Shown here: in pieces, positions 1 through 64,000 of the stretch
How the letters are laid out: each line of letters starts with the position of its first letter
Numbering within the stretch: position 1 is the first letter of the stretch
Assembly (NCBI RefSeq): GCF_001676785.2
Contig: NZ_CP015910.2
Span: forward strand, 372,001 to 436,000
Source: Brachyspira hyodysenteriae ATCC 27164
GTDB taxonomy: Bacteria > Spirochaetota > Brachyspiria > Brachyspirales > Brachyspiraceae
Length of the DNA: 64,000 nt
Reading direction: 5' to 3'
Translations under genes and position numbers: made by a program
The notes under the pieces: generated by a model
Told to the model about the DNA's origin: nothing
The model's input: only the letters and a program-made list of their open reading frames with translations
The model's database searches: none

Positions 1-2
1 CT

Positions 3-266
3 ATAGGTCAGATTGGAAATTTAGATCATTTCAATACTACAGACGGTAAAGCTGGAACTACTAGACATAAAGGTAGAAGACCTAAAGTAAGAGGTGTTGT
101 AATGAACCCAGTAGATCACCCACACGGTGGTGGTGAAGGTAAAAGCGGACAGGGTAACCCACATCCGGTTTCACCTACAGGTGTACCTACTAAGGGATAC
201 AAAACTAGAAAGAAACACAAGTATTCTGACAGATTAATAATCAAGAGAAGAGGGGGTAAGAAGTAA
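3..266 (+). CDS. rplB: 50S ribosomal protein L2, C-terminal part (5' end outside window)
   Basis: Open from the window edge and read in the frame starting at base 3, this encodes the last 87 residues of L2. L2 is a primary 23S rRNA-binding protein of the peptidyl transferase region. The conserved [14 protein letters not shown] stretch, which holds the functionally important histidine of the family, is present, followed by the usual basic tail ending RRGGKK. The stop codon overlaps the rpsS start (TAATG), so the two are translationally coupled. The N-terminal two thirds lie upstream of this window. Confidence 0.97.
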
Positions 267-535
267 TGTCTCGCTCTATTAAAAAAGGACCTTTTGTAGA
301 TAAGAATCTTTTTAAGAAGATACAAGCTGGAGATAATAAGCATCAAATAAAAACTTATAGCCGTGCTTCAACAATTATTCCAGAAATGATAGGTTTTACT
401 ATAAATGTTCATAACGGAAAAACATTTGTAGCAGTTTATATACAAGAAAATATGATAGGTCACAAATTAGGCGAATTTGCACCAACAAGAAAATTTATAT
501 CTCATGCCGGTGCCGCTAAAGTAGGTAAGAAATAA
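266..535 (+). CDS. rpsS: 30S ribosomal protein S19
   Basis: 89 residues, close to the usual ~92. The start [15 protein letters not shown] and the later [13 protein letters not shown] motif are diagnostic of S19, which forms a complex with S13 in the head of the small subunit and contacts the A-site tRNA. The ATG overlaps the rplB stop by one base, and rplV starts 11 bases after the stop. No unusual features. Confidence 0.98.
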
Positions 536-546
536 GGATTTAGACT

Positions 547-954
547 ATGGATTATAAAGTAAAGGTACGTTATTTACGCATTGGCCGCAGAAAAGTAGCA
601 AGACTGCTTCCTTTTGTTAAAGGTGAGTATGTAAACCATGCTATATCTAATCTAGCAACAATGCCTCAGATGTCATCAGTAGTTCTAAGAAAGGCTATTA
701 AGAGCGGAATAGCTAATGCTATATTCCAATCAAGAAATATTAACCCAGATACATTATGGGTAAAAACTGCTTTTGTTGATAAAGCACCTACTCTTAAAAG
801 AATACGTGCAGCAAGCAGAGGCAGTGCTGATCCAATATTAAAAAGACTTTCACATATTACTATAATTTTAAGTGATGATAAAAAACCTGAAAAGAAAAAA
901 TTAAAAGCTAAGAGTGCTAAAACAGAAGAAGCACCTAAAGCAGCGGAGGTATAA
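547..954 (+). CDS. rplV: 50S ribosomal protein L22
   Basis: 135 residues. The core (RYLRIGRRKVARLL at the start and RIRAASRGSADPILKR in the beta-hairpin that reaches into the exit tunnel) is typical L22. The protein is longer than the usual ~110 because of a C-terminal tail of about 25 residues made largely of Lys, Ala and Glu. It sits between rpsS and rpsC in standard S10-operon order, with only 3 bases between its stop and the rpsC start. Confidence 0.97.
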   Translation: MDYKVKVRYLRIGRRKVARLLPFVKGEYVNHAISNLATMPQMSSVVLRKAIKSGIANAIFQSRNINPDTLWVKTAFVDKAPTLKRIRAASRGSADPILKRLSHITIILSDDKKPEKKKLKAKSAKTEEAPKAAEV

Positions 955-957
955 ACT

Positions 958-1695
958 ATGGGTCAAAAGGTTAGTCCAATAGGCTTAAGACTCGGAATTA
1001 ATAAAACTTGGTCTAGTAAATGGTTTGAAGATAGCAGAACTTATGCAGACAGTTTGCACGAAGACTTATCTATCAGACGCTATATAATGAATTATTATTA
1101 TAAAACATTAAAAGAAGAACAAAAGAAAATAGGCGGAAAAAAAGAGTCTTTTGACCCTGCTATATCTGATATACAAATAGTACGTTTCCCAGATAGAATA
1201 AATATTTTCATCTCTACTGCAAGAGCAGGAGTTGTAATAGGTCCTAAAGGACAGAGAGTTGAAACTGTAAAAACAACTGTTCAAAAAATGGTTAAAAAAC
1301 CAGTTCATTTCTCTATTACAGAAATAAGAGATGCAGAGTTAGATGCTAATTTAGCAGCACAAAGCGTAGCTCGTCAATTAGAAATGCGTGTTGCTTTCAG
1401 AAGAGCTATGAAAAGTGTTATAACTCAGGCTATGAAGAAAGGTGCTAAAGGTATAAAAGTTATGTGTTCTGGTCGTTTAGCAGGTGCTGATATTGCTAGA
1501 ACAGAACAATATAAAAATGGTTCAGTACCATTACATACATTGAGAGCTAATATAGATTATGGCACTGCAGAAGCACTTACTACATTCGGTATTATCGGAA
1601 TAAAAGTGTGGATCTATAAGGGTGAAATTCTTGATAAGAAAGAACATAAACAAGATGATGCAGGTAAAGTTATCAGTGCCAAAGGAGATAGATAA
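958..1695 (+). CDS. rpsC: 30S ribosomal protein S3
   Basis: 245 residues. It starts [13 protein letters not shown] as in nearly all bacterial S3, followed by the KH domain with the GXXG loop in [11 protein letters not shown], and a C-terminal domain with [16 protein letters not shown]3 lies at the mRNA entry tunnel of the small subunit. There is an extra Lys/Glu-rich stretch around residues 50-63 between the first helix and the KH domain. The stop overlaps the rplP start by one base. Confidence 0.98.
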
Positions 1696-2108
1696 TGTTA
1701 CAACCATCAAGAATGAAATATCGTAAACATCATAGAGGCAGAATGAAAGGCAAATCTAAGAGAGGAAGTAATTTGACTTTCGGAGATTACGGTCTTATGG
1801 CATTAGAGCCTGTATGGCTTACAGATAGACAAATTGAGGCTGCACGTATTGCTATATCAAGACATGTTAAACGTGTAGGTAAAATGTGGATAAAAGTATT
1901 TCCTGATAAGCCTTATACTAAAAAACCTGCTGAAACTAGAATGGGTAAAGGTAAAGGTAACGTTGAATATTGGGTAGCTGTAGTTAAGCCTGGAAAAGTA
2001 ATATTTGAAATAGCAGGTGTTCCAGAAGAATTAGCTCAATCAGCTTTCAGACTAGCTGGTTTCAAGCTCCCTATCAAAACTAAGTTCATTAAGAGGGAGG
2101 CTATATAA
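1695..2108 (+). CDS. rplP: 50S ribosomal protein L16
   Basis: 137 residues, the normal family length. [19 protein letters not shown] at the N terminus and [19 protein letters not shown] in the middle are L16 signatures. L16 helps organise the A-site side of the peptidyl transferase centre. Both ends overlap neighbours by a single base (TAATG junctions), indicating translational coupling with rpsC and rpmC. Confidence 0.98.
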
Positions 2109-2314
2109 TGGCTAAGAACACTAAAGATTATAAGTCATTAGGTTTAGAAGAGCTTAAAGGTGAACTTCTAAAATTAGAAAAAGAATATCAAGAGCATAGA
2201 TTTGAAAAAGTAGTTGGTGATGCTAGACAAACTCATCAATTAAAGAAAGCTCGTAAAGATATAGCTAGAGTTAAGACATTTATTCGTCAGCATGAACTTG
2301 GCATAAAAAAATAG
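2108..2314 (+). CDS. rpmC: 50S ribosomal protein L29
   Basis: 68 residues forming a predicted helical hairpin with the conserved HQLKKARKDIARVKT segment of L29. The protein sits at the polypeptide exit site near L23. The start codon overlaps the rplP stop. Position between rplP and rpsQ is the canonical order. Confidence 0.96.
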   Translation: MAKNTKDYKSLGLEELKGELLKLEKEYQEHRFEKVVGDARQTHQLKKARKDIARVKTFIRQHELGIKK

Positions 2315-2326
2315 TGAGGTATTACT

Positions 2327-2689
2327 GTGGAAAGCAAAGCAAAAAAATATAAAAGAGTACTTGAGGGAATTGTAGTTTCTGATAAAATGGATAAAACTAT
2401 AGTTGTTAAAGTAGAAAGCAAGCAGAAACACCCGCTTTATGGTAAAACTATTAGTAAAAATAAAAGATATAAAGCTCATGATGAAAAAAATGAATGTCAT
2501 GAAGGCGATTTAGTAAGAGTGATAGAGTGCAGACCTCTTAGTAAAGATAAAAAATTCAGATTAACAAAAATAATCAAGAAAGCAGAGCGTATAGAAAAAG
2601 ATTCTATGGACAGCGATGTAGAAAGCGTATTAAAACGTGAAAAACATGCTCCTGAAGCAGCTGTTTCTTCACAGGTTGAAGGAGAGTAA
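2327..2689 (+). CDS. rpsQ: 30S ribosomal protein S17 with long C-terminal extension
   Basis: 120 residues from a GTG start preceded by GTGAGG. The S17 core is clear: [17 protein letters not shown], then [19 protein letters not shown] and [12 protein letters not shown]. Bacterial S17 is usually about 85 residues. Here roughly 35 acidic and polar residues follow the core, starting near residue 87, with no recognisable domain. The reading frame is intact and rplN follows after 5 bases. Confidence 0.95.
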
Positions 2690-2694
2690 TAACT

Positions 2695-3063
2695 ATGATA
2701 CAAGTACCAAGCACTCTTAATGTAGCTGATAATACAGGCGTTAAAAAGTTAAAATGTATTAAGGTATTAGGCGGAAGCAGACGCAGATATGCTACTTTAG
2801 GTGATGTAATTATCTGTTCTGTAACAGATATAATACCTACTTGCTCTATAGAAAAAGGTAAAGTAGTAAAAGCTGTAATAGTAAGAGTAAAAAAAGAAGT
2901 TAGACGCCCTGACGGTTCATATATTCGTTTCGACGAGAATGCTGCTGTTATAGTAGATGACAAGAAAGAGCCACGCGGTAAACGTATATTCGGACCTGTA
3001 GCTCGTGAACTTAGAGACAGAGGCTTTATGAAGATAGTATCACTTGCACCAGAGGTAATATAA
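2695..3063 (+). CDS. rplN: 50S ribosomal protein L14
   Basis: 122 residues, standard length. [19 protein letters not shown] at the start and [27 protein letters not shown] near the middle are L14 signatures. L14 forms part of the intersubunit bridge region. It is the first gene of the classical spc operon, but here only 5 bases separate it from rpsQ, so the S10 and spc blocks are probably one transcript. Confidence 0.98.
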
Positions 3064-3065
3064 TT

Positions 3066-3407
3066 ATGATAAAGAAACAAGATTTAAGTAAGACAAAATA
3101 CAAAGTAAAAAAAGGCGATACTGTTGAGGTAATAGCTGGAGAGCAAAGCGGAGAACGCGGAGAGGTATTGTCTGTAGATAGAACAAGAGGCAGAGTTTTA
3201 GTAAAAAACATCAATATGGTTAAAAAAACTATGCCTAAAAGCCAAGAGAATCAAAAAGGCGGAATAGTTGAGAAAGAAGCTTCAATACATATATCCAATG
3301 TAATGGTAGTAAACAAAGCTGGTAAAGCTACTAGAGTTGGAAGAAAAGAAGTAGACGGTAAACTAAAAAGATATGCCAAAAAATCAGGCGAAGTTCTTGA
3401 TAAGTAA
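3066..3407 (+). CDS. rplX: 50S ribosomal protein L24
   Basis: 113 residues. The KOW motif is seen at VKKGDTVEVIAGEQSGERGEV (residues about 14-34), followed by VLVKNINMVKKTMPKSQENQKGGIVEKEA. L24 is an assembly-initiator protein that binds the 5' end of 23S rRNA. It starts 2 bases after the rplN stop. Length and order are normal. Confidence 0.97.
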   Translation: MIKKQDLSKTKYKVKKGDTVEVIAGEQSGERGEVLSVDRTRGRVLVKNINMVKKTMPKSQENQKGGIVEKEASIHISNVMVVNKAGKATRVGRKEVDGKLKRYAKKSGEVLDK

Positions 3408-3424
3408 GTAGGAGAAAATAAATT

Positions 3425-3988
3425 ATGTCAGTATTGAAAGATAGGTATGAAAACGAGATTAAACAGTCTCTTCTAAAAGATATGAATTTAAGCTCTACTA
3501 TGGCTATCCCTAAAATCGAGAAAATAATAATCAATATGGGAGTAACTCAGGCTGTAACAGACAAAAAATATGTTGATTCTGCTGTAGAAGAACTAAGCCA
3601 GATAGCAGGACAGAGAGCTGTTGTAACAAGAGCTAAAAAGTCTATAGCTAACTTCAAATTAAGACAAGGTATGCCTATAGGCTGCAGAGTAACTTTAAGA
3701 GGCGAAAGAATGTATGACTTCTTAGAGAGATTAATATTCATAGCATTACCAAGAGTAAGAGACTTCCAAGGTATTCCTAGAAGAGGTTTCGATGGTAATG
3801 GTAATTACAACTTAGGAATAAAAGAACATACTATATTCCCAGAAATAAGTTTTGATAAAACAGATGCCGTAAAAGGCTTAAATATAACAATAGTAACTAC
3901 TGCAGATAATGACGATATGGCACGCACTTTATTAGAAAGAGTTGGTTTGCCATTCCGTGCAGCACCTAAAAGTCAGGAGAATAAATAA
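3425..3988 (+). CDS. rplE: 50S ribosomal protein L5
   Basis: 187 residues, slightly longer than the usual 179. The motifs [29 protein letters not shown] and the terminal GLPFRA identify L5, which binds 5S rRNA and contacts P-site tRNA. A GGAG ribosome-binding sequence lies about 10 bases upstream of the ATG. The stop overlaps the rpsN start by one base. Confidence 0.97.
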
Positions 3989-4173
3989 TGGCTAGATTGG
4001 CACTTAAAGTTAAAGCTACAAAAAAACAAAAATATAAAACAAGACAATATAATCGTTGCCCAATATGCGGCAGACCTCGTGCTTATATAAGACAGTACAA
4101 GATGTGCAGAATATGTTTTAGAGATTTAGCAAATAAAGGTTTGATACCGGGCGTAACTAAGTCTAGTTGGTAA
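3988..4173 (+). CDS. rpsN: 30S ribosomal protein S14, zinc-binding short form (type Z)
   Basis: 61 residues, the short S14 form. Four cysteines at residues 24, 27, 40 and 43 (CPIC and CRIC) form the expected zinc site, and the C terminus ends PGVTKSSW as is typical. S14 is needed for head assembly of the 30S subunit. Its place between rplE and rpsH is canonical. The zinc-independent longer paralogue is not seen in the window. Confidence 0.97.
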
Positions 4174-4189
4174 TTTAAGGAGAATATGA

Positions 4190-4591
4190 ATGAGTGTACA
4201 TGATCCAATAGCAGATGCTTTAACTATAATAAGAAATGGTTGTAGAGCAAAAAAAGAGGCTGTTACTATACCTTTTTCTACAAAAATGGAAAATATACTT
4301 GCAATTTTAAAGAAAGAAGGGTATATTAATGACTTCAAAAAAGTAGAAGTAAAAGATAAAAATTTCTTCCGCATAGAAATAGATTTGAAATATTATGAGG
4401 GAAGTTCAGTAATAGAAGGAATTCAAAGAGTATCAACTCCAGGTTTAAGAGTTTATACATCAGTAGACACTATACCTCAAGTAAAAAATGGTTTCGGTAT
4501 ATCTGTAATATCTACAAGTAAAGGTGTAATGACAGATAAAGAGGCTAGAAAAGAAAAAGTTGGCGGCGAAGTTTTATGCTACGTTTGGTAA
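4190..4591 (+). CDS. rpsH: 30S ribosomal protein S8
   Basis: 133 residues. The start HDPIADALTIIRNG and the C-terminal GFGISVISTSKGVMTDKEAR and GGEVLCYVW segments are diagnostic of S8. S8 binds helix 21 of 16S rRNA, and in E. coli it represses the spc operon; whether that regulation holds here cannot be told from this sequence. A clear AAGGAG precedes the ATG. Confidence 0.97.
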   Translation: MSVHDPIADALTIIRNGCRAKKEAVTIPFSTKMENILAILKKEGYINDFKKVEVKDKNFFRIEIDLKYYEGSSVIEGIQRVSTPGLRVYTSVDTIPQVKNGFGISVISTSKGVMTDKEARKEKVGGEVLCYVW

Positions 4592-4615
4592 TAAATTATT
4601 AAGAGGGTATTAATA

Positions 4616-5188
4616 ATGAGTAGATTGGCAAATAAACCTATATCGATTCCTCAAGGCGTTGAAGTTAAGATAGACGGACATAAAGTAATCGTAAAAGGTA
4701 AAAGAGGGGAGTTGACAAGAGAGTTTTTTGATTATATAATATTCGAACTCGAAAATAATTCTCTTTGGGTTAAACCTCCTAAGATTGAAAGTACTGACGA
4801 GAAAGCTATTAAAGAAAATAAAGCTAAGTACTCTGCACAATTAGGTTTAGTATGGAAGCTTATTTCTAATATGATAGAAGGCGTTACTAACGGATATAAA
4901 AAAGTTCTTCAATTAGAAGGTACAGGTTATCGTTCTAATGTTCAAGGAGATACTATAACATTGCAATTAGGTTTTTCTAGTGATGTTAAAATGAAAATAC
5001 CAGCAGGTATTAAAGTAACAGTAGAAAAAGATACTAAAATCATTATTGAAGGCAATGATAAAGAACAAGTAGGCGAGCTTGCTATGAATATCAAAAAGAA
5101 AAGACCTGTTGAGCCTTATAAAGGTAAAGGTGTTAGATTTGACGGCGAGCATGTAAAATATAAAGAAAGTAAAAAAGCTGCTAAGTAA
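4616..5188 (+). CDS. rplF: 50S ribosomal protein L6
   Basis: 190 residues containing the two duplicated L6 domains. The second domain includes LEGTGYRSNVQGDTITLQLGFS and the conserved KKKRPVEPYKGKGVRFDGE motif. L6 sits near the sarcin-ricin loop. It is slightly longer than the ~178 average because of an acidic/lysine-rich insertion around residues 60-70 and a short Lys/Ala tail. rplR follows after 10 bases. Confidence 0.97.
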   Translation: MSRLANKPISIPQGVEVKIDGHKVIVKGKRGELTREFFDYIIFELENNSLWVKPPKIESTDEKAIKENKAKYSAQLGLVWKLISNMIEGVTNGYKKVLQLEGTGYRSNVQGDTITLQLGFSSDVKMKIPAGIKVTVEKDTKIIIEGNDKEQVGELAMNIKKKRPVEPYKGKGVRFDGEHVKYKESKKAAK

Positions 5189-5198
5189 GGGGTTTTTT

Positions 5199-5555
5199 AT
5201 GGGTTTAAGAGAAAAGATTAAAGCTCAACGCGAAAGAAGAAAAAGAAGTATACGTATAAAGATAGAAGGAAGCTCAGAGCGTCCAAGACTTACAGTTCAT
5301 AAAAGTCTTAAATATGTATCTGCTCAAATAATAGATGATAGCAAAGGTATCACTTTAGCATCAGCATCTTCTCAAGAAAAAGATTTAAAAAGCGGTAAGA
5401 ATGTGGATATAGCTAAAGAAATAGGTAAAGTTTTAGCTACTAGAGCAAAAGAGAAAAATATAAGTGAAGTTGTATTTGACAGAAACGGATATATATATCA
5501 TGGAAAAATAAAATCCCTAGCTGACGGTGCTCGTGAAGCAGGATTGAAATTTTAA
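5199..5555 (+). CDS. rplR: 50S ribosomal protein L18
   Basis: 118 residues, usual length. [21 protein letters not shown] at the N terminus and [20 protein letters not shown] near the C terminus are typical of L18, a 5S rRNA-binding protein. The order rplF-rplR-rpsE is canonical. Confidence 0.97.
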
Positions 5556-5566
5556 GGAGTATTACC

Positions 5567-6085
5567 TTGGCACACGATATAAATAACAACGAAGAAAAAA
5601 GTATGTATGAAGAGCGTCTAATAACTTTAAACAGAGTAGCTAAAGTTATGAAAGGCGGAAGACGTTTTAGATTTGCCGCTTTGATGGTTTTAGGCGATAA
5701 AAATGGTCATGTTGGTTTAGGTTACGGTAAAGCAAACGAAGTACCAGATGCTATAAGAAAAGCTATAGAACAAGCTAAGAAAAACATGATAGAAGTAAAC
5801 TTAAAAGGTGAAACTATACCTCATAATACAGTTGGTGTATTTAGAAGCAGCAGAATAATTATGAAACCAGCTTCTAAAGGTACAGGAGTTATTTCTGGAG
5901 GTCCTGCTCGTGCTGTATTAGAATTAGCAGGAGTTAAAAATATTCTTTCTAAATCTTTAGGAAATAACAACTCTATGAACCTAGCTAAAGCTACTTTTGA
6001 AGGTTTAAAATCTTTGAAAACAGTTGAGTTTATGGCTAATAAAAGAGGTGTAAGTATAGATCAGATTTATGGGAGGGCAGAATAA
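5567..6085 (+). CDS. rpsE: 30S ribosomal protein S5 (TTG start)
   Basis: 172 residues from a TTG codon preceded by AAGGAG at a proper distance. The double-stranded RNA-binding-like N-terminal part has [20 protein letters not shown], and the C-terminal part has [20 protein letters not shown]5 contributes to decoding accuracy and the mRNA entry tunnel. About 15 residues precede the conserved core. The stop overlaps the rpmD start by one base. Confidence 0.96.
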
Positions 6086-6264
6086 TGGCTAAAGTTGTAA
6101 TAACATTAGTAAAATCTCCTATAGGCTATGAGAAATCTCAAAGAGCTACAGTTGTGGCTTTAGGTTTCAAAAAGGGCAAAAGAGTTGTAGAAAAAGAAGC
6201 AACTCCTCAAATAAACGGAATGATAAATAAAATATCACATCTTCTTAAAGTAGAGTATAAGTGA
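6085..6264 (+). CDS. rpmD: 50S ribosomal protein L30
   Basis: 59 residues, beginning [19 protein letters not shown] and continuing [19 protein letters not shown], which is the L30 fold signature. It begins at the overlap with the rpsE stop (TAATG) and ends 11 bases before the rplO ATG. Position between rpsE and rplO is canonical. Confidence 0.95.
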
Positions 6265-6275
6265 GGTTCTTAAAA

Positions 6276-6767
6276 ATGGCACAAGAAAATACAAAAATAT
6301 TAAGAGCTCCTAAGGGATCTAGTAAAAAACGTCATAGAGTAGGACGCGGACAAGGTTCTGGTTGGGGCTGTACTGCAGGCAGAGGTGATAAAGGTGCTCA
6401 GTCTCGTGCCGGTTACAGCAGAAGAGCTGGTTTTGAAGGCGGACAAATGCCTTTACACAGAAGAATTCCAAAAAGCGGATTCACTAATGCAGCTTTCAAA
6501 AAATGTGTTAATATTATAAATGTTGGTGATTTAGATTCTATAGGCGGTAATGAAATCACAAGAGAAACTTTACTTCAAATGGGTTTCTTATCATCTAAGA
6601 GAGATTATATTAAACTTCTTTCTATGGGTGAAGTAAAAAATGCTGTTACTATAACAGTTGATATGGCTAGCAAAAAAGCTATAGAAAAAATAGAGAAATC
6701 TGGCGGTAAAGTTGTAATACATGAACGTAAAAAATATATTAGAAAAAAAGAAGATAAAAAGTCTTAA
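6276..6767 (+). CDS. rplO: 50S ribosomal protein L15
   Basis: 163 residues from the ATG at 6276, which has GAGG about 9 bases upstream. An in-frame GTG at 6261 overlaps rpmD and would add MRFLK, so it is not preferred. The N-terminal glycine/basic region GRGQGSGWGCTAGRGDKGAQ and the RRAGFEGGQMPLHRRIPK motif identify L15, a late-assembly large-subunit protein. It lies directly upstream of secY, as in most spc operons. Confidence 0.96.
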   Translation: MAQENTKILRAPKGSSKKRHRVGRGQGSGWGCTAGRGDKGAQSRAGYSRRAGFEGGQMPLHRRIPKSGFTNAAFKKCVNIINVGDLDSIGGNEITRETLLQMGFLSSKRDYIKLLSMGEVKNAVTITVDMASKKAIEKIEKSGGKVVIHERKKYIRKKEDKKS

Positions 6768-6778
6768 GGTAGATTATA

Positions 6779-8119
6779 ATGTTTAAATCGTTTGCTAATA
6801 TATTTAGAGTACAAGAATTAAGAAGCAGAATCTTATTTACTGTTATTGCTATATTAGTTTATAGAATAGGAAGCCATATTCCAACACCTGGTATAGATCC
6901 TACAGCTCTTTTAGGTTTCTTGTCCTCATCTCAAGGCGGAGGAGGACTTTTAACTATAATGGATTTATTCTCAGGCGGTGCTTTATTTAGATTTTCTATA
7001 TTAGCACTTGGTATTATGCCTTATATTTCTGCTTCAATCATAATGCAGCTTCTTGGCGTAGTTATTCCTGCTTTGGAAAGAATGCAAAAAGAAGGTGAGA
7101 GCGGTCGTAAAAAGATAAATCAGTATGTTAGATATCTAACTCTTGTTCTTTGTATAGTACAATCTGCAGCTATGGCTAGCTGGATTCAGAGTATAAATGA
7201 AGGTGCTATGATATTTATGAATCCTGGTATAGGATTCATACTTCTAGTAGTTGTAACAGCTACTGCTGGTACCATGTTCTTGATGTGGCTAGGTGACCAG
7301 ATTACAGAACGCGGCCTTGGTAACGGTATATCTGTTATAATTTTTGCCGGAATTGTTGCTCGTATTCCTGCTGGTGTGTATGATGTTATACAAAAGAGAG
7401 AAAGTGAATATTTGAATTCTTTAGTAATAGTTCTTTTCTTTATAATTTTCGCAATAGTAATATTCTGTGTAGTTTATGAAGAAAGCGGACAAAGAAGAAT
7501 TCCTGTTCAGTATGCTAAAAGAGTTGTAGGCAGAAAAGTATTCGGAGCTCAATCAACTCATATACCTTTCAAAATCAACCCATCCGGTGTAATTCCTATA
7601 ATATTTGCTTCAGCTTTAATGGCAATCCCTGCTCAAATAGCTAGCTTGACTAGAGGAGTTCAATGGAGATGGCTTGATGCATTGCTTAGATTCTTCTCTT
7701 ATGGAAGTTGGGCATACATAATTCTTTATTGTTTATTAGTTATAATGTTTGCCTATGTTTATACATCAGTACAATTCAACCCTGATGATATAGCAGAGAA
7801 TCTTAAGAAATCTGGCGGTTTTATACCTGGTTATAGACCTGGTACTCAAACTGCAGAATATTTGAAAACTGTATTAAGCAGAATCACTATAGGCGGTTCA
7901 ATATTCTTAGCAGCAATAGCAGTATTTCCAGATTTAATGTCTAAGATTCCTATATTTGCTCCTTTCAGAGGTACAAATAATTCGCTTGTTTATTTGATGG
8001 GTGGAACATCAGTAATGATTAGTGTAAGTGTTGCTGTTGAGTTATTAAAACAAATAGAGTCTTATTTGCAAATGCATAACTATGACGGCATATTAAAGAA
8101 ATCTAAGGTGAGAAGGTAA
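6779..8119 (+). CDS. secY: Sec translocon subunit SecY
   Basis: 446 residues with about ten hydrophobic segments. SecY forms the channel of the Sec protein translocase in the inner membrane. Characteristic motifs include [21 protein letters not shown] early, the cytosolic loop [21 protein letters not shown] and the C-terminal [19 protein letters not shown]. Many bacteria carry adk and map between secY and infA; here infA follows after 4 bases. Confidence 0.98.
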
Positions 8120-8123
8120 TAAT

Positions 8124-8342
8124 ATGGCTGAGAGAGAAACTATAGAAGTAGAGGGTACTGTAGTAGAGCCTCTTCCAAATGCTACTTTTAGAGTAGAGTT
8201 AGAAAATGGTCATAAAATATTGGCTCATATATCAGGTAAAATGCGTATGAATTTTATCCGCATACTTCCTGGAGATAAAGTAACTATAGAAATGTCTCCC
8301 TATGATTTAACAAAGGGTAGAATAATTTATCGTTATAAGTAA
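8124..8342 (+). CDS. infA: translation initiation factor IF-1
   Basis: 72 residues, the exact usual size. It is a single S1-type OB fold: [21 protein letters not shown], then [19 protein letters not shown] and [13 protein letters not shown]-1 occupies the A site of the 30S subunit during initiation. It follows secY by 4 bases and is followed by rpmJ. Confidence 0.98.
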
Positions 8343-8366
8343 TAAATTAAATGGAGATTAGTTACA

Positions 8367-8483
8367 ATGAAAGTAAAAAGTTCTATAAAAAAACGTTGTA
8401 ATGACTGCCAAATAGTGAAGAGAAAAGGCGTCGTTAGAGTTATATGTAAGAAAAACCCAAGACATAAACAAAAACAGAAGTAA
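8367..8483 (+). CDS. rpmJ: 50S ribosomal protein L36, zinc-binding
   Basis: 38 residues beginning [20 protein letters not shown] and ending PRHKQKQK. Zinc ligands C11, C14, C27 and H33 are all present, so this is the zinc-containing form. L36 is the smallest large-subunit protein. It sits between infA and rpsM, as usual, with GGAG about 12 bases upstream of the ATG. Confidence 0.96.
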
Positions 8484-8505
8484 TTAATTTAAGGAGATAA
8501 TTAAT

Positions 8506-8895
8506 ATGGCACGCTTAATGGGTGTTGAAATAAGAAATAATAAAAGAATAGAAATAGCCCTTACTGATATATATGGTATAGGACGTACTCTTGCTCATGT
8601 TATTTGTGATAAAGCTAATATAGATTACTCTATTAAAGCTAAAGATTTAACAGATGCACAAATTACTGCTTTAAGAGATGCTATAGAAGCCACTACTAAA
8701 GTAGAAGGTGATTTACGTACAGAGCTTTATAATAATATAAAACGTTTGAAAGATATTCACTCATACCGCGGAATGCGTCATATTAAGAGGCTTCCTGTAC
8801 ATGGTCAGCGCACTCGCACAAACTCTCGTAATGCTAGAGGCGGCGGTGCAAGAAAAGCTATTGCTGGTAAGAAAAAAGCACCAGGTAAAAAATAA
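8506..8895 (+). CDS. rpsM: 30S ribosomal protein S13
   Basis: 129 residues. The N terminus (GVEIRNNKRIEIALTDIYGI) and the basic C-terminal RGMRHIKRLPVHGQRTRTNSR motif are S13 signatures. S13 contacts P-site tRNA and forms bridges to the large subunit. AAGGAG lies upstream. This begins the classical alpha operon, but there is no terminator between rpmJ and this gene. Confidence 0.98.
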   Translation: MARLMGVEIRNNKRIEIALTDIYGIGRTLAHVICDKANIDYSIKAKDLTDAQITALRDAIEATTKVEGDLRTELYNNIKRLKDIHSYRGMRHIKRLPVHGQRTRTNSRNARGGGARKAIAGKKKAPGKK

Positions 8896-8911
8896 TTAAT
8901 GGGGGAGAATA

Positions 8912-9322
8912 GTGGCTACTCAAAAAGGTAAAAAAACTCTAAAAGATAAAAAAATTAAAAAAGATAGAAAAGTTGAAGCTTTTGGTATAGTACATATAAA
9001 GGCTAGCTTTAATAATACAATAGTTACTATAACTGATAGAAATGGCGACACTTTATCATGGGCTAGTGCAGGTTTAGACGGAGATTACAAAAGTAGTAAA
9101 AAATCTACACCTTTCGCAGCACAGGTTGCTAGTGAAAAAGCATCTAAAAAAGCTTATGAAATGGGTGTAAGAGAAGTGGAAGTTTATGTAAAAGGTCCTG
9201 GAATGGGAAGAGAAAGCTCTATAAGAGCAGTTGAAGCTTCAGGTCTTAAAGTTAAACTTATCAAGGACGTAACTCCAATGCCTCATAATGGCTGCCGTCC
9301 TAGAAAAAGAAGAAGAATATAA
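8912..9322 (+). CDS. rpsK: 30S ribosomal protein S11 (GTG start)
   Basis: 136 residues from a GTG codon preceded by GGGGGAG. After a Lys-rich N-terminal extension of about 22 residues the S11 core begins: [18 protein letters not shown], then [19 protein letters not shown] and the C-terminal [17 protein letters not shown]11 lies on the platform of the 30S subunit near the E site. Confidence 0.97.
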
Positions 9323-9363
9323 TAGTTAATTAAGAATTGTATTGAAATAGGAGATAAATAATT

Positions 9364-9990
9364 ATGGCAAGATATAGAGATGCTAGTTGCAGATTATGTC
9401 GCCGCGAAAAAATGAAACTTATGTTGAAAGGCGATAGATGTCTTACTGCTAAATGTGCTATAACAAAAAAGAGAGATGTACCAGGTCCTGCTAACAGAAA
9501 AATGAAACAGTTATCAGAATATGGTATTCAGATGAGAGAAAAACAGAAAGTTAAACGTATTTACGGCGTTTTAGAAAAACAGTTTAGAAATTATTATCAT
9601 GAGGCTATTCGTGTAGCTGGTGTATCCGGTGAAAACTTACTTAGATTATTAGAGCTTCGTTTGGATAATGTTGTTTACAGACTTGGACTTGCTAAAAGCA
9701 GAAATCAAGCTAGACAATTTGTAGCTCATGGTTTTATATCAGTTAATGGTAAAAGAATGACAATTCCTTCTTATTGCGTTAAAGTAGGTGATAAAGTTTC
9801 TTTCACTGAAAGAGGTAATGCAGTAGCTGAAGTAAAAACTATAGTGGAAGGTTTAAAAAGTGAGTATGTTCCTGCATGGTTAAGTTTAGATCTTTCTAAT
9901 AAGACAGGTGAAATTGTAACTTTACCTATAAGAGAGCATATAGAGTATCCTATTAATGAACAGCTCATCATTGAGTATTATTCTAAGTAA
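9364..9990 (+). CDS. rpsD: 30S ribosomal protein S4, zinc-binding form
   Basis: 208 residues. Four N-terminal cysteines (C9, C12, C26, C31) match the zinc-binding version of S4. The S4 RNA-binding domain lies around residues 98-160 (LDNVVYRLGLAKSRNQARQ and VNGKRMTIPSY). S4 initiates 30S assembly and, in E. coli, represses the alpha operon. The gene is followed by rpoA after 30 bases. Confidence 0.98.
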   Translation: MARYRDASCRLCRREKMKLMLKGDRCLTAKCAITKKRDVPGPANRKMKQLSEYGIQMREKQKVKRIYGVLEKQFRNYYHEAIRVAGVSGENLLRLLELRLDNVVYRLGLAKSRNQARQFVAHGFISVNGKRMTIPSYCVKVGDKVSFTERGNAVAEVKTIVEGLKSEYVPAWLSLDLSNKTGEIVTLPIREHIEYPINEQLIIEYYSK

Positions 9991-10020
9991 TGGAACTCTT
10001 TTATAAGGGGTATTTTAAGA

Positions 10021-10995
10021 ATGGCATTAAAAGAAATATTAGAATCTATTAGACATCCTCATAGAGTTACTTTTGAAAAGAAGGATTTGACTCCTACTTA
10101 TGGTAAATTTATAGCTCAGCCTTTCGAGAGAGGATATGCGGTAACAGTTGGTAATGCTTTAAGAAGAGTACTATTATCTTCTATACCTGGTTATGCTATT
10201 ACTACTATCAAAATAGATGGTGTTAGCAATGAATTTGAAAATGTTCCTGGAATGAAAGAGGACACAATTGTTATGATTATGCATCTTAAAAATGTTGTAG
10301 TTTCTCTTCCTAGTCATATGGATACTAAAACTATTCATATGAAAAAAGAAGGTCCATGTGTTATCACTGCTGGTGATTTGGTTGCTGATGATACTGAAGC
10401 TCAAGTGCATAATCCTGATTACTATATAGCTACAATCGCTGAGGGATATACTTTTGAGATGGATATTCAAATTGAAGGCGGATACAGTTATGTGCCTGCT
10501 GAAATGAATATTGAATTATTAGAAGATATTAATGCTATAGCTATAGATGCTATTTATTCTCCTATTGTAAGCGTAAAATATAATGTTGATCCTATAAGAG
10601 TTGGTCAGCGTATAGATTATGGTAAACTTACTCTTGAGATAGAAACTAAGGGTAATATAGCTCCTGATAAGGCTTTGTCCCAAGCTGCTAAAATTTTAAG
10701 AGATAATTTAAAGCATTTTATGGATCCTGAAGAGGCTAATGGAGATGATGAAAAAATAGAGGAAACTCCTAAAGATTCTGTGCTTGATTCTCTTAAAGGC
10801 AAACATATTGAAGAGGTAGAATTCTCTGTTAGAACTGCTAATTTCTTAATGGCTTCTGATTTGAAAACTTTAGATAAGGTTGCAGTAAAAACTGATGCTG
10901 ATTTACTAAGATTAATCGGTGCTAATGAAATGATTATCGAAGAAATTAAAGAAAAGCTAGCTGAGTATAATGCTCATCTTGGTATGAGAGGATAA
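10021..10995 (+). CDS. rpoA: RNA polymerase alpha subunit
   Basis: 324 residues. The N-terminal assembly domain has KFIAQPFERGYAVTVGNALR and SSIPGYAITTIKIDGV. After an acidic linker (about residues 233-255) the C-terminal domain follows (SVRTANFLMASDLKTLDKV and IIEEIKEKLAEYNAHLGM), the region that contacts UP elements and activators. It is placed between rpsD and rplQ as expected, with AAGGGG upstream of the ATG. Confidence 0.99.
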   Translation: MALKEILESIRHPHRVTFEKKDLTPTYGKFIAQPFERGYAVTVGNALRRVLLSSIPGYAITTIKIDGVSNEFENVPGMKEDTIVMIMHLKNVVVSLPSHMDTKTIHMKKEGPCVITAGDLVADDTEAQVHNPDYYIATIAEGYTFEMDIQIEGGYSYVPAEMNIELLEDINAIAIDAIYSPIVSVKYNVDPIRVGQRIDYGKLTLEIETKGNIAPDKALSQAAKILRDNLKHFMDPEEANGDDEKIEETPKDSVLDSLKGKHIEEVEFSVRTANFLMASDLKTLDKVAVKTDADLLRLIGANEMIIEEIKEKLAEYNAHLGMRG

Positions 10996-11036
10996 GAGAA
11001 TAATATAAAAGTTAATAAACTTTCAAGGATAGTAAA

Positions 11037-11423
11037 ATGAGACATAGAGTTACAGTAAAAAAATTTAATAGAACAAGTGCACATAAAAAAGCTATGCTTT
11101 CTAATATGCTTACTTCTCTTTTAAAATATGAGAAAATAGAAACTACTAAAGAAAAGGGTAGAGCTATTAAGCAATTAGCTGATAAAATAATATATAGAGC
11201 TAAAGTTGATAATGTTCATAATAGAAGAACTGTAGCAAAGTATGTTAAAGATAGAACAGTACTTGCTAAACTTTTTAAAGATATAGCTCCTAGATATGCT
11301 GGTAAAAACGGCGGTTATGTAAGAAAAATTTTATCATATAAGAGATTCGGTGACGCTGCTGATATGTGTGTTGTTATGCTTTGCGAATCTGATAGCAGTT
11401 CTGCTAAAACTGAAAATAAATAA
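11037..11423 (+). CDS. rplQ: 50S ribosomal protein L17
   Basis: 128 residues: VKKFNRTSAHKKAMLSNML at the N terminus and RYAGKNGGYVRKILSYKRFGD in the C-terminal half are L17 motifs. L17 is near the polypeptide exit tunnel. This is the last gene of the long ribosomal block. A short Ser/Lys/Glu tail ends the protein. The next gene, rho, is 130 bases away. Confidence 0.97.
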   Translation: MRHRVTVKKFNRTSAHKKAMLSNMLTSLLKYEKIETTKEKGRAIKQLADKIIYRAKVDNVHNRRTVAKYVKDRTVLAKLFKDIAPRYAGKNGGYVRKILSYKRFGDAADMCVVMLCESDSSSAKTENK

Positions 11424-11496
11424 TAAAAAACTAAAAATAAATTAAATCAAGTTTATAAATCTAATATAAGCAAATTAAGATAAATATTATCGTGTA

Positions 11497-11520
11497 GTTA
11501 TAGCGAGTATTCGCTATAAC
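11497..11520 (+). promoter_or_regulatory. perfect 10-bp hairpin in the rplQ-rho interval
   Basis: GTTATAGCGA, loop GTAT, then TCGCTATAAC form a perfect 10-bp stem. It is followed by a mixed sequence rather than a clean T-run, so it is at best an imperfect intrinsic terminator of the ribosomal operon. It lies 33 bases before the rho start, where a leader structure controlling rho could also sit. Confidence 0.6.
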
Positions 11521-11553
11521 TTGTCATGATTATTATTTGTCGGAGGAATTATT

Positions 11554-13053
11554 ATGCCTTTTCCAACTAAAAAACGTGTGAAAGTATCTAATGAAAATGA
11601 GGAAATTGAAGTATCACCTGCACAGCCAAAGAAAGTTGTTAGAAAAAAGGTTGTAAAACAGGTTATTGCAGAAACTAATGAAGAAAATACAAATAATTCA
11701 GAAATTGTACAGGAAAAAGATGAATTTGATAAAGAAGTAGAAAATAATGATGAAGTAAAAGAAATAAAAAGACCTCATGATATACTTTATATTAGCAAAT
11801 TAAGTGTTTTAACTTTTGAGGAATTATTAGAATTTGCTGAGTCTTATGGTATAAAGAAAGACACTAGTAATAATATAAGACGTCAGGAACTTATGCATGC
11901 TATATTAAAGGCTCAGATTGCTTTAGAAGGAAAAATAGTTGCTGAAGGTACTTTAGAAACTTTGCAAGACGGTTTTGGTTTCTTGCGTTCAAAAAATAGT
12001 AATTATTTGGTTGGACCTGATGATATATATATTTCTCCAGCTCAAATAAGACTTTTTGGACTTAGAACCGGGGATCTTATAACAGGAGAGGTTAGACCTC
12101 CTAAAGATAATGCCGGAGAAAAATTCTTTGCACTTCTTAGAATAGAAACTGTTAATGGTGAAGAACCTAATAATCTTTATAAAAGACCTCATTTTGATAA
12201 ATTAACTCCTATTTTCCCTAATGAGCGTATAGATTTGGAGTTCGCTCCTAATAAAATTTCTACTCGTATCATTAATTTAGTTTCTCCTATAGGTAAAGGT
12301 CAAAGAGGTTTAATAGTAGCGCCTCCTAAAGCTGGTAAAACTATGATGCTTCAGGAAATTGCTAATGCTATATGTAAAAATTATCCTGATATTAAACTTT
12401 TCATTCTTCTTATAGATGAGCGTCCTGAAGAAGTTACTGATATGAAAAGACAAGTACCTGAAGCGGAAGTTATAGCTTCTACTTTTGATGAAACTCCTGA
12501 TAAACATTGTCAGGTTTCTGAAATGGTATTAGAAAAAGCTAAAAGATTAGTAGAAAATAAACATGATGTTGTTATCATATTAGACTCTATTACAAGACTT
12601 TCAAGAGCATACAACTTAGTAGTTCCTGCAAGCGGTAAAGTATTAACCGGTGGTGTTGATTCAAATGCTTTACATAAACCAAAAAGATTCTTCGGTGCTG
12701 CTCGTAATATAGAAGAGGGAGGTTCTCTTACTATAATTGCTTCTGCTTTGGTTGATACAGGCAGTAAAATGGATGACTACATTTATGAAGAATTCAAAGG
12801 TACTGGTAATATGGAGCTTCATTTAGACAGAAAACTTGCTAATAGAAGACTTTTCCCTGCTATTGATATTGATTCTTCTTCTACTAGAAGAGAGGATTTA
12901 CTTCTTACTGAAGAAGAGAAAAATAAAATGTGGGCATTAAGAAAGTATATGCAGTCTCAAGGTATAGATGAAGATCAATTAATAGAGACTGTTGTTGATA
13001 AAATGAATTCTACTAAAGATAATGCTGAGTTCTTAAAATTATTAAATTCATAA
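11554..13053 (+). CDS. rho: transcription termination factor Rho
   Basis: 499 residues, longer than the ~420 of E. coli Rho because of a charged N-terminal region of about 80 residues rich in Glu, Lys and Asn. The RNA-binding domain has [13 protein letters not shown], the Walker A is APPKAGKT near residue 256, the Walker B is [16 protein letters not shown], and the C terminus has [18 protein letters not shown]. Rho is a hexameric RNA translocase that ends transcription. GGAGG sits 7 bases before the ATG. Confidence 0.98.
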
Positions 13054-13074
13054 TATTTTTAGGATTTTATCAAT

Positions 13075-13656
13075 ATGTCAAAAAACTCTGAAGAAGAAGA
13101 AAGAAGACTATTTGAATTCTATTTAGAGCATGGATATCTTCCTGATGAGTTTAATAATAAAAAAGAAAATATAAAAAAAGAATTTAAAAAAGATAAAATT
13201 CAAAAAGAAAATAATTCTAATAAAGAGAATAAAACTGATTCAAAAGAAGAATTAGCTTATACTAAAGAAGATGAAGAAATGTTTTTAAGTGCAATTGAAA
13301 ATCTCGATTGCACTAATCATTCTAAGAAGTCTATATATGATAGAAGAGTCAATACTAAATTCAAGCCTAATATAAAAAATGCTGTTCCAAAAGAGAGACT
13401 TGATTTACATGGACTTACAAGTGAAAGAGCATTAATAGAGATTAAACATTTTATTTATGAATGCAAAAAAAATAAAATAAGTCCTATATTAATAATACAT
13501 GGTAAAGGTTTTGGAAGCGAAAATAGAATACCTGTATTAAAAAATCTAGTTGAATATTATTTAGCAACGGAAGGAAAAAATTATATAAAATTTTCTTCTG
13601 ATGCTCCTATAAATCTTGGAGGAAGCGGCGCTAAAATAATTTATTTAGATATATAA
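13075..13656 (+). CDS. Smr-domain protein
   Basis: 193 residues. The N-terminal ~100 are charged and low in complexity (Glu, Lys, Asn). The C-terminal half is an Smr domain: RLDLHGLTSERALIEIKHFI near residue 108 and ILIIHGKGFGS near residue 142, carrying the LDLHG and HGKG motifs. Stand-alone Smr proteins and MutS2 tails are RNA/DNA endonucleases, some acting on collided ribosomes; the role here is unknown. It follows rho by 21 bases and probably shares its transcript. Confidence 0.85.
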   Translation: MSKNSEEEERRLFEFYLEHGYLPDEFNNKKENIKKEFKKDKIQKENNSNKENKTDSKEELAYTKEDEEMFLSAIENLDCTNHSKKSIYDRRVNTKFKPNIKNAVPKERLDLHGLTSERALIEIKHFIYECKKNKISPILIIHGKGFGSENRIPVLKNLVEYYLATEGKNYIKFSSDAPINLGGSGAKIIYLDI

Positions 13657-14022
13657 TATTTTTCCTTTTTGAATCATTTTGAATCCCACCCTATATGTTT
13701 TTTGTTTAATTTATAATATTTAATTAATTTTTCTTTTTAATTTATTTAAAAATTATAACTGCCCACCCAAAATTTAATTATATTTTTTATATTATCACCG
13801 CACGTAGAGCAAAGTTATGGATATAGATGTATTAATAATTACAAATTAATTATATATCAAAGTTTAGTTAATCGTGCGTTAAATATATTTTTAAATTAAA
13901 AAATAACTTGGGCGGGTTTTTTAATTTCTAATTAAGTAATAAAAAATAATTTAAGTTATAATTTTAAAATAAAATGCAAGAATAAAAAAAAAGGGCGGGG
14001 TATGTAAGTGAATTTTAAAACT
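13657..14022. repeat. 366-bp convergent gap with G/C boxes and a CGCACG/CGTGCG pair
   Basis: This gap lies between the convergent Smr and GHKL-like genes and has no credible ORF. Against an almost pure A/T background it carries GCCCACCC (13761-13768), GGGCGGG (13910-13916) and GGGCGGGG (13993-14000), and an inverted CGCACG (13799-13804) / CGTGCG (13873-13878) pair spanning 80 bases. A gap near 61306-61542 has the same components at similar spacing, so this is probably a dispersed repeat family rather than chance. Confidence 0.5.
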
Positions 14023-14832
14023 TTAATATTTATTATATACAATGAGAGAGAATTGTTTTTTGATAGGAAGTATTAATTTTGAATGAGTTTTATGATTTTC
14101 ATCATATATCTGTAAATGATTATGCGGTTCTAAAGTTTGATTAAATAATCTTAAATCGCATAAAGCAAGTCCGAATCCTGCACTTTCTGTATTGTCCAAT
14201 TGCTCCATAAAAAATTTTTCTACTAAATTATTTTTATAATACTCTTTAAAAGTTAATCTCTTTGAATCTATTCTTGTTCTGCTAATCATTGTTAGAGGAG
14301 CATCATTTATTATTTCAAATTCTATATTGTTTTTATTAAGTCTTACTACTAATGTTATAGTAAGTTTATTATTGCATAATAATAATTTTGAATATTTATT
14401 TTCATCAATTTCAATATTATTATCAATATCTTTTATGAGTTTATTTTCTAATTTTATGAATTCTTTTAATTGTTTTATAGTTTCTTCATCTTTTAATATA
14501 TTAGAATATTCACTCATTATATCATAATCATTAAAATATTCCTCATTTTTTATTTTTTCTATATAATCAGGAAATTTTTCTATCAAAGTATTAATTGTAA
14601 TAGTATGAAGATATCTAGCCTTTATAGCATTAGAGATAAGTTCCATTATAATATAATGAGCATCATTATTATATTTACTTATATTATATTTTTTTAATAT
14701 TTCTTCTAGAATAAAATTTATTCTTTGCTTAGAAGAATTATCAAGCCAGGTAATATGAAATTGAATAGGTTCTTTTTTATGATTTTTTATATATTTTTTT
14801 ATTTCTTCTATATTAGTTTTGGAATCTATCAT
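14023..14832 (-). CDS. GHKL/histidine-kinase-like ATPase protein
   Basis: 269 residues, not firmly recognised. An ATPase of the GHKL type is suggested by an N-box-like ELISNAIK at residues 64-71, a G1-like EIINDAPL around 173-180 and a G2-like SAGFGLAL at 217-224. There is no dimerisation histidine, receiver or membrane segment, so it is not a classical sensor kinase. Its start overlaps the lpxB stop (ATGA), so it is the last gene of fabZ-lpxA-lpxB. An anti-sigma kinase or regulator role is possible but unproven. Confidence 0.55.
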   Translation of the reverse strand: MIDSKTNIEEIKKYIKNHKKEPIQFHITWLDNSSKQRINFILEEILKKYNISKYNNDAHYIIMELISNAIKARYLHTITINTLIEKFPDYIEKIKNEEYFNDYDIMSEYSNILKDEETIKQLKEFIKLENKLIKDIDNNIEIDENKYSKLLLCNNKLTITLVVRLNKNNIEFEIINDAPLTMISRTRIDSKRLTFKEYYKNNLVEKFFMEQLDNTESAGFGLALCDLRLFNQTLEPHNHLQIYDENHKTHSKLILPIKKQFSLIVYNKY

Positions 14833-15959
14833 GAGTTTATAATCTCTTTTGCTATACGATCTAGCACATTTTTTTCACCTAGAGTTTCTCTTACTCTAAG
14901 CAAATTATTACTAACTTTCTTATAATATTCTTTATCAGTCAAATATTTTATAATATGACTTGTAATAGCATTTGGATTGCAGTCATTTTGTAAAAGTTCA
15001 GGTGCTGCTTCCTCATTAAGAAGTACATTAGGCATACCGACATATTTTATATTTGTGAATATTTTACCAAGGAAAAAAGTTATGAATGATATTTTATAGC
15101 ATATAACCATAGGCTTACCATAACATGCAGCTAAAAGACTAGCAGTACCGCTAGACATTATTAAGGCATCAGAATAAGAATATACATAATCTTTATCATC
15201 ACCGCATAATAGAGAATATGAAACATTTTCTAATAAATTTTTATGATCATTTAGAATTTTTTCTATAGGTTCTTTATATTCAGGATATGCTATAGGTATT
15301 ACAAATCTTATATTTGAAGAAAGCATATCATTAAGTATTTTCATAGATTTTATAAAAACAGGAGCTAATTTTTTTATTTCCTGATTTCTGCTTCCAAATA
15401 AAACTCCTACAGTATATTCTTTTTTAGGCATATTCAATTCAGGTATATTTTTATTGTAATCTAAATCAGCGAATGGATGTCCGCTATACATTACATTGCA
15501 TCCGTACTTTTTATATACTTCATAATCAAATAGAAAAGGAGTAATTATTTTTTTTGCTGAAAGCAGTCTTTTAGCATTCCAAGCTCCCCATATACCCACA
15601 TGCGGAGGAAAATAATACATATATGGTATATTATTAGCCTTACAGTATTTAGCTAATAGAAGATTTACACCTTGATTATCTACAAGAAGCATAATATCAA
15701 CTTTATTATTTTTTAAATACTCTTTTAATCTATTAAAAGCACCAAGGTTTTTAAAAGCAACTTTAGGATTAGCACCTTCAAATATTCCTATAGTTGATAA
15801 AGTTGACATATCAGATAATATATTTACATTAGCCTTTTGCATTTCAACGCCGCCGAAACCATCTAATATGATATCAGGATTCAGCTCTTTTATTTTTTTT
15901 GCTAATAAGGCACCTTGAATGTCGCCAGATACTTCGCCTGTAGCTATAAATATTCTCAT
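14829..15959 (-). CDS. lpxB: lipid-A-disaccharide synthase
   Basis: 376 residues, the normal LpxB length. It begins with the family pattern ATGEVSGDIQGALLAKKIKE and continues with DGFGGVEMQ, PHVGIWGAW and the C-terminal SSGTASLLAACYGKPMVICY sugar-nucleotide region. The enzyme joins UDP-diacylglucosamine and lipid X to make the lipid A disaccharide at the inner face of the inner membrane. It lies 12 bases after lpxA on the same strand, so the cell probably makes lipid A-type lipooligosaccharide. Confidence 0.95.
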   Translation of the reverse strand: MRIFIATGEVSGDIQGALLAKKIKELNPDIILDGFGGVEMQKANVNILSDMSTLSTIGIFEGANPKVAFKNLGAFNRLKEYLKNNKVDIMLLVDNQGVNLLLAKYCKANNIPYMYYFPPHVGIWGAWNAKRLLSAKKIITPFLFDYEVYKKYGCNVMYSGHPFADLDYNKNIPELNMPKKEYTVGVLFGSRNQEIKKLAPVFIKSMKILNDMLSSNIRFVIPIAYPEYKEPIEKILNDHKNLLENVSYSLLCGDDKDYVYSYSDALIMSSGTASLLAACYGKPMVICYKISFITFFLGKIFTNIKYVGMPNVLLNEEAAPELLQNDCNPNAITSHIIKYLTDKEYYKKVSNNLLRVRETLGEKNVLDRIAKEIINS

Positions 15960-15971
15960 AATTTATTTATT

Positions 15972-16766
15972 TTATACCGTTTTTCTAGGAGTTATTCCTC
16001 TTCTAGCTTTGGATATAAACTCTACAACATCTCTAGCTATAGGATTTAATGAATTATCATTTAAATATCTATCTAAAAATTCTTGTTTTGTTTTATTCCA
16101 ATTATACCACATATCATAAGCTTCTTCAGCCTGAGATATTTGTTCAGATGTAAATCCTGCTCTTCTCATACCGACTAAATTTAGTTTATAAACTATAGCT
16201 TCTCCTGCATGAGCTGTTAGAGCAAATGGAAGTATATCTCTTCCTACAGCTGACATACCGCTTATCATAGCATATTGACCTATAGCACAAAATTGATGCA
16301 CTACACAGTTTCCTGATATAAAAGCACCTTTTTCTACTCTTACATGTCCTGCTACTAAAGCACCATTACATATTATAACATTATCATGTATTTCGCAGTC
16401 ATGAGCCACATGTCCTGTAGCCATTATATAACAGTTATTTTTTATAATAGTTTTAGCATTTTCTTTAGATGCTCTATGAAGATTAGCAAATTCTCTAATC
16501 TCATTTCCATCGCCTATTTCTAAAAAACTTACTGTTTTTCTATCGAAATGTATATCTTGAGGAAGATTTCCTAAAACAGCATGATCATGTATTATATTAT
16601 TTTTACCTATTGTTGTATATTCCTTAATTACAGAATGTGCTCCTATAGTAGTGTTTTCACCTATACTAACTTCACCTTCTATAATAGCATAAGGACCAAT
16701 TTCTGCATTATCTGCAATTTTAGCAGAATCAGAAATTATAGCAGTTGGATGTATATTACTTGGCAT
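15972..16766 (-). CDS. lpxA: UDP-N-acetylglucosamine acyltransferase
   Basis: 264 residues made of hexapeptide repeats forming a left-handed beta-helix (IHPTAIISDSAKIADNAEIG at the start). The segment GHVAHDCEIHDNVIICN contains the histidine expected to be the catalytic base of LpxA. The enzyme transfers an acyl chain from acyl-ACP to UDP-GlcNAc, the first step of lipid A synthesis. It lies between fabZ and lpxB, the classical order. Confidence 0.95.
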   Translation of the reverse strand: MPSNIHPTAIISDSAKIADNAEIGPYAIIEGEVSIGENTTIGAHSVIKEYTTIGKNNIIHDHAVLGNLPQDIHFDRKTVSFLEIGDGNEIREFANLHRASKENAKTIIKNNCYIMATGHVAHDCEIHDNVIICNGALVAGHVRVEKGAFISGNCVVHQFCAIGQYAMISGMSAVGRDILPFALTAHAGEAIVYKLNLVGMRRAGFTSEQISQAEEAYDMWYNWNKTKQEFLDRYLNDNSLNPIARDVVEFISKARRGITPRKTV

Positions 16767-16783
16767 TTTATTTCCTATTTTTA

Positions 16784-17248
16784 TTATTTTTCAATTTTCA
16801 TTGCTTCTTTATCTACTAAAAATAAACCTAAATCACCTGAGCAAGCTAATTTATCATTAACTTTTACTTCTCCATGAGTTTTAAGTAAGTTATTGCTGAA
16901 AGCTTCAACAGTAACAAACATATCCATAACATCTCCTGGTATTACAGGATTTTTGAATTTAACATTATCTATTTTAGCAAAGAACATAAATTTTTTACCA
17001 TATTCATCAGGCTTTAAAATTTTTGTATAGCAGTATATACCAGAAGTTTGAGCCAATGCTTCTATCATTAAAACACCAGGCATAATAGGACTTTGCGGGA
17101 AATGTCCTGTAAACTGAGGTTCATTAAAAGTTACATTTTTTACAGCATGTATTTTTCCTTCTTCGATACTTTCTACTTTATCTACAAGCAGAAAAGGGTA
17201 TCTATGAGGCAATAATTCCATTATTTTATTTATATTAATTTTTTCCAT
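16784..17248 (-). CDS. fabZ: 3-hydroxyacyl-ACP dehydratase FabZ
   Basis: 154 residues, hot-dog fold. LLPHRYPFLLVDKVE at the N terminus and GHFPQSPIMPGVLMIEALAQ in the middle carry the catalytic His and Glu of FabZ. It dehydrates 3-hydroxyacyl-ACP in fatty-acid elongation, competing with LpxA for the same substrate pool, which explains the frequent fabZ-lpxA pairing. It is the first gene of the - strand operon, with AAGGA 9 bases upstream of the ATG. Confidence 0.95.
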   Translation of the reverse strand: MEKININKIMELLPHRYPFLLVDKVESIEEGKIHAVKNVTFNEPQFTGHFPQSPIMPGVLMIEALAQTSGIYCYTKILKPDEYGKKFMFFAKIDNVKFKNPVIPGDVMDMFVTVEAFSNNLLKTHGEVKVNDKLACSGDLGLFLVDKEAMKIEK

Positions 17249-17287
17249 TCTAATGAATCCTTAAAAAAGTATATTACATAATTTACA

Positions 17288-17315
17288 AGTATACCATATA
17301 ATAGTAAAGTTACAA
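17288..17315 (-). promoter_or_regulatory. sigma70-type promoter for fabZ-lpxA-lpxB
   Basis: Read on the - strand, TTGTAA is separated by 16 bases from TATACT, 39 bases upstream of the fabZ start codon. This is the only good match in the short fabZ upstream region. Confidence 0.55.
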
Positions 17316-17514
17316 GCATAAAAATAAGTTTAAAATGTTCGAAATTGATAGCTTTTTACGTGATTAATAAAAAATATTACTAAAATATTGTATATTTTAT
17401 AGTTTTTTATTGATATAGCTATGTAAATTATGAAAAATATTTATTGGTTTTATATGTAAAAAACAAAAGTAATATAATATTAAAAATAAAGCATGTAATT
17501 TTTTAGAAAATTAT

Positions 17515-17542
17515 TTGACTTATTAAAAAATGTTTATATAAT
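17515..17542 (+). promoter_or_regulatory. promoter P1 of the first leader copy
   Basis: TTGACT (17515-17520), 16-base spacer, TATAAT (17537-17542). It is a close match to the sigma70 consensus and is placed directly before the first structured leader copy. Confidence 0.65.
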
Positions 17543-17548
17543 ATAGAT

Positions 17549-17730
17549 ATATCATATCTGCGTATTTAGTCTCGCAGTTTGTTTATTATTTTTTTGATTA
17601 TGTTTTTAGGCTTTTGCTTTAAAAACATGTTTTTGGAATTAAATATAATTATTTAATTCTGGTTATTTTTTAATTTTTTTAATAAAAAAATAATAATCTA
17701 AACTTTAAGGAGGCTAAGTATATCTAATAA
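17549..17730 (+). ncRNA. structured leader element, copy 1 (ORF lost)
   Basis: Three hairpins in a row: CTGCG/CGCAG (17558-17576), ATGTTTTTA/TAAAAACAT (17600-17628) and GAATTAAAT/ATTTAATTC (17636-17659). They are followed by AAGGAGGCTAAGTATA. Copy 2 at 17917-18075 has the same order of parts, with base changes that keep the stems paired. Where copy 2 has an ATG after AAGGAGCTAAAT, copy 1 has ATA and then a short decayed stretch resembling the copy 2 ORF. It may be a non-coding regulator now, or a relic. Confidence 0.5.
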
Positions 17731-17882
17731 AAAATCTTGATTATCTTTTTTAATACTTTTAAAATTTATTATTGTTTATATATATTTAAAATATATACAT
17801 AGATATTTTACATTATTAGTATAATATTTTTATTAAAAATTAATTTTTTATAGTTTTTTTTAATAATTTATTAATATAATAC

Positions 17883-17910
17883 TTGATATATTTTGTAAAT
17901 ATGCTATTAT
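17883..17910 (+). promoter_or_regulatory. promoter P2 of the second leader copy
   Basis: TTGATA (17883-17888), 16-base spacer, TATTAT (17905-17910), with TATAAT immediately following. It precedes the second leader copy in the same way that P1 precedes the first. Confidence 0.5.
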
Positions 17911-17916
17911 TATAAT

Positions 17917-18072
17917 TGTAAGATAAAAATATTTAGCTGTTGCTAAAGTTTTTAAGAATATCATTTTTATATGATTGTGTTTCTATTTGAATCTAATAGA
18001 AACAGTGTTTGTAATTAAGTTCTCTTAATTATGGTTTTACAGATATTTTTAATAAACTTAAAGGAGCTAAAT
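17917..18072 (+). ncRNA. structured leader element, copy 2
   Basis: TTTAGC/GCTAAA (about 17932-17947), TGTTTCTATT/AATAGAAACA (17978-18004) and TAATTAAG/CTTAATTA (18012-18031) form three successive stems, followed by AAGGAGCTAAATATG. Compared with copy 1, T:A has become C:G inside the second stem, and G:C has become T:A and A:T has become G:C in the third. These are compensatory changes expected of a folded RNA. It forms the 5' leader of the 66-aa peptide gene. Confidence 0.55.
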
Positions 18073-18273
18073 ATGCCTATTAACTTTTTTTCTAACAAAA
18101 GTAATCTTAATACTGTTCACTATATAGTGAGTAATCTATTAACTTATGATGATAGTATTTCTCATATAATTAGAGTGAATAAGAATATCAAGAAGTATCA
18201 TTTTAAAAAATCAAAAAAGAAAATTAATTACCGTTCTGAAAAATTTGGTAATCATATTAAGCTGATTTCTTAA
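18073..18273 (+). CDS. 66-aa basic peptide, unknown function
   Basis: The ATG at 18073 is chosen because AAGGAG lies 7 bases upstream; an in-frame ATG at 18031 falls inside a leader stem and has no ribosome-binding site. The peptide starts MPINFFSNKSNLNTVHYIVS and has a strongly basic middle (KNIKKYHFKKSKKK). It has no signal peptide, membrane segment or recognised domain. A decayed second copy of its leader and start region lies about 350 bases upstream. It precedes the helicase operon on the same strand. Confidence 0.55.
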   Translation: MPINFFSNKSNLNTVHYIVSNLLTYDDSISHIIRVNKNIKKYHFKKSKKKINYRSEKFGNHIKLIS

Positions 18274-18344
18274 TCTATATAAATTATTAAGACACTGACT
18301 AAAAAATATAATTTATAAAAATCAATTAAGAATAGGAGTTTAAT

Positions 18345-18422
18345 ATGTTTGCAAATATCATTAGTATTTTGATACCTATTATTACAGTAAAAATAATTAC
18401 TGAAATTATGAAAAAGCGTTAA
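18345..18422 (+). CDS. 25-aa hydrophobic membrane peptide
   Basis: A tiny ORF with a good AGGAG 6 bases upstream of the ATG. It encodes MFANIISILIPIITVKIITE followed by IMKKR: one hydrophobic stretch of about 20 residues with a positively charged C-terminal end. The size and shape match small type I toxin-like or membrane regulatory peptides, but no family is recognised. It lies between the 66-aa gene and the 675-aa gene, all on the + strand. Confidence 0.45.
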   Translation: MFANIISILIPIITVKIITEIMKKR

Positions 18423-18481
18423 TGTAAAAATAGGAGGGTGCTATCAAATAAGCAGTTAATATCTTTTAGTTATTTAGGTAC

Positions 18482-18507
18482 TGTATTTTAGAATTTTTTA
18501 AAATACA
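18482..18507 (+). promoter_or_regulatory. 9-bp hairpin just upstream of the nuclease/helicase operon
   Basis: TGTATTTTA, loop GAATTTTT, TAAAATACA is a perfect 9-bp inverted repeat 33 bases before the ATG of the 675-aa gene. It could be an operator, an RNA processing site or a weak attenuator; there is no T-run after it. Confidence 0.4.
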
Positions 18508-18540
18508 TATTAGTTTAAGAAATATATTAAAGGAGTATAT

Positions 18541-20568
18541 ATGTACAATCAAGATAATAATCATCACGGAAAAAATAATCACCATATAGGTGGAAATCAT
18601 AAAAATAGAAAAAATAATAAAAACAGGAAGAATAATATAAAAAATAATAATGCGTTTAAAAATGAATATATCAAAGTTGAAAATTTTGATCTAAACACTA
18701 ATTTAAAAGATGGTATTATAGAAGATAGTGCTGTTCATAAAGATATTTCTAGTAATATGGCTGATTCCATTGGCTTAGGAAGAAGTGTTAAATATCATAA
18801 TCATCGTAATAATTTAAGTAAAGATGTGAATGATTATCCTGAGGCTTTAAAGAAAGTTTCAGATTCAAGAAAAAATATGAATCCAAAACAACGTATAGGA
18901 TATATAGATGAAGTTAATTTAACTGAATCATATAATATCAATGCAGCTGAACAATGCAGAGAATATGAAACACATGCAAGATTAACTAAACCAGGAGATC
19001 CTGAAGCAGATATTATAGTTAGGGATGGTAATACAGAGACAAAATATCAAGTAAAAGATAATGAAAATCCGGAAGTTGGGGTAGAAGAAATTTCTAAAAT
19101 AAGATATTCAGGTAAAGACGGCTCAAATAAAAAGATAGTTCCTCAAGAAAATCTTGATAAAGTAAAAGAAATAGCTTCTAAAAAACAAAATACTGATACA
19201 AAAGATTATAAACATACAGCAGAAAATACATACGACAGGTTATCAAGTAAAGATGGTAAAGTTAATAGTGAAAGATTAAATAGAAATGAAAGTGAAGAGA
19301 TTACAAGAAGATTAGAAAATGGAGAAAGGGTAGAAGTAAAAAATAAAGAAGCAAAATTTAGATCTCAGTATTTGAATCAGCTTCCTAAAGCTATGATATG
19401 CGGAGGATTATTGTCAGGTGCAAGCGAAGCCATAAGTAAATTTGCCCAATTCATATCAGATGGTGGCAATTGGACTGAAGAGGAGTTTATTGAGGCAGGA
19501 TATAAAATTCTTACTTCTGGTATTGAAGGCGGAGCAAAAAGCGGATTAGCTGTAACTTTTACTTATCTAGGAAATGAAATAGGTTCATCTTTACTTAAAA
19601 GTCCTTATGTCGGCGGAACTTTGGCTATGATGACAATAGATACATTAAAAAGTATGTACAGATTTATTATAGGTGAAATAGACAGTGTTGAGTTAATGGG
19701 AGAAGTGTATCAGAATTTTATTTATACAACATCAGCTTCATTAGGTGGATGGGGAGGAAGTACATTAGCTGGAGTTATAGTTTCTAATATGTCTATAAGC
19801 GGAGCTTCTGCAGCTGCTGCAGGTGCTTGGGCAAGTATAGTTGGATCTGTTTTAGGAGGATTAGCAGTTGGAATTACAGTATCTTATATTGTATCAAAAG
19901 ATAGTCAGGCAGGATTAGAAATAGCAAAAAGAGATATAGAGACTGCTTATCAGAATTTTGATAAAGACCGTAATTTATATTCTTTAGTAGATGGAGTAGG
20001 TACTCAAAGAGAGTGGGAGTTTAAATTTACAGATTTAATTCCTGGCATAGGCATTTTTGCTCAGATATCAGAATATTCAGCACGTAAATCTGAATTGGAT
20101 AGAATATCAAATATGCTGGATGGAGAGTATAAAAACATAGATGAAAGAAAAAGAAAAGTATTGGAAAATATACATCAGAAGTATTATGAATTAAAAGAGA
20201 ATATAGAAGAAACATTCTACAGCAGTATAACTACTATGACTGATGATGATAAAATAAATTTAACAAATCAGTTAATGGATTATTTAAATCAAAAGAGAAC
20301 TATATATGCATTAAAAGAGAAAAAATATTTTTCTGAAATACAAAAAATAGATGATAGAAATAAAAAATTAGCAGCAGATATACAGAAAGATGAGTTGTTT
20401 TTCAATGAAATAGAAAATCTTACTAATATGATTAATGATTCTGATATAGAAAATAAAGAAATGATAATAGATGCTATAGCTTATTTAGTATCTGATGAGT
20501 GGCTTAAAAATTTTAAAAGCAATGATGATGATCTTTACAATTTATTGATGGAATACGGATTGTTATAA
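18541..20568 (+). CDS. 675-aa protein: PD-(D/E)XK-like segment plus glycine-rich membrane region
   Basis: Unknown family. Residues 1-42 are low complexity (Asn, His, Lys). Residues 135-172 hold a possible nuclease signature: upstream glutamates (E137, E141, E143), then PEADIIV with D157 and KYQVK (168-172), an E-D-QxK pattern like Mrr-type PD-(D/E)XK enzymes. Residues about 281-452 are Gly/Ala/Ser-rich and hydrophobic with glycine-zipper-like runs (for example GASAAAAGAWASIVGSVLGG at 421-440), suggesting membrane insertion. The C-terminal ~170 residues are helical and charged. AAGGAG precedes the ATG; the coiled-coil gene follows after 12 bases. Confidence 0.6.
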   Translation: MYNQDNNHHGKNNHHIGGNHKNRKNNKNRKNNIKNNNAFKNEYIKVENFDLNTNLKDGIIEDSAVHKDISSNMADSIGLGRSVKYHNHRNNLSKDVNDYPEALKKVSDSRKNMNPKQRIGYIDEVNLTESYNINAAEQCREYETHARLTKPGDPEADIIVRDGNTETKYQVKDNENPEVGVEEISKIRYSGKDGSNKKIVPQENLDKVKEIASKKQNTDTKDYKHTAENTYDRLSSKDGKVNSERLNRNESEEITRRLENGERVEVKNKEAKFRSQYLNQLPKAMICGGLLSGASEAISKFAQFISDGGNWTEEEFIEAGYKILTSGIEGGAKSGLAVTFTYLGNEIGSSLLKSPYVGGTLAMMTIDTLKSMYRFIIGEIDSVELMGEVYQNFIYTTSASLGGWGGSTLAGVIVSNMSISGASAAAAGAWASIVGSVLGGLAVGITVSYIVSKDSQAGLEIAKRDIETAYQNFDKDRNLYSLVDGVGTQREWEFKFTDLIPGIGIFAQISEYSARKSELDRISNMLDGEYKNIDERKRKVLENIHQKYYELKENIEETFYSSITTMTDDDKINLTNQLMDYLNQKRTIYALKEKKYFSEIQKIDDRNKKLAADIQKDELFFNEIENLTNMINDSDIENKEMIIDAIAYLVSDEWLKNFKSNDDDLYNLLMEYGLL

Positions 20569-20580
20569 GGAGTATCATTT

Positions 20581-21735
20581 ATGTTATTAAAGTTCTTTGT
20601 TAATAAACTTTGCAGTTATAGTTTAGATAGAAAAAAAGAAAAAGTTAAAAGAAAGATAGATGATCTGAATGCATATATACAACTTTCATCAAAAGAAATT
20701 GATAGTACCCAAACAAAATTGAATTCTAAATTATATGAAATAACAGATTTTCTTAATGGAATTGTATATGAGGCAAAAATTACTTTCAAACCAATAGTTC
20801 AAAGTGAATTACATGAGGTATCTGATATAATAAAGAAATCTTATGATTTGCTGTTTGTTATAATTGGTTATAATGCCAAAATGAAAATATTTTACTGTAA
20901 GAAAAATTATTATATGACAGAAATAAATTTTCTTAAAAAAAGAAAAGGAGAATGTTTTAAAATTATAAAAACATTATCTCTTTCAAAGAAAAAAGATGAA
21001 AGGTTAAAATGGTTTAATGAAGCTAATAATACTAATATTAAAACTATAGATGAACTTAGAAGTTTAAGAGAGAGTCATGATAATATTGATTTGTTAATTG
21101 ATTTATGCGAAAGAGATTTGAAAAACTATAGAGTAATTAAAAAACTTAGAGAATATATAAAAACCGCAGATAAAAAGATTGATAATTTTTATAAAAGAAT
21201 TGAAAATATTGATATTGAAATAAAGAAATTTAGAGAAAAAGTTTTTCAATATTTAGAAGATTATAATAAATTGTATAGCGATTTTTTAGATATTCTTAAT
21301 AGAGAATATAATATAGAAGATATATTTCCTAGTTATCTAAATTTATTAGATAGAAAAAATGCAGCAGAAAACATTAAATCATTATTATTAACAGAGGCTA
21401 AAAATATTACATATGAAATAAAATCAATTAAAGGAAGTCCTCAATATTATAATAATAAGAATACACTTATTAGTCAGAGGAATAATGCTTGGGATAATTT
21501 CAATTCAAGTAATGAGCAATTTCTTAAGTTAAATGAAAAGGTAGAGTATTATAATAAAACTTTTGATAAGCTTTTAAAATCTAGAAGAAAAAGTATATTA
21601 GATTTATATCATACCTGCTCTAAAAAAATAGTGAGATGTAAAAAAGGAGGATATTTAATTATTCTCAATAAAGATAATAGAGATTCAAATATATTTATAT
21701 CAGATTACAGCAATAATAAAGAAGCAATAAACTAA
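20581..21735 (+). CDS. 384-aa coiled-coil protein, unknown function
   Basis: Long helical, Lys/Glu/Asn-rich protein with extended predicted coiled coils (residues about 15-60 and 180-235). No enzymatic motif, signal peptide or clear membrane span is visible, although a short hydrophobic LLFVIIGY lies near residue 90. It is packed between the 675-aa gene and the 129-aa gene with GGAG upstream. It probably acts as a structural or partner subunit of the same system; that is inferred from position only. Confidence 0.55.
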   Translation: MLLKFFVNKLCSYSLDRKKEKVKRKIDDLNAYIQLSSKEIDSTQTKLNSKLYEITDFLNGIVYEAKITFKPIVQSELHEVSDIIKKSYDLLFVIIGYNAKMKIFYCKKNYYMTEINFLKKRKGECFKIIKTLSLSKKKDERLKWFNEANNTNIKTIDELRSLRESHDNIDLLIDLCERDLKNYRVIKKLREYIKTADKKIDNFYKRIENIDIEIKKFREKVFQYLEDYNKLYSDFLDILNREYNIEDIFPSYLNLLDRKNAAENIKSLLLTEAKNITYEIKSIKGSPQYYNNKNTLISQRNNAWDNFNSSNEQFLKLNEKVEYYNKTFDKLLKSRRKSILDLYHTCSKKIVRCKKGGYLIILNKDNRDSNIFISDYSNNKEAIN

Positions 21736-21761
21736 GATAATTAAAATATAAAGGAGATGTT

Positions 21762-22151
21762 ATGGAATATAAAATAAAAGTAAAAAAGAAGTATTTAACA
21801 GGCATTAATAGGATAATAATATTTTCTATTATGAATGGTATTAATAATCCAAGAGATTTATTTTGTAATGCTCTTAATATATTCTATAAAGATACAGTTA
21901 TTAAATATATATTGAAGCTTATGAATGTTCATTTAATTTGTATAAGAGAGGGTGAAAATGGAAAAGGCTTCTATTTAAACAAAGATTTTGACGGAGAATA
22001 TTGCAATATTAAGTTGGAAAATAATATAGATTTGAACTGCACTGAAATAGAATACATCAAAAATATATTTAGAAATAATTTATCGGATAAAAATATATTG
22101 AGAGCACTAGATTTTAAAGATGCAGCAAATAAATTATTAGGAGTACAATAA
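21762..22151 (+). CDS. 129-aa protein, possible adaptor or regulator
   Basis: Small protein beginning MEYKIKVKKKYLTGINRI. Residues about 12-75 alternate helices and a short beta-hairpin (ICIREGENGKGFYLNKDF), which could be a winged-helix fold, but the match is too weak to claim. The stop overlaps the helicase ATG (TAATG), so production of the two proteins is coupled. AAGGAG lies 7 bases upstream of its start. Confidence 0.5.
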   Translation: MEYKIKVKKKYLTGINRIIIFSIMNGINNPRDLFCNALNIFYKDTVIKYILKLMNVHLICIREGENGKGFYLNKDFDGEYCNIKLENNIDLNCTEIEYIKNIFRNNLSDKNILRALDFKDAANKLLGVQ

Positions 22152-23680
22152 TGAAATTTTTTGAATATTTGAATGAATGGGAAAAATATTTATCTAAATT
22201 GTTAGAAAAATATGAGGATAAAAAAGAAGATGGAGATTATACTAAATATTTAAGACAGTTAAAATCAATAGAAAATGTTCGTTCTGGTATTTTTATGTCG
22301 GTGAATTTGTTTAATACAATAAAAAATAACTATGATAATACTTTAAATAATATACAGAATAATAAAAAAGTTAGGAATATTTATCCTATTCAGGAAATAT
22401 ATAAAAATAATAATCAAGTATTTAATATCATAGAAAAAGCTGTTAATAGCAGAGAATTATTCTGTTTAATGGGCCCTCCTGGTACAGGTAAAACAACAGC
22501 TATTGTGGAAATTATTTTGCAGACTATTAAGAAAAATCCAATAGCAAAAATAGCGATATGTTCTGAAACTCATGTCGCTGTAGATAATGCTATAGAAAGA
22601 CTTAACTTTGAAATAGAGAATAGAAATATTCATTGTTCTATTATGAGATATGAAGAGTTTAAAAATGAATATGATAATGAAAATTTAAATATACGCTATA
22701 AAGATTATATAGATTCTTGGAAAAAAAAATTAGAAAGTGCATATGACGAAAGTTTTAGAAATAAATTATTTAATGAATTTGAAGAGCATATTATAAATAA
22801 TAAGAAATATCATAAATATATATGTGAAAATTCTAATATTATAGGTATAACTTGTAATCAGATGGCTAGATTTAAATTAGATGAATTAGACGATCCTTAT
22901 GATTTAATAATTATAGATGAGGTATCAAAAAATACATTGCCTGAGATTTTAATACCTGCTTTATTTGCTAAAAAATTAATATTGGTAGGCGATCCTAATC
23001 AGCTTCCTCCTGTATTTTGTAAAGATGAAATAGAGACTATGAGTGAAATAGATACAAATTTACAAAATGAGCTTATTGATAATTCATTAGTTGATAAATT
23101 ATTTAGAAATGTTGACAAAGATACAATGTTTGGAATGCTTGATACTCAGTATAGAATGGAAGCTAAAATAGGCGATATTGTAAGTAAATGTTTCTATAAT
23201 GGAGAATTAAAAAACGGCACAGAATATAGCGATGATAAAAGTATATATTGGCTTGATTATGATACAAATAAAAGATTTCCTTATAATTACGGCGGAGAAC
23301 TATATAATCCTATAGAAGTTGAGTTAATAAATGATAGTATTGAAAATTTGAATATTGATTCAGATACATCTATTGCTATTATAACACCATATAAGAAACA
23401 AAAAAGGGAATTAAAAAATGTTATTAATAATAATGAAAAATTAAAATCTTTAAATATAGAAATAGATACAATAGATGCTTTTCAGGGTAAGGAAGCCGAT
23501 ATAGTTTATTTTAGTGTTGTTAGAAATACAGGTTCTACAAGATTTTTTTCTAATATAAAAAGGCTTAATGTGGCAATATCAAGAACAAAAAAAAGATTAT
23601 ATATGGTTGGAATGTCTAAGTATTGTAATAAAGTAGATATATTAAAAAATATTTATTCATCTTCAAAAGTGTTAATATAG
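22151..23680 (+). CDS. superfamily 1 (UPF1-like) DNA/RNA helicase
   Basis: 509 residues with the full SF1 motif set: Walker A GPPGTGKT (108-115), motif Ia AICSETHVAVDNAIE, Walker B IIIDEVSK (D256-E257), motif III GDPNQLPPV (280-288), motif IV LDTQYRM (330-336), motif V DAFQGKEADIV (442-452) and motif VI RLNVAISRTKKRL (471-483). It is shorter than UPF1 and has no accessory N-terminal zinc domain or fused nuclease. As last gene of the operon, it is the probable ATP-driven component. Single-stranded nucleic-acid translocation is expected from the family. Confidence 0.85.
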   Translation: MKFFEYLNEWEKYLSKLLEKYEDKKEDGDYTKYLRQLKSIENVRSGIFMSVNLFNTIKNNYDNTLNNIQNNKKVRNIYPIQEIYKNNNQVFNIIEKAVNSRELFCLMGPPGTGKTTAIVEIILQTIKKNPIAKIAICSETHVAVDNAIERLNFEIENRNIHCSIMRYEEFKNEYDNENLNIRYKDYIDSWKKKLESAYDESFRNKLFNEFEEHIINNKKYHKYICENSNIIGITCNQMARFKLDELDDPYDLIIIDEVSKNTLPEILIPALFAKKLILVGDPNQLPPVFCKDEIETMSEIDTNLQNELIDNSLVDKLFRNVDKDTMFGMLDTQYRMEAKIGDIVSKCFYNGELKNGTEYSDDKSIYWLDYDTNKRFPYNYGGELYNPIEVELINDSIENLNIDSDTSIAIITPYKKQKRELKNVINNNEKLKSLNIEIDTIDAFQGKEADIVYFSVVRNTGSTRFFSNIKRLNVAISRTKKRLYMVGMSKYCNKVDILKNIYSSSKVLI

Positions 23681-23684
23681 ATTA

Positions 23685-23733
23685 TATAGTCAATCTAACT
23701 ATTATATTTATTTTGATAGTTAGATTGACTATA
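23685..23733 (+). terminator. perfect 18-bp hairpin between convergent genes
   Basis: TATAGTCAATCTAACTAT, a 13-base loop, and ATAGTTAGATTGACTATA are perfectly complementary. It sits 4 bases after the helicase stop and 10 bases from the end of the convergent alcohol dehydrogenase gene, so it probably terminates both. No long T-run follows. Confidence 0.7.
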
Positions 23734-23743
23734 ATATAAAGTA

Positions 23744-24931
23744 TTAAACATTAGCCATTTTAAAAATATTATAAACATCTTCCTTATTTAAAGCTCTGAA
23801 ATGTTTAAACTCTAATTTTCCGTCTTTTATGCATCTTCTTGTTAAATCCTGTAAAACTTCTTCGCTTTGTATTCCAACTCCTAATTCTGTAAAGTTGGTA
23901 GGCATATTTATTTGTTTGAAATATTCTATAGTTTTTTCTATTCCTTTAAGTCCTGTATCATCATCTATATTCCAAACATTTTTTGAGTATTGAATGAATC
24001 TTTCTTTTTTATCTTTTAAACAATATTTAGCCCAAGGCCCCCACATTACAGAAAGACTTGCTCCATGTGCACAATCGAATTTCGCACTTAATTCATGTCC
24101 GAATTTATGAACTATAAAATCAAAAGTAAGTCCTAGTCCTGTTAAAGTATTATGAGATAAACTTCCGCACCACATTAGTTCGCTCATAGCATCATAATTA
24201 TTTTTATCTTTCATAGCTATTAATCCGTTTTTAAAAATGGTTCTTAAAACAGCTTCAGCAATTGCATCTGTAGTTTGATTATTATCGCCGTTTATAGAAT
24301 TTTCACTGTCGCCGAAATATCTGTCAAATGTATGCATAAGCATGTCAACTATTCCGCATGCTACTTGATAATAAGGCAATGTAAATGTTAGGCATGGATT
24401 CATTATAGCGAATTTAGGTCGGTTAAATTCGGTAGGAAGTCCTCTTTTATCAAGAGTTTCTTCATTAGTAAGTACGGCAGAATTGCTTGTTTCACTTCCT
24501 GCTGCCGATATTGTGAGTATGCATCCTATAGGAAGACTTTTTTCTAAGGTTTTTTCTCTTGTCCAAAAATCCCATATATCAGTATCCGGATTAGCTACCC
24601 CATGTGCTATAGCTTTTGCAGTGTCAATTGCACTTCCTCCGCCTATTCCAAGTATGAAATCTGATTTAAAATCTATAGCTTTTTTTACTCCTTCTCTAGC
24701 ATAAGATAGGGTAGGGTTAGCTCTTACTCCTCCGAATAGTTCATATTCTATATTTTCATTTTTTATTATATTTTCTATCTTTTCTAATAATCCGCTTTCT
24801 TTTACGCTTTTTGTACCATAAACTATAAATACTCTTTTACCTCCGAAGTTTTTTATTTCTTTTGCTGTATTTTCTTCAGCATTTTTTCCAAATATTACTT
24901 TTGTTGGATTATTATATATAAAACTTTGCAT
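23744..24931 (-). CDS. iron-containing alcohol dehydrogenase
   Basis: 395 residues, the standard length of family III alcohol dehydrogenases (YqhD/BdhA type). The nucleotide-binding GIGGGSAIDTAKAIAHG is near residue 95. The metal ligands are visible as the Asp and His of DMLMHTFDRYF and the two histidines of VHKFGHELSAKFDCAHGASL. It reduces aldehydes to alcohols with NAD(P)H, fitting fermentative metabolism. It is convergent to the helicase operon and monocistronic. Confidence 0.92.
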   Translation of the reverse strand: MQSFIYNNPTKVIFGKNAEENTAKEIKNFGGKRVFIVYGTKSVKESGLLEKIENIIKNENIEYELFGGVRANPTLSYAREGVKKAIDFKSDFILGIGGGSAIDTAKAIAHGVANPDTDIWDFWTREKTLEKSLPIGCILTISAAGSETSNSAVLTNEETLDKRGLPTEFNRPKFAIMNPCLTFTLPYYQVACGIVDMLMHTFDRYFGDSENSINGDNNQTTDAIAEAVLRTIFKNGLIAMKDKNNYDAMSELMWCGSLSHNTLTGLGLTFDFIVHKFGHELSAKFDCAHGASLSVMWGPWAKYCLKDKKERFIQYSKNVWNIDDDTGLKGIEKTIEYFKQINMPTNFTELGVGIQSEEVLQDLTRRCIKDGKLEFKHFRALNKEDVYNIFKMANV

Positions 24932-25059
24932 ATTCTTTTCCTTTATATTATAATATTTTTACTAAAACAGCATTATAATGATTTTATTATTATAATACAA
25001 TATAAAAAAATATTTATAATTTTAAGTAAAATTTTTTAGATATAAATTTTTTATTGTAC

Positions 25060-25087
25060 TTGATATTTATTTATTATCTAATATACT
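25060..25087 (+). promoter_or_regulatory. promoter for the large ankyrin gene, overlapping a palindrome
   Basis: TTGATA (25060-25065), 16-base spacer, TATACT (25082-25087), 36 bases before the GTG start. The perfect palindrome ATACTTATAAGTAT (25083-25096) overlaps the -10 element and could be an operator. Confidence 0.5.
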
Positions 25088-25123
25088 TATAAGTATTACT
25101 TATTTTGAGATTGGAGTATAAAG

Positions 25124-27118
25124 GTGAAACATATTAGATTTTTGATTATACTATTGACTTTTAGTTATTCTGTATTTGCATTAACTGCTAATGAAACCAA
25201 TTTATTTAATGCAATTAATGAGCAAAATTCAGATAATGTATTAAATATATTAAATAATTCTACAGATATAGATATAAATGTATTAGATACTGAAGGATAT
25301 ACTCCTTTACATAGAGCAATTTATAATAAAGATTTGAATACAGTTAATGTCCTTTTGGAAAATGAAAATATAGATGTTAATTCTAAATTAGATATGAAAG
25401 TAAGTATAGACGGCTGGTATTTAGGCGGTGCAACACCATTAATATTAGCTTCTTATATTGGAGATACTAATATCGTTTCAGTTTTACTTGAGAATAATGC
25501 AGATATTAAAGCTAAAGATGATGTTGACGGCAGTATGGCTATACATATGGCTTCTGCTAACGGAAATAATGATGTTGTAATTATGCTTCTTGATAAAGAT
25601 CCTACTACTATAAATGATGTAGATAATAGAGGAAATACTCCATTACATTGGGCTGCTATGAAAGATAAGCCTGAAACTGTTAAATTATTAATGGAAAATG
25701 GAGCAGATATAGAATCTAAAGATGCAGACGGATGGACACCTTTACATTATGCTGCTGCTTTCTCTTCTCTTCAAACAGTACAGACTCTCGTTGATTTAGG
25801 TGCTGATAAAATGAGCAAAACTAAAGACGGAAATGAGCCTATATATTATGCTAGAGGTGATGATGTTAAAAATTATTTATCAGGTAATGATAATATAGCA
25901 AGAGAAGGTACTCCTGAAGATACTTTGGAAGGAAATGAAACTGTTGTAGCTGATAATAATACAGCAGATGAAAATAATGATGCAGAAAAAACAGCCTCAG
26001 AAGAAACAACTGCAGAAAAGACAGTTACTATTACAGATGTTGAGGTGATTGATGATAATACTCAGGATATGTCTGATGAAGAAATTGTTAATACTGATTT
26101 AGATGTAAAACAGCTTGAGCTTTTAGTGGCAGTAAAAAATAATGATATAATAGCCTTAAATACTTTAATAAAAGAAGGCGTTAATCCTAATTTTGTAGAT
26201 GAAAATGGATATACTCCTTTACATTTAGCAGTTATAAATAATAATTTAGATACAGTAGAGGCTTTGCTTAAATATAAAGATATAAATAAAGAAGCAAAAC
26301 TTCCTTATAAAGCTACTTTAAATAATTGGTACTTAGGCGGTGCTACTCCTTTAATAGTTGCTGCTTATGTAGGTAATGCTGATATAGTTTATACTTTAAT
26401 AGAGGCAGGCTGTGATATAAGATCTAGAGATGACATAGATGGTGCTATGCCTATACATGTAGCTGCAGCTAATGGAAATGATGATGCTGTTATATTACTT
26501 TTAGAAAAAGATAAAACATTAGTAAATGAAGCTGATAAAAATGGAAATGATACTCCATTACATTGGGCTGCTATGAAAGATAAGCCTTCTACAATTAATG
26601 TGCTTTTGAAGTATGGTGCTGATACAAAAATACAAAACTCTGACGGAAATACAGCTTTACATTATGCAGCAATGTATGCTTCTTCTGATGTTATAAAAAA
26701 TATAGTTAATGCTGATAAATCAAGTGTTAATACAGCAAATAATGAAAATATGTATCCTATACATTATGCTGCTTTAGAAAATAATGTTGATGCTTTAGTG
26801 GCATTAGTTCAGGACGGAAAAGCTGATGTTAATATAAAAGATTCTAATAATGATACAGCTTTACATTATGCTGCTGCTTATGGTAATATGGACAGTGTTA
26901 TGTCATTAGTAGAAAAATGCTCTGCTGATAAAACATTAAAAGACGATGATGGATATACAGCTGCTGATTTAGCTCTTGATAATGGTTATGATAATATAGC
27001 TAATTATTTAAGAGGTGCTGCTTATATACCTGATAATAATCAAGATAATAGAAGCGGACAGGAATTAATACTTCCTGAATACAATAAAAAACCAAATTTG
27101 GATAAAAAATGGTGGTAA
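25124..27118 (+). CDS. exported ankyrin-repeat protein, internally duplicated
   Basis: 664 residues from a GTG start with GGAG 7 bases upstream. An N-terminal signal peptide is visible (IRFLIILLTFSYSVFALTA). Two ankyrin blocks follow (about residues 20-250 and 330-640), separated by an acidic Glu/Thr/Ala linker. The blocks are clear duplicates: both contain WYLGGATPLI and TPLHWAAMKDKP at matching places. Ankyrin repeats bind protein partners, here presumably in the periplasm or outside the cell. The substrate is unknown. Confidence 0.9.
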   Translation: MKHIRFLIILLTFSYSVFALTANETNLFNAINEQNSDNVLNILNNSTDIDINVLDTEGYTPLHRAIYNKDLNTVNVLLENENIDVNSKLDMKVSIDGWYLGGATPLILASYIGDTNIVSVLLENNADIKAKDDVDGSMAIHMASANGNNDVVIMLLDKDPTTINDVDNRGNTPLHWAAMKDKPETVKLLMENGADIESKDADGWTPLHYAAAFSSLQTVQTLVDLGADKMSKTKDGNEPIYYARGDDVKNYLSGNDNIAREGTPEDTLEGNETVVADNNTADENNDAEKTASEETTAEKTVTITDVEVIDDNTQDMSDEEIVNTDLDVKQLELLVAVKNNDIIALNTLIKEGVNPNFVDENGYTPLHLAVINNNLDTVEALLKYKDINKEAKLPYKATLNNWYLGGATPLIVAAYVGNADIVYTLIEAGCDIRSRDDIDGAMPIHVAAANGNDDAVILLLEKDKTLVNEADKNGNDTPLHWAAMKDKPSTINVLLKYGADTKIQNSDGNTALHYAAMYASSDVIKNIVNADKSSVNTANNENMYPIHYAALENNVDALVALVQDGKADVNIKDSNNDTALHYAAAYGNMDSVMSLVEKCSADKTLKDDDGYTAADLALDNGYDNIANYLRGAAYIPDNNQDNRSGQELILPEYNKKPNLDKKWW

Positions 27119-27144
27119 TTTAATTTTATTATAATTGTGATTAA

Positions 27145-27188
27145 AAGGCTTGGAATTTTTATTAATTTCAAGCCTTTGTTTTTTATTT
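27145..27188 (+). terminator. intrinsic terminator of the large ankyrin gene
   Basis: AAAGGCTTGGAATT, loop TTTATT, AATTTCAAGCCTTT, then TGTTTTTT. It is a 14-bp stem with one G-U pair and a T-rich tail, 27 bases after the stop codon. Confidence 0.85.
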
Positions 27189-27210
27189 ATATTAATCTAA
27201 AAGTTTTTTA

Positions 27211-28003
27211 TTAATTTAAATTTTCAAGTTCTTTTCTAGCTTCATAGAAATTGTTATTTATTTTTAATGAATTATTGAATGATTCTTTTGCTTTTTCTGT
27301 ATTTTTTAATTCTTTATATGATTTTCCTATATATAGATATAAATACTCATTTTCATTTATTTTTAGAGCTTCATCTAATATTTCTATGGTTTTATTATAA
27401 TCTTGAGTAAAATAATATGATATACCTAAAATGTTTGTAGAATTTTCTATATCTATTTGTTTTGACAGATTTTCATTTGCTTTTTTTATAGCCTGCTTGA
27501 AATAATCTTTAGACTTATTAAAATCTTTATTCTCTCTATATATTCTTCCAAGAAAATGATAATTTGAAGGATTATCAGCATTTAATTCAATAGATTTTTT
27601 AAATATTTTTTCAGCATTAATAAAATCTTTGTTTTCAAAATAAGCACATCCAAGCCAATTATAAATAGAATAATCATTATTGTTTGTTTTATAGCTTTCT
27701 TCAGCATTTCTACAGAATTACTATATTCTTTGTTTTCAAAATATACAATTCCTAATAAATAATAATTTGATACATTTTCGATAATATTATATCTTTTTTT
27801 ATATTTTCAAAATAAGGAATATAAAGTTCTATTTTCAAAGCTCTTTCATCAGATATTTTATATTTAAGTTTTAATTCATTTAATATTTTTCTATCATTTG
27901 AATTAATTTTGCCGTTTATATTAGCATCTTTGCAAAAATTAAGATATTCTATCTCATTATTAGTTAAGTTAAGAAAATTATTATTGTTTTTATCATAATT
28001 CAT
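27211..28003 (-). pseudogene. TPR-repeat protein gene with two frameshifts
   Basis: The start MNYDKNNNN at 28003 has AAGG 8 bases upstream. The coding signal continues to 27211 in three successive frames. The first break is near 27779-27784 and the second in an A4 run (minus strand, 27687-27690). Around the breaks the tetratricopeptide pattern carries on: ENVSNYYLLGIVYFENKEYS, then YSIYNWLGCAYFENKDF, NYHFLGRIYRENKDF and YLYLYIGKSYKELKNTEKA. One extra base at each site would give an intact protein of about 263 residues. Sequencing error or real decay cannot be separated here. Confidence 0.75.
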
Positions 28004-28056
28004 ACCATAAACCTTAAATAAAATATATAATTGATTATAATAAATTAAAAAATTAT

Positions 28057-28085
28057 TTGCAATAGAAATAAATATATAATACAAT
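28057..28085 (+). promoter_or_regulatory. promoter for hslVU
   Basis: TTGCAA (28057-28062), 17-base spacer, TACAAT (28080-28085), 35 bases before the preferred hslV ATG. Confidence 0.4.
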
Positions 28086-28120
28086 ATAAGATAATATATT
28101 AATTGAGAGGAATGAAGAAT

Positions 28121-28651
28121 ATGTTTAAAGGCACTACTATATGTGCAGTATGCAGAGACGGAGTTACAGCAATAGCTGGAGACGGACAGGTTACATTAGG
28201 TGAAACTGTAATGAAGCCTAATGCAGTTAAATTAAGAAAATTATACGGTGGTAAAGTGATATCTGGTTTTGCCGGATCAACTGCCGATGCTTTTACATTA
28301 TTTGAAAAATTTGAAAAAAGACTTCAGGAATTCTCAGGCGATTTGACAAGAGCTGCTGTTGAGCTTGCACGCGAATGGAGAACTGATAAAATGCTTAGAA
28401 ATTTACAGGCGCTTATTATAGTGGCAAGTAAAGAAAAAATGCTTTTACTTTCCGGTAATGGTGATGTTATAGAAAGTGAGAACAATATATTAGCTATTGG
28501 AAGCGGCGGTCAGTATGCCAAGGCAGCTGCAATGGCATTAAGTGAGAATACAGACCTTTCTGCTAAAGAAATAGCTAGAAAATCACTTGAAATAGCTTCT
28601 AAAATATGTATATACACTAACAGCAATATTTCTTTGGAGGTAATAGAGTAA
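28121..28651 (+). CDS. hslV: HslV (ClpQ) peptidase subunit
   Basis: 176 residues from the ATG at 28121, which has GAGAGG 10 bases upstream; a longer version from 28103 would start at TTG inside the ribosome-binding region. [20 protein letters not shown] carries the catalytic threonine of HslV at the first Thr (residue 5), exposed after removal of the N-terminal residues. HslV is the proteolytic chamber of the HslUV protease. It overlaps nothing and ends 2 bases before hslU. Confidence 0.95.
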
Positions 28652-28653
28652 AT

Positions 28654-30015
28654 ATGTCATTTGATGCGAAATTAGAAAGTGAACTTACGCCTAGAAAAAT
28701 AGTAGAGGCATTGGATCAGTATATAATAGGACAAACAGAGGCTAAACGTTCTGTTGCTATAGCTTTGAGAAATAGATATAGAAGAAGACATTTACCAGAC
28801 GAATTGAGAGATGAAGTTGCTCCTAAAAATATAATTCTTATAGGGCCTACAGGGGTTGGTAAAACTGAGATAGCTAGAAGACTTGCTAAATTGGTAAATG
28901 CTCCTTTTATCAAGGTTGAGGCTACTAAATATACAGAAGTAGGTTATGTAGGACGTGATGTTGAGAGTATGGTAAGAGATTTAGTTAATGTTGCCATATT
29001 TGATCTTAAAACTGCTATGATGAAAGAAGTAGAAAAAGAAGCTACAGAAATAGCTTTGGATAAATTAGCTAAATTACTTCTTCCTTCTGTAAAAAAAGAA
29101 AATGATGAAAATATATCTGAAGAAGAGGCAGAAAAGAAGAAAAATGCCAAAGAACAGATAAAAAAACGTATACAAAATGGTGATTTTGATGAAAGTTATG
29201 TAGAAATCAAAATATCATCAGGAAATAATAGAATGTTCGGTATAATTCCTGGTATGGGTTTTGAAGAAAGCGATATGATTCAATCCATGGTAGGAAGTAT
29301 TATGCCTACAAATAAGAAGCATAAACGTTTGAGAGTAAAAGAGGCTAAAAAATATTTAATTAATGAGGCTTCTGAATCTCTTATAGATATGGATAAAATT
29401 ACTTCTGATGCTTTAAGTCTTACAGAAAATATGGGTATAATATTTTTAGATGAGATAGATAAAATTGCAAGCGGAAATAAAACAGATAGTGCTGATGTTG
29501 CCCGTCATGGCGTACAAAGAGATTTACTTCCTATAGTTGAAGGTACTACTGTTAATACAAGATATGGTCCTGTAAAAACAGATCATATATTGTTTATTGC
29601 TGCAGGAGCTTTCCATATAAATAAACCTTCTGATTTGATTCCAGAGCTTCAGGGAAGATTTCCTATAAGAGTTGAGTTAAAGGCTTTATCAAAAGATGAT
29701 TTCAAAGATATACTTGTTAATCCTAAGAATGCTATAACAAAACAGTATCAGGAATTATTAAAAACTGAGGGTGTAACAATAGAATTTGAAGAAGAAGCTT
29801 TATCAGCTATAGCAGATATAGCATACAATATAAATACCAATGTAGAAAATATAGGTGCTAGAAGACTTTATACTATTATGGAAAAAGTTTTTGAGGAAAT
29901 TTCTTTTAGTGCTGATGAACATAAGGGTGAATTTATAAAAATTAATGCCGATAATATAAAAGAGTCTATGAAAGATATCGAAGATAACCGAGATATAAGT
30001 AGATATATATTATAG
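28654..30015 (+). CDS. hslU: HslU (ClpY) ATPase subunit
   Basis: 453 residues. It starts with LTPRKIVEALDQYIIGQTEA, Walker A GPTGVGKTEIARRLAKL is near residue 64, then an intermediate domain rich in charged residues (about 115-240), Walker B IIFLDEIDKIA and the C-terminal sensor region ENIGARRLYTIMEKVFEE. The C terminus ends in ISRYIL, the tail that docks in HslV. HslU unfolds substrates for HslV; the genes form an operon 2 bases apart. Confidence 0.97.
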   Translation: MSFDAKLESELTPRKIVEALDQYIIGQTEAKRSVAIALRNRYRRRHLPDELRDEVAPKNIILIGPTGVGKTEIARRLAKLVNAPFIKVEATKYTEVGYVGRDVESMVRDLVNVAIFDLKTAMMKEVEKEATEIALDKLAKLLLPSVKKENDENISEEEAEKKKNAKEQIKKRIQNGDFDESYVEIKISSGNNRMFGIIPGMGFEESDMIQSMVGSIMPTNKKHKRLRVKEAKKYLINEASESLIDMDKITSDALSLTENMGIIFLDEIDKIASGNKTDSADVARHGVQRDLLPIVEGTTVNTRYGPVKTDHILFIAAGAFHINKPSDLIPELQGRFPIRVELKALSKDDFKDILVNPKNAITKQYQELLKTEGVTIEFEEEALSAIADIAYNINTNVENIGARRLYTIMEKVFEEISFSADEHKGEFIKINADNIKESMKDIEDNRDISRYIL

Positions 30016-30097
30016 TAGTTTTTTATCTATATGTAGTAGATTTTTTTATTATTTTTTATAAAATAGTAATTATAATCAAATAAAAATGGAGTTTATG

Positions 30098-30553
30098 ATG
30101 GATAATAACAATGAACAACAAGAAAGTACTGTATTTATTAAATGGGTGCCTCTATATGAAACAAGGCATAAACTTATAGACAGTCAGCATAAAGAGCTTG
30201 TTAATATTGTTAATGAGCTTTATTTAGCAACTGTTGATAATAATGCTAATACTAATGAGGCTTTTATTAAGGCTATAAAAAAATGTATAGATTATACTCA
30301 GTATCACTTCAAAACAGAAGAAAAAATAATGGATTTGATTAATTATTCAGATGCTGAAAATCATAAAGCTATGCATAAAAGTTTTTATTTGGAAATAGTT
30401 GATCAGATTAGAAAATATGAAGAAGGTCAGCCTTTCGTAGCCAATAAATTTATTAAGTTCTTAAAAGATTGGCTTTTAGAGCATATTGGTTTCCAAGATA
30501 AAAAATTCGTAAATGAAATTAAAGAAGCTTTAAAGAAAAAAGAAGGAAATTAA
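30098..30553 (+). CDS. bacteriohemerythrin
   Basis: 151 residues from the ATG at 30098; TGGAG lies 6 bases upstream, and earlier in-frame ATGs at 30086 and 30095 overlap or crowd that site. Di-iron ligands of hemerythrin are seen: H of RHKLIDSQHKELVNIVNELY, H and E of YTQYHFKTEEKIM, the HxxxH of NHKAMHKSFY, and H/D in LLEHIGFQDKKF. Such proteins bind O2 and may serve oxygen sensing or delivery in anaerobes. It is a single-gene unit. Confidence 0.88.
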   Translation: MDNNNEQQESTVFIKWVPLYETRHKLIDSQHKELVNIVNELYLATVDNNANTNEAFIKAIKKCIDYTQYHFKTEEKIMDLINYSDAENHKAMHKSFYLEIVDQIRKYEEGQPFVANKFIKFLKDWLLEHIGFQDKKFVNEIKEALKKKEGN

Positions 30554-30651
30554 TAAAGCATTATTAATATAGTTTGTAAACATCTATGTTTATTATATTT
30601 GTTATTATCAGTTTAAAATAGTATTGTATAAAAATAGTAGGATTGTGATAA

Positions 30652-32958
30652 GTGTCTAAAAGTAATTCATATGTTATTGGTGTAATTATATTAAGTATTA
30701 TTAGTGCTATACTTCTTTTTTTGGCTTTTCCGCCGCTTAATTTATTCCCAATGTCTTTTGTTGCTTTAGTACCGCTTAATATTATAATATTTAAAGCAGA
30801 TAAAATTAGATATTATGTCATATCCTCTTCTATATTTGTTTTTGTTTTTTTTGGTATGCTTTTAATGTGGATTGTAGCTTTTATGTTAAGAGAGCTGGGA
30901 TCCTTAATTTCTTTTTTTACATTATTTACTATATTATTTCTATTAATATTTTTATTTTATTTCCCTGCAATGCTTTTAAGCGGATTTCTTTCTAAAAAAA
31001 ATCCTGAATTTAGATTTATAATAGTACCTGTTGTATTTACATTTATGGAATATATGCGTAATGTAGGGTTTCTGGGTTTTCCTTGGGGCATTATTGGATA
31101 TTCTCAGTGGAATTTTTCTATATTCATACAATCAGCAGATATATTTGGTGTATTAGGTATTAGTTTTTTTGTTTATTTTTCTAATTCAATTATTGCCCAT
31201 TATTTACTATTATATGCTGAGAAAGATAAAATTAAATATAAAAAGCCTTATATTCCAGCAGTAGTTTTTGTATCATCATTTGTTTTAGTTATCATATATG
31301 GTGCTATTAAAATGAATCTTGAAGAATCAAGAAGATCTTTTCAGCCTAAAACTAATATAGCTCTCATACAGCATGCATTTGATCCCAATAATCTATGGAA
31401 TAGTATATATACAGGAGAACCCTTTAGAAAAGGAACAGGAGGTATTCAAGGTTTTGCAGAAAGATTTCTTTTAAAATCAGATAAATTTCAAAATGAAGAG
31501 AAGCCTGATGGATCCACACAGAATGGTACTGTTGCTATAAAAAGAATATGTTCTCTTGCAAGGGATGCATCTCTATCAAAGCCGTCTTTAATAGTATATC
31601 CTGAAACAGCTGCTATTGAAGGGTATAGTTTTATTGTAAATGATTATAAAGATATTTTTGATACAGGTATACCTGATTATGCATACCCTGGAATATATAA
31701 CATGTATATTTTTTATGATATGATTAAATATACTCAAACTTATCATTTGCTTGGTACTGTATCCATAAAAGAAAATACTAATGAGAATGCTTATAATCAA
31801 TATTCATATTATAATAGTATTGAATTTGTTAATGACAGAGGCAATAAGATAGATGAATATTCTAAAATAAAACTTGTACCTGGAGGAGAATCTTATCCTT
31901 TTCAGGACAATGAGTTTTTACTTAATACTTTCCCTTTCAAAAATATAATTAATTATATGTATAAACAGTTTGATAGTGCCGGAGCTAATAGATGGGAAAG
32001 AGGAAAGAAAATAACAGTATTCAATCATCCTAATGGTTACCGCATTTCCGGAGCAATATGTTATGAAAGTGCTTTCGGTGATTTTATGAGAAAATTTGCT
32101 TATGATGGTGCTCAGGCTTTAGCTGTTATAACAGAGGATTCTTGGTCTTATAGTGATGAATCTTTACTTCAGCATTTTTATATGTCAGTATTCAGAGCTA
32201 TAGAAAATAGAAGAGATCTTGTGCATAATGGAAATTCAGGAGTAACAGGTCATATATCAAGTACCGGAAAAATAATTTCTACTCTTCCTTTTTGGAAACC
32301 AGATTATTTGATTGCAAATGTTGCTCTTAATGAAAGAATTACTATATATACTAGATTTGGTGAATGGTTTGTATATCTTTGCCTTATTTCTATTATTGTG
32401 TTTTTATTATCAGCTACAACTAAAACATTAGTTGAATTAAAAGAAATTATAAAAAAACGTTTCTTTGCTAAAAAATTAGAAACTGCAGAAGTATCAGCAG
32501 CAGTGGTGCCTTCAGCAAAGAAAGTTGATGAATATATTAATAATGATAACAGTAATGATTTGCCTAGTTTAGATGATTTAGATGATCTTATAAATAAAAA
32601 AGAGGCTAATACTAATTCTGTTAAAGAAGTTAAAGATAATAGAGAAATTAAAGAAATCAAAGAAAATAGAGAACATTTTAATAAAAAATTAGATGAAAAT
32701 AAAAAAATAAATATAAAAGATCATGATACTAAAAAGCTTGATGATAATAAAAAGATAGATTTATTTTCTGATAATACTATAAATTATTCTCAAGAGATGT
32801 CTGATATTATAAATAATTCAGAGAGTTATAGTATATTTGAAAAAGATAAATATACATCAGAGATATCTTCTTCTTTAAGTAAGATCATAGAAGAAAATGA
32901 GGAAAGCCTTAACAATAAAGATATCAAAAAAAATAATAATTTAATAAAAGGGGATTAA
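30652..32958 (+). CDS. lnt: apolipoprotein N-acyltransferase-like protein with long C-terminal tail
   Basis: 768 residues from GTG. Residues 1-225 carry several membrane spans (FLAFPPLNLFPMSFVALVP; FMEYMRNVGFLGFPWGIIGY). A carbon-nitrogen hydrolase domain follows, with the expected Glu in VYPETAAIEG (~318), Lys in KIKLVPGGESYPF (~406) and Cys in ISGAICYESAFGD (~470). A last membrane span ends near 590. Lnt adds the third acyl chain to lipoproteins in the inner membrane. The remaining ~180 residues form an unusual charged, Asn/Lys/Glu-rich tail absent from standard ~510-residue Lnt. Confidence 0.88.
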   Translation: MSKSNSYVIGVIILSIISAILLFLAFPPLNLFPMSFVALVPLNIIIFKADKIRYYVISSSIFVFVFFGMLLMWIVAFMLRELGSLISFFTLFTILFLLIFLFYFPAMLLSGFLSKKNPEFRFIIVPVVFTFMEYMRNVGFLGFPWGIIGYSQWNFSIFIQSADIFGVLGISFFVYFSNSIIAHYLLLYAEKDKIKYKKPYIPAVVFVSSFVLVIIYGAIKMNLEESRRSFQPKTNIALIQHAFDPNNLWNSIYTGEPFRKGTGGIQGFAERFLLKSDKFQNEEKPDGSTQNGTVAIKRICSLARDASLSKPSLIVYPETAAIEGYSFIVNDYKDIFDTGIPDYAYPGIYNMYIFYDMIKYTQTYHLLGTVSIKENTNENAYNQYSYYNSIEFVNDRGNKIDEYSKIKLVPGGESYPFQDNEFLLNTFPFKNIINYMYKQFDSAGANRWERGKKITVFNHPNGYRISGAICYESAFGDFMRKFAYDGAQALAVITEDSWSYSDESLLQHFYMSVFRAIENRRDLVHNGNSGVTGHISSTGKIISTLPFWKPDYLIANVALNERITIYTRFGEWFVYLCLISIIVFLLSATTKTLVELKEIIKKRFFAKKLETAEVSAAVVPSAKKVDEYINNDNSNDLPSLDDLDDLINKKEANTNSVKEVKDNREIKEIKENREHFNKKLDENKKINIKDHDTKKLDDNKKIDLFSDNTINYSQEMSDIINNSESYSIFEKDKYTSEISSSLSKIIEENEESLNNKDIKKNNNLIKGD

Positions 32959-32968
32959 GGTATTTTAT

Positions 32969-34138
32969 ATGTTGGGAGCTATCAGAGTACTTATAGCTGA
33001 AGATTCTAAAGCGACTAGTGCATTATTAAATAATGTATTAGCCAATCATTATAGAATAGAAGTTGTGAGTATTGTGAATAATGGTATAGATGCATATAAA
33101 TCTATAGTAGCAATAAAACCAGATTTTGTTGTTATGAATATAGATTTACCATTAATGGGCGGTATAGAATTATTAAAATTATTAAAAAAAGAAAATATAC
33201 AAACTAATATTTTAGTTATGAGTTCTTTGGCACAAAATAAGGATTTATCATCTAGAGCTTTAGATTTAGGTGCTTTGGATATAATATATAAACCTAGAAA
33301 TATAAATGCTGATTTTATTAGAGATAATATACTTAATATAATATTAGAGACTACAAAAAATAATCCTATAAAATGTGATTTAGCTTTTGATTATAATGCA
33401 AGTATTTTAAATAGCTGCAGTATAAAAGAAGAGATTGAAGATGATGAAAAAACATATATGGATAAATTTGATGATAATGTAAGAATAATGCCTTATGATC
33501 AAAAACAAGTTGCAACAGCTTTAAGCAAAACTTTTAGAAAAGATTTTAAAGCTCCTATTTTAGTTGCAATAGGTATATCTACAGGAGGACCTAGGGCACT
33601 TAGAATAATGCTTCCTAGTTTGCCTAAAGATTTTCCTTTGCCTATACTAATATCTCAGCATATACCAAAAGAATTTTCATCTTCTCTTATATCTAGTTTG
33701 CAAGATATTTCTAAAATTAAAATTAAAGAAGCTCAAGTAGATGAGGAAATATTGCCGTCTATTGTATATATCTCTCCAGGCGATAAGAATATGGGTATAT
33801 ATATGGATAGCAAAGGAAAATTAAGAATTAAATTTTATCCGGATCCTGATAAAAAATTTGTTTATACTCCATGCGTGGATTATTTATTTAATACTATTGA
33901 TGATGTTTTAAAAGATAAGGCTATTGCTATTGTGATGACTGGTATGGGAAATGACGGCACTAGCGGTATGACTAGATTATATAATGATAATAATTTAACT
34001 ATTGCTCAGGATAAAGCAAGCTGCACAGTATATGGTATGCCTAGAAGCGTTATAGAAAATAAAGTTGTGCATTTGGTATTATCGCTTTATGATATTGCCG
34101 AATTTTTGGTACAATATTTGAGAGGTAAACTTAAATGA
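32969..34138 (+). CDS. cheB: CheB-like protein: receiver plus methylesterase domain, Asn at phospho-site
   Basis: 389 residues. The receiver (about 5-115) keeps the acidic pocket (LIAEDS), the Ser of VMSS and the Lys of YKPRN, but the phosphoacceptor position in VVMNIDLPLMGG is Asn57, not Asp. After a linker, the CheB esterase domain (about 193-385) has the full triad: Ser204 in GISTGG, His231 in SQHIPKEF and Asp329 in TGMGNDG. CheB demethylates chemoreceptors. With no phosphorylation site, activity may be controlled differently. The stop overlaps the next gene by 4 bases (ATGA). Confidence 0.88.
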   Translation: MLGAIRVLIAEDSKATSALLNNVLANHYRIEVVSIVNNGIDAYKSIVAIKPDFVVMNIDLPLMGGIELLKLLKKENIQTNILVMSSLAQNKDLSSRALDLGALDIIYKPRNINADFIRDNILNIILETTKNNPIKCDLAFDYNASILNSCSIKEEIEDDEKTYMDKFDDNVRIMPYDQKQVATALSKTFRKDFKAPILVAIGISTGGPRALRIMLPSLPKDFPLPILISQHIPKEFSSSLISSLQDISKIKIKEAQVDEEILPSIVYISPGDKNMGIYMDSKGKLRIKFYPDPDKKFVYTPCVDYLFNTIDDVLKDKAIAIVMTGMGNDGTSGMTRLYNDNNLTIAQDKASCTVYGMPRSVIENKVVHLVLSLYDIAEFLVQYLRGKLK

Positions 34139-34620
34139 AAAATATTTTTATTTTAACTATAGTATTGATTGTTTTTGCATCTTCTTGTAAAAAAGAATAT
34201 GGTGCAGAATATAGTTTATATGAATATGAAAAATATATATCTAAACTTATATCAAATAAAGATACATTAGAGTTTACTTCTAATTTTATTTCAAATGTAG
34301 ATGAAAATATAATTAATACTTTAAATGAAATGAGTTTGATATATGAACTTACTCCTGTAAATATTATAGAGTCTATAAAAAATAGGGGTGCTTTATATCA
34401 AAGAATATTTTCTGATAATGATGATTCTCTTTGTAATTATCTGCCTAAAGATGGGGGATATTATGATGTTAATGTAACATATAGAAAATATAAGGATGTT
34501 ATGGTGGCTCAAATTGAATATCCTTCTTTTAATAAGATATCTGAGAATACTATTGAAATTGTAGCTATTTATTTAAATGATAAATGGAATTTAATTACTA
34601 TTAACTTTTTGAATATTTGA
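34135..34620 (+). CDS. small lipoprotein, unknown function
   Basis: 161 residues with a lipoprotein signal peptide: MKNIFILTIVLIVFASSCKK with a lipobox ending at the Cys of ASSC. The mature part is polar with no recognised domain. It overlaps the CheB-like gene by 4 bases, so the two are cotranscribed. The next gene encodes a similarly built lipoprotein, possibly a distant paralogue (both end with a short KWxIxxI-like strand). Confidence 0.65.
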   Translation: MKNIFILTIVLIVFASSCKKEYGAEYSLYEYEKYISKLISNKDTLEFTSNFISNVDENIINTLNEMSLIYELTPVNIIESIKNRGALYQRIFSDNDDSLCNYLPKDGGYYDVNVTYRKYKDVMVAQIEYPSFNKISENTIEIVAIYLNDKWNLITINFLNI

Positions 34621-34635
34621 AAATAGGATTTTTTA

Positions 34636-35046
34636 ATGAAAAAAATTTTGATTACATTAATTGTGATATTATTTATATTAGTATCATGTTTGGAAGATTT
34701 GGATAGTGTAAGAAAGGAGTCTTTATTTGCTTTTTATGATGAGATGAAGACTCAGATATTAAATGATGATATAAATTGGATAGAAAAAAATTCTAATATA
34801 GAAAATGTAGAAAACATTAAAAATATTATATTAGATAATACAGATTCTTTAAAGAAATTAATATCTTCTTCAAATAAAGAATATTCAGTTACTATAAATT
34901 ATACAATAGGGGATAGTGCAAATCCAAGCAAAGGGTATTATATTGTTAGAAATACTGAATTTTCACCTACATATTATTATATAAGACTTGTTAACAATTC
35001 AAATAAATGGAAAATAGAATCAATAGATAAACTTCCTTTAAAATAA
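34636..35046 (+). CDS. small lipoprotein, unknown function
   Basis: 136 residues beginning MKKILITLIVILFILVSCLE, with a lipobox at LVSC. The mature region has the pattern SVTINYTIGDSANPSKGYYI and ends NKWKIESIDKLPLK, suggesting a small beta-rich fold. It lies 15 bases downstream of the preceding lipoprotein gene and shares its layout. No family is recognised. Confidence 0.65.
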   Translation: MKKILITLIVILFILVSCLEDLDSVRKESLFAFYDEMKTQILNDDINWIEKNSNIENVENIKNIILDNTDSLKKLISSSNKEYSVTINYTIGDSANPSKGYYIVRNTEFSPTYYYIRLVNNSNKWKIESIDKLPLK

Positions 35047-35128
35047 AATATTTATTTTTTAGTTATTTGCAAAAAATATTAAATATACTAAAATAAAATA
35101 ATTAAGTTTTATTTTAAGGAAAATATAT

Positions 35129-35983
35129 ATGCCTATAATAAAAGCTCCATGCAAAATAAATATTTCTCTTGATATAACATCAAAAAGAAAAGACGGATAT
35201 CATTTAATAGAATCTTTATTTCATACAGTTAATTTATATGATATTATCACTATCGAAAAATCTGATAAATATAATATTACAACAAGCGGTAAATTCGCAT
35301 TAGAAGATGATAAAGAAGAGAATATTGTAACAAAAATATTCAAACATTTTCAAAATACCCTGAATCTTAGTAATAATTACAATATACATATAGAAAAAAA
35401 TATACCTACAGGGGCAGGACTTGGAGGCGGTTCATCTGATGCTGCTAATATTATTAAGTTTTTTTTATCAGAACTAAATATTGATATAAATGATGAATTA
35501 ATAGAATCTTTTTCTTCATTTGGTGCTGATATTCCTTTTTTTATTAGAGGAGGCTGTGCTTGGGTTTCAGGAATTGGCGAGAAAATACAAAATTATGATT
35601 TTACCCTTCCATATAATGTTATTTTAATATATCCAAATATACGTGTTTCTACTAAATTAGCATATTCAAAGTTTACCCCTGATGATTTCAATAAATCTGA
35701 TTTATTTTATATAAAGAATATGCTTGATAATAAAGATATTGATTTTGATAAAATAGTTTCAAAAACATATAATGTATTTGAGAAGAATGTTTTTAATTTA
35801 GAAAAAAGAATAGAAGAGATAAAAAATAAAGCAGAAAGTATAATTAAAAGACATATAACTATGAGCGGTTCTGGTTCTTCGCTTTTTGCCTTATATAATA
35901 ATGATGATAAAAATATAGAAGATGATTTTAAAAAATTAAAAAATGAATTTAATATTGATATATATAAATTGAGTTTGATTTAA
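35129..35983 (+). CDS. ispE: 4-diphosphocytidyl-2-C-methyl-D-erythritol kinase
   Basis: 284 residues, usual length. GHMP-kinase motifs are present: APCKINISLDITSKRKDGYH at the N terminus, the ATP-binding loop PTGAGLGGGSSDAANII (about residues 92-108) and TMSGSGSSLFALY near the C terminus. IspE phosphorylates CDP-ME in the non-mevalonate isoprenoid pathway. AAGGAAA precedes the ATG. The upstream 82 bases are A/T-rich and may hold its promoter. Confidence 0.95.
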   Translation: MPIIKAPCKINISLDITSKRKDGYHLIESLFHTVNLYDIITIEKSDKYNITTSGKFALEDDKEENIVTKIFKHFQNTLNLSNNYNIHIEKNIPTGAGLGGGSSDAANIIKFFLSELNIDINDELIESFSSFGADIPFFIRGGCAWVSGIGEKIQNYDFTLPYNVILIYPNIRVSTKLAYSKFTPDDFNKSDLFYIKNMLDNKDIDFDKIVSKTYNVFEKNVFNLEKRIEEIKNKAESIIKRHITMSGSGSSLFALYNNDDKNIEDDFKKLKNEFNIDIYKLSLI

Positions 35984-36065
35984 TTGTATTTAATGTTTTT
36001 TATGTTATAATTTTGATTATTATAAAAATGAAATATTAAAAAATTAAAAGAGAACATTATAAAAA

Positions 36066-37061
36066 ATGCTAAAAAAGATATTTATTATATTATTTATTTA
36101 TTCTTCTGTATTTTTTGCAGCGGATTTATCATCTTTATCATCAAAACATTCATTATCAGTTTTAGAAACCAGCAGTACAAGATCAAAAGGTATGATGGGG
36201 GCAGATTTTTTAATAGGAAATGATTCATCTGCTATATTTAAAAACTCTTCATCTTTAATGGGCGTACTTAGGGATAGTGTTAATTTGAATTATACTGTTA
36301 CATCCAATCCTCAGAATGATTATATATTCAATGCTTCATATGCTCATATAGGAGGTTCTTATGCTGTAGGAGTTGGTTTTGCGGGTGAAATAAATAAAGT
36401 TTATTCTTATGATAGTTTAGGTATTAAAAAAAATGATATATATAATGGACTTTATTTAATCAATGTAGGCGCTGCTTATGCTATTAATGACAGTTCTTTT
36501 ATAGGCGGAAATATTAAAAGTGTTATAAATAATAGCGGTAAAGATAATAATTTTGGTATGTTTTTTGATATAACATATATGCAGTCTTTATTTACTCCTA
36601 ATTTTAAACTTGGTGTTGGAGTTAGAAATTTCGGATTTTATGATAATGTATTTGCTAAAACAGATACTGATATAACAGCTTCTGTAGCATACGCTAAAAG
36701 TGATGGAAGTTTTGCTGTATCAGGCCAATATACAATATCAGTACCTTCTGTAAGCCATGAATTTTCTGTTGGGCTTGAAGCTATGATTGTAGATTTCAAT
36801 AAATTAGGACTATTTAAAGAAAAAACAGCATGGTATGATGATTTGCCTGAAAGTATATTAGATGCTCCTGATTTTGTACAAAAAAGACTAGCTCAGAAAC
36901 TTCCAAGCGGTATTTTAACTAGATTAGGAGTAGGTACTAAGGGTGTTTCTTTAGGTTTATCTGTTTATTTGAATTTATTCAGACTTGATTATGCTATTAG
37001 TTTTAATAATTTTAGTAAAGACAATATTTCTCATGATATAGGCATGAGTTTTGTGTTTTAA
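36066..37061 (+). CDS. outer-membrane beta-barrel protein, UPF0164/PorV-like
   Basis: 331 residues with a signal peptide (MLKKIFIILFIYSSVFFAAD). The rest alternates short beta strands rich in Gly, Ser, Asn and aromatic residues (AVGVGFAGEIN, NFKLGVGVRNFGFYDN, GVGTKGVSLGLSVYLNLF) and ends in MSFVF, a typical C-terminal aromatic of outer-membrane barrels. The pattern fits the spirochaetal UPF0164 family and related FadL/PorV-like proteins. The assignment rests on pattern only. Confidence 0.6.
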   Translation: MLKKIFIILFIYSSVFFAADLSSLSSKHSLSVLETSSTRSKGMMGADFLIGNDSSAIFKNSSSLMGVLRDSVNLNYTVTSNPQNDYIFNASYAHIGGSYAVGVGFAGEINKVYSYDSLGIKKNDIYNGLYLINVGAAYAINDSSFIGGNIKSVINNSGKDNNFGMFFDITYMQSLFTPNFKLGVGVRNFGFYDNVFAKTDTDITASVAYAKSDGSFAVSGQYTISVPSVSHEFSVGLEAMIVDFNKLGLFKEKTAWYDDLPESILDAPDFVQKRLAQKLPSGILTRLGVGTKGVSLGLSVYLNLFRLDYAISFNNFSKDNISHDIGMSFVF

Positions 37062-37073
37062 TTTAGGTTTTTT

Positions 37074-37919
37074 ATGGCTATTTGTAAACAAAAAATATCT
37101 AATACAGAAAATTGCGATAGAGAAGAATATAAAGATGGTTTATGCATTATACATCATAACAGCAATGATAAACCTGAAGGACTTTTCAGAAGAATAATAA
37201 GAGATGATATTTATAGAGGTTTCTATAACTTCTCTTATATGATTAGTTATGACGGATTTAATTTTGACGGATTAAAAATTGAAAAAAATTCTAACATGCT
37301 TTTTACCAACTCTTCATTTTATGGTCCTTTTCAAATGAAAAATTTTAATTTGTTTGGCTCTATGGACTTTACAGACAGTAATTTTGAAAGCGGTTTTTTT
37401 ATTACAATGTCTAATGTATATAAAGAAATTATTATAAAAAACTCTAAAATAAATATAGATTTTGATATGTCATTATCCAATTTGCAGTCTCTTGATGTTG
37501 ATAATATAACAGCGGACTGTAATTTTTCCATTGCTAATTCTGATATAATTGATAAATTGTCATTTAATCATATACATTTTAAAAATAATTTCAGTATGCT
37601 AAATGCAAGTTTGCAGGGAGAGTCTAGTTTTGAAAATATTATTATAGAGGGCGATGCTGATTTTAGGAATATGGTATTTTATAAATCATTAAAATTTGAA
37701 AATGTAGAAATAAAGGGTAGGACTATACCTTATGAAATTATTGATAATGAAAAAATAGAATTCGTAAATGTTTTAATAAATGGCAAAGTTATAGATGACA
37801 ATCAAAAAGAGCGAAAAGAAAAAGAGAAAAAAGAATCTCAGTTAGAAAAAATAAAAGAGGCAAAGGATAAAATGTATAAAGAAACTTTGCTTAATGATAA
37901 ATATTCTAGAAGAAAATAA
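37074..37919 (+). CDS. pentapeptide-like repeat protein with N-terminal Cys/His cluster
   Basis: 281 residues. Residues 4-28 contain Cys4, Cys14, Cys24 and His27-His28, a possible metal-binding knuckle. From about residue 50 to 225 the sequence repeats hydrophobic-Asn-Phe units (FNFDGLKI, NFNLFGSMDFTDSNF, DADFRNMVFYKSLKFENVEI), consistent with a pentapeptide-type beta-helix. The last ~40 residues are a charged coiled coil (KERKEKEKKESQLEKIKEAK). There is no signal peptide, so it is probably cytoplasmic. It follows the beta-barrel gene by 12 bases. Function unknown. Confidence 0.6.
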   Translation: MAICKQKISNTENCDREEYKDGLCIIHHNSNDKPEGLFRRIIRDDIYRGFYNFSYMISYDGFNFDGLKIEKNSNMLFTNSSFYGPFQMKNFNLFGSMDFTDSNFESGFFITMSNVYKEIIIKNSKINIDFDMSLSNLQSLDVDNITADCNFSIANSDIIDKLSFNHIHFKNNFSMLNASLQGESSFENIIIEGDADFRNMVFYKSLKFENVEIKGRTIPYEIIDNEKIEFVNVLINGKVIDDNQKERKEKEKKESQLEKIKEAKDKMYKETLLNDKYSRRK

Positions 37920-37922
37920 TTA

Positions 37923-38987
37923 TCAAAGCAGATTTCTTTTATCTTTTAATTCATCTTTTTCCCTTATATCTTTTAATATATCTTTAATTTTTGAATCTTT
38001 ATTATTCGGATAAATTAAAAGTACGCCGTTAGATTTTACTATAGTTAAATCATCAACTCCGTCTATTGCTATGAAAGTATCTTTATCATCGTTTATTATG
38101 ATATTACTTTTTGCTTCTTTAGCATATACATTTCCAATTATTACATTATTATCAGCATCTTTATCATGTATTCTTCCAAGTGCAGAAAATGCGCCCAAAT
38201 CGTCCCAAAAGAATCTGGATTTTATGCATTTAATATTATTCAATTTCTCCATTATACCAAAGTCGAAAGATATTTTATCTATAGTTTTGAATATTTCTTC
38301 TTTTTGAGTATCATCTTTTGCTTCTAATGTTTTTATAGTTTTATTGTATGTATCAGGCATTAATTCTTTTATTGAATTAAGAATATTATCTATAGACCAT
38401 ATAAACATTCCGCTGTTCCATAGATAATTACCATCTTCTAAGAATTTACATGCATTTTCATAATTAGGTTTTTCTACGAATCTATCAACATTATATACAT
38501 CATCTTTAATATTATCTTTTATTTTTATATATCCGTATCCTGTTTCTGCTCTGCTAGGTTTAATTCCTACTACTACAACTTCATTAGTATTTTCACTTAC
38601 TTCAATGGCGTTTTCAATAGATTTTATAAATAAATCTTCATTTTTTATAATAGGATCAGCTGGAAGTATTGCAATCATTGCATTTCCTATTTTTTCTTTT
38701 ATATAAGTAGCTCCTAATGCAATAGCTGCTGCTGTATCTCTTCCAATTGGCTCATATATTATATTTTTGAAGGAAGGCATATACTTATTAAATACTTCTT
38801 TATATCTTTTTCCTGTTATTATAAAAATATTATCTTCACTAGTAATTTTTAATGCTCTGTCTATTGTTTGTTCTATAAGTGATTTATTTTCTATAATATT
38901 TAAAAATTGTTTTGGCTTACTTTCTCTGCTTAGAGGCCATAATCTTTCACCAATTCCTCCTGCCATTATAAGTATGGATTTTTTCAT
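37923..38987 (-). CDS. manC: mannose-1-phosphate guanylyltransferase
   Basis: 354 residues. The nucleotidyltransferase signature ILMAGGIGERLWPLSRESKP is at the N terminus, followed by KQFLNI, EPIGRDTAAAIALGA and the FVEKPNYENA segment, all typical of GDP-mannose pyrophosphorylases. It makes GDP-mannose from mannose-1-phosphate and GTP for surface polysaccharide. It lacks the C-terminal isomerase domain of the bifunctional form. The gene is convergent to the pentapeptide-like gene, with 3 bases between stops. Confidence 0.9.
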   Translation of the reverse strand: MKKSILIMAGGIGERLWPLSRESKPKQFLNIIENKSLIEQTIDRALKITSEDNIFIITGKRYKEVFNKYMPSFKNIIYEPIGRDTAAAIALGATYIKEKIGNAMIAILPADPIIKNEDLFIKSIENAIEVSENTNEVVVVGIKPSRAETGYGYIKIKDNIKDDVYNVDRFVEKPNYENACKFLEDGNYLWNSGMFIWSIDNILNSIKELMPDTYNKTIKTLEAKDDTQKEEIFKTIDKISFDFGIMEKLNNIKCIKSRFFWDDLGAFSALGRIHDKDADNNVIIGNVYAKEAKSNIIINDDKDTFIAIDGVDDLTIVKSNGVLLIYPNNKDSKIKDILKDIREKDELKDKRNLL

Positions 38988-39187
38988 ATTGATACCTCTA
39001 AATAAAAGTTGTTTTATAGTACCTTATTATATATATAATTAAATAAAAAACAATAATATTGTAAAAAAAGTATTTACATTTCATACATTAAAATAAAAAA
39101 AATATATATTTTGTAAAAAATGTAGTTCTTATATAGTATTAATAAATATAAACTCATTAATATTAAATATAATTTAAATATTTTTAT

Positions 39188-39216
39188 TTGACAAAAATTT
39201 CATTATGTATTATCTT
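39188..39216 (+). promoter_or_regulatory. promoter for the HTH-receiver gene
   Basis: TTGACA (39188-39193), 17-base spacer, TATCTT (39211-39216), about 58 bases before the start codon. The -35 is a perfect consensus. Confidence 0.6.
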
Positions 39217-39274
39217 TATCGTGTAATGGGAGATTTTTTATTTTTCTTTAAATTTTTAAAATTTGAGAGGTTAT

Positions 39275-39883
39275 ATGAATAATACTGAAGAGCTAATATA
39301 CGATGACGATGATATGCTGTCGCCTATAGATGCGGCGAAAATAGTTGGAGTCTCAAGAACTACTGTGAATTATTGGGTAAGACATTATGGATTAAAGGCT
39401 GATGTTACACCCGGTAAGAGATACAAAATCCGTTATGCTGATTTAAAAGCTTTTTTGGCTTTCAACAAAAAAGAAAAAAGAATCAAATTAAAAAGAAAAC
39501 AGTCTAAGTATAAACTTGCCATAATTGAACCTATGGAAGTTACAAGAAAGAATTATCTTGAATGGCTAAAAGATGATTATGATGTTACATGCATATCTAA
39601 TTTGGCTGCTCCTTTGAAAGAATTAAAAAAGATTTCACCTGATATTATTCTTATGGATATTAATTTATCAGATGATAAAGATTATTTTTATCTTATAGAT
39701 GAAATCAAGAAGGAAATTTCTTTAAGAACATCATTAATTATTATCATAACAAAGAGATATAATGAAGATGACGTTGTAAATGGGCTTGAAAAAGGTGCTT
39801 GCGATTATGTAAAAAAGCCTGTAGGACAAAATGAACTTAAAGCAAGAATTAAAAATGCTATTAGATTTTATGTTGATGTGTAA
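39275..39883 (+). CDS. response regulator with N-terminal HTH and C-terminal receiver
   Basis: 202 residues from the ATG at 39275 (GAGAGG upstream; a TTG at 39263 would overlap that site). Residues about 12-65 form an excisionase/MerR-like helix-turn-helix (LSPIDAAKIVGVSRTTVNYW), followed by a basic linker (KKEKRIKLKRKQSK) and a receiver domain (about 80-200). The receiver keeps the phosphoacceptor Asp in ILMDINLSDD and the Lys in YVKKPVG, but the acidic pocket reads IIEPME rather than the usual paired acids. The order (DNA-binding first) is reversed from most regulators. Confidence 0.8.
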   Translation: MNNTEELIYDDDDMLSPIDAAKIVGVSRTTVNYWVRHYGLKADVTPGKRYKIRYADLKAFLAFNKKEKRIKLKRKQSKYKLAIIEPMEVTRKNYLEWLKDDYDVTCISNLAAPLKELKKISPDIILMDINLSDDKDYFYLIDEIKKEISLRTSLIIIITKRYNEDDVVNGLEKGACDYVKKPVGQNELKARIKNAIRFYVDV

Positions 39884-39895
39884 ATAATTTTATTA

Positions 39896-41881
39896 TTAAA
39901 GCATATTTATTGGATCTATATCTATTTCTATATAATTTCCTTTGTCTGCTGCAAAACTAGTATTTAGTTTGTTAAAGAAGTTTTTTAGTAAAGAATGAGA
40001 CGGCGTTTTTATAAGAATATTCCATCTGTAATATTTATTTAATTTACTCATAGCACATGCGGTTGCTCCTAGGATTATTATTTTGTCTGAATCATTATAA
40101 GTTTCCATTCGGAGCATATCTGCTATTTTATTTGCATCATTTTCCACTTTTTTTTCATCTATTCCCCTTATCACTAATCTAACAAGTCTTGAAAACGGAG
40201 GATAATTTAAAGGTGCTTTTCTATTTTCTATTTCTTTATTATAAAAAGATATGTAATCATGATTTTTAGCACATTCTATACTGTAATTATTAGGTGAATA
40301 GGTTTGAATATATACTATTCCTTTTTTATCTCCTCTTCCGCTTCTTCCTGCTACTTGAGTTATTAAATTGAAAGTTCTTTCAGCACTTCTGAAATCAGGT
40401 ATATGAAGAGACATATCAGCAAATAATACTCCGACTAAAGTAACATTAGGAAAATCAAGTCCTTTAGCTATCATCTGCGTACCAACTAATATATCTATTT
40501 CTCCGTCAGAAAATCTTTTAAATATTTTTTCATAGTTTTTTGTTCCTCCAACGGTATCCTGATCCATTCTTTCTACTACAGCATTTGGAAAAAGTATATT
40601 TAAATGTTCTTCCACTTTTTCGGTACCGCTTCCTATTCTTTCAAAATGTCCTATTTTACATTCATCGCAAAGCTCATCTAAATATTGAGTATATCCGCAG
40701 TAATGACACATAACAACATTTTTCTTTTTATGATAAGTAAGTGATACAGAACAATTAGGGCATTCCAAAACTCTCTGACAATATGAACAGCTAACAACAG
40801 GGGCATACCCTTTACGATTAAGAAATAGTATAATTTGCTCTTTTTTTTCCAACTTTTTATTTATTTCTTCAACAAGTTTTTGAGTGATCATAGGAAAAGC
40901 ATCAGCTCTTTTTTCTTTTTTCAAATCTAATATTTTAACCTCAGGCATATTAACAGAAGCTGCTCTTTTCTTTAGACTTAGAAGTTCTATTTTTCCAATT
41001 GAAGCATAGTAGAAACTTTCTATAGAAGGAGTGGCGCTTCCTAATAGTAATGTGGCATTTTCCTGAGATTTCCTATAAAAAGCAACCTGTCTTGCATGAT
41101 ATCTTGGGGTATCTCCTGCCTTATAGCTTGTTTCATGCTCTTCATCTATAACGATTATACCTAAATTGGGAGTAGGGGAGAATATAGCGCTTCTAGCTCC
41201 TATAACAATTTTTATCTCATCTTTTTTTATCATCTGCCAATATCTGTATTTAGAATTAGGAGATAATTTGCTATGAAGTACTGCTATTTTTCCTTCAAAT
41301 CTTTCAGCAAATCTTTTTATAGTTTGAGGTGTTAAAGATATTTCAGGAAGTATGACTATTGCCTGCTTTCCCATATCAACGACTTTCTTTATAGCTTGAA
41401 GATATACTTCTGTTTTACCGCTTCCTGTTACGCCATGAAGTAGAAAAGTTTTTGGGTTATTTGAGTCTATACTTTCATTAATTTTTTTAAGTACGGCTTC
41501 TTGTTCTTCATTAAGTTTTAAATATGGTTTTTGTTTTGCAGGTATTGGTTTAGCTTTTTTTTCTTTTTTTGCTGGAGTACCTACAGGAAGTGCGGCAAAT
41601 AATGCCTCTCCGAAAGATGAATGATAATAATTACTCATCCATTTTGCTAATTTGAATTCTTTATCTGAACAAATAGGTTCAAGATCAATTCTAGCTTTGA
41701 TAGGATATACTTTATAGTTACCGTCTATAGTTTCAACTTCTTCTACAACAATACCCTTATTATTTTTTCCCTTAATAGGAGCTACAACTCTACATCCTAC
41801 CAAGCTATCATTAATCTCATCTGGTTTTCTGTATGTAAGTATTCTATCTATAGGCAGATTGAAAACAACTTTAACATACAT
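39896..41881 (-). CDS. priA: primosomal protein N' (replication restart helicase PriA)
   Basis: 661 residues. The N-terminal 3'-DNA-binding region begins YVKVVFNLPIDRILTYRKP. The helicase core has Walker A GVTGSGKTEVYLQ and the DEEH box in IIVIDEEHETSYKAGDTPRY. The cysteine-rich zinc insert (CSYCQRVLECPNCSVSLTYH, then CHYCGY and CDEC) and QVAGRSGRGDKKG follow. PriA reloads the replisome at stalled forks. It starts 2 bases after the upstream DksA-like gene, in one operon with it. Confidence 0.97.
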   Translation of the reverse strand: MYVKVVFNLPIDRILTYRKPDEINDSLVGCRVVAPIKGKNNKGIVVEEVETIDGNYKVYPIKARIDLEPICSDKEFKLAKWMSNYYHSSFGEALFAALPVGTPAKKEKKAKPIPAKQKPYLKLNEEQEAVLKKINESIDSNNPKTFLLHGVTGSGKTEVYLQAIKKVVDMGKQAIVILPEISLTPQTIKRFAERFEGKIAVLHSKLSPNSKYRYWQMIKKDEIKIVIGARSAIFSPTPNLGIIVIDEEHETSYKAGDTPRYHARQVAFYRKSQENATLLLGSATPSIESFYYASIGKIELLSLKKRAASVNMPEVKILDLKKEKRADAFPMITQKLVEEINKKLEKKEQIILFLNRKGYAPVVSCSYCQRVLECPNCSVSLTYHKKKNVVMCHYCGYTQYLDELCDECKIGHFERIGSGTEKVEEHLNILFPNAVVERMDQDTVGGTKNYEKIFKRFSDGEIDILVGTQMIAKGLDFPNVTLVGVLFADMSLHIPDFRSAERTFNLITQVAGRSGRGDKKGIVYIQTYSPNNYSIECAKNHDYISFYNKEIENRKAPLNYPPFSRLVRLVIRGIDEKKVENDANKIADMLRMETYNDSDKIIILGATACAMSKLNKYYRWNILIKTPSHSLLKNFFNKLNTSFAADKGNYIEIDIDPINML

Positions 41882-41883
41882 TA

Positions 41884-42249
41884 TTACATTTTTTCGCGAC
41901 GTTTTTTATCTTCATATTTAGACATGCAGTTTACACATCTTAAAGTATAAGGCAAAGCAGTTAATCTTTCTTCATTGATTTCTTCTTTACAATCAATACA
42001 CTTACCATAAGTGCCTTCTTCTATTCTTTTAAGCGCATTATTAAGCATATCTAATTTGTCTTTTTCTTTTTGAGAGAAATTCATTAGATTTTGTTTTTCA
42101 TAAGCTTGAAATGCTATATCAACCATATCACCATGAGAATCATCTTTAAGAGCTTCATAAGTTTCATTTCCGCTTAATAATTCATCTAAAGTCTTTCTCT
42201 TTTCTTCTAATAATAAATCTTTAAATTTCTTTAACTTCTTAGCAGTCAT
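41884..42249 (-). CDS. DksA/TraR-type zinc-finger protein
   Basis: 121 residues from the ATG at 42249 (AAAGG upstream); an in-frame start at 42279 would add MGYYCLKVCI without a ribosome-binding site. A helical hairpin (residues 1-75) precedes a four-cysteine zinc finger: CIDC, then LPYTLRCVNC. This is the DksA/TraR architecture, which binds the RNA polymerase secondary channel and can work with ppGpp. It sits between rpsI and priA on the - strand. Confidence 0.85.
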   Translation of the reverse strand: MTAKKLKKFKDLLLEEKRKTLDELLSGNETYEALKDDSHGDMVDIAFQAYEKQNLMNFSQKEKDKLDMLNNALKRIEEGTYGKCIDCKEEINEERLTALPYTLRCVNCMSKYEDKKRREKM

Positions 42250-42291
42250 TATACAAACCTTTAAGCAATAGTAACCCAATAAAAAGATATC

Positions 42292-42690
42292 TTAACGTTT
42301 TGAGAATTGGAAACGTTTTCTAGCACCAGATCTTCCGTATTTTTTACGTTCAACTACACGAGAATCTCTAGTAAGGAATCCATTTCTTTTTAAAGTAGTT
42401 CTGAAATCCTGACTTTCACCCACTAAAGCCTTAGCGATACCATGTCTAACTGCATCAGCCTGAGCAGAAACACCGCCGCCATGAACATTAGCAAATACAT
42501 CATATTTTCCAAAATTACCTGTTACTTTCAAAGCATCTTCTACTACTTTAAGAAGAGCTGCTCTATTGCAGAAGTATTCAGCATAATTTTTTCCATTTAT
42601 TAAAATTTTGCCGCTGCCTAAAGTTATACGAACTCTTGCATTAGCTGTTTTTCTTTTACCAGTAAAAATAGTTAATTGTTTAGCTGCCAT
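42292..42690 (-). CDS. rpsI: 30S ribosomal protein S9
   Basis: 132 residues. GKRKTANARVRITLGSGKI at the N terminus and the C-terminal RDSRVVERKKYGRSGARKRF and QFSKR tail (which reaches the P-site tRNA) identify S9. It follows rplM by 13 bases, the conserved rplM-rpsI pair. An AGGAG-type ribosome-binding sequence lies upstream. Confidence 0.97.
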   Translation of the reverse strand: MAAKQLTIFTGKRKTANARVRITLGSGKILINGKNYAEYFCNRAALLKVVEDALKVTGNFGKYDVFANVHGGGVSAQADAVRHGIAKALVGESQDFRTTLKRNGFLTRDSRVVERKKYGRSGARKRFQFSKR

Positions 42691-42703
42691 TTTTATCTCC
42701 TAA

Positions 42704-43159
42704 TTATATATTTACTACAGTAGGTTTATTAGCTTCATGCGGATGCTCGCTTCCTGCATATACTTTTAACTTCTTAAGATGAAGTCTTCCTAATGGATTA
42801 TGAGAAAGCATACCTTTTACAGCTATTTTTACCATTCTTTCAGGATTTTTTTCTAATAATTCGCCGTAGCTTATAGCTTTTATACCGCCTGGATAACCTG
42901 TATGTCTATAGTGAATTTTTCCTTTCTTTTTATTTCCTGTTAATACTATGTCTTTAGCATTGATGATGATAACATAATCACCATTGTCTAAGTTGTATGC
43001 ATAGTCTACTTTATGTTTTCCTTTAAGCATATAAGCTGCTCTGCTTGCTACTCTTCCTAATGACTTACCTTTGGCATCGATTATTAGCCAATTTTGCTTT
43101 ATATCTTTTTGTGATAAAACGTAAGTACTGTTTTTTGTTTTTAATGTTTTTTTATCCAT
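42704..43159 (-). CDS. rplM: 50S ribosomal protein L13
   Basis: 151 residues from the ATG at 43159, 10 bases after AAGG; a GTG at 43168 is too close to that site. WLIIDAKGKSLGRVASRAAY, then GDYVIIINAKDIVLTGNK and MLSHNPLGRLHLKKLKVYAG are typical of L13, an early-assembly large-subunit protein. It is the first gene of the rplM-rpsI-DksA-like-priA operon. Confidence 0.96.
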   Translation of the reverse strand: MDKKTLKTKNSTYVLSQKDIKQNWLIIDAKGKSLGRVASRAAYMLKGKHKVDYAYNLDNGDYVIIINAKDIVLTGNKKKGKIHYRHTGYPGGIKAISYGELLEKNPERMVKIAVKGMLSHNPLGRLHLKKLKVYAGSEHPHEANKPTVVNI

Positions 43160-43230
43160 AACATACACACCTTGATTTAACGTTTTAAAAAAATTTGGTA
43201 GTTTTAATCTTAAAAATGTAACGGTGCGTA

Positions 43231-43259
43231 ATTATAACATGAATATATTGTAAAGTCAA
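43231..43259 (-). promoter_or_regulatory. consensus promoter for rplM-rpsI-priA operon
   Basis: On the - strand TTGACT and TATAAT are separated by exactly 17 bases; the start point would be about 65 bases before the rplM ATG. The leader could fold, but no clear L13-binding structure is visible. Confidence 0.7.
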
Positions 43260-43266
43260 ATTTAAT

Positions 43267-43476
43267 TTATAAAATTATTCTAGCTATTTGAAAGCTTGTT
43301 TTGATGCCTATTAACTTGATTATTCTAACAGATTTATTTATCCCTACTATTTTTACTACATCTATAATATTTTTAGATTTAATAACTTTAGGTATATTCT
43401 TTATTCCTATTATTTTTATAATGCCTTTTAATTTTTTTATACCAATTATTTTTACTATTTTTGATATTTTTTTCAT
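43267..43476 (-). CDS. 69-aa ORF with tandem 12-residue repeats
   Basis: The predicted peptide is built of near-identical 12-residue units: IVKIIGIKKLKG (7-18), IIKIIGIKNIPK (19-30), a shorter VIKSKNIID (31-39), VVKIVGINKSVR (40-51) and IIKLIGIKTSFQ (52-63). It is very basic and amphipathic. The ribosome-binding site is weak (GAG). It lies just downstream of panC on the same strand and ends close to the rplM promoter. It could be a real cationic peptide or a chance open frame in a decayed tandem DNA repeat. Confidence 0.4.
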   Translation of the reverse strand: MKKISKIVKIIGIKKLKGIIKIIGIKNIPKVIKSKNIIDVVKIVGINKSVRIIKLIGIKTSFQIARIIL

Positions 43477-43499
43477 AATATTATCTCAATATAATATTT

Positions 43500-44336
43500 C
43501 TATTTCAAAGGCATATTATCTAATAATCTTGTCGATCCGCAGTAGCATGATATAAGTATTATTGAATTTCTTGTTGCTGTTTCTACATTAGCTAAAGTTT
43601 CTTTATCTGCTATATAAATATATTCTAATTTCAGCATTTTATGAGATTTTAGATTATTCTTTATTATATCTATTAAATATGATGATTTAGTACCGCCTTT
43701 TTTAAACTCTTCTCTTGCCTCTTTTAGAAGTTTATATATTATAGTAGCTTCTTCTTTTTCTCTCTCACTTAATAAACTATTTAAACTGCTTAAAGCTATC
43801 ATATTCTCATCTCTTACTATAGGAATAGTTTTTAATGCTATATTATAATTTAAATCTTTTATTATTTTTTTTATTATAAACATTTCCTGATAATCATATT
43901 CTGTTAAATATACATAAGTAGGTGATATTATATTGAATAGTTTTAATGTTATTGTTATTATTCCTCTATAATATATAGGTCTTGAAATTATATTGAATTT
44001 ATTATTTTCTATATTTATATGCATAGCATAATCATCAGGTATCATCTCTTCAACAGATGGTAAAAATAGAACATCTGCCTGCAATTCTGACAAAAGTTTT
44101 TTATCCTTATCTAAATCCTCTGGATATTTTTCTATATCTTCCACTTTTGTGAATTGAAGAGGATTGAGAAATATACTTACAATTACAATATTACATTCTT
44201 TTTTTGCCTTTTTTATTAAAGCGGCATGTCCTTCATGTAAAGCTCCCATAGTAGGTATAAGAGCTATAGTCTTATCCTTATTATCACTAATAAATTTATA
44301 TGCACTTTTTATATTTTTTAATATAGTTAAAGCCAT
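43500..44336 (-). CDS. panC: pantoate-beta-alanine ligase-like protein with eroded active site
   Basis: 278 residues, normal PanC length. The N-terminal nucleotide-binding part is intact: IALIPTMGALHEGHAALI (His34, His37) and SIFLNPLQF. Other family motifs have changed: the RPGHFxG loop reads RPIYYRG (119-125), the KDxQQ motif reads YDYQE (147-151) and SSRN reads SSLN (183-186). In the family these hold ATP- and pantoate-binding residues, so activity is doubtful. The zinc-ribbon gene lies 3 bases upstream on the same strand. Confidence 0.8.
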   Translation of the reverse strand: MALTILKNIKSAYKFISDNKDKTIALIPTMGALHEGHAALIKKAKKECNIVIVSIFLNPLQFTKVEDIEKYPEDLDKDKKLLSELQADVLFLPSVEEMIPDDYAMHINIENNKFNIISRPIYYRGIITITLKLFNIISPTYVYLTEYDYQEMFIIKKIIKDLNYNIALKTIPIVRDENMIALSSLNSLLSEREKEEATIIYKLLKEAREEFKKGGTKSSYLIDIIKNNLKSHKMLKLEYIYIADKETLANVETATRNSIILISCYCGSTRLLDNMPLK

Positions 44337-44339
44337 ATA

Positions 44340-44801
44340 TTAATCCATTTTTTTATTCATTTTATCCTGATTTGTGGCAGGCTCATAAAAATATAATGCG
44401 AGTATTGTCTGAAGCGGAAACATTATAATAGCTTCAATAAACATACTGAATCGCCTAATAGTAAATATAATATCTTTTTTAAGTGCGAATACATTCACTA
44501 TATAAAGTATCTTACTAGCAGCAAATGCCAAAAATAATAATATTATTAAAAAATAAGGCAATGTATTTGGTGCCGGTAATATAGTAATATATTTAGGTGT
44601 TTCATCATTATTGCAATTAACTATAAAAAGATATATTCCAAATAAGTATATAAAAGCAAATATTCCATCTAATATAATAGAAATAAGTTCAGCATTTTTA
44701 TGTGAAATTTCAGGATAAAGCAAAGTTCCGCATGATCTGCATTGTTTAGCATATTTATCATTAACTGTTTTGCAAGATTTACATTTAATAGTTTTAGCCA
44801 T
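44340..44801 (-). CDS. zinc-ribbon membrane protein
   Basis: 153 residues. The N terminus has paired CxxC motifs (CKSCKTVNDKYAKQCRSC), a zinc-ribbon often found in front of small membrane proteins. Three hydrophobic segments follow (about residues 38-62, 75-105 and 115-140). No family function is recognised. It is immediately upstream of panC with 3 bases between stop and start, so it is cotranscribed with it. Confidence 0.65.
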   Translation of the reverse strand: MAKTIKCKSCKTVNDKYAKQCRSCGTLLYPEISHKNAELISIILDGIFAFIYLFGIYLFIVNCNNDETPKYITILPAPNTLPYFLIILLFLAFAASKILYIVNVFALKKDIIFTIRRFSMFIEAIIMFPLQTILALYFYEPATNQDKMNKKMD

Positions 44802-44940
44802 AGTTCTAGAATAGCTCCTTCGTTATTGTCTACATTATCGTAACTATTGATTTAAAAATAATCATATTTATAAATGGTAAAATTGTCAACTATTATAATA
44901 TTTAAAAATCATTTTGTATTATATTCAATTAAATAATAAT

Positions 44941-44982
44941 AATAAAGCTAATAGAAGTTTTTTATTTTCTATTAGCTTTATT
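44941..44982 (-). terminator. terminator of the RND pump gene
   Basis: AATAAAGCTAATAGAA, a 10-base loop and TTCTATTAGCTTTATT make a perfect 16-bp stem, 25 bases beyond the RND stop codon. On the - strand the sequence beyond is A/T-rich with short T runs. Confidence 0.8.
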
Positions 44983-45007
44983 AATTATTTTAAGTACAAG
45001 TTATATA

Positions 45008-48000
45008 TTAATGTCCTGCAGTAGTTATAGTAGTAGTAATTTCCTCTGAAGGATTTTTTGTAGGAGGTATTTTTATAAGTCTTAAGTCAAACATAATCAT
45101 AAACATACAAGGTAAGAATATGAGTGTAAGCAAAGAAGCAAATAAAAGTCCATAAGCTAATGCCATAACTATAGGAATAATGATATCAGCTCTACCGCCT
45201 ATACCATAAACAGTAGGTAAAAGTCCTACAACTGTAGTAACAGTAGTTAAGAATACCGGACGAAGTCTCTGCTTAGCTCCGTCAACAATAGCCTTAGCAA
45301 CGCCTCTTTTACCTCCTTCAACACCTTCATCTATGATTTTGTTAATCAAGTCAACAAGTATAATACCATTGTTTACAACAACACCTGCCAAACCGATGAT
45401 ACCTACAACACCCATGAATGATAAAGGCATTTTGTGAATAGCGAATCCTAATAATACACCAATCAAACCGAATGGAATAATTATCATTATCATAATAGGC
45501 TGTATGAATCTGTTTAACTGAAGCAATAATACAATGTATACAAATATGAATGCCATAGCAAAACTGAATAATAATTGTTTTATAGCTTTCATAGTTTCTT
45601 TAGCTTCACCGCCGAACTCTAATTTTAAGCCTCTGTATTCTTTATTGAAATCTTTAAATCTTTCACTTACTGCTGCCATAACCTGCTGAGAAGTATTTTT
45701 TCCATATTCTATACCAGCTGTAATAGTTATTGTTCTTTCTCCATTATAGTGTTTTAATGTTGAAAGACCATTAGCTTTTTCTACTGATGCAATGTTTTTA
45801 AGATATATTAATCTTCCTTGAGAGTTAGGTATTAAAAGATCATTTAAATATTTAGCATCATAAGTAAACTGATCATCAAATACTACTCTGAAATCTAATT
45901 TATTTTCAAGTTCCTGTATATATGTAGCTTCAGTACCATAATATGCTGTTCTTACTTCATTAGCTACATTTGCTACGCTAACTCCAAGTTCTGCTATTTT
46001 ATTATAATCAAGCATAACTCTTAATTCTTCTTTACCTATTTTATCATCATCATCAATATCTATAACTCCAGGAACAGTAGCTAAAAATGCCTTGATTTCA
46101 TCTTTAGCTTTTTTAGCAAGTTCAGTGTCATTTCCTACTATTTTAATATCTACAGGATCACCAGGGTCAACAGAACCTTTAGTATTCATCATAAATATAG
46201 GAACTGTCTGTCTTATATCTGTTTTATCTATTTCCTGATTTATTAAAGCAACAAGCTCATCAGCTGTTCTAGTTCTTTCAGCAGCAGGAACTAAATAAAC
46301 CATAATACCTGCCAAACTTCCTTTTTCTTCAGAAACTATTTCTTGGTCAACCTGCTTACCTACAAGAGAGTATAAAGCAATAAGTTCTTCAGGTTTTACT
46401 ACTTTAGAAACAGCATCTTCTATTTTAGCAATCTGCTGAGTTGTAACTTCTTTTGTAGTACCTGTAGGCATTTCTATATTGATAACTATAGTATCAGCAC
46501 TTGTATCGTATATAAGTACGAAGTTTTTGAAACTGTTTTGTGCTAAGAATATAGAAGCTATAAACATAAGTATGAAAAATCCTATAACTATATATCTTAC
46601 ATGTATTAATTTCTCTAATATTGCACCGAAAGGTATTTTCATTTTATCGAATAAAGCATCTTTATCGAAATCAAGAGGATTTTTAAATTTACTTTTCTTT
46701 TTAGGTTTATAAGATTTATATTTATCTTCTTTATCCTGCAATTGGTTAGGAAGTATTAATACTGCCTGAAGCATACTAACAACAAGTGTAAATATAACGA
46801 TTCTTGGGAAAAGGTTTAATATTTTACCCATTATACCGCTGATTGTAAGCATAGGGAAGAATGCAGCAACAGTTGTAAGTGTTGAAGCAAGCATAGGCAT
46901 TACAACATCGGAAACGGCGAGCCTTGTAGCTTCAAGTCCTTTATATCCTGCCTGTTTAAAGTTGAATATATTTTCAGATACTACGATAGAGTTGTCTACT
47001 ATCATACCAAGTACCGTAATAATAGCAGCTAATGACATTGTATTGAATGTTATTCCTGCTACCTGCATATATATAAAACATGCAAACATAGTGAGTATCA
47101 TACCCAAACTTGTGAACATAGCACTTTTGAAATCCAAGAATATAATCAAAGTTATAAAGATGATTATAAATCCTTGAATAAGGTTTGAAGTTACAATACT
47201 TAAAAGTGATTTAATAGTTCTTGATTTATCACCCATAACGGATACTTGAATATTATCAGGAACTATATCAGCATTTTCAGCTAAATATTGATTCACTACA
47301 TCAATAGTTTTAAGAATGTCAGCATTTTCATTTTTTACAACTGACAAAGAATAACCAGCTGCTCTGTTTACTCTCATGTATACAGTTTTATCTTCAAAAC
47401 CTGATTTAACATTTGCTATATCATTAATTCTTACTCTCTGTCCATTGAATGTAGAACGAATTATAACATTACTTGCTTCCATAGGATCTTGGAATTCACC
47501 GTAAGTTACAACAGTTTGTTCCTTTCCGCCTGTTTCTATGTCACCGCCTGTAGCTCTTATGTTTCTTATGCTAAGTGCATTAACAACATCGCTTAAAGCT
47601 ATATAGTTTTGCTGCATTTTTATAGGATCAACATACACTTTAATTTCAGGGTCTGTTCTTCCATCAACTCTTATTTCAGATACGCCTTCAAGTCTTACAA
47701 GTTCATTTTCAAGTCTTTGGCTGAAATCAAATAATTCTCTTTCATCACCTTCCATACCTTCTTTGAAGTGTACAGCTAAAGTGTATATATCCATTTTATT
47801 AGGGTTTAAGTCATAAGTTGTAACTTCTTCAACATCTTCTGATAAATCCGGAACATTCTGCATTTGTCTGAATATTTCGTCTTTAACAGGCTGTCTATTT
47901 GGTATAGTTTCATCTAGTTTTACTAAAATAATTGCGGCATTTTCAATAATTGTTGTATTATATTCATCTATACCGGATATTCCCTGTAATTCTTCTTCTA

Positions 48001-48202
48001 TAGGTATAACAGCATTTTGTTCTACGTCAAGCGGAGTAGCACCGGGATATACTACAGATATTAACATCATATCCAAATCTGTAGATGGAATTGATTCTTT
48101 TCTTAGGTTAAAGTAGTAGTAGCCTCCTACAAATAATATGGCCATTACTATTATATTTACAAGCATCGTTTTTTTGGCAAAAAATACTATAATTCTTTCC
48201 AT
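45008..48202 (-). CDS. RND-family efflux transporter (AcrB-like)
   Basis: 1064 residues with the RND layout: a first membrane span at residues 10-30, a large periplasmic loop, five spans, an internal repeat of the same, and a short tail ending TTTITTAGH. The proton-relay region reads LGMIVDNSIVVSENIF, with one Asp where AcrB has two. GLAGVVVNNGIILVDLI is in the matching second half. It pumps substrates (drugs, bile compounds or others) using proton flow. TolC-like and TetR genes lie upstream. Confidence 0.9.
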   Translation of the reverse strand: MERIIVFFAKKTMLVNIIVMAILFVGGYYYFNLRKESIPSTDLDMMLISVVYPGATPLDVEQNAVIPIEEELQGISGIDEYNTTIIENAAIILVKLDETIPNRQPVKDEIFRQMQNVPDLSEDVEEVTTYDLNPNKMDIYTLAVHFKEGMEGDERELFDFSQRLENELVRLEGVSEIRVDGRTDPEIKVYVDPIKMQQNYIALSDVVNALSIRNIRATGGDIETGGKEQTVVTYGEFQDPMEASNVIIRSTFNGQRVRINDIANVKSGFEDKTVYMRVNRAAGYSLSVVKNENADILKTIDVVNQYLAENADIVPDNIQVSVMGDKSRTIKSLLSIVTSNLIQGFIIIFITLIIFLDFKSAMFTSLGMILTMFACFIYMQVAGITFNTMSLAAIITVLGMIVDNSIVVSENIFNFKQAGYKGLEATRLAVSDVVMPMLASTLTTVAAFFPMLTISGIMGKILNLFPRIVIFTLVVSMLQAVLILPNQLQDKEDKYKSYKPKKKSKFKNPLDFDKDALFDKMKIPFGAILEKLIHVRYIVIGFFILMFIASIFLAQNSFKNFVLIYDTSADTIVINIEMPTGTTKEVTTQQIAKIEDAVSKVVKPEELIALYSLVGKQVDQEIVSEEKGSLAGIMVYLVPAAERTRTADELVALINQEIDKTDIRQTVPIFMMNTKGSVDPGDPVDIKIVGNDTELAKKAKDEIKAFLATVPGVIDIDDDDKIGKEELRVMLDYNKIAELGVSVANVANEVRTAYYGTEATYIQELENKLDFRVVFDDQFTYDAKYLNDLLIPNSQGRLIYLKNIASVEKANGLSTLKHYNGERTITITAGIEYGKNTSQQVMAAVSERFKDFNKEYRGLKLEFGGEAKETMKAIKQLLFSFAMAFIFVYIVLLLQLNRFIQPIMIMIIIPFGLIGVLLGFAIHKMPLSFMGVVGIIGLAGVVVNNGIILVDLINKIIDEGVEGGKRGVAKAIVDGAKQRLRPVFLTTVTTVVGLLPTVYGIGGRADIIIPIVMALAYGLLFASLLTLIFLPCMFMIMFDLRLIKIPPTKNPSEEITTTITTAGH

Positions 48203-48255
48203 ATATTGCTTAATCTCCTCTTTTTTATATGTATTAATGTAAATAAAGATTTTGT

Positions 48256-48294
48256 TATTAGAGGGGTTAATTTTTTATTAATTAACCCCCTAAT
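48256..48294 (-). promoter_or_regulatory. strong hairpin between tolC-like and RND genes
   Basis: TTATTAGAGGGGTTAATT pairs with AATTAACCCCCTAATAA (one bulged A). The G/C-rich stem lies about 60 bases after the TolC-like stop and 54 bases before the RND start. Without a T-run it may set the expression ratio between the two genes rather than end transcription. Confidence 0.5.
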
Positions 48295-48353
48295 AAATAT
48301 TTTTATCCCTCTAAAATCCTTATTGAAAGTTGCTAATTAAAAAATTATTTATT

Positions 48354-49808
48354 TTATTCATAATCTATGGCAAGCAAAGCTCTGTAATCAAATATAGTCG
48401 TTATAAATTCGTACTGAAGATTCAAAAGCTCTGTCTGAGTAGCTACAAGTTCCAACCTTGATGTAAGTAAATCATCGATTTCTAAACGTCCTTGATCAAG
48501 TTTTTGAAGCTGAGTAGCTATTCTTGAATTAATTGCTCTTATCTGCATTTGTTTGCTTGCTATTAAATTTTTGTAAGCATTAAATTTAGAAATATATGTC
48601 TGTAATTGAGTATTAAAATCTTTTTCTAATTGATCATATTGAGCTATTATTCCATATAATGAGTTTTCAGCCATTTGATATTGTGCTTTATTTGCTCTGT
48701 TTCCTAATGGATAAGAGAACTGCACTCCGGCAAAGAAATCAACATTTGTCATACTGCCGAAAGATTTAAAATATCCTTCAGTATTAGGACTAAGACCATT
48801 AAGACTTACACTTCCTACAAAGTCTAAATTAGGTAATGTACCGTTTTTCATAGCATCAAGAGTATATTCAGCTCTTATTTTAGATTGATATGCTATTTGT
48901 CCGTTTATACTATCAGCGAAAGGAACTGCCTCCATCTGCATATTGCTTCCTAAATCTAAATAAGCATCCCAAGTAGTATGATCCGGCTTTATATTAGTTA
49001 CAGGCATAAAGAAACTTACAGTTGCTAAAAGACTATCTAAGTAAACCTGATTCTGTGCATAATAATCACTGTAAACCATAGTTTGTGTTCTTGCGTTCTG
49101 ATAAGAGTCATTATCTATAAGTCCGTTATTGTATCTGTCTCTCATCTGATTTTCAAATCTTTTAGCAGTTATATACATGTTTCTGTAATAAGCAAGAAGT
49201 TTTTCGTACATTATCCATTGATAATAAATTTTCTGATATGAAACAATAACGCTGGCATCATCTAATTTTCTTTGAAGCTTAGCTATAGCAAGAGCATATT
49301 CAGCATCTTTTATAGGATATTTATCTAAAGTACCGAAAAAATTTCTTAAAAGAGGCTGAGTTACTTCTAATGTTAATGAAGGCTGATAATTATTAAAATC
49401 TACAGACTGACCTCCAGGCATATTTAATTTACCGCCTAAAAAAGAAGTATGAGTTAAATTAACAGACCATTTAGTTCCTGTATAAGGTATTAAAGAACCT
49501 AGTCCAATTCCAGCCTGTATTCCTGCGGCATTGACACTTGGGCTAGCTGTAGTACTAGTGTATCCGCTTGATAAACTTCCGTATTTACCTACTGCTCCAA
49601 ACTGTGCAGATAAATTTACATCTCCTGAACTTTCAGCACTAAGTAAATTCATCTGAGCATTAGTTTCTGTTACAGCATTTATTTTTAGTTCTGGTATTTG
49701 ATCTCTTATAGTTTCCATATAAGCAGCATAAGTCAAAGTATTTGTTTGACCATATAAAATATTTATAAATACAATAGAACATAAAATTATTTTAACACTT
49801 ATTTTCAT
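48354..49808 (-). CDS. TolC-like outer-membrane efflux protein
   Basis: 484 residues with a signal peptide (ISVKIILCSIVFINILYGQT). The two-repeat helical hairpin structure of the outer membrane efflux family is visible: SLTLEVTQPLLRNFFGTLDK in the first repeat and VQFSYPLGNRANKAQYQMAE in the second, then long helices (LDQGRLEIDDLLTSRLELVA). It forms the outer-membrane exit duct for pumps. It lies between the TetR and RND genes. No adaptor gene is nearby. Confidence 0.9.
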   Translation of the reverse strand: MKISVKIILCSIVFINILYGQTNTLTYAAYMETIRDQIPELKINAVTETNAQMNLLSAESSGDVNLSAQFGAVGKYGSLSSGYTSTTASPSVNAAGIQAGIGLGSLIPYTGTKWSVNLTHTSFLGGKLNMPGGQSVDFNNYQPSLTLEVTQPLLRNFFGTLDKYPIKDAEYALAIAKLQRKLDDASVIVSYQKIYYQWIMYEKLLAYYRNMYITAKRFENQMRDRYNNGLIDNDSYQNARTQTMVYSDYYAQNQVYLDSLLATVSFFMPVTNIKPDHTTWDAYLDLGSNMQMEAVPFADSINGQIAYQSKIRAEYTLDAMKNGTLPNLDFVGSVSLNGLSPNTEGYFKSFGSMTNVDFFAGVQFSYPLGNRANKAQYQMAENSLYGIIAQYDQLEKDFNTQLQTYISKFNAYKNLIASKQMQIRAINSRIATQLQKLDQGRLEIDDLLTSRLELVATQTELLNLQYEFITTIFDYRALLAIDYE

Positions 49809-49876
49809 TTACTCTCCTTATCGCATCAAATCATAGAATATTAGCTCTTATTATTTAATTCATTTGATAAAAAATA

Positions 49877-50605
49877 TTAATTTTTAAAGCTGTATTTGTG
49901 TATGTTTTTACTTCCAAGCAAAAGCAGCAATGTTTTATATAATGTGTCAATTAAATTATCCAAATTCACATCTAATGTTCTTCCTGCTTCTCCATGGTAT
50001 ATATTTTCTTCATCTCCTTTGTAATAGTATAGCTTTCTGTCTAGGTTATAATATTTATTTAATATTAATTCGTTTCCTATTCCTGATGCTGCCACTATCA
50101 TCTGCATATAAATGTCTTGAGGATCTATTACCGGATTGAAATATTTTTCATCAATTTTCTTATCTATGAATATTAACAGTTCTGAAAACCAATAATTTAA
50201 TACAAGGTCTTTATTTATATTATCTTTCAATTTCTGCATTCTTTCTTTACTGTTAAAAAACATAGCCTGCAATTCAAACATTATCTTTCCAAATTCCTTG
50301 GCTGTTATAAAGAAAAATTTTCTAAAAGCATCGAATAATTCAAATATAGCTTTTTCAGGTTCATCATAATAATTTTCTATAATATCTCTAGGATTTACTT
50401 CAGTTTTATTGCTGTTAATCAATGCTATTACAATTTCATCTATATTTGAATAATATTTGTAAACACCTCCTTGACTTAAACCTGACTCTTTAACAATATC
50501 TTTCATTCTTACACTATATGCAGGCTTCTTAAAAAATACACTCATAGCTGCATCTAGTATTATCTTCCTTTTGTTCTCAAAATATTCTTGATTTACTTTA
50601 GGCAT
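49877..50605 (-). CDS. TetR-family transcriptional regulator
   Basis: 242 residues from the ATG at 50605; an upstream open stretch to 50755 has no good start and covers the likely operator. The N-terminal helix-turn-helix is clear (KRKIILDAAMSVFFKKPAYS, then MKDIVKESGLSQGGVYKYYS). The C-terminal ~180 residues are a helical ligand-binding domain without further recognition. As first gene before tolC-like and RND, it probably represses the efflux locus and itself. Confidence 0.85.
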   Translation of the reverse strand: MPKVNQEYFENKRKIILDAAMSVFFKKPAYSVRMKDIVKESGLSQGGVYKYYSNIDEIVIALINSNKTEVNPRDIIENYYDEPEKAIFELFDAFRKFFFITAKEFGKIMFELQAMFFNSKERMQKLKDNINKDLVLNYWFSELLIFIDKKIDEKYFNPVIDPQDIYMQMIVAASGIGNELILNKYYNLDRKLYYYKGDEENIYHGEAGRTLDVNLDNLIDTLYKTLLLLLGSKNIHKYSFKN

Positions 50606-50649
50606 TGTATTATTTTGGTGTTCACCTCGTACTTGAAAAATTAATATGA

Positions 50650-50681
50650 AAATAAAAACGATACTAGTGTCATTTTTATTT
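50650..50681. promoter_or_regulatory. 32-bp near-perfect palindrome, likely TetR operator
   Basis: Half-sites 50650-50665 and 50666-50681 are complementary at 14 of 16 positions and are centred on ACTAGT. It lies 45 bases upstream of the TetR start codon, the usual position of an autorepressor operator. Confidence 0.6.
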
Positions 50682-50900
50682 GTGAAATACATATTATTAC
50701 AATTATTTTTTATTGTCAATATATTTTGTATAGGAAATTTACGATTTTTATACACAATTTGTTAAACTCAATCAAAAAAACAGCTATATACAACATTTGC
50801 TACATAAAATATTTGTAATTAACTATTGTAAATATTTATATTTAGTTTAAAATTAGAACATAAAATGACTTCAATATTTTTTTAATGGAGTTTTATTATC

Positions 50901-51236
50901 ATGGAAGTAAATATCAAAGAGTTAGAGAATAACACTGTAATATTGAAATTGGATGGAGATATTGATGTTTATACCTCATCTGATTTAAAAGATTCTATTT
51001 TTTCACAAATAGAACTTGGAGCAAAAAAAATAATAATAGATATGGAAGATGTCTATTATATAGATAGTAGTGGAATAGGGGTATTTATTTCGGCACTTGG
51101 TACATTTAAGAAGGTAAATGGTAAAATATGCTTTGTAAAAGTTACAGATCCTGTTAAAAAGGTGTTTGAACTTACTAAAATTAATAGTTTTTTCCCTGTA
51201 TTTACAACAGAAACTGAAGCTTTGGCTAATTTTTAA
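50901..51236 (+). CDS. STAS-domain anti-sigma factor antagonist
   Basis: 111 residues, a single STAS domain. VILKLDGDIDVYTSSDLKDS at the start and DMEDVYYIDSSGIGVFISAL, with the phosphorylatable serine in DSSG, identify the SpoIIAA/RsbV-type family. Such proteins release sigma factors, or other partners, from anti-sigma kinases according to phosphorylation. AATGGAG lies upstream. No kinase is adjacent; the GHKL-like protein near 14023 is one possible partner but there is no direct evidence. Confidence 0.88.
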   Translation: MEVNIKELENNTVILKLDGDIDVYTSSDLKDSIFSQIELGAKKIIIDMEDVYYIDSSGIGVFISALGTFKKVNGKICFVKVTDPVKKVFELTKINSFFPVFTTETEALANF

Positions 51237-51397
51237 TTTATTTTGAATTTTTAATATAAATTAAATTTAGATAAAATAAAAAAATAAGCTGCAATAATAG
51301 TTGATTTTTTATTTAATAGTTATAAAATTATTACAATTTATAATAAATATTTTTATCATTTTTATGAAATTTGTATACAAGGTAGTAATTGTTTATT

Positions 51398-52309
51398 ATG
51401 ATTAAAGAATTATTTTTGCTTAGGAAAGTTTTTATATTAACTTTAATATTAAGCTGTGTATTTTCTGTCAATGTTCTTTACGGTGCTGAAACTATTAATG
51501 ATTATATAATGGAAGAGATAACTGATAATACTTCCCATCCATTCTATACAATTCCTATAAAATTTGGAAAATACATTGATTTTGATTTTAAAATAACAAA
51601 ACATATAATATTGGTAACTTTAGCGGGTATTTTATCTGTATGCAGTATGAAATATTTAGCTCATAAACTTAAACGTCCTTTAAATAGACCTACATATTTA
51701 CAAAGTATATTAGAAGGTTTGATAGATTATATGAATAAGGATGTTATCGGTGCTACTTTAGGAGAAGAGGGTAAGAAATATGTACCTTTTTGTCTTACAG
51801 TATTTTTATTCGTATTATTTTCAAATATATTAGGACTTATACCGGCATCCATTAAATTTCCTACAGAAGACGGAAATCATTCTTATATAGCAGGAGGACT
51901 TGGAGCTAATATAGGATTCACTGCTGCTATAGCTATAGTTGTATTTATAGTTTATATTGTTGCTGGAATAAGAAAAAAAGGCATAATAAAATATTGGACT
52001 TCTTTGGTGCCTAAAGGTTTGCCTATACCTTTAATACCTATAATATGGGTATTAGAGTTTATTACATTATTCAACAGAGCTTTTGCTCTTGCGATTCGTT
52101 TATTTGCAAACATAACAGGCGGGCATATAATGATGATAGTTATACCGTATTTGATAGTAATGTCTGGTACATTATTAGTTTCCCCATTTGCGGTATTATT
52201 CTTAGGATTCATATATGTTCTTGAAATGTTTGTAGCAGTTTTACAGGCTTATATATTCTCATTATTATCAGCAGTTTATATTGGAATTGCTATTAGTGAT
52301 GAGCATTAA
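51398..52309 (+). CDS. atpB: F-type ATP synthase subunit a
   Basis: 303 residues from the ATG at 51398 (a TTG at 51389 is closer to AAGGTAG and adds MFI; either is possible). It starts with a hydrophobic, signal-like segment. The essential arginine lies in FALAIRLFANITGGHIMM, near residue 230. Subunit a forms the half-channels for the coupling ion next to the c-ring in the inner membrane. It is the first gene of the atp cluster. Confidence 0.92.
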   Translation: MIKELFLLRKVFILTLILSCVFSVNVLYGAETINDYIMEEITDNTSHPFYTIPIKFGKYIDFDFKITKHIILVTLAGILSVCSMKYLAHKLKRPLNRPTYLQSILEGLIDYMNKDVIGATLGEEGKKYVPFCLTVFLFVLFSNILGLIPASIKFPTEDGNHSYIAGGLGANIGFTAAIAIVVFIVYIVAGIRKKGIIKYWTSLVPKGLPIPLIPIIWVLEFITLFNRAFALAIRLFANITGGHIMMIVIPYLIVMSGTLLVSPFAVLFLGFIYVLEMFVAVLQAYIFSLLSAVYIGIAISDEH

Positions 52310-52330
52310 TTATAAATAAAATTATCATAA

Positions 52331-52567
<237 letters not shown>

Positions 52568-52602
52568 TACAGATAGTAAATAATTGATTTGGAGGTATAT
52601 GT

Positions 52603-53106
52603 ATGGCACTTTTAAAAATAGATCCTGGTATTATAATCTGGACTTGGATCACATTTTTACTAGTTCTTGCTATATTAGGTGCTTCTACTTGGAAAATAAT
52701 TTTGAAGGGTTTGAATGCTCGTGCTGACAAGATACAAGAAGATTTGGAAGAGGCTGAGAAAACTAGAGAAAATGCTAAAAAATCTTTGGCAGCATATAGA
52801 GAGCAAATTGATAATGCTAAGGTTGAAGCTAGTGCTATTATAGAAAATGCCAGAGTTGAGGCTAATAGGATTAGAGATAAAATTATTAATAATGCTAGAG
52901 AGGAAGCAGAACTTAATAAAAACAAAATTATGTCTGAAATAGACAGATCTAAAGAAGAGGCTATGAATAGTGTAAAAAAACAGGCACTTGATATTGCTGT
53001 TGTTATGGCAGAAACTATTCTTAAGAGAAACATTAATAAAGAAGATAATCAGGCTTTGATTAATGAATTTATTAATAATGCAAATAAAGAAAACAGTCAG
53101 AAATGA
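52603..53106 (+). CDS. atpF: F-type ATP synthase subunit b
   Basis: 167 residues: one N-terminal membrane span (IIWTWITFLLVLAILGAS) followed by a long charged coiled coil (LEEAEKTRENAKKSLAAYRE), the shape of subunit b. It forms the peripheral stalk that holds F1 to F0. GGAGG precedes the ATG. Only one b-type gene is seen. Confidence 0.93.
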   Translation: MALLKIDPGIIIWTWITFLLVLAILGASTWKIILKGLNARADKIQEDLEEAEKTRENAKKSLAAYREQIDNAKVEASAIIENARVEANRIRDKIINNAREEAELNKNKIMSEIDRSKEEAMNSVKKQALDIAVVMAETILKRNINKEDNQALINEFINNANKENSQK

Positions 53107-53142
53107 TGATATTTAAGAATTTTTAGGAAGTAAATTAATCTT

Positions 53143-53691
53143 ATGAAAGAAAGTGATAAGCTGCAAATATTAAAACCTACAGCTAGTGCTATATTTGATA
53201 TAGCTAGAGAGCTTGGAATGATAAAAGAAATATATAATGAACTTTCAGAATGTTCAAAATTATTTCAGGATATTGATATAAAAAAATATTTTTTTGATAA
53301 ATCAATTTCTAAAAAAGATAAAAAAGAATTAATAGATAAAAGATTAAAACCAATACTTTCTAAAGAAACTTATGCTTTTGTATCTATATTAACAGAACAT
53401 GATAGTATAGATGTTCTGCCGGATATTGTTGCTTTGTATAAAGAGATAGCTGATGATTATAGTAATATAGTCAGAGTTCGTATTATTACAGCAAGTACTA
53501 TTGATGATAAAACAGTAGAAGATATTATTCAAACAGTTAAATGTTTTTCCAGCAATGAAATATCCTATGAAACTATAGTTGATGAAAATATTATAGGCGG
53601 AATAATAGTATATATTGGCTCTGTAGTTTATGATTATAGTATAAAAAAACAAATAGATTTATTGCAAAGTAAATTTACCTATGGTAATTAA
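53143..53691 (+). CDS. atpH: F-type ATP synthase subunit delta, copy 1
   Basis: 182 residues, the usual delta/OSCP size. The C-terminal family signature is present: [20 protein letters not shown] followed by IKKQIDLLQ. The N-terminal domain is helical ([20 protein letters not shown]). Delta links the peripheral stalk to the top of F1. A second delta-like gene follows immediately, which is unusual. Confidence 0.85.
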
Positions 53692-53716
53692 TTAAACATT
53701 ATAGGAGTTGTATAAT

Positions 53717-54358
53717 ATGGATCCTATTGCTGAAAACATTTTAAGTGATCTCAAGAAAGAAGTTCTTAGAGAGGTTACAAGAGAAAAGGCAAGTAGATTT
53801 AGCCGTATTGTAAAAAATGAATCTAGTGCCAAAAATTATGCAAAGGCTATGTTTGATATTGCTTCAGATATAGGTAAAATAGAGGTAATTAAAAGCGATT
53901 TGAATGTTGTTTATTCATCTTTGCTTGTTGATAATGATATATTTAATTTTTTTAAATCTAGTTTCATAGACGGACATTTAAGAATGCGTATATTAAAAAA
54001 AATATATGCAGATAAGATTTTAGAAGAAACATTTAATCTTATTGCTATCTTAGTAGAAAGAGATATGATTAATATTTTATTTGCAATAATAGTAGAGTAT
54101 GAAAACTTATGCAATGAATATTATAATATAATTGTAGTGAAAATTACAACTGCATCAAATATGACAGATACAGAAGATATGAATAAACTTAAAGATCATA
54201 TTACGAATATGATATCAGATAAAGACATACATTTTACATTTAATATAGATGAAAATATAATAGGCGGTGTGGTAATAGAGGTAGAAGATGTTGTATATGA
54301 CTATAGTGTAAGAAGACTGCTTACCGAATTGAAATCTTCTATTTCTGAAAATAATTGA
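53717..54358 (+). CDS. F-type ATP synthase subunit delta-like protein, copy 2
   Basis: 213 residues from the ATG at 53717 (AGGAG 9 bases upstream; a TTG at 53708 abuts that site). It has the same domain pattern as the preceding gene: [20 protein letters not shown] in the N-terminal domain and [20 protein letters not shown] at the C terminus. It has about 35 extra charged residues at the N terminus. The two delta genes are clearly homologous but diverged. Its position between atpH and atpA suggests it is part of the complex. Confidence 0.8.
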
Positions 54359-54384
54359 TACATTTTATATTTGAGGAATTGCTT

Positions 54385-55884
54385 ATGAATATAAAAGCTA
54401 GTGAAATTGCAGCGGTTCTTAAAGAGGAGATTAAGAATTATAAAGCTGATTTTACTCCTAATGAAGTTGGAGTGGTTGTAGAGGTTGGAGATGGTATAGC
54501 TAGAATCATTGGGCTTCCACATGTTATGGCTAATGAAATGATACTTTTTGAAAGCGGTGCTGTTGGTCTTGCTTTTAACTTGGAAGAAGAAACTATTGGT
54601 GCTATAGTTCTAGGTGATTATTACGGAATTAAAGAAGGAAGTAAAGTAAGCAGGCTTAAAAGAATATTAGAAGTACCTGTAGGAGATGCATTACTTGGAA
54701 GAGTTGTTAATCCTTTGGGTGTACCTATAGACGGACATGGTGAGATAACTACTGATAAAAGGAGAGTAATAGAATTTCCTGCACCAGGTATTGCTGACAG
54801 ACAAGCAGTAAAACAGCCTCTTCAAACAGGTATTAAAGCTATTGACTCTATGACTCCTATAGGAAGAGGTCAAAGACAGCTTATCATCGGCGACAGAGGT
54901 ACAGGTAAAACTTCCATTGCTCTTGATGCTATAATTAATCAAAAAGGTACAGGTGTTATATGTATTTATGTAGCAATAGGACAGAAGGCTTCTACTGTTG
55001 CTGGTGTTGTTGATACATTAAGACAGCATGGAGCATTAGAATACACTATAGTAGTTGCGGCAACTGCAGCTGATTCTGCTCCGCTTCAATACATAGCTCC
55101 TTATGCCGGATGTGCTATGGCAGAATATTTTATGTATGAACAGAAAAAAGATACATTGATTATATATGATGACTTAACTAAGCAGGCTAATGCTTACAGA
55201 CAGATATCATTACTTTTAAGAAGACCTCCTGGAAGGGAAGCTTTTCCTGGTGATGTATTCTACTTGCATTCAAGACTTCTTGAAAGAGCTGCAAAACTTA
55301 GTGATGAATTGGGAGGCGGTTCTTTAACAGCTCTTCCTATAATAGAAACTCAGGATAATGAGGTATCTGCTTATATTCCTACTAACGTTATTTCTATTAC
55401 TGACGGACAGATATATTTGCTTACTAGTTTATTTATGAGCGGTGTTCGTCCGGCAATTGATGTAGGTATATCAGTTTCCCGTGTAGGCGGTAATGCTCAG
55501 ACTAAAGCTATGAAAAAGGTTGCTGGTACTTTAAGACTTGACCTTGCTTCTTACAGATCTTTAGAGGCATTCTCTCAGCTTGGTATTGGACTTGATAAAG
55601 CTACTTTGGCACAATTAGACAGAGGTGCTAAAATGGTTGAATTGTTAAAACAAAAACAATACAGTCCTATACCTTTTGAAGAACAGGTAGTTGTTATATT
55701 TGCTGCTACTAAAGGTTTCTTGGATAATATTGAAGTTGATAGAGTTCATGAATTTGAGTGGAGACTTCTTCAATATATGAGAGCTGATAAGCAGAATATA
55801 CTTGATGATATTAGAGAGAAAAAAGATATAGAAGATATGGACGGACTTTATAAAATCATAGAAGAGTTCAAATCTAAGTTCTAA
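54385..55884 (+). CDS. atpA: F-type ATP synthase subunit alpha
   Basis: 499 residues from the ATG at 54385 with GAGGAATT upstream; an in-frame ATG at 54355 overlaps the delta gene. Walker A is [13 protein letters not shown], and the alpha signature [20 protein letters not shown] is present, as are [18 protein letters not shown] and [20 protein letters not shown]. Alpha forms the non-catalytic nucleotide sites of the F1 hexamer. Its catalytic partner beta is not in the cluster. Confidence 0.97.
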
Positions 55885-55946
55885 TTTTTATATTATATGA
55901 TTATATAAATTAGTCTTGGCAATTCTATTGATTTGGGGTTTTTATT

Positions 55947-56825
55947 ATGGCAGAGAAACTTAATGTATTAAAAGCGAGAATTAAAGCTGTATCAAGTACG
56001 CATAAAATAACCAAAACTATGGATATGATAGCAAGATCTAGAACAGCTAAAATTCTAACAGTAGAACAAGGTATGCGTCCTTTCACTCAAAAGTTAAACA
56101 GGATAGTTGAAGATCTTTCGCATTCTGATATGGATCATGTGCATCCTTTGCTTGCTCCAAAAAAGAAAATAAAAAACATAATACTTTTTGTTGTAACTTC
56201 TTCAAGAGGATTATGCGGTTCTTATAATACAAAGATTTTTGATGAGGCTATGGAGAGAATCAGACACCATCATAGACATGGAAGAGAGGTTCAGCTTCAT
56301 GTACTCGGAAAGAAAGGTGAAGTTTATTTTGAGAAGCAGGGCATACCTATAGCACGTAAATATCCTCGTATAGATGAAGAATCTACTTTTGATGATTGTG
56401 CTACTGTAGTTCAGCGTTTCATGCATGAATATGCAGTTGATAATGCTTCTAGGGTAGAGGTTATATATACAAGATATTATACAAGGGTGGTACATATACC
56501 TAAAATTAAAAGTTTGATCCCTATGATTCCTGATGAAGAGGATATCGAGGGACATAAAATAAAGAAAAAATTAGATTATGTTATTGAGCCTAATGTAGAT
56601 GATGTATTAAAAGAGGTTGTACCTATGGCTATTAAAACATATTTCTATTTTATGCTTACAAGTTCTTTTTTGTCTGAGAATGCTGAAAGAGCTATTGCTA
56701 TGAGAAATGCTACTGACAATGCTGAAAGATTATTAACTGATCTTAAAAATAAAGCTAACAGAGCAAGACAAGAACATATTACTAATGAGCTTCTTGATAT
56801 TATAGGCGGTTCTGAGGCTATATAA
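55947..56825 (+). CDS. atpG: F-type ATP synthase subunit gamma
   Basis: 292 residues. The N-terminal helix LKARIKAVSSTHKITKTMDM and the C-terminal helix ERAIAMRNATDNAERLLTDL are the two shaft helices of gamma. The middle carries VTSSRGLCGSYNTKIF. Gamma is the rotor inside the F1 head. A terminator follows 25 bases after the stop, where most operons would continue with atpD and atpC. Confidence 0.95.
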   Translation: MAEKLNVLKARIKAVSSTHKITKTMDMIARSRTAKILTVEQGMRPFTQKLNRIVEDLSHSDMDHVHPLLAPKKKIKNIILFVVTSSRGLCGSYNTKIFDEAMERIRHHHRHGREVQLHVLGKKGEVYFEKQGIPIARKYPRIDEESTFDDCATVVQRFMHEYAVDNASRVEVIYTRYYTRVVHIPKIKSLIPMIPDEEDIEGHKIKKKLDYVIEPNVDDVLKEVVPMAIKTYFYFMLTSSFLSENAERAIAMRNATDNAERLLTDLKNKANRARQEHITNELLDIIGGSEAI

Positions 56826-56849
56826 TTTATTTTGTATATAAAAAATTAA

Positions 56850-56890
56850 ATACCATTCATTATTTATTTTATGGATGGTATTTTTTTATT
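56850..56890 (+). terminator. intrinsic terminator after atpG
   Basis: ATACCATTCAT, a 10-base loop, ATGGATGGTAT, then a run of T. The 11-bp stem has one G-U pair. It ends the ATP synthase transcript immediately after gamma. Confidence 0.88.
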
Positions 56891-56924
56891 TTAAATTTTT
56901 TAATTTTTGTACAATAATGAGTAA

Positions 56925-57345
56925 TCAGCCGCACACTTTACAGTGCTTCCTTCGTTCGCGTATAAATGACTATTATAATATTATGATATTGCCACTACGG
57001 CTAGTATCTGACAAAGTTAAAAATTTTTAGTATATACTAAAAATTTTATAGTTTGTATTTTTTTAGTCAACTTTTTCCCGACACTTACGCTCTGCGGGCT
57101 TCGCCAAAGTTGATGCCAACACCACAGGTGGACTTCGTAGGCATGCTTTGAGAAAGTGCAAGTATAAAATTAGTACTAAATCATACTAAAATCGTCTTAC
57201 ATTTAAAATAATTTATTATATTTAAGTTTAAATATATACTTTCGCGAAGCGTATCCGAGCCTGTCGAGGATATATACCTAAAGATACTTCCTTCGGTCGC
57301 AAAAGAAGTGGGTGGCGGCACTCTGTGTACTTCGTAAGGGCAATG
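56925..57345. repeat. GC-rich palindromic mosaic between atpG and the ankyrin lipoproteins
   Basis: A non-coding stretch with GC content well above its surroundings. It holds two copies of a TTCCTTCGKTCGC motif (56947-56959 and 57288-57300), two related ACTTCGTAgGGCA-type segments (57132 and 57329), the palindrome TTCGCGAA (57241-57248), a TCAACTTT/AAAGTTGA inverted pair (57067-57113) enclosing CCCG/CGGG, and a perfect 28-bp palindrome (57020-57047). No ORF fits. It looks like a mosaic of dispersed, REP-like or mobile-element-derived repeats. Confidence 0.55.
57020..57047. repeat. perfect 28-bp palindrome
   Basis: The 14-base half AAAATTTTTAGTAT is followed directly by its exact complement. 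It lies inside the GC-rich mosaic but is itself A/T-rich. Confidence 0.7.
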
Positions 57346-57467
57346 CCATGCAGATATTTAAAATTTAAAAAAATAATTTTTGACAAAGTATAGTTGTTTA
57401 TGTATATATAAAATTATTTATTTTTATAGTATAATACTCGAAATTATTAATTACTATGAGACGGTAT

Positions 57468-58208
57468 ATGAAAAAAATGCTATTGATTTCTTTTGTTTTA
57501 ATGATTACTTTTATTGTTTCCTGCGGTAAAAAAGAAGAGGCTAGTATAAGTAATAATTCTGTGTATGTAAGTAATTTAAATAATATATATCATAAAACCT
57601 ACACTAATGTTGTAAAGATTCAAGGTAAATTTGTTAATATAAATCCTGCTTTTTATTACGGCAATAGAAAAGAAGGAGAATATAGCGAGGAGTATGATAT
57701 ATTTGAGGCTATAAAAAATCATAGTTTAAAGAGAGTAATGGAATTAATAGAAGATGGTGAAGATATTAATCAAAATGATAGAGACTTCATCATACATAGT
57801 GAGCTTATGGATGCTAATTACTTTATAGAAGGTAGTACTCCTTTAATATTTGCGGTATTTTATAGGGATTTGGGTGTAATGAAATATTTACTTGATAATG
57901 GTGCTGATCCTTATATTAAAGATGATAGCAGTAAGAATTCTTTTTTATGGGCTTGCGGTGTTGGAAATGTTGATGTAATAAAAATGCTTGTAGAGTTTGA
58001 TTCTGATTTAGTTGATTCTCAAGATAGATTTGGTTTAAATGGACTTCATATGGCTGCTTGGAATGACAATGTAGAAGTATTTGAATATTTAATTAATGAT
58101 TTGGGTATGGATATAAACAGCACTGATGAGCACGGAAACGGAGTTTTATATTATGCCACTGAATATGCAACATTAGAGAAGTTAAGAGAGCTAGGAGCTG
58201 AAGAGTAA
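57468..58208 (+). CDS. ankyrin-repeat lipoprotein, copy 1 of 4
   Basis: 246 residues from the ATG at 57468; GAGACGG lies just upstream, as in the paralogues. The N terminus MKKMLLISFVLMITFIVSCG has a lipobox at IVSC. After a conserved segment (FYYGNRKEGEYSEEYDIFEA), three to four ankyrin repeats follow (TPLIFAVFYRDLGVMKYLLD, then ADPYIKDDSS). It is anchored by lipid in a membrane facing the periplasm or outside. It is the first of four tandem paralogues. Confidence 0.85.
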   Translation: MKKMLLISFVLMITFIVSCGKKEEASISNNSVYVSNLNNIYHKTYTNVVKIQGKFVNINPAFYYGNRKEGEYSEEYDIFEAIKNHSLKRVMELIEDGEDINQNDRDFIIHSELMDANYFIEGSTPLIFAVFYRDLGVMKYLLDNGADPYIKDDSSKNSFLWACGVGNVDVIKMLVEFDSDLVDSQDRFGLNGLHMAAWNDNVEVFEYLINDLGMDINSTDEHGNGVLYYATEYATLEKLRELGAEE

Positions 58209-58555
58209 TTTTATAAAAATGATGCATTTAGTAGATAGAGTTATTTTCTAGACTTAATTAGCGAACAATTTTTATTAAAAATAAGATAAAAATTGTGAGT
58301 ATTTCATAAATATATTGAAGATAAATATATAAAAAAATCGAGCGTCTAGCAAATTCATTTGCTAGAGCCTTGAAGCGAGATTTTTTAATTATTAATAAAT
58401 CAATTTTTATTAGCAACAATATAAAAATTGTGAGCGTCTGGCAAGTTTACTTGACAGACCCGATTAGCGAACAATTTTTATTAGCAACAATAGAAAATAA
58501 TTCGTTTTTATTGTATAATACTTCAGAAATTATTAATTACTATACGGTGGTGTTT
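58209..58555. repeat. spacer with REP-like hairpins between ankyrin copies 1 and 2
   Basis: The 347-bp gap contains no credible gene. It carries a perfect hairpin TCTAGCAAAT-TC-ATTTGCTAGA (58345-58366), an imperfect GTCTGGCAAG/CTTGACAGAC hairpin (58436-58459), and repeated CAATTTTTATTAGCAACAAT segments. Related hairpins recur in the next two spacers. Confidence 0.6.
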
Positions 58556-59320
58556 ATGAAAAGTATAAAAATCTCAAAAAGTGTATTATTGGTTTCTTTA
58601 TTATCAATTATTTTAATTGTGTCATGCGGTAAAAAAGAAGAGCCTAGTGTAAGTATAAGTAATAATTCTGTGTATGTAAGTGATCCAAATAATATATATC
58701 ATAAAACTTATACTAATGTTGTAAAGGTTCAGGGTAAATATGTTAGTATGAACGCTGCTTTTTCTTACGGCAATAGAAAAGAAGGAGAATACAGCGAAGA
58801 TTATGATATATTTGAGGCTATACAAAATCATAGCTTAAAGAGAGTACAGGAATTAATAGAAGAAGAAGGCGAAGATATAGATCAAACTTATTTTGGAGAT
58901 AGTTTATATAGTGAATTTATGGATGATAGTTATGCAATAGACGGGGGCACTCCTTTAATATTTGCTGTATTTTATAGAGATTTGGGTATAATGAAATATT
59001 TGCTTGATAAAGGTGCTGATCCTTATATTAAAGATGATGATAGTTGGAATGCATTTTTATGGGCTTGCGGCACAGGCAATGTTGATGTAATAAAAATGCT
59101 TGTACAGTCAGATTCTTATTTAGTTAATTCTAAAAATATGTATGATGCAAACGGACTTCATATGGCGGCTTTGAATGATAATGTAGAGGTGTTTGAGTAT
59201 TTAGTTAATGATTTGGGTATTGATATAAACAGTACAGATGAGGACGGAGACGGAGTTTTATATTATGCCAATGAAGATGCAGCATTAGAAAAGTTAAGAG
59301 AGCTAGGGGCTGAAGAGTAA
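58556..59320 (+). CDS. ankyrin-repeat lipoprotein, copy 2 of 4
   Basis: 254 residues from the ATG at 58556, preceded by GGTGGTG; a longer in-frame extension to 58370 runs through the spacer repeats and is not used. The signal SKSVLLVSLLSIILIVSCGK has the lipobox at IVSC and differs from the other copies, while the mature part is nearly identical to copy 3 (AFSYGNRKEGEYSEDYDIFE, then ADPYIKDDDSWNAFLWACGT). It is likely anchored by lipid. Confidence 0.85.
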   Translation: MKSIKISKSVLLVSLLSIILIVSCGKKEEPSVSISNNSVYVSDPNNIYHKTYTNVVKVQGKYVSMNAAFSYGNRKEGEYSEDYDIFEAIQNHSLKRVQELIEEEGEDIDQTYFGDSLYSEFMDDSYAIDGGTPLIFAVFYRDLGIMKYLLDKGADPYIKDDDSWNAFLWACGTGNVDVIKMLVQSDSYLVNSKNMYDANGLHMAALNDNVEVFEYLVNDLGIDINSTDEDGDGVLYYANEDAALEKLRELGAEE

Positions 59321-59559
59321 TTTTATAAAAATAGTGGGTATCTAGTAAATGAATTTGCTAGACTCAATTAGCTCACAATTTTTATCAGTAATAATATAAA
59401 AAATTGTGAGCATTATATAAGTATAGTCAAAATAAATTATAAAATAATATAGCGTATATCAATGTACGAAGTGAATTGTTATAGCTTTATTAGCAACAAT
59501 ATAAAATATTTGTTTTTATAGTATAATACTCAAAATTATTAATTAGTATGAGGCGGTAT
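59321..59559. repeat. spacer repeat A (nearly identical to spacer B)
   Basis: It includes TCTAGTAAAT-GA-ATTTGCTAGA (59341-59362), CTCACAATTTTT/AAAAATTGTGAG (59372-59410) and a conserved upstream region ending TTTTTATAGTATAATACTCA. Spacer B at 60310-60542 matches it almost base for base, pointing to recent duplication or gene conversion. The shared TATAAT is probably the -10 of each paralogue. Confidence 0.7.
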
Positions 59560-60309
59560 ATGAAAAAATTCTTATTTATTTCTTTTGTTTTAATGATTAC
59601 TTTTATTATTTCTTGCGGTAAAAAAGAAGAGGCTAGTGTAAGTATAAGTAATAATTCTGTGTATGTAAGTGATCCTAATAATATATATCATAAAACCTAT
59701 ACTAATGTTGTAAAGGTTCAGGGTAAATATGTTAGTATGAACTCTGCTTTTTCTTACGGCAATAGAAAAGAAGGAGAATACAGCGAGGATTATGATATAT
59801 TTGAGGCTATACAAAATCATAGTTTAAAAAGGGTACAGGAATTAGTAGAAGAAGAAGGCGAAGATATAGATCAAACTTATTTGGGAGATAGTTTATATAG
59901 TGAATTTATGGATGATAGTTATGCAATAAATGGAGCTACTCCTTTAATATTTGCTATATTTTATAGAGATTTGGGTATAATGAAATATTTGCTTGATAAA
60001 GGTGCTGATCCTTATATTAAAGATGATGATGGATGGAATTCTTTTTTATGGGCTTGTGGAACTGGAAATGTTAATGTAATAAAAATGCTTGTAGAGTTTG
60101 ATTCTGATTTAGTTGATTCTAAAAATATATATCAGGGAAATGGGCTCCATGTAGCTGCTATGTATGATAATGTAGAAGTATTTGAATATTTAGTAAATGA
60201 TTTAGGTATAGATATAAATAGTACAGATGAGGACGGTGATGGAGTTTTGTATTATGCTGAAAAAGATGAGGCAATAGAAAAGTTAAGAGAGCTAGGAGCT
60301 GAAGAATAA
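59560..60309 (+). CDS. ankyrin-repeat lipoprotein, copy 3 of 4
   Basis: 249 residues from the ATG at 59560, with GAGGCGG upstream. Signal KKFLFISFVLMITFIISCGK with lipobox IISC, almost the same as copy 1. The mature region matches copy 2 closely (YAINGATPLIFAIFYRDLGI, ADPYIKDDDGWNSFLWACGT) but resembles copy 1 in places (MLVEFDSDLVDS), so it looks like a mixture of its neighbours. Function unknown; ankyrin repeats suggest protein binding. Confidence 0.85.
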   Translation: MKKFLFISFVLMITFIISCGKKEEASVSISNNSVYVSDPNNIYHKTYTNVVKVQGKYVSMNSAFSYGNRKEGEYSEDYDIFEAIQNHSLKRVQELVEEEGEDIDQTYLGDSLYSEFMDDSYAINGATPLIFAIFYRDLGIMKYLLDKGADPYIKDDDGWNSFLWACGTGNVNVIKMLVEFDSDLVDSKNIYQGNGLHVAAMYDNVEVFEYLVNDLGIDINSTDEDGDGVLYYAEKDEAIEKLRELGAEE

Positions 60310-60542
60310 TTTTATAAAAATAGTGGGGGTCTAGTAAATGAAATTTGCTAGACTCAATTAGCTCACAATTTTTATCAGTAATAATATAAAAAATTGTGAG
60401 CATTATATAAGTATAGTCAAAATAAATTATAAAATAATATAGCGTATATCAATGTACGAAGTGAATTGTTATACCTTTATTAGCAACAATATAAAATATT
60501 TGTTTTTATAGTATAATTTTAAATTATTATGATTGGGTATAT
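60310..60542. repeat. spacer repeat B (nearly identical to spacer A)
   Basis: It carries the same hairpins as spacer A, at 60330-60352 (TCTAGTAAAT-GAA-ATTTGCTAGA) and 60362-60400 (CTCACAATTTTT/AAAAATTGTGAG), and the same promoter-like TATAAT region. Identity to spacer A breaks only near the next start codon. Confidence 0.7.
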
Positions 60543-61253
60543 ATGAAAAAATTGTTATTAATTTCTTTTGTTTTAATGTTTACTTTACTAATTTCTTGCG
60601 GTAAAAAAGAAGAAGATATTATAAGTAATGCTAATAATTTAGATAATAAGATTGATACTAATGTTGTAAAGGTTAAGGGTAAATATGTTAATATGAACTC
60701 TGATTTTTCTTACGGCAACAGAGAAGAAGGAGAATACAGCAAAGATTATGATATATTTGAAGCTATAGAAAATCATAGTTTAAAAAGAGTGATTGAATTA
60801 ATAGAAGAAGGTGAAGATATTAATCAAACTTATAGCGGCGGAAAAAAATATAGTGAGCTTCTTAATAATGATTATTATCTTGATGGAGCTACACCTTTAA
60901 TGTTTGCTGTGTTTTATAGAGATTTAGGTATAATGAAATATTTGCTTGATAAAGGTGCCGATCCTAATATTATTCAAGATGAATATGGACGAAATGTATT
61001 TTTACTTGCTTGCGGTTTTGGAAATGTTGATGTAATAAAAATGATTGTAGATTTTGACTCTGATTTAGTTGATTCTGTATCTAGCCGTGATGAGAATGGA
61101 CTTGATATGTCTTATTTGTATGGAAATATAGAAGTATTTGAATATTTAGTTAATACATTAGGTTTAACTACTGATATTTTGGATAATGTTGATGAAGAAG
61201 ATCCATACGAAAATACTGAGGATATAAAAAAATTAAGAGAACTTCTGAATTAG
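60543..61253 (+). CDS. ankyrin-repeat lipoprotein, copy 4 of 4 (diverged)
   Basis: 236 residues. Signal KKLLLISFVLMFTLLISCGK with lipobox LISC. It is the most diverged copy: it lacks the NNSVYVS segment after the lipobox, and its last ankyrin repeat is replaced by an acidic C-terminal end (ILDNVDEEDPYENTEDIKKL). The central repeats keep the family pattern (TPLMFAVFYRDLGIMKYLLD, then KGADPNIIQDEYGRNVFLLA). Confidence 0.85.
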   Translation: MKKLLLISFVLMFTLLISCGKKEEDIISNANNLDNKIDTNVVKVKGKYVNMNSDFSYGNREEGEYSKDYDIFEAIENHSLKRVIELIEEGEDINQTYSGGKKYSELLNNDYYLDGATPLMFAVFYRDLGIMKYLLDKGADPNIIQDEYGRNVFLLACGFGNVDVIKMIVDFDSDLVDSVSSRDENGLDMSYLYGNIEVFEYLVNTLGLTTDILDNVDEEDPYENTEDIKKLRELLN

Positions 61254-61688
61254 ATTATTTTTATATAATATTTTTTTAATTTTATTAATAAAAAATTATA
61301 AATAACGCACGGTGAATAGGATTTTATTTATAAATTCATTATATTTTTTATTTTGTATATTTTATAAATAAAATTCTTCGTGCGTTGTATAAGCAATAAA
61401 TTTAAATAAATCTAGGGTGGGAATTAGAAATAACAGTGTAGAGCTAAAAATAAAAATAATATAAAAATTGCAGATTAAAGTTATGAGTCTAGAGGGTGGG
61501 GGAGTGAAAATAGGTTTTAAAACTTAATTACATACCCCACCCTTTATTCTTTATCGCTTCATTAAAAAATTTAACTTTAATTATATTTATAGCCTGCTTA
61601 GAAATTTCAGCCCACGCTCAAGATTTTATCAGTTTTATATAGATTATAAATCCTAAAAACTATTTTAAGATATAAATTAAAAAATATA
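61254..61688. repeat. 435-bp gap with G/C boxes and a CGCACG/CGTGCG inverted pair
   Basis: No credible ORF. An inverted repeat runs from CGCACG (61306-61311) to CGTGCG (61379-61384), with ATTTTATTTATAAA (61321-61334) matched by its complement at 61361-61374. G/C boxes GGGTGGG (61415-61421), GGGTGGGGG (61494-61502) and CCCCACCC (61535-61542) follow. The gap near 13657-14022 carries the same parts; both are at convergent gene ends. Confidence 0.55.
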
Positions 61689-62686
61689 TTAATCATATTT
61701 TAGTATTTTGTTTATATCATCCATAATTTTTTTTCTTATTTTATCACGTAATTTTTTAAAAGGTAAAATCCAAACAATTTTATCGACTATTTTAGATAAG
61801 GCCATTCTAGTTCTGTTAATAGATAATATATCCATATATCTAAAATAATTTTCTTTAAAAAAAGGAGTTAAAGAAAAATATTCCCAAAATTTATAATAAT
61901 ATTCATTTATTTGTTGATTAAAACCATATTTTAATGGCTTACCTGCTCCAGCAAAATATGCAGAAATTATGATTTTATTATCACTAATTCCATAATCCGC
62001 TTTTAAATCTAAAAAAGCAGTGCTATCTTTAAATGGATATAAAAGTATATGTTCTTCAGTAAATATTATATTGATATATTTGTTTATACATTCATCAATG
62101 TTTTTTTGATAAGATTGTTCTGAAAACATATTTCTTATTTTTTTATATTAAATACTAATACAGCAGCCGCTATATAACTATATTCAGGATCTTTATAACC
62201 TATGTCTGATATGTATTTATATAAATTAGGAAATATTTTTTTTAGATTTTTGTAATATAATTGTTGGCAAATTAAGGAATAATTAGATATATCTATATCA
62301 TATATATAATTAATATTATCCAAAACTATTGAGTCAGCATCTATAAATAATACATAATCTAAATCTTTTAATATAAATGGAATATCTAATTTAATAAAAA
62401 CACTATAATGCCATAAAGGATGTCCGTTTTTTTTGAATATTTCCTGCCATTTTTTATATTTTTCTATATTATCATAATTTGGCTTATAAAATTTTATTTC
62501 AAAATCTTTAATTTCCTTAAGCATTAATAATTTATTTTTGTTTTCTTCTCTTATATTATCTTCAATAATATGAAAATAAAATTTATCATTTTCAGATGAA
62601 TTTTTTAATATTGATACTATTAATGTAGCAATATATGTTACGAATTTATCATCTGAAATTAAGCATATATTCATTATTTTATTCAT
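61689..62686 (-). pseudogene. family 8 glycosyltransferase, split by a poly-A frameshift
   Basis: The N-terminal part (start 62686, MNKIMNICLISDDKFVTYIA) has the GT8 nucleotide-sugar site with the DxD motif in YVLFIDADSIVL and ends at a TAA (62135). The rest of the enzyme continues in another frame (IRNMFSEQSYQKNIDECINK and LLYPFKDSTAFLDLKADYG) to 61689. The break is in a run of seven A on the coding strand (62138-62144); eight would restore one protein of about 330 residues. This may be decay, phase variation by slippage, or a sequencing error. Confidence 0.75.
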
Positions 62687-62838
62687 TATACTTCCAATTA
62701 TTTTTTAGTTAAATAAAAAGATTAGACAGATATTTTATATAATTGTGTTGTCTAAATAATTTTATACTAAAAAACATAATAATCTAGAAATAATATTTTA
62801 TTAATTATATCAACAATATATAAATAATGCAATAAATT

Positions 62839-63747
62839 CTAAAATAGAGTAGGAGCTTCTTCTACTACTTTGTTATTATATCTGTTGTAAACGCTGTCTT
62901 CAGTATTGAGTTCTTCTTTTGTTTTGTATGTGATATTATATTTTTCTTCTAATGATTTTATTTTTTTATATAGCTTTTCTCTGTACTCATCTTTAAGAAT
63001 GCCGTCAGAATCATAAATATATAGATACTTTTTATAATGTTCAGGAAATACTTGCCTTACGAAGTTGAGATATATTTTTCTGCATTCGCCTCTTAGTTTT
63101 AATGCATCAGCAGCACAGTAATCTATTTCGTACTCTTTTACTTTTTTAAAAATATCTTCTATACTGTCTTCTGTTATAAAAGGCATTATAGGCATAGCAT
63201 GAACGGCAACTATTGCTTTTGTCTTTTTAAACTCTCTAAGCATATTAAATCTTTTCTCTGGGCTTATTACATTAGGTTCTATTAAAGAAGATAACTTTTC
63301 ATCTAATGTTGTTATAGTTGAAGCTATTCTTACAGGCACTATACTTGAAAGCTCATCTATCAAATCAAAATCTCTTAATATTAAATTGCTTTTTGTGGAT
63401 ATGCACATAGGAGTTTTATATCTTATAAGAAGTTTTAAAACATCTCTCATAAGTTTATAATCTTTTTCAGCCTCCTGATAATTATCAGTAACGCTTCCAA
63501 GATTAATAATATCTCTATTCCAATTCCTTGAAGAAAGTTCTTTTTCTAATACTTCGGCAATATTTTTCTTTACGAATATCTCTCCGAAAAAATCTTTTGA
63601 GTTAATATATTTATGAGAATAAACAGCAAAACAGTAATAACATTTATGCAAACATCCTCTGTAAATATTTAAATCATAACAGAATCCGTATTCATTATCT
63701 ATTTTATTTAAAGCCGATTTGCAGTTAATTTCTCTATATTTAAGCAT
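62839..63747 (-). CDS. radical SAM protein (SplB-like)
   Basis: 302 residues. The iron-sulphur cluster cysteines are in GCLHKCYYC (residues 32-40, CxxxCxxC). A SAM-binding-type region follows (INLGSVTDNYQEAEKDYKLM, then STKSNLILRDFDLI). The pattern matches the SplB/Rv2578c-type family of single-domain radical SAM proteins, whose exact substrates are mostly unknown. The C-terminal ~50 residues are charged. It lies alone, divergent from the partial rtcB-like gene. Confidence 0.8.
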   Translation of the reverse strand: MLKYREINCKSALNKIDNEYGFCYDLNIYRGCLHKCYYCFAVYSHKYINSKDFFGEIFVKKNIAEVLEKELSSRNWNRDIINLGSVTDNYQEAEKDYKLMRDVLKLLIRYKTPMCISTKSNLILRDFDLIDELSSIVPVRIASTITTLDEKLSSLIEPNVISPEKRFNMLREFKKTKAIVAVHAMPIMPFITEDSIEDIFKKVKEYEIDYCAADALKLRGECRKIYLNFVRQVFPEHYKKYLYIYDSDGILKDEYREKLYKKIKSLEEKYNITYKTKEELNTEDSVYNRYNNKVVEEAPTLF

Positions 63748-63953
63748 TGATTTTATCTCTTTATCAAATCTGTATTAAAATATTGTGTTTATAATAATAC
63801 TGTATTTTAATATTTTGTCAACTTATTATTTATTAATAATATATAAATTAAAAATATGCTTATATTAAAATATAACTTTTTTGACAAATTCTGACATTTC
63901 AATGATTTATAATAAATGGTAGAATATAATTTAATGTAAATGAAGAGGTGTTT

Positions 63954-64000
63954 ATGATAGAGCTTAAAGGAAAATACAATAAAGACTGCAAAATTTTTAC
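63954..64000 (+). CDS. rtcB: probable RtcB RNA ligase, N-terminal fragment (runs off window)
   Basis: Only the first 16 residues are present: MIELKGKYNKDCKIFT. This matches the usual start of RtcB (M-x-LKGKYN...F) and AAGAGGTG lies at a good distance upstream. RtcB joins RNA 2',3'-cyclic phosphate and 5'-OH ends. The call depends on very few residues. Confidence 0.5.
   Translation, partial: MIELKGKYNKDCKIF

What the first reader, a model, noticed from the sequence alone, without database searches (positions are those of the whole stretch)
17515..23733. Candidate undescribed multi-gene system: leader RNAs, micro-peptides, nuclease/membrane protein, coiled coil and SF1 helicase
Four genes (18541-20568, 20581-21735, 21762-22151, 22151-23680) are packed with 12-, 26- and -1-base spacing and end at an 18-bp hairpin. 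The first protein combines an E-D-QxK PD-(D/E)XK-like segment with a glycine-zipper-like membrane region; the last is a complete UPF1-like SF1 helicase. The locus is preceded by duplicated structured leaders and two tiny ORFs and is flanked by ordinary housekeeping genes. Nuclease plus translocase plus membrane module is a combination seen in anti-phage and plasmid-conflict systems. That role is inferred; I know of no named system with this four-gene order. From memory, the 675-aa protein resembles a family of uncharacterised bacterial proteins with a QxK-type segment followed by Gly-rich helices.
Basis: partly seen in the sequence, partly recalled or inferred. Interest (0 to 1): 0.8.

Follow-up and report, generated by a model that had tools for sequence, protein, structure and literature searches.

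The report
Conserved four-gene nuclease–helicase defence candidate
Four neighbouring genes of a gut spirochaete, encoding a nuclease-like membrane protein, a coiled coil, a small helper and an RNA/DNA-unwinding motor, recur in the same order in three bacterial phyla and sit among CRISPR and restriction genes, so they are probably an unnamed virus- or plasmid-defence system.

Summary
Four genes A-B-C-D (675, 384, 129, 509 aa) lie at the stated coordinates and spacings, behind structured leader RNAs and two tiny ORFs, and end at a strong hairpin. The genome is a Brachyspira. All four occur together, in the same order, in 8 of 26 Brachyspira species (a ninth is split across contigs) and in no others. 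The same order recurs on Polaromonas, Acinetobacter (A frame-broken) and Streptococcus plasmids. The D helicases of these four lineages form one clade (100/99, 100/100 support), separate from Mokosh MkoA and CoCoNuT CnuH. A keeps an E-D-QxK motif plus a Gly/Ala-rich segment in every lineage. A-like proteins also appear in a Type III-A CoCoNuT operon, where the literature notes an unnamed "glycine zipper" protein. No A, B or C matches PADLOC, Pfam or NCBIfam (one weak C-MkoB hit). In relatives the module shares a fabZ-adh hotspot with type VI (Cas13) or type III-A CRISPR-Cas; elsewhere that site is empty or holds a decayed remnant. Best reading: a new helicase-nuclease defence variant, D/C sensing and A executing. 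Defence, nuclease fold and membrane action are untested; AlphaFold failed on A. The tiny ORFs are real, but "duplicated" leaders are not.

The parts
17515..17542 (+). best sigma-70-like promoter (TTGACT-N16-TATAAT, 11 of 12); conservation with sister species begins about here
   Evidence: promoter-like sites are not enriched over shuffles in the region, so support comes from conservation
17543..17690 (+). structured leader RNA 1
   Evidence: z -2.9, 0 of 200 shuffles as stable; conserved in 4 sister species; stem CTGCG/CGCAG here versus CTCTGG/CCAGAG elsewhere looks compensatory by eye, but RNAalifold chose another pairing and found little covariation
17925..18068 (+). structured leader RNA 2 (unrelated in sequence to leader 1)
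   Evidence: z -3.4, 0 of 200 shuffles; no shared repeat
18073..18273 (+). 66-aa basic small protein ('SNLN' family), Shine-Dalgarno AAAGGAG
   Evidence: 77% identical in 3 sister species; pN/pS 0.37; 72-73-aa relatives lie inside type III-A CRISPR loci
18345..18422 (+). 25-aa hydrophobic micro-peptide MFANIISILIPIITVKIITEIMKKR
   Evidence: conserved at the same place in sister species, with tandem paralogues in some; pN/pS 0.58
18541..20568 (+). gene A, 675 aa: low-complexity N-terminus, E124-D157-Q170xK172 nuclease-like domain, Gly/Ala-rich hydrophobic segment (~409-451), helical C-terminal half
   Evidence: invariant E124, D157, Q170, K172 across Brachyspira, Polaromonas, Streptococcus and Cronobacter
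20581..21735 (+). gene B, 384 aa, charged, probably coiled-coil protein
   Evidence: positional counterparts on plasmids are of similar make-up but not demonstrably homologous
21762..22151 (+). gene C, 129 aa small protein, possibly winged-helix
   Evidence: weak hits to MarR/GntR-type chains; the Streptococcus C matches the MkoB N-terminus at E 9.7e-5
22151..23680 (+). gene D, 509 aa UPF1-like SF1 helicase with a complete motif set
   Evidence: own clade in trees
23685..23733 (.). 20-pair hairpin between convergent D and adh, probably a shared transcription terminator
   Evidence: z -5.9; a similar hairpin is visible in the decayed locus of G023 (sequence)

Best explanation
A-B-C-D is a mobile four-gene conflict (probably anti-phage or anti-plasmid) system of the helicase-plus-nuclease kind. 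D, the UPF1-like motor, with the small protein C, surveys RNA or single-stranded DNA. When it meets an abnormal or foreign substrate it triggers A through the coiled-coil protein B and the helical tail of A. A is the executioner: its E-D-QxK domain cuts nucleic acid while its glycine-rich segment anchors it in, or inserts it into, the membrane, so infection ends by DNA or RNA loss and/or membrane damage. Shown here: the conserved gene set, conserved motifs, complete helicase, mobility and defence neighbourhood. Inferred: the sensing step, the A-B-D contacts, nuclease and membrane activity, and the phenotype. The leader RNAs and micro-peptides belong to the insertion site as much as to the system and most likely tune expression or add small membrane-active peptides.
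For: All four genes are found in the same 8 Brachyspira genomes of 26 and in the same order. The same four-gene order occurs on plasmids of Polaromonas, Acinetobacter soli and Streptococcus salivarius. In PLSDB the D relatives with the best combination of identity and coverage are on the very records that also carry A. D forms one clade across these lineages. A's E, D and QxK residues are invariant across four lineages, and A-like proteins are confirmed by profile comparison in a Cronobacter WYL operon (E 1.7e-10) and a Klebsiella CoCoNuT operon (E 3e-16). Neighbours are type I RM/HNH/DUF262 genes, Cas13 with Cas1-Cas2 and a CRISPR array and Cas10-Csm-Csm6-Cas1. The chromosomal site is empty in four species, a decayed remnant in another, and the module is broken in G010. 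Helicase-nuclease immunity with a sensor helicase restraining a nuclease is established for Hachiman (PMC12278908).
Against: No phenotype has been tested. No family search or structure prediction confirms a nuclease fold for A, and hydrophobicity of its Gly-rich part is moderate (best 19-residue mean 2.0). B and C are too diverged to prove homology between phyla. The system was found in few plasmids (5 records, 3 genera) and not in phage or IMG/VR collections. A could be non-catalytic: conserved E, D and QxK are compatible with, but do not prove, catalysis.
Confidence: 0.55

Rival explanations
1. Restriction-like interference without suicide: D translocates along invading DNA or transcripts and A cuts them directly; the Gly-rich part only multimerises or anchors A near the envelope, where nucleic acid enters.
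For: Complete SF1 motor plus nuclease-like protein; plasmid carriage and a location beside type I RM-like genes; helicase-nuclease precedents such as Gabija and type I RM (established knowledge).
Against: The Gly-zipper-like segment is kept in every lineage, including CoCoNuT- and WYL-associated A-like proteins without D next to them, which suggests a recurring effector rather than a D-specific cutter.
Confidence: 0.2
2. A plasmid- or element-borne conflict function other than phage defence, such as plasmid competition, entry exclusion or an addiction module, with the micro-peptides as part of it.
For: Three of the four lineages carry it on plasmids, one of them conjugative; tiny hydrophobic peptides with their own Shine-Dalgarno sites precede A in Brachyspira.
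Against: In Brachyspira it is chromosomal at a fixed site. Micro-ORFs were looked for only in Brachyspira loci; the annotated genes just upstream of A on two plasmids are ordinary-sized and of a different type.
Confidence: 0.12
3. A host RNA-turnover or stress-response operon with no conflict role.
For: D's closest solved relatives are RNA helicases of eukaryotic RNA surveillance.
Against: Patchy presence (9 of 26 species), empty sites, decay, plasmid carriage and defence neighbours.
Confidence: 0.06

Closest known systems
Mokosh type I (MkoA-MkoB)
   Same: Best PADLOC match of D is the MkoA helicase part (E 3.5e-98); an MkoB gene lies beside the helicase gene in true Mokosh as C lies beside D; the Streptococcus C weakly matches the MkoB N-terminus (E 9.7e-5).
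   Different: D lacks the long N-terminal part (kinase in the Allocoleopsis MkoA); there is no PLD nuclease; A and B have no counterpart in Mokosh; D forms its own clade apart from true MkoA proteins.
CoCoNuT Type II/III-A (CnuB-CnuC-CnuH-CnuE)
   Same: UPF1-like helicase, coiled coils, and in one Type III-A extension an A-like glycine-zipper protein (PMC11090510; profile match E 3e-16).
   Different: No McrB GTPase, McrC, HEPN CnuE or TerY-P genes; D is far from CnuH in the tree.
Hachiman (HamA-HamB)
   Same: Proposed logic: sensor helicase plus nuclease effector (PMC12278908).
   Different: HamB is related to the Ski2 subfamily and HamA is DUF1837 (PMC12278908); A matches no such family.
Cronobacter WYL / A-like / 1068-aa operon (unnamed)
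   Same: Shares the A-type nuclease-like and Gly-rich region (E 1.7e-10).
   Different: No helicase, B or C recognised; a WYL regulator and a large unknown protein instead.

Membership tests
UPF1-like SF1 helicase (gene D) | complete SF1 motif set and closest similarity to Upf1/Sen1/SMUBP-2 | tested here: met
   GPPGTGKT, DEVS, GDPNQLPP, QYRM, DAFQGKEADIV and RLNVAISR are all present and largely invariant
PD-(D/E)XK nuclease (gene A) | conserved E...D...(E/Q)xK residues | tested here: met
   E124, D157, Q170, K172 invariant across Brachyspira, Polaromonas, Streptococcus and Cronobacter; the same pattern in the Klebsiella protein
PD-(D/E)XK nuclease (gene A) | alpha-beta-beta-beta-alpha core fold | tested here: inconclusive
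   AlphaFold2 pLDDT 34 and 42; element order is compatible but the models are unreliable; no Pfam or PDB-sequence match
PD-(D/E)XK nuclease (gene A) | nucleic-acid cleavage | not testable with these tools
   needs purified protein
Mokosh type I | full-length MkoA with its N-terminal part (kinase in the example examined) plus helicase | tested here: not met
   D is 509 aa and aligns only to the C-terminal helicase part, 570-1081 of 1112; a true MkoA matches 6-1108
Mokosh type I | MkoB with PLD nuclease domain | tested here: not met
   no PLD or MkoB match in A, B or C of the window; the Streptococcus C matches only the MkoB N-terminus
CoCoNuT | McrB-type GTPase CnuB and McrC-type CnuC encoded beside CnuH | tested here: not met
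   no such gene seen in window 15000-26500 or annotated in the plasmid loci read
Hachiman | HamA (DUF1837) nuclease with Ski2-like HamB | tested here: not met
   A has no DUF1837 or PADLOC match; D is SF1
anti-phage defence system | protects cells from phage or plasmid | not testable with these tools
   only location and conservation evidence

The most novel reading that the evidence does not exclude
ABCD is an independent type of UPF1-helicase immunity whose effector is a membrane-inserting nuclease, and the leader RNA plus micro-peptide cassette is a shared addiction or back-up module of this hotspot, wired both to ABCD and to the type III and type VI CRISPR loci beside it, so that losing or blocking the defence genes frees toxic small peptides.
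Probability: 0.1. Interest if true: 0.85.

Novelty: new variant of a known kind. Interest (0 to 1): 0.62.

Why it matters
It appears to be a defence-type gene set that PADLOC 2023 does not list and for which I found no name in the open literature searched, spread over Spirochaetota, Pseudomonadota and Bacillota. It puts the unnamed 'glycine zipper' protein of CoCoNuT operons into a family of nuclease-like, membrane-type effectors found beside at least three different partner modules. That gives one protein family to test for a common killing mechanism, and shows another way in which UPF1-like helicases may be used in bacterial immunity.

Tried and rejected
Leader duplication: no shared repeat between the two leaders. 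Rfam matches: none. Known family for A, B or C in Pfam, PADLOC, NCBIfam or PHROGs: none convincing; weak hits of B and of A's C-terminal half look like coiled-coil noise. Simple Mokosh or CoCoNuT membership: rejected on missing domains (membership table). Phage origin: no A relative in 50,697 phage records or in five IMG/VR scans. Profile links of B between phyla: not significant. C between phyla: only weak. C to MkoB as a general link: only the Streptococcus protein scores. The pN/pS values printed for B and D are invalid (sequences with internal shifts compared without alignment) and are not used. Codon-position counts alone did not show that the 66-aa ORF is coding; pN/pS did better. D as direct sister of MkoA: seen in the first tree (90/92) but not in the reduced one, so not claimed.
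Full report
What was checked. The window is part of a nearly closed Brachyspira-type genome (G000:C1:372001-436000, two contigs); two of the same-genus relatives with the locus are B. hampsonii 30446 and B. alvinipulli ATCC 51933. The only part that fails is the claim that the leaders are duplicates: both are structured, but they share no sequence.

The gene set is real. Searches with A, B, C and D separately across 26 Brachyspira species hit the same eight genomes, at one contiguous locus in each, in the same order; a ninth genome (G008) carries pieces of A and D at contig ends. In G010 the module is broken (A split, stop inside D). Conservation within the genus is highest in D (mean column identity 83%), then A (70%), C (68%) and B (62%).

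It crosses phyla. tblastn of A against 72,556 plasmids gave five records from three genera. The loci examined carry the same order: Polaromonas pPNAP01 (650, 408, 128 and 585 aa), Acinetobacter soli (A frame-broken, B fragmented, C 126 aa, D 583 aa) and Streptococcus salivarius (642, 296+214, 148 and 498 aa). In a search with D alone, the top-ranked records were those same ones, before the kinase-fused helicases of cyanobacteria. Trees put all these D proteins in one clade (100/99 with 19 sequences, 100/100 after removing the longest branches), apart from true Mokosh MkoA and CoCoNuT CnuH. Homology of B and C between phyla is only suggested by position, size and weak profile scores.

What the proteins look like. 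D is a complete UPF1-like SF1 helicase. A has E124, D157, Q170 and K172 invariant in an alignment of Brachyspira, Polaromonas, Streptococcus and Cronobacter proteins, followed by a Gly/Ala-rich hydrophobic stretch and a helical tail. Profile comparison confirms A-like proteins in a Cronobacter operon with a WYL regulator and a 1068-aa protein and in a Klebsiella plasmid operon. The latter operon has vWA, AAA, CARF, PP2C, kinase, CnuH-like, CnuE-like and CnuB-like genes and a DUF2357 McrC-like gene, i.e. [quoted passage not shown] So A belongs to an effector-like family used with at least three kinds of partner. The nuclease fold itself is not shown: AlphaFold2 gave pLDDT 34 (whole A) and 42 (domain), with an element order compatible with, but not proof of, PD-(D/E)XK. 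C may be a winged-helix protein (weak MarR/GntR hits); the Streptococcus C matches the N-terminus of Mokosh MkoB (E 9.7e-5), and the Klebsiella CnuE-like protein matches the same MkoB region (E 5e-9). This hints that Mokosh, CoCoNuT and this system share a small-domain-plus-UPF1-helicase core, but for the window's own C it is not established.

The place is a defence hotspot. The module always sits next to the same iron alcohol dehydrogenase gene and, where the contig allows, between it and fabZ. This interval is 127-234 bases in four species without the module, about 0.5 kb in another, and in G023 a 1.4-kb remnant with leader and pieces of D. In G003 and G019 it also holds a Cas13 gene (PADLOC Cas13gr13, E about 1e-196 to 1e-200; a related truncated gene in G004), with Cas1, Cas2 and a CRISPR array in G019. 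In G015, G002 and G005 it holds type III-A CRISPR-Cas parts; in G005 a type III-A locus with Cas10, Csm2-Csm4, Cas6, Csm6 and Cas1 is there without A-B-C-D. In Acinetobacter the system lies between helicase/N-6 methylase/HNH genes and DUF262/HNH genes.

The micro-peptides. Upstream of A in the Brachyspira loci lie a 66-73-aa basic protein and one to four peptides of 22-31 aa, each with its own Shine-Dalgarno site. Their substitution pattern (pN/pS 0.37 for the 66-aa ORF, 0.21 for a 29-aa peptide, 0.58 for the 25-aa peptide; A 0.37, C 0.29) indicates real small proteins; pairs are not independent, so this is supporting, not decisive. The same kind of cassette stands inside the type III-A locus of G005 without A-B-C-D, so it belongs to the hotspot as much as to the four-gene system. 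Its function is unknown; small membrane-active or regulatory peptides are the simplest guess.

Mechanism and confidence. I am nearly certain of the conserved four-gene system (about 0.97), fairly confident that it serves in conflict with phages or plasmids (about 0.75), and only moderately confident in the proposed division of labour (D and C sense, B links, A cuts and/or acts on the membrane; about 0.35-0.4). The overall figure given for the best explanation, 0.55, is between these. The analogy is with Hachiman, in which a sensor helicase holds back a nuclease (PMC12278908), not membership in it. Exchange of nuclease effectors between unrelated immune systems has direct precedent (PMC12799240).

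Novelty. PADLOC 2023, Pfam, NCBIfam and PHROGs hold no model that convincingly matches A, B or C, and the papers searched name no such four-gene system. The literature library is open-access only and DefenseFinder models were not available, so an existing name cannot be excluded. I file it as a new variant of the helicase-nuclease kind.

Noticed in passing
L101 (G019), 3847-8175 and array about 8470-10034; L044 482-3490; L050 250-2670: Type VI CRISPR locus at the same hotspot: about 1000-aa Cas13 (two RNxxxH motifs, PADLOC Cas13gr13 E about 1e-200), type II-like Cas1 and Cas2 and an array in G019; the G004 copy is truncated. No paper found in the library that mentions Brachyspira with Cas13.
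   Followed up: partly
L101 about 8470-10034; L048 6043-7872: CRISPR arrays in which many repeats carry an inserted palindromic element at the same place (repeat units of 54, 117-118 and 126 bases beside one intact 35-base copy in L101; similar inserts in part of the type III-A array).
   Followed up: partly
L044 3505-6234; L101 1172-3841; L050 2813-5458: About 900-aa protein next to Cas13 with a DUF3800-like 'DESG' motif (by eye) and no match in Pfam or PADLOC; possible new type VI accessory.
   Followed up: no
L099 (G005) 11433-12117: Micro-peptide cassette (72-73-aa basic ORF plus four peptides of 22-31 aa, each with a Shine-Dalgarno site) between Csm6-like genes of a type III-A locus without A-B-C-D.
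   Followed up: partly
L104 (G023), between adh and fabZ: Decayed locus: leader, 66-aa ORF remnant and pieces of helicase D, showing loss of the module in place.
   Followed up: yes
L046 421-1227; L044 7362-7928; L045 5973-6452; L051 2446-3012 (sense orientation for L045 and L051): Extra N-terminal copies of A just upstream of A in several species; the best-kept one (G013) has lost the D157 region, the others are shorter or broken.
   Followed up: partly
L061 7912-13494; L062 7912-13494: Cronobacter plasmid three-gene operon: WYL regulator, A-like 470-aa protein, 1068-aa protein without Pfam match; another possible conflict system.
   Followed up: partly
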